Part shown: positions 1-20,570 of the stretch, one piece after another | Layout of the letters: every line of letters starts with the position of its first letter | Position numbering within the stretch: position 1 is the stretch's first letter | IMG/VR virus record: IMGVR_UViG_3300032304_000413 | Coordinates: 1-20,570 of that record | Source: a virus | Direction: 5' to 3' (one strand) | Length of the DNA: 20,570 nucleotides | Program-made: the position numbers and the translations under genes | Notes under the pieces: generated by a model | What the model was told of the DNA's origin: nothing | The model's input: only the letters and a program-made list of their open reading frames with translations | Databases searched by the model: none

Positions 1-210
1 TAATCCAGTTACTTCTGCTTCTAATTTAGTTTCTCCTAATCTACTAGATAAATTTTTCCTTGCAATTTCTGCAATTTTAAAAGATGGTCGCATTAGGACA
101 TTATACGGCGTTCTTTTTATATCAGCAGTATTACGAATATCATATTGTTGTTCAGCGGTTTGTCCACTTATCAACTTTTTGGTTTTAAATAATTCTTCTA
201 TTGTTGGCAT
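1..210 (-). CDS. Unknown phage protein, N-terminal 70 residues (cut by left edge)
   Basis: An open frame starts at the ATG at 210-208 and runs without a stop to base 1, so only the N-terminus is visible. It begins MPTIEELFKTKK and continues through a polar, charged segment (AEQQYDIRNTADIKRTPYN) to KLEAEVTGL. I see no membrane segment or signal peptide. It begins 11 bases after the tape measure stop, so it is probably co-transcribed with it. The position just downstream of the tape measure would suit a baseplate, hub or tail-completion protein, but that rests on context alone. I do not recognise the family. Confidence 0.75.
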   Translation of the reverse strand, partial: MPTIEELFKTKKLISGQTAEQQYDIRNTADIKRTPYNVLMRPSFKIAEIARKNLSSRLGETKLEAEVTGL

Positions 211-221
211 TAAATTATATT

Positions 222-2654
222 TTATGCTTGTCCCATGTTATAGCTGTTTCTCGTTGTTTTTTCAACTTGTGTATTAACATTCGAAGTAACCTTTGCAGAA
301 TCCATATACACTGCTATTTTTCCAGATGCCATATCCGCTCTTAATGCTTTAATTTCGTTTACTACTGCTGCCAATGGTGCTGCTAATGCAGATAAACTTC
401 CTCCACCTCCACCCCCACCTGCGGCTCCGGCTAATCCTGGTCCGGCCATTAAATCATCATTTTTACTTAATTCAAATAACCCACCTTCTTTAGTTGATAT
501 TCTGGTTTTCCCATCAGCTGGTGACATTACGTCTCCCGCTTTTCTATAATATTGATAACCCAATGCCAATGCACCAGCCGCAGCCGCTACTCCCAATATA
601 GGACCTACAAATGGTATTGCTGCGATAGATGTGTATGCTCTCATAGCCATTTCGGCAATTGCCCCTAATAATCCTCTTTGTTTTATCATATTACCCGCTG
701 CTACAATACCATTATATGTAGCTTCCAAACCATTTTTTATTGCCGCCCAAGCTGCTTGGCGTTGTTCGGTAATTAAAGCTTCATTTTTATAATAAAAATA
801 AGTGGCTGCTCCCGCTACCAATGCCGCAGTTAGTGGTAATGCTTCTTTCATAAAACCAACTAAAGCCGCAAATCCGTCTGCTGCTGCATTTATTGGTATC
901 ATTATTAAATTTAATACCGTTGCCACTCCCTCTAATAGTGGAGATAAAGCCCCACCAATAGTTGCAACAATTCCCATAAATGCGTTTTGCATTCTAGCCA
1001 ATTGTCCTTGTTGTTCGTTTTGTGCTGCTATTTTTTTAGTTTCTTCTGCTAATTGTTCTTTGGTCATATTGGTAATATCCAATCCTTTATCAATAGCATC
1101 CGATGCAAGTTTCTTTTCTTCTTCAGTTAATCCATTTAATTTTTCTTGCATCATCAATTGCTTGTTTATTTCTTCAACACTCATACCGGCTGCTTTAGCC
1201 AATTGTTGTTGTGTGAAATAATCTTTTTGACGGAAATCACCACTTCTTTGAATTTGTTTTAAGGTTTCTTCATTTGCTTCCTGAAGTTTACCTTCCATTG
1301 CTAATGCTCTTGCTCTACTTAAATTAAACTCACCTCCTACAAATGTTGCAGCTACTAATTCTTGCTCAATACCATTTTCAAAATCTAATAATTTTTCTGC
1401 TAATGATACTTGTTGTTTTAACGAAGTACCCATTCTTTGAGCCTGTATTGCGTTTTTAGTTAATGCGTTTATATCACCTTTAAAGAATGTAGATGCAGCT
1501 TCAGCGTTTTCGGCAATATCTTTAAATACTTTATCAGGTGCAACTCCGGCTAATTTAGCCATATTTGCAACTTGATTTCCTACATTAGCCGCTGTTTCCG
1601 ATGATAATCCTCCAACACTTTCAAGTACACTTTGTACTTTTGCAGCATTACCTGCAGAAACTCCAAAGTTTTGACCCATTACGGACAATGATGCTAATAC
1701 TTCTTCGGAAACATTTACAGTATCACTAAATTCTTCTTTTAATGCTTTTGCAGTATCAAATACATCTTTTAACTCAACACCAGCATCTCTGAAATTCATT
1801 TCAATATGATGTGCGTTGTTAACTAAATCTTTTGTTTGTGAATTCAGTAATCCGGTTTCTTTTCTAAAATCTTGTGCCGCTGCATCTAACGCTACAAATG
1901 AGTGTAATGCTGCACCCAATAATGCATACATTATTACGAGTGGTGCACCCAATGTAGCCAATTGTGCTACCATCTTTTTTGCCATACCCACCGCATCTCC
2001 TATAAATCCAGGCATATGATGTAACAGGTCGTGATTAGCTTCATGAAGTGCGTTGGTTCTTTCGATTTGAGCATGTATATTTTTTAGCACTTGCAACTGA
2101 GCCTCTGCCTCAACTCTCGCATCACCTGTCAAACCCGCTATTGACCTTTGAAATTTTTCTATTTCCGCGTCTCCGGCACTTTGTTCATGTTTTATCGCAG
2201 ATAATTCTTCTGCTTTCCTTACTACTTCTGCAGCTATACTTTCCATTGCAGCAGTTCCTTTTTGGGATTCTTTTAATGCATCACCATCTAAACTAAGTTC
2301 TTGTTGTTTTCTTTGTAAAATTTTGCCAGTTATACTTGCTAATGTATTTGCACCAGCCGTTTGTTTTTTTAAAACAGCTAATGTACCACTTGACATACTA
2401 GCCAGTGAATTTAGAGCATTTTCTTCATAATCTAAATACTCTTGTCTTTTTTTAAGTTCTTTAGCAGAATCGGATTGAACCTTTAATCGGTCTTTCTCCA
2501 CTCGCATCATATTTTCTAACTGAGCTCTCTCAGCATCCGTGGCAGTAGCTATTCTTTCGTTTATTACTCGAATACGCTCTTTTATTTCTGCGTTTTCTTC
2601 TAATAAACGATTTAATTCCGCTTGTTCTGCTGGTGTTAGTGGTGCTACTGCCAT
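222..2654 (-). CDS. Probable tail tape measure protein
   Basis: This is an 810-residue protein. In contractile and siphoviral tails the tape measure fills the tube lumen and sets tail length. Residues 1-230 are highly charged and look like coiled coil (runs of E/K/R/Q around RLLEENAEIKERIRVINERI). A first hydrophobic segment lies at about 233-258. Residues 260-550 are helical and polar. Two long hydrophobic stretches follow, at about 556-622 and 677-703. The C-terminus has a glycine run (GGGGGGG), a second helical piece, and an N/T-rich tail. Coiled coil with central hydrophobic segments is typical of tape measures. It also lies downstream of sheath, tube and a frameshifting chaperone-like gene, the usual place. 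T4 gp29, the equivalent, is 590 residues, so this one is longer. I chose the start at 2654 because it lies 11 bases after the preceding stop. Confidence 0.8.
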   Translation of the reverse strand: MAVAPLTPAEQAELNRLLEENAEIKERIRVINERIATATDAERAQLENMMRVEKDRLKVQSDSAKELKKRQEYLDYEENALNSLASMSSGTLAVLKKQTAGANTLASITGKILQRKQQELSLDGDALKESQKGTAAMESIAAEVVRKAEELSAIKHEQSAGDAEIEKFQRSIAGLTGDARVEAEAQLQVLKNIHAQIERTNALHEANHDLLHHMPGFIGDAVGMAKKMVAQLATLGAPLVIMYALLGAALHSFVALDAAAQDFRKETGLLNSQTKDLVNNAHHIEMNFRDAGVELKDVFDTAKALKEEFSDTVNVSEEVLASLSVMGQNFGVSAGNAAKVQSVLESVGGLSSETAANVGNQVANMAKLAGVAPDKVFKDIAENAEAASTFFKGDINALTKNAIQAQRMGTSLKQQVSLAEKLLDFENGIEQELVAATFVGGEFNLSRARALAMEGKLQEANEETLKQIQRSGDFRQKDYFTQQQLAKAAGMSVEEINKQLMMQEKLNGLTEEEKKLASDAIDKGLDITNMTKEQLAEETKKIAAQNEQQGQLARMQNAFMGIVATIGGALSPLLEGVATVLNLIMIPINAAADGFAALVGFMKEALPLTAALVAGAATYFYYKNEALITEQRQAAWAAIKNGLEATYNGIVAAGNMIKQRGLLGAIAEMAMRAYTSIAAIPFVGPILGVAAAAGALALGYQYYRKAGDVMSPADGKTRISTKEGGLFELSKNDDLMAGPGLAGAAGGGGGGGSLSALAAPLAAVVNEIKALRADMASGKIAVYMDSAKVTSNVNTQVEKTTRNSYNMGQA

Positions 2655-2665
2655 TTAAATCAATA

Positions 2666-2905
2666 TTATTTAAAATCCTTATCTATAATACCCAAATCCT
2701 GCATTTTTTTAAATAATTCAGGTTGTTCATCTTTCATTTTTCTAATTCTAGGAATAAAAGTTTTGGCAAGGTCTTCCATTTCGTTATCCAATTTTCTCAT
2801 TACCGGGTCAGCATCTATAATTGATTGTAATGTTTGTGGTTTCTTTTTACCAAATAATCCAAAAAATTCTTTTAAATTGGATTTTGATATTTTATATTTC
2901 TTCAT
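2666..2905 (-). CDS. Small charged protein of unknown function
   Basis: This 79-residue protein is rich in lysine and other charged residues (MKKYKISKSNLKEFFGLFGKKK at the start). A predicted helical middle (PVMRKLDNEMEDLAKTFIPR) follows, and it ends DLGIIDKDFK. It has no signal peptide or transmembrane segment. It lies between the chaperone-like frameshift gene and the tape measure gene, 11 bases upstream of the latter. An ATATTTATA promoter-like element sits 20 bases before its start, just after an intrinsic terminator, so it is probably the first gene of the tape measure transcript. By position it could be an accessory tape measure chaperone, but I recognise no family and make no functional claim. 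Confidence 0.7.
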   Translation of the reverse strand: MKKYKISKSNLKEFFGLFGKKKPQTLQSIIDADPVMRKLDNEMEDLAKTFIPRIRKMKDEQPELFKKMQDLGIIDKDFK

Positions 2906-2925
2906 ATTAGTTGTAGTTTAACATC

Positions 2926-2934
2926 TATAAATAT
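2926..2934 (-). promoter_or_regulatory. ATATTTATA promoter-like element upstream of the 79-aa gene
   Basis: The coding strand reads ATATTTATA, with 20 bases between the element and the ATG at 2905. It lies immediately downstream of the terminator at 2941-2979, where a fresh promoter is needed. The same element occurs before five other genes of the window. Promoter function is inferred from that recurrence. Confidence 0.5.
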
Positions 2935-2940
2935 CCCATT

Positions 2941-2979
2941 AATAAAAAAAGTTAGGATTATCTATTAACCCTAACTTTT
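2941..2979 (-). terminator. Intrinsic terminator overlapping the end of the frameshift frame
   Basis: On the minus strand, AAAAGTTAGG pairs with CCTAACTTTT (10 bp). After one mismatch come three more A-T pairs and a short loop. A T-rich run (CTTTTTTTATT) follows directly, as in a Rho-independent terminator. The flanking A4 and T4 make the hairpin nearly symmetric, so it could act on both strands. The TAA stop of the alternative frame (2960-2958) lies in the loop side of the hairpin. A ribosome finishing the frameshifted product would therefore cover the 5' arm. Confidence 0.8.
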
Positions 2980-3224
2980 GAATTATTTGCTTTGTTTGAT
3001 TTTTTTACTTCATCTGCTTCTTTCTTTTTAGAATCTACTAATTTATTGTAGTAAAACATCCTTAAATAAGTTGGCATTTTATAAAGTTCCATTACGGTAA
3101 AACCATTCCCATATTGAACCATATCAAATATTTGGGTATGAACTTGAATACTATGATTCCGAGCTAGGCCAAAAAAAGCTGACACCCATAGTGATAGGCG
3201 CCTCCTCCACCTCTCCATCTTCAT
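2958..3224 (-). CDS. Alternative-frame C-terminal extension of the gp26-like protein (frameshift product)
   Basis: The open frame spans 3224-2958. The part expected to be translated starts at GGC 3170, just after the T7 run, and encodes 70 residues. It reads GLARNHSIQV, then an aromatic, helical stretch including ELYKMPTYLRMFYYNKLVD, then a basic tail (SKKKEADEVKKSNK). It lies +1 (equivalently -2) relative to the upstream gene. The fused product would be 316 residues (+1) or 317 (-2). Two points argue for translation by frameshifting. The first codons of this frame (MKMERWRRR) are just the other reading of the conserved end of the upstream gene, and no ribosome site precedes the ATG at 3224. 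This mirrors the GT extension of lambda-type tail chaperones, where the extension contacts the tape measure. The homology to T4 gp51 suggested by gene order is speculative. Confidence 0.7.
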   Translation of the reverse strand: MKMERWRRRLSLWVSAFFGLARNHSIQVHTQIFDMVQYGNGFTVMELYKMPTYLRMFYYNKLVDSKKKEADEVKKSNKANNSKVRVNR

Positions 3225-3909
3225 GGATATGAGTAAATTTCATATCAACATCAGGTGATATTTTTTTTACATAACTTCTTAATGCTCTACTATCTATTGC
3301 TAACAATCCATTTACAAATTTGTTTATAGTTGTTGATGAATTATCCCCATCAACTGATTGAATCATATAACGTAGACGGGTTGTAATTTCCGCACCCGCT
3401 CCACCTAATTTTTCAATAGCTTGGATATCTTTATCGATTGCTATTTCATCACCATGTGTAAGTAACTTACATATAATTTTTTTCTTATTAGATGGTAATA
3501 CGAATTCAAATTCATTTTTATTATTAAATATTGATAAATCTACTTCTTTTGTTTTTACTTTACCCAAATCAACTCTTGCATCAATTGATTCATTTAATTT
3601 AGATGAATAAAATTTAAAAAGATACTCTGGACCATACCCCAACAATCTAGTTGCAAGGATAATAGCGTTTTTATCTCCTAAAATAATTTCACTAGGATTT
3701 ATGTTACCAACAATAATAGATTCAAATAATTTATCCAAAACAATACCTTTTTTAATAAGATTTTGATTTGAAAGAATATCTTCTTCTTTTGCGGTCATAT
3801 GTTTTATAGTAATTGTACCCGAAGATAGTGGATGGTCTTTTGGGTAAACCTTACCCTGCGATGGAAGGTCTAATACTTCCGTTGGAAAATCATATTGTGT
3901 TTCTGCCAT
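3151..3909 (-). CDS. gp26-like (T4 baseplate protein family) tail assembly chaperone, zero-frame product
   Basis: This 252-residue protein matches what I know of the T4 gp26 / T4_baseplate family. It has an N-terminal LPSQGKVYPKDHPLSSG motif, then TIKHMTAKEEDILSNQ, and a helical middle with GDKNAIILATRLLGYG. The C-terminus is acidic (EDGEVEEAP), followed by GVSFFWPSSES. T4 gp26 is 208 residues and is needed for baseplate hub assembly. The gene lies between tube and tape measure, the place of lambda-type tail assembly chaperones. Its final Phe-Phe codons are a TTTTTTTGG run, where a second frame opens. The role of binding tape measure and recruiting tube subunits is inferred from position and frameshift. 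The start at 3909 follows an A/T-rich leader with a promoter-like element 27 bases upstream. Confidence 0.85.
   Translation of the reverse strand: MAETQYDFPTEVLDLPSQGKVYPKDHPLSSGTITIKHMTAKEEDILSNQNLIKKGIVLDKLFESIIVGNINPSEIILGDKNAIILATRLLGYGPEYLFKFYSSKLNESIDARVDLGKVKTKEVDLSIFNNKNEFEFVLPSNKKKIICKLLTHGDEIAIDKDIQAIEKLGGAGAEITTRLRYMIQSVDGDNSSTTINKFVNGLLAIDSRALRSYVKKISPDVDMKFTHIHEDGEVEEAPITMGVSFFWPSSES
3171..3177 (-). promoter_or_regulatory. Candidate +1/-2 ribosomal frameshift site (T7 run)
   Basis: On the coding strand the zero frame reads AGC TTT TTT TGG. A ribosome with Phe-tRNA on the second TTT can slip one base forward on the T7 run and continue GGC CTA GCT. It could also slip two bases back, adding one Phe. 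Both reach the 70-residue extension. A -1 slip does not. The zero-frame TAG lies at 3153-3151, about 18 bases past the run. A purine-rich GGAGAGGTGGAGGAGG lies 23 bases upstream, farther than known stimulatory Shine-Dalgarno elements. A one-base homopolymer sequencing error (six Ts would give one continuous frame) is the alternative. Confidence 0.65.
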
Positions 3910-3936
3910 AACGTTATTCGTTTTTAAGTTTGTATA

Positions 3937-3944
3937 TATAAATA
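3937..3944 (-). promoter_or_regulatory. TATTTATA promoter-like element upstream of the gp26-like gene
   Basis: The coding strand reads GTATTTATATATAC, with 27 bases between the core and the ATG at 3909. It sits between the terminator at 3969-3998 and the gene, so it could restart transcription. It differs from the ATATTTATA core by one base at the 5' end. Confidence 0.45.
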
Positions 3945-3968
3945 CATAGAATTTAAAAAATTAGAAAT

Positions 3969-3998
3969 AAAAAACCCCCATCATTTCTGATGAGGGTT
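3969..3998 (-). terminator. Strong intrinsic terminator after the tail tube gene
   Basis: On the minus strand, AACCCTCATCA pairs with TGATGGGGGTT around a GAAA tetraloop. The stem has 11 pairs, one of them a G-T wobble. A run of six Ts (GGGGGTTTTTTATTTC) follows immediately. This is a textbook Rho-independent terminator. It ends the transcript carrying sheath and tube, so the two most abundant tail proteins can be made separately from the chaperone and tape measure genes downstream. Confidence 0.9.
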
Positions 3999-4000
3999 AT

Positions 4001-4022
4001 CCTTCGGTAGCGTTCCGTAAGG
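4001..4022 (-). other. Small hairpin just upstream of the terminator
   Basis: The coding strand reads CCTTACGGAACGCTACCGAAGG. CCTT and CGG pair with CCG and AAGG, with one bulged A and a seven-base loop. It lies between the tube stop codon (4031) and the terminator and has no T-run of its own. It might protect the 3' end of the sheath/tube mRNA, but it could also be without function. Confidence 0.4.
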
Positions 4023-4030
4023 AATATGTT

Positions 4031-4519
4031 TTAGAATTCTAAGACTGCGTAATCGTAAGATAGTGTTAATTCGATTGTTGCAACCTCATTTGATGAAAAA
4101 TCTAATTCACCAAAGTTTGCTTGTTGAATAAATGCACCTTTTAAAGTCCATTGTTCAATCTTATCACCAACAGGTCCTAACAAATAGAAAGTAATATCTT
4201 TTTTATAGAAATCTGCATATCCACGTCTACCAGTAATCGATTCATGTCCTAAACGAATCCAATCCATTACCTTTTGTGCTGCAGAAGGTACAATTGGGTC
4301 ATACAATGTAATTGTTATATCTTGCCAATCACCTTTACCTTGTAATTTTCTTTTTACGTTGATATGGTCTAATGCAATTGTTTCAAATTGAATTGTAGGT
4401 CTGTTTGCCGCTTTTACAAGATATGAAGGGATAGTATCTATCTCCATCACATATCTATTTTTCATTTTAGGTTCGAAGTTCGTATAGAACATCTTGTCAA
4501 ACTCTAATATTTCTGCCAT
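4031..4519 (-). CDS. Tail tube protein (gp19-like)
   Basis: At 162 residues it is almost the length of T4 gp19 (163). In T4 this protein stacks in hexameric rings to form the inner tail tube through which DNA passes. Features seen here include an N-terminal MFYTNFEPKMKNRYVMEID, the strand-rich core GDWQDITITLYDPIVPSAAQ, the segment WIRLGHESITGRRGYADFYK, and a C-terminal beta pattern ending ATIELTLSYDYAVLEF. These are typical of the T4-like gp19 family. It follows the sheath gene after a 53-base gap that carries an ATATTTAT-type element. A leader with AAAAGGATAATAAA precedes the ATG. The strong terminator downstream closes the sheath-tube unit. Confidence 0.92.
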   Translation of the reverse strand: MAEILEFDKMFYTNFEPKMKNRYVMEIDTIPSYLVKAANRPTIQFETIALDHINVKRKLQGKGDWQDITITLYDPIVPSAAQKVMDWIRLGHESITGRRGYADFYKKDITFYLLGPVGDKIEQWTLKGAFIQQANFGELDFSSNEVATIELTLSYDYAVLEF

Positions 4520-4543
4520 TTTATTATCCTTTTATTTTATATT

Positions 4544-4552
4544 AATAAATAT
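4544..4552 (-). promoter_or_regulatory. ATATTTATT promoter-like element upstream of the tube gene
   Basis: The coding strand reads GATATTTATTAATATAAAA, with 24 bases between the core and the tube ATG at 4519. It differs from ATATTTATA only in the last base. A promoter here would give extra tube transcripts on top of readthrough from the sheath gene. Confidence 0.4.
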
Positions 4553-4572
4553 CTACTTCCTTTATTTTCGTA

Positions 4573-6924
4573 TTATGCTGAGAAACTTGCTCCAGTTGGT
4601 AAGATGTTGAAATCTATTACGATAAATTCCGCTGTCTTAGCCGGTTGTAAGAAAATTTGTCCTGCTAATATGTTTCTATCAATTACATCAGGTGTGTTGT
4701 TACTTTCATCCATTACAACTTTAAAGGTATAAAGTCCTTGTCTTTGTTGTACTGATTCTAAGTAAGGGTTCACAGTGTTTAAGAATCTTTGTCTAGTTGT
4801 AGAAGTATTTTGTTCGAATACTAAGAAACGAGATGTTGATGCAACGAATTTTTTCAAGTTGATAAGTAATCTTCTAACATTGATTCTATCTAAAGCAGAT
4901 GCCTTATCTTGCAATGTTTTCTGTCCGAATGCTACAATACCTTGTCCAGGGAATGCCGCAATTGGGTTTACTTTGTTCTCATATAGAGTATCTCTTTCAG
5001 AGTGTGTTAATCTATTCAATACACTAACTGCTCCGGTAATACCACCTCTATTCAAACCCGCAGGTGCAAACCATTCAGCTGCTAATCTATCGTTAGAAGC
5101 GTAAACCGCTGGTAACAATGTAGAAGGTGGAACAGTTGTAAGTTTGTTTGTGTTACTATCAATTGTTTTCATCCAAGGATAGTAAGTTGCTACATAGTTT
5201 GAATCTACTGAATTTGCTTGCTCAGTTGCTTCAGTAATTGTATCATCATAATCGTTGAAATCAGCAATATAGAAACAATCTTGTCTTTCCTCAACCATAT
5301 CAATTGCTTTAGAAGTAACCGATGGGTGAAGGCTTCTTACAATACCAGGAGTTACTACCATATTGATATCATATTCATCAGGGTTAGATACTGCGTTGAT
5401 TGCTTTAGTATATGCTATTGAACCATTTTGTGATGCGTTTGAACAATTGAATCCTTGTGTATTTGAATTTCCCCAATCAGTATCACCAGCCTTAGCTTTT
5501 CTTACGGTTGGGTTCATACCATCAAATCCATATTGGAATCCTAATACAAATTGTCTTTTAACCATATCAGTTGATGCTGAACCAGTCATTACATATGATA
5601 ATTGTGAATCAAATGCGAATGCTACGTTAGCTCCAGCTACTGCTCCATCAGGAATTGGTTTTAAATATTGTTTGTTATCTATTGCTTTATATGCATCTTC
5701 AAAATCAAATCCAGAAAAATAAACTGGAGATGATGATGTGTTGTTTGCTGAACCTGTTTGGTAATTTACGGCAGGCACCCAATTTGCTTCTGTTGTAGAA
5801 TTTGTTTTAATTGGATTCACATATGCTGCATGTCCAAAAGGTGCTGCTGATATTGGATAAGAACCTGGTCCTAAAATATTAGAATTAGCATCTAATACAA
5901 CTACTCTTACATTGTTTGATTTATTTGAGTAATCACCAATTTCAGTTAATTTTCCATTAGAATCGATTGTTAACTTTCTATCACCAATTCTTCTAGCTAT
6001 ATAGTTAGGAGATGCAGGGTCTAAGTTAACGTTATTATATGTTTCAACTACACTCTTTCTTTTATCAGTATCACTAAATGAACGAATTGTTACAGTAAAT
6101 GTTGAATAATCGGTTGAACCATCTTCACCAGCCGCTTTTACATTAGAAATACCAACTTTAAATTTAGTATTATATAATGTACCATGTCCTATTGTTTCAA
6201 ATTTAAATAAGTTATATCTTTCACCACTAATTAATTGAGATACTACAATTGGAGTACTTGCTTCTTCTGCATCACCATACACTTGTGTTGGTAAATTAAG
6301 TTCGTATATTTGTACACCTTGTAGAGCACTATCATCTTTATATCCTAATGATGCACTTTCAAAATACAAATATCCATAAGCTGCTTTAGCACCGAATGGA
6401 GATTCACCAAATACGTCAGAAATATCGTTTGTAGCTTCTTGAAAAATTGATGCTGATACACTAGCTATTCCAGAACCAGAACCAATTAGTCCTGATATTA
6501 CAAATGAACCAGATACCGATGCACTACTTGTAATATTAGTAGAGCCATTTACAAATCCAACACCCTCATCACCAAAATTAGTTGAATATAAAACTCCAAC
6601 TAGTTTTCTGCCTTGAGAACCGGATGCTAATATACCCAAAGGTGCTGCCTGTGAGTAACCACCAATTCCGGCAACTCTTACGATTGTTGCTTGTCCAGCT
6701 TCTCTTAAATAATTTTGTACTGCGTATTCAGTATAATAAGTTCCATCAGGTGTTCCGAAGATATCTTCAAATTCTGATTGTGTTCTTACGATTGTTGGAA
6801 CGAATGCAGGTCCTTGTTTAAAAGGTCCTATAAATGCCGCTCCAATTTCTCCAACTCCTTGAGCTAAGAAGGATAGGTCATTTTCTCTTGTGAATACGCC
6901 AGGTGATACGATTCTTTCTGCCAT
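4573..6924 (-). CDS. Contractile tail sheath protein (gp18-like)
   Basis: This 783-residue protein forms the outer contractile sleeve around the tube. The N-terminus MAERIVSPGVFTRENDLSF, followed by GEIGAAFIGPFKQGPAFVPT and the segment SEFEDIFG, is characteristic of T4-type sheaths. The C-terminal part (about 645-783) carries the conserved GIVAFGQKTL, then RINVRRLLINLKKFVASTSR and FEQNTSTTRQRFLNTVNPYL, and ends FIVIDFNILPTGASFSA. The C-terminal domain is the part that interlocks with neighbouring subunits. It is longer than T4 gp18 (659). The extra length seems to lie in Ser/Gly-rich, variable surface domains at about 100-450 (for example SVSGSFVISGLIGSGSG). The ATG at 6924 follows an A-rich leader (GAAGAAATAAA). 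Confidence 0.95.
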   Translation of the reverse strand: MAERIVSPGVFTRENDLSFLAQGVGEIGAAFIGPFKQGPAFVPTIVRTQSEFEDIFGTPDGTYYTEYAVQNYLREAGQATIVRVAGIGGYSQAAPLGILASGSQGRKLVGVLYSTNFGDEGVGFVNGSTNITSSASVSGSFVISGLIGSGSGIASVSASIFQEATNDISDVFGESPFGAKAAYGYLYFESASLGYKDDSALQGVQIYELNLPTQVYGDAEEASTPIVVSQLISGERYNLFKFETIGHGTLYNTKFKVGISNVKAAGEDGSTDYSTFTVTIRSFSDTDKRKSVVETYNNVNLDPASPNYIARRIGDRKLTIDSNGKLTEIGDYSNKSNNVRVVVLDANSNILGPGSYPISAAPFGHAAYVNPIKTNSTTEANWVPAVNYQTGSANNTSSSPVYFSGFDFEDAYKAIDNKQYLKPIPDGAVAGANVAFAFDSQLSYVMTGSASTDMVKRQFVLGFQYGFDGMNPTVRKAKAGDTDWGNSNTQGFNCSNASQNGSIAYTKAINAVSNPDEYDINMVVTPGIVRSLHPSVTSKAIDMVEERQDCFYIADFNDYDDTITEATEQANSVDSNYVATYYPWMKTIDSNTNKLTTVPPSTLLPAVYASNDRLAAEWFAPAGLNRGGITGAVSVLNRLTHSERDTLYENKVNPIAAFPGQGIVAFGQKTLQDKASALDRINVRRLLINLKKFVASTSRFLVFEQNTSTTRQRFLNTVNPYLESVQQRQGLYTFKVVMDESNNTPDVIDRNILAGQIFLQPAKTAEFIVIDFNILPTGASFSA

Positions 6925-6982
6925 TTTATTTCTTCGATTTGTATTTTAAGTTTGTATTAGTAATAACTTACAGTAATACTCA

Positions 6983-6991
6983 TATAAATAT
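6983..6991 (-). promoter_or_regulatory. ATATTTATA promoter-like element upstream of the sheath gene
   Basis: The coding strand reads TTTATATTTATATGAG, with 58 bases between the core and the sheath ATG at 6924. The 142-base gap between 6925 and 7066 holds no gene and is very AT-rich. This is the longest leader of the six. Confidence 0.5.
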
Positions 6992-7066
6992 AAACAAAAT
7001 ATTCAAAACACAAATTAATTATTAAGAATCGATATTACAATCTACAATTATATTGTTGTATTTTGA

Positions 7067-7468
7067 TTAAATAGGAGCTACTTCAGGCACAGATGGAGTT
7101 ATACTACCAGATGTTGGTGACCACGGTAGGTCTGTTTCAGAAATTTCTACCTTAGCCCATTTTTTATCATTTATTTCTTTTTGAATTACTCCACTTATAT
7201 GTTCCCAATAATTTGTAGATACATTTGAACCACTTACGTGATTTTTAATCCAATTAAGAACTTGTGATTCTGTTAATTCACTATATGGTGTAAAACTACC
7301 AGTGTTTATTGTACTAATACTAAACGGTGTTGCTCCACTAAATGTTCCTACATTACCATCTTCATCTGTACCAGTTAGTTTCCATGAAGTACCTACAACA
7401 GCATCCTCTACATTGATACTATTTTGCTTTTTAAGTCCTGTTAATTTCCATTCGTATGTAAATCCCAT
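7067..7468 (-). CDS. Small conserved tail-region protein (DUF7936-like)
   Basis: This 133-residue protein begins MGFTYEWKLTGLKKQNSIN. It continues with AVVGTSWKLTGTDEDGN and GTFSGATPFSIS, a helical segment ESQVLNWIKNHVSG, and EKEINDKKWAKVEI-like charged residues, ending in a Pro/Ser tail (SPTSGSITPSVPEVAPI). The pattern Y-W-K-TGLK followed by TGTDEDG and FSGATPF is one I associate with small proteins in T4-like marine phages (the DUF7936 group). The family assignment is from memory and its function is unknown to me. It sits between the giant S74 fibre and the sheath, and has its own ATATTTATA element 20 bases upstream. A structural or neck/tail accessory role is plausible but unproven. Confidence 0.7.
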   Translation of the reverse strand: MGFTYEWKLTGLKKQNSINVEDAVVGTSWKLTGTDEDGNVGTFSGATPFSISTINTGSFTPYSELTESQVLNWIKNHVSGSNVSTNYWEHISGVIQKEINDKKWAKVEISETDLPWSPTSGSITPSVPEVAPI

Positions 7469-7488
7469 AATATTTGTGTTTTATATTG

Positions 7489-7497
7489 TATAAATAT
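7489..7497 (-). promoter_or_regulatory. ATATTTATA promoter-like element upstream of the DUF7936-like gene
   Basis: The coding strand reads AATATATTTATACAATATAAA, with 20 bases between the core and the ATG at 7468, in the 50-base gap after the giant fibre. The spacing is identical to that of the element before the 79-residue gene. Confidence 0.5.
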
Positions 7498-7518
7498 ATT
7501 GTTTTTGAAAAATAATTA

Positions 7519-7908
7519 TTATCTATTGTTAAATAAAGTTTTTAGCATTTCTTTAATTTCAGAAATTTCATTATTTTGTTTATCAATGATAGTTTGTTGT
7601 TCTTTAATAGCCTCTACTAAAAGTGGAACTAATTTATCATAATCAATTGTTAGATAATTCTCACCACTCTTAGAACCTTTTATTTCTTTAGTTTCCGAAT
7701 CTATATCAGTATCGAACGGTGCTAAATGTACAATTTCAGGTAATATACTTTGAACTTCTTGAGCCGATAAACCCAATTGTACTTTGGTATCAGTATATCC
7801 TACTGAATGTGCTAACTCATTGTTTACATAGTAAAATCCATTTAATCGAGATACCTTTTCTAATGCATTTTCAATGTTACCAACTTTTGTTTTTAACCTT
7901 TCATCGGA
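7519..7908 (-). other. S74 intramolecular chaperone domain of the giant fibre
   Basis: This part of the fibre gene codes for residues 2117-2245. The motif SDERLK gives the cleavage Ser2117, Asp2118, and Lys2122 at +5. LGLSAQEVQSILPEIV and the final YLTIDYDKLVPLLVEAIKEQ are the conserved core and trimerising helix of S74 domains. All key residues are present, so cleavage is expected. Confidence 0.88.
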
Positions 7909-10900
7909 ATAGTATGCTATAATATTTCCCTGTGCAAATATCCAATCATAACAATATATGTTGTTATTAATGATATAGTTAAATCTAGATGTAGAATTAA
8001 AATCACCATAATATCCGGTATCGTGGTCATAGAAAATCGGAGAACGAATATCGTTGTTCACATACATACCATATGGTTGAATAGACATTCTATCATTACC
8101 TCTCCATCTCAAATACCATATACCATCTCCTTGAGCGTAATATATCCACCCATATGAGTTATCATGCAATCCAACATCACCACCTCTACCCATCCAACAA
8201 AATCTACTCGTAATACCATATCCTAACCATCCATTTCTACCACCACCATATGTAGCTATTGTTCCATAAGGGTTACCCTCACATTCTGGAGACCAGATAC
8301 CTCTACCATAAGACTCCCAATATACACCAGTACATCCTTGAGGTCTAAACCAGTTATTTGCTAATACATAGTGTAATTGGGATGTACCATCCATGTTAAG
8401 ATAGTATCCGGTATTATTATAATCGTAAATAAATGTACTTCTTAATTCATATGTATAAGTTCTATTTCCAGAATAGTGGTTAATATAAGTTTCATATCCA
8501 TTTTGACAATCTAAGTGTAAGTTACCATTAGTTGCTACAACAGATGCTTCACCTCCAGGTCTACCATTTGCTCCAACATAAAGATAGGCTCCCCAAGTTA
8601 AGTTAGGTCCATGTAGTGTACCTCCTCTGATTCTCAATGCAGCGTTTGAACCAGAGTTAGGGTCTATATAGTATCCGGTATCATTGGCATCGGAGTATGA
8701 ACCTGCGTACAACGTACCACCACTACCATCGTTACGGTCATGCATTGCAACAGTTGTCCAACCACCAGAATTTGGCCAAGATTGTCTAAACCTTAAGTTT
8801 CCTATTGGTCCACCAACCAATTGCCAACCATACGCACTATTGTATGCATTTGTATAGTGATGAGCCTGAACACCTACCCAGTGTGATGTACCAGATGGTT
8901 GGTTTGCTGGGTTTGACCATGTATCAATGAAACCAGAACCCCATGTCATTACAGAGTTAAAGTCTTCCGTACCCCAACCCATTATACCGGTCCAATAATC
9001 ACTATTACCAGTAATATCCGGTCTTTTCCAATTCGTTTTACCAGTTAGACCAGTTTGAGCCTTACCTCTAAGTGTTAATCCTTGCCAGTTACTTTCACCA
9101 TTGAAGTTACCATAATATCCAGTATCGTGGTCATAGAAAATCGGAGCCATCATATCACTTCTTGCCCAAATTCTAGAAGAAATTGCCGAAAATGTAGTAC
9201 CATAGTTCATCACTAATAATCCGTGGTCATTAAGAAATCCAGCTTGTCCTCCTGCATTTGGATGTGACCAAGATAAACCATATAAGTTACCAGGATTAGT
9301 ACCATCAATCGCTAATTTATAAGCGTTACCCATAGAAAATACACCCTGATATCTAACCGATGTATAAACACCAACAATTGATTGTCCGTAGTTATAATCT
9401 AAATAAATGTTTTCATTTCCATCAAGACGTAATCCACCATTTGCTACTACATAAGATAATCTAGCAGTTCCAGCTGGGTCTACATAATATCCAGTATTAT
9501 TTGAATCATAAAATATTGGTGCTCTTAATGAGTTACCTCCGGTTAAATAATCGTTGGCGTAAACAGTACCATTAGAATACCACTCCATTGTACTATAACG
9601 AGTACCAGATGTGTTAGTATTATAGAAGTATGTATTACCGCCAGTGTTAAATCTCATATAGGCTTGTCCCTGCCCTCCATTGATTCTACCAAATCCAGAA
9701 GGAGAACCACCATCGTTTTGTACGTTAAATCCAAAACCACCATCGTTCCAAGTTACACCAGGTTCAGATACCCACATTTGTAAATAAGATGGAGTACCAG
9801 TACCCATTTCACTACCAATAGCAGTAATTCTAAGTGTGGAGTTACCATGTCCACCAGCTACCTCTAATCTACCTCTCAAATAAGAACCACCATTAGGGTC
9901 TAAATAATATGTAGTATTATCACTATCATAAAATATTGGTGCTCTAAACGAACCATTTGCCCAAACAGTAGAACCATTATCCCATCTTAAATTCCAACCA
10001 ACTTGAGAAGTAGTACCACCATATCCCAATCTCCAATCATTTGCCGAAAAGTTCCACATCAAACCCCAATAGGTAGATGCATTATTCATAGCAAATCCGC
10101 CGGCATTATTATATCCTTGTGCTACAAATGAATTTCCATAATTTACGTTATGAGTATTTGATGTAATTACGTTGTAAATAGTTGTTCCAGCTGGGTCAGA
10201 ATAATATGCTGTGTTATCTCTATCATAGAATCTATATGCGTATAAATCTCCACCAAAAGTTACATTACCACCTATAAATGCCCCACCAGCAAATCCAAAA
10301 CGAGAATAAGTTGTACCATTGTTTCTTAATGCTAAATGATGGTCATATCCACTTCCATATTCATAACCCAATCCATACATATTACCAATTGGCCAACTTT
10401 CCCCAATTGTCCAAATTACTTTTGAAGCAGTACCAGTAGAATTATAGCTACCCATCATACCACCATCGCCACGAGCTACCAAATAGTTTGAAAACCAAAG
10501 TCTACCATTTTGCTCAGTTTGATTAAAGTTGTTTGTTCCTGCAAAATCACCATAATATCCGGTATTATCATTATCTCTAAATAATGGTGCTCTGAAATCA
10601 GTTGATGCAAATGCAATACCACTTTCATTTACTGAAAATAATTCGTTTGATGCTTTTATTGCATTACTACCTACTATAAATTTATTATCGGTATTATTAT
10701 TTGAATCAATACTTACACGCACATCACCAGCACTTGCCAAATATAATACGTTACCAGATGAATTACCTTGATGTATAACAACATCATATGTGTTATCTCT
10801 GTACATACCAGCATTTGTATCTCCTAAATAAAATGCTCCACCATTTCCACCAGAGTTTGCAATTACTTGATTAAATACTACGTTATCAGTTGTACGAACA

Positions 10901-13900
10901 TTCTGATTCATATTATAAGCGAATGCTTGGTCAACACTATTTAATATCTGTCTCCAATCACTATATGTTGATGCTCCAGTTCCAATTCTTGTCCACAATC
11001 TATGATTTGCCGTATATGCAATTTGCATTGGAGCTCCACCACTTAAATCGGTACTACTACCATAACTTCTCCAAAACATTTGTCCATTAAATGAGCCACC
11101 ATCATTTAATCCGTTTGTACTATTTGCTTTGAAATCAAAATAAACTCCAGCATTTTTACTTGATGGTGTATCATTTGTATTACGAGTATCATTCGAATCA
11201 ACAGCTTCTGCTCTATCCGCAGTACCAGTTAAATTTGCAGTTACATTTACAAAAGTTGGTGAATCAGTTGTTCTAAGATTTTGATTCATTAGATGAACTT
11301 CAGTTGCTCCTTGTCCGGTATCAACCGTAGAGAATGTAACTGCATCCGTAGTTCTTACGTTTTGATTCATCAAATGAACTTCAGTTGCTCCTTGTCCCGT
11401 ATCAACCGTAGAGAATGTAACGGCATCAGTTGTACGAACATTCTGATTCATTAAGTGAACCTCAGTTGCACCTTGTCCCGTATCCACAGTTGCAAACGTT
11501 ACTGCATCAGTTGTACGAATATTTTGATTCATTAGGTGAACTTCAGTTGCACCTTGTCCCGTATCTATCGTACCACTTATTGTTATATTACCTGCACTTA
11601 CTGAAAGGTTTCCACCACTTACAGTTACACCATTTGTAGCCGTAATCGTTGCATGAGTAACGTTATCAGTTGTTCTAAGATTTTGATTCATTAAGTGAAC
11701 CTCAGTTGCACCTTGTCCTGTATCTACAGTTGCAAATGTAACAGCGTCAGTAGTTCTAACATTTTGGTTCATTAAATAAACCTCAGTTGCACCTATACCA
11801 GTATCTATCGTACCAGTAAGAACTAAATTACCAGCTATATATGTGTTATCATCATGATACCACCTATCACTACCTTCATCCCAATAAAATTGTTTTGTTG
11901 CTGCATTACCTCTCTTAACTTCTATACCAGCATTTTCAGTTGGTGTAGTTCCTACTCCAATATCTGCGTTAAGTGTAATAATATTATCACCTACGTTAAG
12001 AGTTGTTGTATTAATATATGTTGTAGTACCACTTACAGTAAGGTCACCACTAATTGTAGCGTTACCAGTTACTGTCAATGTAGTACCATCGAATTTTAAA
12101 TTTGCTTCAACGGTTGCATTTGGTGCAGTTCCGTTTAATGTGATTACACCATTATCAGTTGTACCGGTTAATGATAATAATCCAGAAGTACCGGATGAAC
12201 CAGAAGTTCCTGAAGTTCCTGATGTACCACTACTACCGGAAGTTCCTGAAGTACCAGATGTTCCCGATGTTCCACTACTACCAGAAGTACCTGAAGTACC
12301 AGATGTTCCCGATGTACCAGATGAACCACTTACTCCCGATGTTCCTGAAGTTCCCGATGTTCCACTTGAACCAGAAGTTCCCGAAGTACCAGATGTTCCT
12401 GATGAACCACTTATTCCGGATGTTCCCGAAGTTCCTGATGTTCCAGAAGAACCACTTGCACCGGAAGTTCCTGATGTTCCTGATGTTCCAGAAGAACCAG
12501 AAGTTCCCGAAGAACCACTCGCACCTGAAGTACCAGAAGTTCCTGATGTGCCACTAGTTCCTGAACTACCAGCTGAACCACTTATACCAGAAGTTCCTGA
12601 TGAACCAGAAATTCCGCTTGTTCCTGAACTTCCATTTATACCAGATGTACCAGAGCTTCCATTTATACCGGATGTACCAGAACTTCCATTTATTCCAGAT
12701 GTTCCTGATGTACCAGAAGTTCCCGATGAACCTTGTACTCCACTTATTCCAGAAGTTCCACTTGTTCCTGAAATTCCAGATGTACCGGATGTTCCTGATG
12801 TACCAGATGTTCCAGATGAACCATTTGAACCAGATGAACCTTGTGCACCACTTGTTCCGGATGTTCCAGATGTACCAGAAGTTCCTGATGAACCAGATGT
12901 TCCAGAAGAACCACTTGTTCCTGAAGTTCCCGATGAACCACTTCCACCGCCGGCTCCACTTACTCCAGAAGTTCCTGATGTTCCAGATGTACCATTGATT
13001 CCCGATGTTCCATTAACACCCGATGTACCAGATGTACCCGAAGTACCTGCACTACCTGCACTACCAGTACCTCCACCAGCTCCTGTTATACCACTGGTAC
13101 CCGATGTACCAGAAGTTCCTGATGTACCACTTATTCCTGAAGTTCCCGAAGAACCACCACTTCCACCGGTACCACTAATTCCAGAACTACCCGCAGTTCC
13201 GGTTGAACCAGATGTTCCAGATGTACCAGAACTTCCTTGTGAACCAGAAGTACCTGAAGTTCCACTACTTCCATTTGAACCAGATGTTCCACTTGTTCCT
13301 GAACTTCCTGATGTACCAGATGTACCAGAAGAACCAGTACTTCCAGATGTACCTGAAGTACCCGATGTACCTGAAGTTCCTCCCGAACCAGAAGTTCCAT
13401 CAGTTCCACTTGTTCCCGAAGTTCCGGATGTTCCACTTGTTCCCGATGTTCCAGATGTTCCTCCACTACCAGAAGTTCCCGATGTTCCAGAAGTTCCAGA
13501 AGTTCCTGATGTGCCACTAGTTCCACTACTTCCTCCACTACCAGATGTTCCTGAAGTTCCTGAAGTACCCGATGTACCAGAAGTTCCTGATGTACCAGAA
13601 GTTCCTTCCGAACCGGTGGTACCAGATGTACCGCTTGTTCCAGAAGTTCCAGAAGTTGCTGCTGCTGTTTTTATACCAATTTTACCAGTTGATGGGTTAT
13701 AAACTAATACCTCATCGGTTGTTATATCTGATTTTAATGAACCAACACCAAATGATAATGAACCTGTAATACCAACACTTCCAGTAAATTCTTGCTTATC
13801 ATTTTGTGCATCACCAAATTTGTTACTTCCACTTGCATAAATTATTGATGATGAAATATATGTTGCGAATAATTCAGTTGTATTTATTTTTCCAGCTACA

Positions 13901-14256
13901 GTTAAATCAGTATTAACTACTAACCCTCTATTTGGAGAAATTATTGCGGTTGCTGAACCTGATTTTAATCTATCTAAATCACCAATTGCCGCTGCATTAA
14001 TATTAAACAAACCACCACCATCACCAATAAAAAGTGAAGAAGTAATTGAACCACTAATTTTTACATTAGAATTTATTTGAATCGAATTTGTTGGTGACCC
14101 AATCAAAGATGTTTGTATTCCAGAAGCAGAAAAATTTGCACCCACATCAATTGAATGAGATGAAAAATTAGCTACACTACTTCCACTTACAAATAAAGAA
14201 ATTTTGTCTTTAGTTTGTTGATTTAAACCGTTTGGGTTACCACCTAAATATTCCAT
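7519..14256 (-). CDS. Giant tail fibre with (GTS)n shaft, tandem fibre modules and S74 autoproteolytic chaperone
   Basis: This is a 2245-residue fibre protein. Residues 1-200 are a Ser/Gly-rich beta head with repeated SGS(I/L)-type motifs. Residues about 200-692 are a Gly-X-Y array, mostly GTS, with GSS, GIN, GIS and GAG variants. Residues 818-1005 hold six 27-residue repeats (consensus DTGQGATEVHLMNQNVRTTD). From about 1220 to 2090 there are eight modules built on APIFYDSDNTGYY-DP-G, rich in Trp, Tyr and Asn, the likely receptor-binding part. The C-terminus is an S74 (endosialidase-type) intramolecular chaperone. Ser2117 precedes DERLK, with Lys2122 at the +5 position that forms the Ser-Lys dyad in characterised members. 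This dyad should release a 129-residue C-terminal piece after trimer folding. It ends in a coiled-coil-like tail (KEQQTIIDKQNNEISEIKEM). It starts 12 bases after the preceding gene's stop. Confidence 0.93.
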   Translation of the reverse strand: MEYLGGNPNGLNQQTKDKISLFVSGSSVANFSSHSIDVGANFSASGIQTSLIGSPTNSIQINSNVKISGSITSSLFIGDGGGLFNINAAAIGDLDRLKSGSATAIISPNRGLVVNTDLTVAGKINTTELFATYISSSIIYASGSNKFGDAQNDKQEFTGSVGITGSLSFGVGSLKSDITTDEVLVYNPSTGKIGIKTAAATSGTSGTSGTSGTTGSEGTSGTSGTSGTSGTSGTSGTSGSGGSSGTSGTSGTSGTSGTSGTSGSGGTSGTSGTSGTSGTSGTSGTDGTSGSGGTSGTSGTSGTSGSTGSSGTSGTSGSSGTSGTSGSNGSSGTSGTSGSQGSSGTSGTSGSTGTAGSSGISGTGGSGGSSGTSGISGTSGTSGTSGTSGITGAGGGTGSAGSAGTSGTSGTSGVNGTSGINGTSGTSGTSGVSGAGGGSGSSGTSGTSGSSGTSGSSGTSGTSGTSGTSGAQGSSGSNGSSGTSGTSGTSGTSGISGTSGTSGISGVQGSSGTSGTSGTSGINGSSGTSGINGSSGTSGINGSSGTSGISGSSGTSGISGSAGSSGTSGTSGTSGTSGASGSSGTSGSSGTSGTSGTSGASGSSGTSGTSGTSGISGSSGTSGTSGTSGSSGTSGTSGTSGVSGSSGTSGTSGTSGTSGSSGTSGTSGTSGTSGSSGTSGTSGTSGSSGTSGLLSLTGTTDNGVITLNGTAPNATVEANLKFDGTTLTVTGNATISGDLTVSGTTTYINTTTLNVGDNIITLNADIGVGTTPTENAGIEVKRGNAATKQFYWDEGSDRWYHDDNTYIAGNLVLTGTIDTGIGATEVYLMNQNVRTTDAVTFATVDTGQGATEVHLMNQNLRTTDNVTHATITATNGVTVSGGNLSVSAGNITISGTIDTGQGATEVHLMNQNIRTTDAVTFATVDTGQGATEVHLMNQNVRTTDAVTFSTVDTGQGATEVHLMNQNVRTTDAVTFSTVDTGQGATEVHLMNQNLRTTDSPTFVNVTANLTGTADRAEAVDSNDTRNTNDTPSSKNAGVYFDFKANSTNGLNDGGSFNGQMFWRSYGSSTDLSGGAPMQIAYTANHRLWTRIGTGASTYSDWRQILNSVDQAFAYNMNQNVRTTDNVVFNQVIANSGGNGGAFYLGDTNAGMYRDNTYDVVIHQGNSSGNVLYLASAGDVRVSIDSNNNTDNKFIVGSNAIKASNELFSVNESGIAFASTDFRAPLFRDNDNTGYYGDFAGTNNFNQTEQNGRLWFSNYLVARGDGGMMGSYNSTGTASKVIWTIGESWPIGNMYGLGYEYGSGYDHHLALRNNGTTYSRFGFAGGAFIGGNVTFGGDLYAYRFYDRDNTAYYSDPAGTTIYNVITSNTHNVNYGNSFVAQGYNNAGGFAMNNASTYWGLMWNFSANDWRLGYGGTTSQVGWNLRWDNGSTVWANGSFRAPIFYDSDNTTYYLDPNGGSYLRGRLEVAGGHGNSTLRITAIGSEMGTGTPSYLQMWVSEPGVTWNDGGFGFNVQNDGGSPSGFGRINGGQGQAYMRFNTGGNTYFYNTNTSGTRYSTMEWYSNGTVYANDYLTGGNSLRAPIFYDSNNTGYYVDPAGTARLSYVVANGGLRLDGNENIYLDYNYGQSIVGVYTSVRYQGVFSMGNAYKLAIDGTNPGNLYGLSWSHPNAGGQAGFLNDHGLLVMNYGTTFSAISSRIWARSDMMAPIFYDHDTGYYGNFNGESNWQGLTLRGKAQTGLTGKTNWKRPDITGNSDYWTGIMGWGTEDFNSVMTWGSGFIDTWSNPANQPSGTSHWVGVQAHHYTNAYNSAYGWQLVGGPIGNLRFRQSWPNSGGWTTVAMHDRNDGSGGTLYAGSYSDANDTGYYIDPNSGSNAALRIRGGTLHGPNLTWGAYLYVGANGRPGGEASVVATNGNLHLDCQNGYETYINHYSGNRTYTYELRSTFIYDYNNTGYYLNMDGTSQLHYVLANNWFRPQGCTGVYWESYGRGIWSPECEGNPYGTIATYGGGRNGWLGYGITSRFCWMGRGGDVGLHDNSYGWIYYAQGDGIWYLRWRGNDRMSIQPYGMYVNNDIRSPIFYDHDTGYYGDFNSTSRFNYIINNNIYCYDWIFAQGNIIAYYSDERLKTKVGNIENALEKVSRLNGFYYVNNELAHSVGYTDTKVQLGLSAQEVQSILPEIVHLAPFDTDIDSETKEIKGSKSGENYLTIDYDKLVPLLVEAIKEQQTIIDKQNNEISEIKEMLKTLFNNR
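7990..10600 (-). repeat. Eight diverged fibre modules with the YD-x-NTGYY-DP motif
   Basis: Within the S74 fibre, copies of a motif like FRAPIFYDSDNTTYYLDP recur eight times at roughly residues 1225, 1342, 1440, 1580, 1704, 1855, 1942 and 2074. They are separated by about 90-150 variable, Trp/Gly/Asn-rich residues. Variants include IYDYNNTGYYLNMDG and IFYDHDTGYYGDFN. DNA identity between copies is low, so these are old duplications. They probably form beads along a trimeric shaft. Confidence 0.85.
11242..11805 (-). repeat. Six 81-bp tandem repeats (27 residues each)
   Basis: The unit DTGQGATEVHLMNQN(V/L/I)RTTD followed by (A/N)VTFATV occurs six times, at residues 818-844, 845-871, 898-924, 925-951, 952-978 and 979-1005. 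A 26-residue Ser/Gly insert separates copies 2 and 3. Two neighbouring copies are exactly 81 bases apart at matching sites, and their DNA is nearly identical. A seventh, decayed copy (NMNQNVRTTDNVVF) lies near 10870-10915. Confidence 0.92.
12181..13656 (-). repeat. Collagen-like (Gly-Thr-Ser)n array of the S74 fibre
   Basis: About 1.47 kb with a nine-base period encode roughly 490 residues of Gly-X-Y, dominated by GTSGTS. GSS, GIS, GIN, GAS and GGG/GSGG variants are interspersed. Proline is absent, unlike animal collagen. Synonymous third positions vary from unit to unit. Because of the repeat, several other frames stay open on both strands. Confidence 0.95.
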
Positions 14257-14268
14257 TAATTACAACTT

Positions 14269-14601
14269 TTATGTTATTTCCAATACTGAAACAATTACAT
14301 CCGTTGAATTGGCTAACGATGATGTTACTGATAGAAAATCTCCTGTTTCTAAAACTAACTTTTGCTCACCACCAACCAATACATTAGAACTACCGGGTAT
14401 AATTAAAGAATCTTTTACAACGTAAACACATTTATTTGCTGAGTTATCTCTAACCATCACACTAACTGATATATTATTTGCGCTTACATTTGCCACACCA
14501 ACTCCAATTACAGTTGTTGAAGTTGCCGCAGGTGTTTCATAAACTTTAACACCTGTTGTTCCAATTGAACCCGTTATACTATTTTTAAATGCGTTTGCCA
14601 T
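14269..14601 (-). CDS. Small beta-rich structural protein, unknown function
   Basis: This 110-residue protein begins MANAFKNSITGSIGTTGVKV. It continues with a valine-rich stretch (TTVIGVGVANVSANNISVSV) and ends LVLETGDFLSVTSS...DVIVSVLEIT. The alternating hydrophobic pattern predicts a compact beta sandwich without signal peptide or membrane segment. I recall similar small proteins near fibre genes in T4-like marine phages, annotated only as virion structural proteins, so a fibre- or virion-associated role is plausible. It lies 12 bases upstream of the giant S74 fibre and 12 bases downstream of the 88-residue gene, in a closely packed operon. Confidence 0.75.
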   Translation of the reverse strand: MANAFKNSITGSIGTTGVKVYETPAATSTTVIGVGVANVSANNISVSVMVRDNSANKCVYVVKDSLIIPGSSNVLVGGEQKLVLETGDFLSVTSSLANSTDVIVSVLEIT

Positions 14602-14613
14602 TTTTTTATTTTT

Positions 14614-14880
14614 TTATCCTAATGCTATTGCAAATGCAATAGATGAATCTAATACATCAACTCCGTCTACTAAATATCCACCATCCGTTAAATTCATTGA
14701 GCCAGTCATTGTTATAGAACCACTTACTGCCAAACTATTACCTACAATAAGATTAGTAAATGTTGCTTGTTGAACATCGATAGTTCCTTTAAAAGAACCG
14801 GTAAATGAACCACTTAAATTTGCGTAAGCAGATAATGCCTGTGTGATTGAACCCGAAAATATTGGACTATGTATAATCAT
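14614..14880 (-). CDS. Small Ser/Gly-rich fibre-like protein
   Basis: This 88-residue protein starts MIIHSPIFSGSITQALSAYA and contains NLSGSFTGSFKGTID, then a GNSLAVSGSITMTGSMNLTD stretch, and ends DSSIAFAIALG. The SGS(F/I)-TGS motifs match the N-terminal heads of both giant fibres in this window. It may be a stand-alone fibre head or connector, or a remnant of a larger fibre gene. I cannot tell which. It has a normal start and stop, and a doubled ATATTTATA element 27 bases upstream. Confidence 0.7.
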   Translation of the reverse strand: MIIHSPIFSGSITQALSAYANLSGSFTGSFKGTIDVQQATFTNLIVGNSLAVSGSITMTGSMNLTDGGYLVDGVDVLDSSIAFAIALG

Positions 14881-14907
14881 CTATATCTATATGCTTTTTG
14901 TTATAGG

Positions 14908-14922
14908 TATAAATATAAATAT
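14908..14922 (-). promoter_or_regulatory. Doubled ATATTTATA promoter-like element upstream of the 88-aa gene
   Basis: The coding strand reads AATATTTATATTTATACC, that is two ATATTTATA cores overlapping by three bases, 27 bases upstream of the ATG at 14880. It lies in the 50-base gap after the chaperone gene. It would drive the 88-aa, 110-aa and giant fibre genes. Confidence 0.5.
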
Positions 14923-14930
14923 TTTCTCTT

Positions 14931-15374
14931 TTAGGGTTTAACCGGCCAAGTTATATTAAATGGATTAGGTTGAGATGTAATATCTCTTAAAGATTGTCTG
15001 TATTCAGACCAAATTGATTTTGTTTCCGTTGGTATATCTGCCAATTGTGTCCAATCACATTCTGCCAATAATTCATTTCTAGTTTCTCTAATAATAAACC
15101 ATTGGGTTTCTAATCTATAATCAATTTCACTTTGAGATGCGCTAGTTTGAATCCAATTTTGATAATATACACCATCCGTTAAAACAGGAGTTCCTTCGGT
15201 AATATTTTTTGTGTAATCATTTGGTTTTGGAGTTTGTCCAACTTCATATAAACCAAATTGAGTCATAGTTTCTTCTCCAATTTCATTTGGGAATGTAATA
15301 TTTCTGTGCGCAGCTTTTAAATCCTTAATTGTATAAGGATAACTGATTTCATTATTTATAATTCGTAAATACAT
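14931..15374 (-). CDS. Probable tail fibre assembly chaperone (Phage_tail_APC type)
   Basis: This is a 147-residue protein. The C-terminal half has the hallmark pattern of phage tail assembly chaperones of the APC type: RETRNELLAECDWTQLADIP, then WSEYRQSLRDIT, then a Pro/Asn segment ending FNITWPVKP. The N-terminal half (NEISYPYTIKDLKAAHRNIT, then FGLYEVGQTPKP) fits the small domain seen before it in such proteins. These proteins usually sit beside fibre genes and help fold or attach fibres without being part of the virion. Here it starts one base after the LRR protein's stop, so translation is probably coupled, and it lies between the two giant fibre genes. Confidence 0.85.
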   Translation of the reverse strand: MYLRIINNEISYPYTIKDLKAAHRNITFPNEIGEETMTQFGLYEVGQTPKPNDYTKNITEGTPVLTDGVYYQNWIQTSASQSEIDYRLETQWFIIRETRNELLAECDWTQLADIPTETKSIWSEYRQSLRDITSQPNPFNITWPVKP

Positions 15375-15375
15375 A

Positions 15376-16278
15376 TTAAGTAAATGTTGGTGGTATTGAT
15401 GCGAAGTTTGTTAAACCGGTGCAATTTCTAAATGCATCAGTTCCAGCAGGTGTTGGTACTCTATTCCATAATTCAGGAGCAGTACCTACTAAAGCATTTG
15501 AAGTCGAACTCATATTATAAACTTGTGAGAATGTTGTTACCGCTGTATTAAATGTAAATTGTAATACATTTGTTAATGCTCTACAATTTCTAAATGTACC
15601 AGAGAAACTTGTTACATTGATATTTAGGTCAAATATAGTTGATGGTACGGAAGTTAAACTCGCACAAGCAAAGAAACAAGATGCAAAAGATGATACATTT
15701 ACTGCAATATCAAATAATCCAGTTGGTACAGTTGTTATCGTATTAATTGTTGCAAATGCACTGGCAAATGATGTTACGTTAGGTGAAAAATCAAATATAT
15801 CTGCCGGTATGGATGTTATAGCTGTACCATTCATAAAATTTGAAAAACTTAATATTTCATTTAAGCCATCATACCCACCAACTGCACTTAATGATGCACT
15901 ACTTGGTATAGAGGTTATATTTATACACCCATAAAAATTTAATGTCCTCAATCCTACTGTACCAAATTGTACAATGCTTGTTATTAAACTTCTTATTCCT
16001 ACATTATTATTAACTTGAAATCCTGGCATAAATCCACTAATAGTAACTGTATAAGTTCCAGCTGAAACATATGTATGTATTCTATCTACTGAAGATGATG
16101 ATGTTATCAACGGTGATGCACTACTATCTCCCCAATTTATATTCAATTGTGGTGTTAGTCCACCATAATCGGTAATTGGACATGTAAATACAGTATTAGC
16201 CGATGTGGTTGTAATTTGAAACACAAACGGAAATGCTTGTGTTGAATCTGATTCTGCTAGTCTTCTTGCTATTCCCAT
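15376..16278 (-). CDS. PKD-like plus leucine-rich-repeat tail adhesin candidate
   Basis: This is a 300-residue protein. Residues about 16-82 look like a PKD-type beta domain (LNINWGDSSASPLITSSSS, then HTYVSAGTYTVTISG; the WGD and HTY-GTYTVT signatures are typical). From about residue 85 there are BspA/DUF285-like leucine-rich repeats with a 27-residue period, clearest in three consecutive units of form T(S/T)(I/V)P--(I/L)FD---NV(T/S)SF---F---. The last part (ELWNRVP, then FRNCTGLTNFASIPP) keeps the repeat pattern. No signal peptide or anchor is seen. It is placed between a giant fibre and a fibre chaperone, four bases after the fibre stop. A receptor-binding or fibre-tip role is therefore likely but inferred. 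Confidence 0.75.
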   Translation of the reverse strand: MGIARRLAESDSTQAFPFVFQITTTSANTVFTCPITDYGGLTPQLNINWGDSSASPLITSSSSVDRIHTYVSAGTYTVTISGFMPGFQVNNNVGIRSLITSIVQFGTVGLRTLNFYGCINITSIPSSASLSAVGGYDGLNEILSFSNFMNGTAITSIPADIFDFSPNVTSFASAFATINTITTVPTGLFDIAVNVSSFASCFFACASLTSVPSTIFDLNINVTSFSGTFRNCRALTNVLQFTFNTAVTTFSQVYNMSSTSNALVGTAPELWNRVPTPAGTDAFRNCTGLTNFASIPPTFT

Positions 16279-16282
16279 AATA

Positions 16283-19200
16283 TTAACTTAAATTTTTAGC
16301 TATTGTAAATCCATACCAATTTGTTCCACCATCAAATGTATAAAATACTAATACATCTTCACCGGATGATGTTAATACAGGTTGAATACCACCTGCCCAA
16401 TTAACCGTTGCCGGCCATGTAATTACATATGCTCCTGCATTTACAGTTAATAATGTAAATCCAAATGCTTTACCAGCAGGTACGTTGGTAAATGTTACTG
16501 TGGCTGTTGCGTTAAATTGTCTTCTAAAATTATTTGCAGTTGAACAATCTATTGCAACACTACCACCGGTTGATAAATTATTATAAATTTCTCTATACGA
16601 TGTTGCTTCCAAATATGTACTGGCATCCAATCCACCCGTCAATGTAATATCACCCGTTTGTGTTGTATTACCAACTATTGTTAACGTAGAACCATCATAT
16701 GTTAAATTACTTTCAACATTTGCTTGTGTAGGAACATCCTGATATGTGAGTAATCCATTATTAGTCGCACCATTTAGTGGAAATCCATTTGTACCAGATG
16801 TTCCAGATGTTACACCCAACGCGGATGTACCAGAACTTCCATTTACACCAGAAGTTCCCGAAGTTCCAGATGAAAAACCTGGAGCGTTTGTACCACTTGT
16901 ACCAGATGTTCCGGTTTGACCAGATGTTCCAGAAGTTCCGGATGAAAAACCAGGAGCGTTTGTACCACTCGTACCCGCACTTCCATTACTACCACTTATT
17001 CCCGAAGTACCCGATGTACCACTACTAAATCCTGGTGCGTTAGTACCGGATGTACCAGATGAACCACCAGAACCACCAGTTCCTTGTGCTCCAGAAGTTC
17101 CACTGCTTCCAAAAAAAGTTCCATTTACTCCGGATGTACCAGAAGAACCAGAAGTTCCCGAAGTTCCATCGGTTGCTGAGGAACCAGAAGTTCCATTACT
17201 TCCGGAAGTACCAGATGTACCACTACTTCCAAAGAATGTTCCATTTAATCCAGATGTACCAGATATTCCTGAAGTTCCGGATGTTCCATCGGTTGCCGAA
17301 GAACCAGAAGTACCACTTATACCAGAAGTTCCTGATGTACCACTACTTCCAAAGAAAGTTCCATTTACTCCGGATGAACCAGAAACTCCAGATGTTCCTG
17401 ATGTTCCAGAAGTACCAGATGTTCCCGATGTGCCACTTGTTCCACTTGTTCCACTACTTCCAAAGAATGTTCCATTTACTCCAGATGTTCCAGAAATACC
17501 AGAAGTTCCGGATGTCCCGGATGTTCCGGATGTACCCGAAGTTCCATCTGAACCAGATATACCTGAAGTTCCACTACTGCCAAATAAAGTTCCATCTAAT
17601 CCGGATGTTCCTGAAATTCCTGAAGTACCCGAAGTTCCAGATGAACCATTGATTCCAGAAGTTCCATCGATTCCTGAAGTACCCGAAGTTCCACTACTAC
17701 CAAATAAAGTTCCATCCAATCCAGATGTACCAGAAATTCCTGAAGTTCCACTTGTGCCAGAAGTTCCCGATGTACCCGATGTACCACTTTCACCACTCGT
17801 ACCACTACTTCCAAAGAACGTACCATTTAATCCCGATGTACCACTTGTCCCATCGGTACCAGATATACCAGAAGAACCACTAATACCGCTTGTTCCAGAT
17901 GAACCAGATATACCGGAAGTTCCACTACTTCCGAAGAATGTTCCATTTAATCCTGATGTACCACTTGTTCCATCAGTTCCCGATATACCAGATGTACCAG
18001 AAGTTCCATTACTACCAGATGTTCCCGAAGTTCCATTTATACCAGAAGTACCACTACTACCAAAGAAAGTTCCATTTACACCCGATGTACCATTAATACC
18101 TGATGTACCACTCGTTCCCGAAGTTCCACTAGTACCAGATGTTCCCGATGAACCATCGATGCCCGATGTACCACTACTTCCAAAGAATGTTCCATTTACT
18201 CCGGATGTTCCTGAAGTTCCTGAAGTTCCGGAAGTACCACTCGTACCGGATGTCCCATCACTACCAGAAGTACCAGAAGTTCCTGATGTGCCATTTATTC
18301 CTGAAGTTCCCGATGTACCCGAAGTTCCATCAGTACCAGTAGAACCAGAAGTTCCCGATGTACCATTACTACCCGAAGTACCAGAAGTTCCATTACTTCC
18401 AGAAGTTCCTGATGTACCACTCGTTCCACTTGTACCCTCACTACCATCAGTACCACTTGTGCCCGATGTACCAGATGTACCATCACTACCGGAAGTTCCC
18501 GATGTACCATTTATACCAGAAGTTCCCGAAGTTCCCGATGTACCATCAGTTCCAATTCCGCTTGTACCAGAAGTTCCTGATGTGCCACTTGTGCCATCAC
18601 TACCACTCGTACCGCTTGTACCAGAAGTTCCCGATGTTCCACTTGTACCTTCACTACCATCAGTTCCAGAAGTACCAGAAGTTCCCGATGTACCATCACT
18701 ACCAGAAGTTCCAGATGTACCAGATGTACCACTTGAACCGGAAGTACCACTTGAACCGGAAGTACCAGATGTACCCGAAGTTCCTGAAGTTCCTGAAGTT
18801 CCATCTGAACCAGATGTTCCTGAAGTTCCAGATGTTCCGCTTGTTCCTGAACTTCCAGATGTACCAGAAGTTCCAGAAGAACCATCACTTCCTGAAGTTC
18901 CTGAAGTACCACTTGTGCCCGAAGTACCATCCGAACCATTCGTTCCGGATGTTCCTGAAGTTCCTGAAGTACCTGAAGTACCAGATGTACCAGATGTTCC
19001 CGATGTACCAGAAGCTCCACTACTACCAGAAGTTCCCGAAGTACCTGATGTACCATCTATACCGGAAGTTCCAGATGTTCCGGATGTTCCTGATGAACCA
19101 GATGTTCCCGATGAACCACTTCCACCACTTGTACCGGATGTTCCTGATGTTCCTGATGTACCAGAAGTTCCGGAAGAACCACCGGTACCCGTACTACCAG

Positions 19201-20570
19201 AAGTTCCACTACTTCCCGCAGTACCACCACTACCCGCAGAACCCGATGTACCCGAAGTACCACTACTTCCCGAAGTTCCGGATGAACCTCCACTACCACT
19301 TGTTCCAGAAGAACCACCACTACCAGAAGTTCCACTAGTTCCCGATGTACCACCACTTCCGGATGTTCCACTGGTTCCCGAAGTTCCCGATGTACCAGAT
19401 GTTCCTGATGTGCCTGATGTTCCAGAAGTTCCCGATGTTCCTGATGTACCTCCACTTCCGGATGTACCGGATGTTCCGGATGTACCAGATGTTCCTGAAG
19501 TTCCTGAAGTTCCTGAAGTTCCTGCTGAACCGGAAGTTCCTGATGTGCCTGATGTTCCGGATGTTCCCGATGTTCCTTCACTACCCGTTGTTCCGGATGT
19601 TCCCGATGTACCAGAAGTTCCTGATGTTCCCGAAGTTCCTGATGTTCCCGAAGTTCCTGATGTTCCCGAAGTTCCTGATGTTCCCGAAGTTCCATCTATA
19701 CCACTAGTTCCCGAAGTTCCTGAAGTTCCCGATGTACCAGATGTACCATCCACTCCACTGGTTCCGGAAGTTCCCGATGTACCAGAAGTACCTGAAGTTC
19801 CAGATGTACCTCCTGAACCATCAGTTCCCGATGCACCAGATGTACCAGATGAACCTTGTACACCTGCTATACTTCTTCTTTCTAATCTTTTATTTGCCGA
19901 ATTCCAAACAACTACATCCTCAGCTGAGCCTGATACTAAATTTCCTAAAAATACACTACCACTAACACCTAAACTACCACTAATTGTGAGAGATGCATTA
20001 ATATTACTATCTTTGTTTACTTGTAAGAATGATGCCGTATTTACACCTTCCGCATTTAAAGCGTATAAAGCGTATGATGCAGTAATTGCCAATGAAGCAG
20101 TACCAACAAACATTGATGCGGTTTGGGAATTCTGAATAAAGTTTGCAGAATTTATTGCACCACCTCCACCTAATATAGTTACTAATACACCATCAGAACC
20201 CGATGCTACTACATCAACACCGGAGCCAGTAAAATGAATTTTTCCTACTTGTGCTTTTACTAATGAACTCGTTTGATATACACGTAATTCAGTACCACTA
20301 CCTTGTCCTGCATTTAATGCGTATGAAGCTGTTAATGCAAAAGATGAACTCACTGCTCTAAACACACTCATTGAGGAAGTTTGGTCATTTCTTACATACG
20401 CATTTGCGTTTGCCAATGATGCGGATAACGATACCAATGATGCCGAATCAAATCCAGTCACCGCATCCGCTAATAAAGCTTTTCTAGCAAATGATGCTGA
20501 TAAAACCTCACCAAAAACTCTATTTCCACCAATTGTACCACTTATCAAAGAACCACCACTACCTATTACA
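16283..20570 (-). CDS. Giant collagen-like tail fibre, 5' end outside the window
   Basis: The frame is open to the right edge, so the true start lies beyond 20570. At least 1428 residues are visible. The first ~230 residues are Ser/Ala/Gly-rich with ALTASYAL and SGSLGVSGSV motifs and end DVVVWNSANKRLERRSIAG. About 1,030 residues of Gly-X-Y follow, mostly GTS, with GSD, GIN and GID variants. Ten breaks of the form NGT(F/L)FGSSG lie in its C-terminal half, followed by three TNAPGFSSG breaks. The C-terminus (about 170 residues) has LTYDGSTLTIVGNTTQTGD and then a beta domain ending VITWPATVNWAGG... and GGTNWYGFTIAKN. That module is common at the ends of phage fibre and appendage proteins. It has no S74 domain. 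The stop lies four bases before the LRR gene. Confidence 0.9.
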   Translation of the reverse strand, partial: VIGSGGSLISGTIGGNRVFGEVLSASFARKALLADAVTGFDSASLVSLSASLANANAYVRNDQTSSMSVFRAVSSSFALTASYALNAGQGSGTELRVYQTSSLVKAQVGKIHFTGSGVDVVASGSDGVLVTILGGGGAINSANFIQNSQTASMFVGTASLAITASYALYALNAEGVNTASFLQVNKDSNINASLTISGSLGVSGSVFLGNLVSGSAEDVVVWNSANKRLERRSIAGVQGSSGTSGASGTDGSGGTSGTSGTSGTSGTSGTSGVDGTSGTSGTSGTSGTSGIDGTSGTSGTSGTSGTSGTSGTSGTSGTSGTSGTSGTTGSEGTSGTSGTSGTSGTSGSAGTSGTSGTSGTSGTSGTSGTSGSGGTSGTSGTSGTSGTSGTSGTSGTSGTSGTSGSGGTSGTSGTSGSGGSSGTSGSGGSSGTSGSSGTSGTSGSAGSGGTAGSSGTSGSTGTGGSSGTSGTSGTSGTSGTSGGSGSSGTSGSSGTSGTSGTSGIDGTSGTSGTSGSSGASGTSGTSGTSGTSGTSGTSGTSGTNGSDGTSGTSGTSGTSGSDGSSGTSGTSGSSGTSGTSGTSGTSGSDGTSGTSGTSGTSGTSGSSGTSGSSGTSGTSGTSGSDGTSGTSGTSGTDGSEGTSGTSGTSGTSGTSGSDGTSGTSGTSGTSGIGTDGTSGTSGTSGINGTSGTSGSDGTSGTSGTSGTDGSEGTSGTSGTSGTSGSNGTSGTSGSNGTSGTSGSTGTDGTSGTSGTSGINGTSGTSGTSGSDGTSGTSGTSGTSGTSGTSGVNGTFFGSSGTSGIDGSSGTSGTSGTSGTSGTSGINGTSGVNGTFFGSSGTSGINGTSGTSGSNGTSGTSGISGTDGTSGTSGLNGTFFGSSGTSGISGSSGTSGISGSSGISGTDGTSGTSGLNGTFFGSSGTSGESGTSGTSGTSGTSGTSGISGTSGLDGTLFGSSGTSGTSGIDGTSGINGSSGTSGTSGISGTSGLDGTLFGSSGTSGISGSDGTSGTSGTSGTSGTSGISGTSGVNGTFFGSSGTSGTSGTSGTSGTSGTSGTSGVSGSSGVNGTFFGSSGTSGTSGISGTSGSSATDGTSGTSGISGTSGLNGTFFGSSGTSGTSGSNGTSGSSATDGTSGTSGSSGTSGVNGTFFGSSGTSGAQGTGGSGGSSGTSGTNAPGFSSGTSGTSGISGSNGSAGTSGTNAPGFSSGTSGTSGQTGTSGTSGTNAPGFSSGTSGTSGVNGSSGTSALGVTSGTSGTNGFPLNGATNNGLLTYQDVPTQANVESNLTYDGSTLTIVGNTTQTGDITLTGGLDASTYLEATSYREIYNNLSTGGSVAIDCSTANNFRRQFNATATVTFTNVPAGKAFGFTLLTVNAGAYVITWPATVNWAGGIQPVLTSSGEDVLVFYTFDGGTNWYGFTIAKNLS
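17100..18202 (-). repeat. Ten-copy super-repeat of NGT(F/L)FGSSG breaks in the Gly-X-Y array
   Basis: On the plus strand, copies of CCACTACTTCCAAAGAATGT (with small changes) start at 17100, 17220, 17340, 17451, 17571, 17691, 17802, 17922, 18051 and 18171. The spacings are 120, 120, 111, 120, 120, 111, 120, 129 and 120 bases, each a multiple of nine plus three. Each copy codes for G(V/L)(N/D)GT(F/L)FGSSG, which holds one extra residue relative to Gly-X-Y. Confidence 0.93.
19614..19693 (-). repeat. Perfect 18-bp tandem repeat, 4.4 copies
   Basis: On the plus strand the unit GAAGTTCCTGATGTTCCC occurs four times without a mismatch, followed by eight more bases of it. It codes for GTSGTS pairs. 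Most other units in the array differ at synonymous sites, so this block looks like a recent slippage or unequal-crossover expansion. Confidence 0.9.

Follow-up and report, generated by a model that had tools for sequence, protein, structure and literature searches.

Most tail chaperone genes shift -1, and in bacteria and their phages sense codons rarely host programmed +1 frameshifting. In phage lambda, a short tail assembly chaperone (gpG) and a frameshift-extended form (gpGT) result from a shift near the 3' end of a gene located between those for the tail tube and the tape measure (PMC5009743). The tail assembly chaperone (TAC) of phage Mu employs a -2 shift, and that of the haloarchaeal myovirus HSTV-2 a shift termed 'very likely +1' (PMC5009743), systems to which we liken the present locus by description. 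Among cellular genes, CUU_U and, in a few species, UUU_U serve as +1 sites in the bacterial gene for release factor RF2 (prfB), UUU_U being much the weaker of the two in E. coli (PMC5009743); UUU_CGN has been reported as a +1 motif in plant amalgaviruses (PMC5052127).

In T4-like phages, TAC genes were identified by Vladimirov, Gautam and Davidson (Virology 2022), as related in PMC10885494 and PMC12846349; the latter cites that study in connection with -1 signals of the poly-T type in the TAC-N genes of T4-like phages, and the former describes some T4-like phages as having short and long (fused) TAC genes instead of frameshifting. T4-like chaperone genes and their frameshifting are thus of a known, published kind, and in the literature, with Vladimirov 2022 represented by its title and the papers citing it, we found no report of a deep +1 clade in this family. 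T4 gp26 and gp51 belong to one family (PF12322, phrog_150), gp51 being the long form with a C-terminal extension. The two T4 genes are adjacent, on opposite strands, whereas at the locus described here one gene would make both forms.

This locus occurs in IMG/VR viral contig IMGVR_UViG_3300032304_000413, from which the window, the whole stretch of 20,570 bases that was analysed, was taken. A sequence-only reading of the window had proposed a programmed frameshift in a gp26-like gene lying between those for the tail tube and the tape measure. Both the match of this gene to phrog_150 and the minus-strand gene order (sheath, tube, TAC, a 79-aa ORF, an 810-aa tape measure candidate) agree with that placement, which is the one occupied by the lambda gene; an annotated tape measure also follows the TAC gene in phages immuto and LIS04. 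The relevant features are as follows.

4573..6924, minus strand: tail sheath protein (PF04984, E 3.9e-17; phrog_23, E 6.6e-70)
4031..4519, minus strand: gp19-like tail tube protein (PF06841, E 1.2e-10; phrog_4542, E 2e-32)
3909-3151, minus strand: TAC-N, predicted gp26-like short tail assembly chaperone, zero frame, 252 aa plus stop (phrog_150, E 3.1e-6)
3169..3177, minus strand: slip site TTTTTTTGG, zero frame TTT TTT TGG; the +1 frame goes on GGC CTA
2958..3176, minus strand: TAC-C, the +1-frame extension, 72 codons plus stop (FFGLARNHS...KVRVNR)
3151..3171, minus strand: dual-coding stretch, bounded by the shift and by the zero-frame TAG stop (3153-3151)
2666-2905, minus strand: 79-aa ORF (MKKYKISKSNLKEFFGLFGKKK...), flanked by the chaperone extension on one side and the tape measure on the other
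222..2654, minus strand: tape measure candidate, 810 aa, putative chaperone partner, assigned by position (weak TMP_2 match, E 0.0028, below the Pfam cutoff)

The zero-frame ORF ends AGC TTT TTT TGG CCT AGC TCG GAA TCA TAG (...GVSFFWPSSES), with a run of seven T (T7) at 3177-3171 in the register AGC TTT TTT TGG CCT. From this run a second frame, reachable by a shift of +1 or -2, continues as FFGLARNHS...ELYKMPTYLRMFYYNKL...KVRVNR to a TAA at 2960-2958, giving 72 codons, or 70 after the two Phe. On re-reading the window we found these residues and positions, including the 70-residue second frame with ELYKMPTYLRMFYYNKL, as they had originally been described.

To the family of gp26 and gp51 the gene is joined by profile similarity. 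TAC-N of the window matches phrog_150 (baseplate hub), as do all 27 aligned relatives (best E 2.9e-31) and both T4 gp26 and gp51; these two T4 proteins also match PF12322, for which the window protein scores 16.9 bits, below the 24.5 cutoff. Direct profile alignment (hhalign) of TAC-N with T4 gp26 and gp51 alignments is weak (E 0.004-0.005, probability 7-9%), and the homology is carried by the PHROG match. TAC-N and the extension were modelled separately by AlphaFold2 from window and viral-contig locus sequences only. The TAC-N model (pLDDT 90) has a fold matching SP-15 and other T4-like baseplate hub proteins, its top PDB match being the HK97 tail assembly chaperone 2ob9, at a weak E 0.56 and probability 0.63. 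The window protein had no relative in a scan of bacterial and archaeal genomes. The view that gp26 corresponds to the N-terminal part of a chaperone is strongly supported by the phrog_150 match common to it, gp51 and TAC-N, and the chaperone connection of both T4 proteins, which the sequence-only reading had also drawn, had already been published (Vladimirov 2022, as cited in PMC10885494 and PMC12846349).

For the extension, the same reading had suggested a gp51 role, and the comparisons point that way more faintly. Beyond about position 235, phrog_150 is covered by gp51 and not by gp26; the window fusion of both frames reaches position 250, and that of Microcystis phage Mel-JY01 spans 7-274 of 282, ending inside the gp51-specific tail. 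The family of the gp51 C-terminal part, phrog_634, is matched by 6 of 42 extensions (best E 0.013). Alignment of the extension with T4 gp51 by hhalign, the kind of profile comparison that had been suggested, places the MP..LR helix onto M.P.ER, weakly (E 0.02, probability 2%). The extension model comprises three helices (pLDDT 82), and a fold search with the 72-aa extension gave no match with E <0.17.

To survey the arrangement, we gathered relatives from viral contigs (80 for the window protein, 80 for the Mel-JY01 gene, 80 for the immuto gene and one for SP-15) and added named phages, giving 243 loci in total; clustering yielded 106 representatives at 90% identity, 66 at 80% and 20 clusters at 60%. 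A conserved extension in the +1 frame is present in 242 of the 243 loci, cut by the contig end in 10 of these. It is the longest downstream extension in 239; in three others (L128, L157 and L165) another frame is longer and the conserved extension is still +1, and a single locus (L007) has its extension in the -1 frame. Among the 66 representatives the extension is 67-116 aa long, begins with FFGL in most, and retains the MP..LR motif. In 13 close representatives, divergence at codon positions 1/2/3 is 0.26/0.13/0.44 in the second frame and 0.20/0.13/0.37 in the zero frame. Because of this codon-position pattern, the second frame is, as judged by divergence, coding sequence under purifying selection. 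It overlaps the 3' end of the gp26-like gene, with conservation in either frame, as in genes of the G/GT type; on such comparisons the overlapping arrangement is far beyond chance. Alignment with homologues, proposed earlier as a check, thus revealed a conserved slip site and two conserved frames across 243 loci and 66 representatives, and the loss of the second frame in homologues that would have spoken against the proposal was not encountered.

The slip site itself is unusually constant. Its nine bases are TTTTTTTGG in 51 of the 66 representatives, and in 15 of the 20 clusters at 60% identity, counts to which no P value is attached since the sequences are related. The other 15 representatives have close variants: TTTCTTTGG in seven, CTTTTTTGG and TTTTTTTAC in two each, and TTTCTATTC, TTCTTTCGT, TTTTTTCAC and TTTCTTTAC once each; among all 243 loci, four have TTTCTATGG. 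In every variant, U or C comes directly after an in-frame UUU. At Phe-Phe pairs elsewhere in the same loci, TTTTTT is used in 19 of 75 (25%) and T7 in none: the Phe codons at the slip site escape normal codon choice. Isolated phages conform as well, with TCC TTT TTT TGG in Rhodothermus phage RM378 and GAG TTT TTT AGT in Listeria phage LIS04, each followed by an extension in +1. The presence of T7 followed by GG in the isolates RM378 and Mel-JY01 argues that the run is no assembly artefact of the window contig. Streptococcus phage GXN1 (L005, 4700-4708) has the site TTC TTT CGT, an instance of the UUU_CGN motif.

These observations allow the possible mechanisms to be weighed. The sequence-only reading had left the shift as +1 or -2, and the frame alone does not separate the two; at T7 sites, that of the window included, +1 shifting, -2 shifting and transcriptional slippage all fit. 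The variants are more discriminating. Re-pairing of tRNA-Phe after a +1 slip on UUU_U/C is perfect at all of them, whereas -1 re-pairing fails at C-interrupted sites. For a -2 slip of the kind documented in Mu (PMC5009743), in which the product would read FFFGLAR instead of FFGLAR, re-pairing is perfect at T7, T6C and CTTTTTT sites (CTTTTTTGG) and needs one first-position G-U pair at TTTCTTT (TTTCTTTGG). At TTTCTATGG, TTTCTATTC and TTCTTTCGT, however, both -2 and -1 re-pairing are impossible and the same frame is kept, so that re-pairing does not extend to all members as a Mu-type shift would entail; TTT CTA TGG, TTT CTA TTC and TTC TTT CGT in relatives permit +1 and not -2. We regard a -2 shift as unlikely. 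Because the frame is the same at every site, +1 is the only rule that accommodates them all, and it is favoured for the family; for the window, +1 would follow from the variant sites of its relatives. A canonical -1 TAC likewise differs from what is seen, the extension being in +1 everywhere but in L007. Slippage of RNA polymerase on homopolymers, known for longer runs, would drop one U from, or add two to, some of the mRNAs and dispense with any ribosomal shift, and a T7 conserved at the site and avoided elsewhere accords with it. Runs of seven are, however, short for bacterial RNA polymerase slippage, and of the representatives at 90% identity roughly one in five (23 of 106, with TTTCTTTGG, TTTCTATGG, TTTCTATTC, TTCTTTCGT or TTTCTTTAC) have no run of more than three T and retain the arrangement, making this explanation quite improbable.

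Annotation bears on a further alternative, namely that the second frame is independently started, as a gene in its own right. The extension is annotated in this manner in Mel-JY01 (L003, 4740-4976), as a hypothetical gene, and, among cyanophages of the -1 class, in S-PM2 (L250, 4191-4364), as gp51; in immuto, SP-15 and LIS04 its conserved part is not annotated as such, with short ORFs or none in its place. The window does have an upstream ATG in the second frame, at 3224. Across the 66 representatives, however, the upstream +1 frame lacks ATG in 38 and any of ATG, GTG and TTG in 22, and because these 22 have no start codon ahead of the second frame we consider a separate gene very improbable. 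A +1-frame stop at -5 to -3 from the slip in 10 representatives, and a +1-frame residue identity (66 representatives) of ~0.1-0.27 upstream that jumps to 0.97 at the slip, tell equally against it, and independent initiation would leave the Phe-codon bias unexplained. The annotation of the named relatives examined, which either leaves the extension out or enters it as a hypothetical gene of its own, would be corrected accordingly. That the true gene has six T and forms one continuous ORF, a concern raised by the error-prone nature of homopolymers, has next to no likelihood for the window; for the family, on comparative grounds, sequencing or assembly error is already refuted by the same frame break recurring across hundreds of contigs and several isolates, as well as at sites without a homopolymer.

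We therefore return to programmed +1 frameshifting, which very probably yields the short and the long tail assembly chaperone of a T4-like phage with a contractile tail, homologues of T4 gp26 and gp51; the conserved slip site, the retention of both frames and the +1 extension in 242 of 243 loci lend strong support to the programmed shift originally proposed. Both the frameshifting itself and the chaperone role we infer from conservation and homology. Most ribosomes would stop at the zero-frame TAG, producing TAC-N, the gp26 analogue. In a minority, peptidyl-tRNA-Phe in the P site on UUU would slip one base forward on UUU_U and re-pair with UUU, and the shifted ribosomes would read some 70 more codons to give TAC-NC, the gp51 analogue. 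If the lambda gpG/gpGT pair is a guide, the tape measure protein would be coated by TAC-N, and tail tube subunits would be brought in through the extension of TAC-NC; lambda shifts -1 and the window class +1, and the likeness is drawn from gene layout. The proposed slip resembles those at prfB and UUU_CGN sites, where the P-site tRNA moves +1 on CUU_U, UUU_U or UUU_C. At prfB the ribosome pauses at a stop codon and an upstream Shine-Dalgarno (SD)-like element is present, whereas in the window class the codon that follows is usually UGG (Trp); upstream of the site in close relatives there is a purine stretch resembling an SD element, GAGGTGGAGGAGG, within protein-coding Glu/Gly codons. Given that UUU_U falls far short of CUU_U in E. 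coli, one would expect the shift to be inefficient or to depend on a stimulator so far unseen. RNA stability around and downstream of the site showed no excess in eight stretches (z 1.4 to -1.5), and an RNAalifold consensus of 13 sequences contained one pair changed on both sides, with a covariation term of -0.14 kcal/mol; we claim neither a conserved RNA structure near the site nor a stimulator. In 49 of the 66 representatives a stop shuts the -1 frame three codons past the slip. This early stop is possibly a trap that renders -1 slips on the T run harmless, or may be a mere consequence of conserved residues after Pro.

Comparison with the -1 class, represented by KVP40, Aeromonas phiAS5, S-PM2 and Bellamy, places these features in an evolutionary setting. 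Its members share with the window the TAC-N family, a comparable position before a large tail gene, a 3'-terminal Phe-Phe slip site and a short C-terminal extension, there annotated gp51. They differ in using xxT TTT TTC G and the -1 frame, as against +1 at mostly TTT TTT TGG. In a tree of TAC-N sequences the +1 class stands apart from the -1 and T4-type classes with support 100/99. Because both clades shift at an equivalent Phe-Phe site, we lean towards a history in which a -1 clade, including the separate T4 genes 26 and 51, and a deep +1 clade, comprising phages of Flavobacterium, Microcystis, Rhodothermus, Bacillus, Listeria and Streptococcus together with huge uncultured phages, came to differ by a switch of slip direction with the product kept; in the +1 clade a usually immediate -1 stop would make -1 slips into harmless products of TAC-N size. 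The exceptional locus L007 (LR756511, from a 595-kb uncultured phage), with the site GGT TTT TTC TTC and its extension in the -1 frame, lies on the +1 side of the tree, weakly supported and on a long branch. It is a possible second switch of direction; several other rows are also long-branched, and for both reasons the switches may number one or more. One homologous family using -1, +1 or two genes for the same two proteins would constitute a natural experiment on slip direction, and would support the assignment of T4 gp26 and gp51 as the short and long tape-measure chaperones.

Two minor features of the window may be added. The 79-aa ORF has a counterpart in position in Mel-JY01, where a small ORF occupies the matching place (L003, 5033-5248). 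Two very large minus-strand ORFs, at 7519-14256 and 16283-20548, carry long GTSGTSG repeats and are tail-fibre-like; the end of the former resembles an intramolecular chaperone (YYSDERLKTKVGNI...), and because of their repeat composition, antisense frames of 520 and 901 aa are left open.

Follow-up and report, generated by a model that had tools for sequence, protein, structure and literature searches.

Collagen interruptions, of which Bella (2014) is said to have taken a census, occur in the non-fibrillar collagens of animals. Type IV collagen, C1q and mannan-binding lectin carry breaks with one residue too many or too few, which are associated with bending and with a locally looser helix: the collagen stalk of C1q is reported to be kinked by an additional residue, and peptides of mannan-binding lectin to bend at a one-residue GQG break (PMC9898670). 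The fibre described here has the same one-residue surplus and deficit. The animal examples given there involve a single bend-forming break, whereas our fibre repeats one cassette many times and adds weaker breaks halfway between the copies (PMC9898670).

Closer in setting are the collagen-like fibres of phages and prophages (Pfam family PF01391), such as EPclA-D of the E. coli O157 prophages, which share with our fibre long Gly-X-Y arrays placed between non-collagen domains. The phage collagens described so far rely on Pro and on charged residues; the collagen domains in that description contain no Phe or Tyr and span at most 322 residues against about 1030 in our array, and the C-terminal domain is at the tip, as it is in our fibre (PMC3368898). 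In contrast, the array reported here has almost no Pro and no basic residues, and it carries 6–13 copies of a single aromatic +1 interruption (one residue in surplus) at a near-constant step. In a survey of titles and opening abstracts, mostly outside the subscription journals, no description was found of a series of aromatic cassettes, of a split into smooth and jointed zones or of weak breaks in mid-block. A further likeness is to the long tail fibres of T4-like phages, with which our fibre has in common the myovirus setting, a baseplate wedge connector (in the relative L085) and a Peptidase_S74 chaperone on a second fibre. In T4, each long fibre is assembled from several proteins and has a beta-rich shaft, whereas here one chain of about 3500 residues, the length found in L085, would hold connector, collagen-like shaft and tip.

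The DNA analysed, which is called the window throughout, is a 20,570-base record from a virus of bacteria and contains contractile-tail genes. Gly-Thr-Ser arrays are found in two of its minus-strand genes, both of which match the Pfam collagen profile (Table 1). The product of the gene at the window edge is by profile a collagen-like phage fibre: Gly occupies every third place, and the curated PF01391 profile is matched with an E value of 1e-106 (349 bits, cut-off 27.2). Its array comprises residues 235–1260 of the visible frame (1026 residues). In the near relative L085, the open frame has 3501 codons and the array begins only at residue 2305, so that about 2070 N-terminal residues of the window's fibre probably lie outside the window. 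The N-terminal part of full-length L085, whose counterpart in the window's own gene lies beyond the window, matches phrog_677, "baseplate wedge tail fiber protein connector" (5.5e-57), and from this family label we infer that the base of the fibre sits on the baseplate. Myovirus tail genes for sheath and tube are present in the window near the fibre. Opposite the Gly-Thr-Ser arrays, antisense open frames of 901 codons (17430–20135, +) and 520 codons (12140–13702, +) repeat VPEVPD; these are most likely incidental, since the codons of the repeats yield no stop when read on the opposite strand.

Table 1. Features of the window, in order of position
Feature	Position	Strand	Details
Tail tube	4031-4519		phrog_4542, 2e-32
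Tail sheath	4573-6924		phrog_23, 6.6e-70
Second fibre gene	7519-14256	-	Peptidase_S74 chaperone
Second fibre array	12184..13650	-	489 residues, break-free
300-residue protein adjoining the FF fibre	15376-16278	-	weak phrog_9915 match, no Pfam match
Collagen-like fibre gene	16283..20569	-	1428 codons fall inside the window; frame runs past its edge, 5' end absent
C-terminal domain	16286..16771	-	162 residues; related domains in tail-fibre proteins of many phages
Zone 3, array end	16787..17110	-	three GTNAPGFSS and one GTSALGVTS breaks, nine residues each, register kept
Zone 2 of array	17111..18193	-	ten FF breaks, spacing 37-43 residues
FF break 10 (GTFF)	17111..17122	-	
Weak mid-block break GSSATD	17168..17185	-	Gly to Ala, register kept; 19 residues after FF break 9
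FF break 9 (GTFF)	17231..17242	-	
Weak mid-block break GSSATD	17288..17305	-	Gly to Ala, register kept; 19 residues after FF break 8
FF break 8 (GTFF)	17351..17362	-	
FF break 7 (GTFF)	17462..17473	-	
FF break 6 (GTLF)	17582..17593	-	
FF break 5 (GTLF)	17702..17713	-	
FF break 4 (GTFF)	17813..17824	-	
FF break 3 (GTFF)	17933..17944	-	
FF break 2 (GTFF)	18062..18073	-	
FF break 1 (GTFF)	18182..18193	-	
Zone 1 of array	18194..19864	-	residues 235-791; a single -1 break, no FF breaks
-1 break G-I in zone 1	18554..18559	-	residue 670
Visible non-collagen part before array	19865..20569	-	235 residues; in 76 viral loci, 57-91% identity

The array is interrupted by ten breaks, called FF breaks here, at each of which the step from one Gly to the next is four residues instead of three and the triplets resume on both sides, which is what defines a collagen interruption. 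Eight copies read GTFF and two GTLF. They begin at residues 792 to 1149 and are spaced by 40, 43, 40, 37, 40, 40, 37, 40 and 40 residues, that is, by 13, 14, 13, 12, 13, 13, 12, 13 and 13 triplets, each plus one residue. The ten +1 breaks of the original prediction are therefore real and its motif, NGT(F/L)FGSSG, holds overall, but the first residue is N in eight copies and D in two, which gives [ND]GT[FL]FGSSG. Its rule that all spacings are 9n+3 bases is correct but trivial, because one residue added to perfect triplets forces this result. What is not trivial is that one motif is repeated and that its spacing varies so little: the spacings have a standard deviation of 0.60 triplet, and when the inner eight breaks were placed at random with the outer two fixed, none of 200,000 placements was as even. 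The breaks are also confined to one part of the array, as had been claimed (residues 792–1152 of 235–1260), and the 489-residue array of the second fibre has none.

Support for these breaks came from relatives. A motif scan of viral contigs yielded at least 119 stretches, and the scan matches were pooled with a small number of annotated regions and with 46 loci retrieved through the C-terminal domain; among the matches listed, this pool comprises 95 distinct arrays that are at least 150 residues long, some with FF breaks and some lacking them. In the 42 distinct arrays with at least five FF breaks, again among the matches listed, 406 of 416 +1 breaks read G-T-[FLYM]-F, so that the first break position keeps a large hydrophobic residue and the second keeps F; the remaining ten are GTNF (5), GTFN (4) and GTFV (1). 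The flanks are nearly fixed. In 364 distinct contexts, selected by a filter that already demanded a large hydrophobic residue in the first break position and an aromatic one in the second, S is found at −4 (0.99), L/V/F at −2 (0.89), D/N at −1 (0.99) and S at +5 (0.92) and +6 (0.95), while T at +1 and clean flanking triplets are nearly invariant as well. The distance from one FF break to the next is 28–52 residues in 310 of 324 distinct intervals, exactly 37, 40 or 43 in 209 and about double in 12. Block number was compared among relatives, as the original prediction had proposed, and ranges from 6 to 13 FF breaks per array in 50 distinct complete arrays.

Since the first scan had required the motif, retention was retested with the 235 pre-array residues alone. 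All 76 viral loci picked by this N-terminal similarity (57–91% identity) have an array at the expected place. FF breaks are present in all 33 distinct arrays of these loci, and 32 have six or more; the exception, L244, is short (690 residues) and has three. As these arrays were chosen independently of the breaks and every one keeps them, the comparison of sequences excludes both an assembly error and idiosyncratic decay, and the claim that the pattern is not random decay is borne out. The two outcomes that had been named as damaging, breaks irregular or lost in homologues and an error of assembly, did not occur: the breaks are neither lost nor irregular, and the same pattern recurs on many separate contigs. 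The conserved elements are the motif, a spacing of close to 40 residues and a location within the array's C-terminal part.

Tandem Repeats Finder describes positions 17091–18229 as a 120-base unit in 9.6 copies with 70% matches, and the pattern could accordingly be a recent, functionless tandem duplication of this unit, an explanation to which we give hardly any credence. Copies inside the window differ by 15–35% over 66 bases around the break, yet the copies at the same place in two relatives are closer: mean similarity is 0.86 for same-place against 0.75 for off-diagonal blocks in L121, and 0.89 against 0.77 in L133. Block orthology is weaker in L072 (0.84 versus 0.77) and L007 (0.85 versus 0.78). 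It is hardly detectable in L125 (0.79 versus 0.75; best match on the diagonal for 2 of 10 blocks), which makes some turnover likely and is to that extent a point for duplication. Because same-place blocks are closer than other-place blocks, most blocks are old and individually retained, with some turnover. At the codon level, comparison of the window with L121 and with L133 gave 41 synonymous and 0 non-synonymous changes in 124 Gly codons in each case, and 21 and 26 non-synonymous changes, respectively, in 156 other X/Y codons. The twenty FF codons have 2 and 4 synonymous and 2 and 1 non-synonymous changes, the F codons keeping F or L; the L/V and D/N pair is more variable (7 and 3 of 20). Together with the retention of breaks in all 33 independently chosen arrays, this contradicts duplication as a full explanation, although birth of the blocks by duplication followed by selection is compatible with the data.

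Seven further breaks, which are absent from the original prediction, interrupt the array: one −1 break (GI), two of the form GSSATD and four nine-residue breaks that keep the register (GTNAPGFSS three times, GTSALGVTS once) at 16805–17047 (−), close to the C-terminal domain. Relatives carry GTTPPNFTS, GTSFFGVTS and similar sequences, and the nine-residue breaks thus form a second conserved class. The weak breaks are Gly-X-Gly steps (−1) and Gly substitutions, and 87 of 100 fall at 0.35–0.65 of the interval between FF breaks. Their median position is mid-interval in 34 of the 38 distinct arrays having any, and 12 of 50 arrays have none. This centring is partly trivial because the flanks of the cassette are always clean.

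The weak breaks bear on the glycine register, the movement of which had been taken to be the point of the design. This part of the original prediction is not supported, since in 57 of 324 distinct FF-to-FF intervals the net shift differs from +1. No other break is present in 228 intervals, which are +1 by construction, and 39 hold other breaks and are still +1; owing to −1 breaks, the net shift is zero in 42 and two in 15. Because intervening −1 breaks change or cancel it in this way, the register shift itself is not conserved. In a homotrimer, a cumulative shift would in any case be without consequence beyond the break itself, as all three chains carry the same insertion.

Whether the array forms a collagen helix at all has to be considered in light of its composition. 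It contains 3 Pro, 0 Lys and 0 Arg in 1026 residues, T, S and G account for 87%, and 200 of 311 triplets counted are identical. The stabilising features of described prokaryotic collagens, which are Pro in X/Y and charged pairs, are not found, which weakens the case for an ordinary collagen helix but leaves the PF01391 profile match untouched. Because an array with 3 Pro and no Lys or Arg is unlike the described phage collagens, a stable collagen triple helix is not assured, and a trimeric triple helix is a putative assignment. Small Gly/Thr/Ser triplets are also compatible with polyproline-II/polyglycine-II bundles. The array could be another Gly-rich fold of this kind, with the FF cassettes at turns or strand joints, as suggested by the near absence of imino acids and basic residues and by a model of the FF region that sets short strands at the cassettes. 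That model, predicted as a single chain, is of low confidence (mean pLDDT 34.7, with 147 of 152 residues below 50) and carries no evidential weight, and the conserved length and position of the smooth and broken zones would fit a linear fibre better; we therefore regard a bundle as distinctly unlikely. The C-terminal domain, in contrast to the FF region, gave a beta-rich model with a pLDDT of 81 and high confidence from about residue 60 on. Its best VIA-align match is a phage capsid spike at Z 7.9, which is below 8 and may reflect a common arrangement only, and sequence relatives of the domain are found in fibre proteins of 357 phage records.

If the chains do form a trimer, the FF cassettes could be staples or register pins instead of joints, stopping whole-triplet sliding and stiffening the rod. 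Aligned knots near the C-terminal end, where folding would start, would then fix the chain register. This alternative, which we rate as unlikely but not negligible, would account for hydrophobic conservation at three places of the cassette, for a position of the FF zone next to the C-terminal domain and for the need of a pin in an array so uniform and so poor in Pro, Lys and Arg. It has more difficulty with zone 1 and the second fibre, which manage without FF cassettes. In addition, a register key, in which unequal spacings would penalise a wrong chain register, was rejected: across 25 distinct spacing patterns, a fraction of 0.50 of the breaks still coincides in the most favourable wrong register, compared with 0.39 in random draws of the same spacings.

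A short, strongly conserved motif with variable spacing between copies would also be expected of docking sites, whether for a decoration protein, for the neighbouring 300-residue protein or for the second fibre. The gene of the 300-residue neighbour has relatives in 48 viral loci. One triplet corresponds to a turn of about 36–51 degrees in the helix, and as spacings vary by single triplets, a docking face would turn around the fibre. Docking is in our estimate highly unlikely. FF arrays are present in 41 of the 48 loci (36 complete, 5 partial or cut at the contig end).

The architecture of the array was also compared among relatives. The FF-free zone before the first FF break measures 510–654 residues in 30 of 31 complete arrays and the whole array 978–1158 residues in 49 of 50 distinct complete arrays, the values for L038 being 295 and 639; the array of L144 has 693 residues and runs into a stop and an unrelated frame upstream. 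The longest unbroken run in zone 1 reaches 552 residues. Smooth and broken zones trade length (permutation p 0.0003, with n = 15 at a thinning threshold of 80% identity), and this relationship weakens on further thinning (p 0.04 with n = 9 at 70%; p 0.12 with n = 6 at 65%).

A special length ruler in the FF array was considered and rejected. The first comparison, of 14 distinct genomes out of 48 loci, set FF arrays of 1016–1052 residues against second arrays of 321–501 (log-length rate ratio 126), but its control was flawed in that only the largest array of the second fibre was counted, which is split in several genomes, and unrecognised second fibres were omitted. A pairing of 22, with a CV of 0.118 for FF arrays and 0.216 for the second fibre, has the same largest-array flaw. 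With the second fibre found by homology and counted whole in 30 distinct genomes, it is about as steady as the FF array when lengths are compared in residues (ratio 0.65, p 0.87), and on a relative scale it is only somewhat more variable (ratio 2.6, p 0.006). The conclusion is therefore modest: both fibres keep characteristic lengths, with no special constraint on FF length shown. A loop-out idea, in which the four break residues add no length, was likewise dropped; regression of total length on the number of +1 breaks in 39 arrays of 990–1075 residues gave a slope of 4.3 (p 0.001), as this idea would predict, but independent contrasts over the tree gave it no support (p 0.24 and 0.28). The second fibre has repeats of its own. 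Five QGATEVHLMNQN[V/L/I]RTTD repeats, of which four follow one another at steps of 27 residues, lie at about 11313–11715 (−), and seven APIFYDxDNTGYYxDP-like repeats precede the Peptidase_S74 domain at about 8034–10581 (−).

Searching isolate-phage DNA with the FF region returned 28 records, of which only a 735-kb record (two copies) covers most of the query; a periodic FF series was absent from stretches of three of the 28 records and from three sheath neighbourhoods. In genome_contigs, 13 stretches contain the motif pattern, but the frames inspected in them hold no collagen array. The 735-kb uncultured phage LR756501 (L183) has, in a fibre-like frame, three +1 hydrophobic breaks in the same setting as those of the window fibre, GSSGVD-GSFL-GSSG, GSSGVD-GTFY-GSSG and GSSGKD-GNFL-GSSG, two of which are 79 residues apart. 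Long arrays nearby have no such breaks, and the 25-kb stretch read contains no periodic series. Very long Gly-X-Y arrays of 711, 735, 767, 788 and 921 residues are found in the same stretch. Because this distant phage has three similar +1 breaks, the cassette may be more widespread than the present clade.

The explanation that we prefer, and to which we assign slightly less than an even chance, is that of a baseplate-anchored trimeric fibre that is smooth near its base and has hydrophobic-packed joints every 11 nm or so further out. The gene would encode a long tail fibre in which three identical chains lie side by side as an extended Gly-X-Y helix of about 1030 residues; at a helix rise of 0.286 nm per residue, this would be about 0.3 micrometre long. 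The half near the base would be a nearly unbroken (Gly-Thr-Ser)n rod, and the outer part would be split by the conserved cassette G-T-S-G-[L/V]-[D/N]-G-T-[F/Y/L/M]-F-G-S-S-G-T-S, which has 14–16 residues, every 40 residues or so (about 11 nm). At each cassette the surplus residue would break the helix simultaneously in the three chains, and the hydrophobic side chains, three from each strand, could pack into a compact greasy knot that keeps the chains joined but still allows the rod to bend or rotate. Softer breaks halfway between the knots would add flexibility. The outcome would be a segmented, trimer-locked but flexible arm bearing a putative receptor-binding domain at its C-terminus.

The cassette is read as a packed joint because a floppy hinge would need no invariant Phe with two more hydrophobic places. 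The proposal that each break is a joint or a trimer-locking point fits the hydrophobic conservation (406 of 416), the C-terminal placement and the retention of the breaks. Two observations stand against the packed joint. If knots were required to keep (GTS)n chains joined, the smooth zone 1, with runs of up to 552 residues, and the 489-residue array of the second fibre should need them too, and the nine-residue breaks of zone 3 fall outside the account.

Collagen interruptions have usually been studied singly, whereas here one cassette occurs six to thirteen times per array in dozens of natural sequences. The smooth zones of the same protein provide built-in controls, so that the effect of a +1 interruption on a triple helix is directly testable. 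The cassette also offers a genetically encoded way of putting joints into a long, thin protein rod, and the array raises the question of how a proline-free Gly-Thr-Ser sequence of around a thousand residues stays folded. For the viruses themselves, a tentative and, on balance, somewhat doubtful picture is that of a clade of uncultured myoviruses with a nearly proline-free Gly-Thr-Ser fibre of about 0.3 micrometre, in which smooth and knotted zones are set separately. If true, the distal part of the fibre would carry knots at near-constant steps with soft points halfway, and the knot would be a small trimeric non-collagen element unseen so far in solved collagens.
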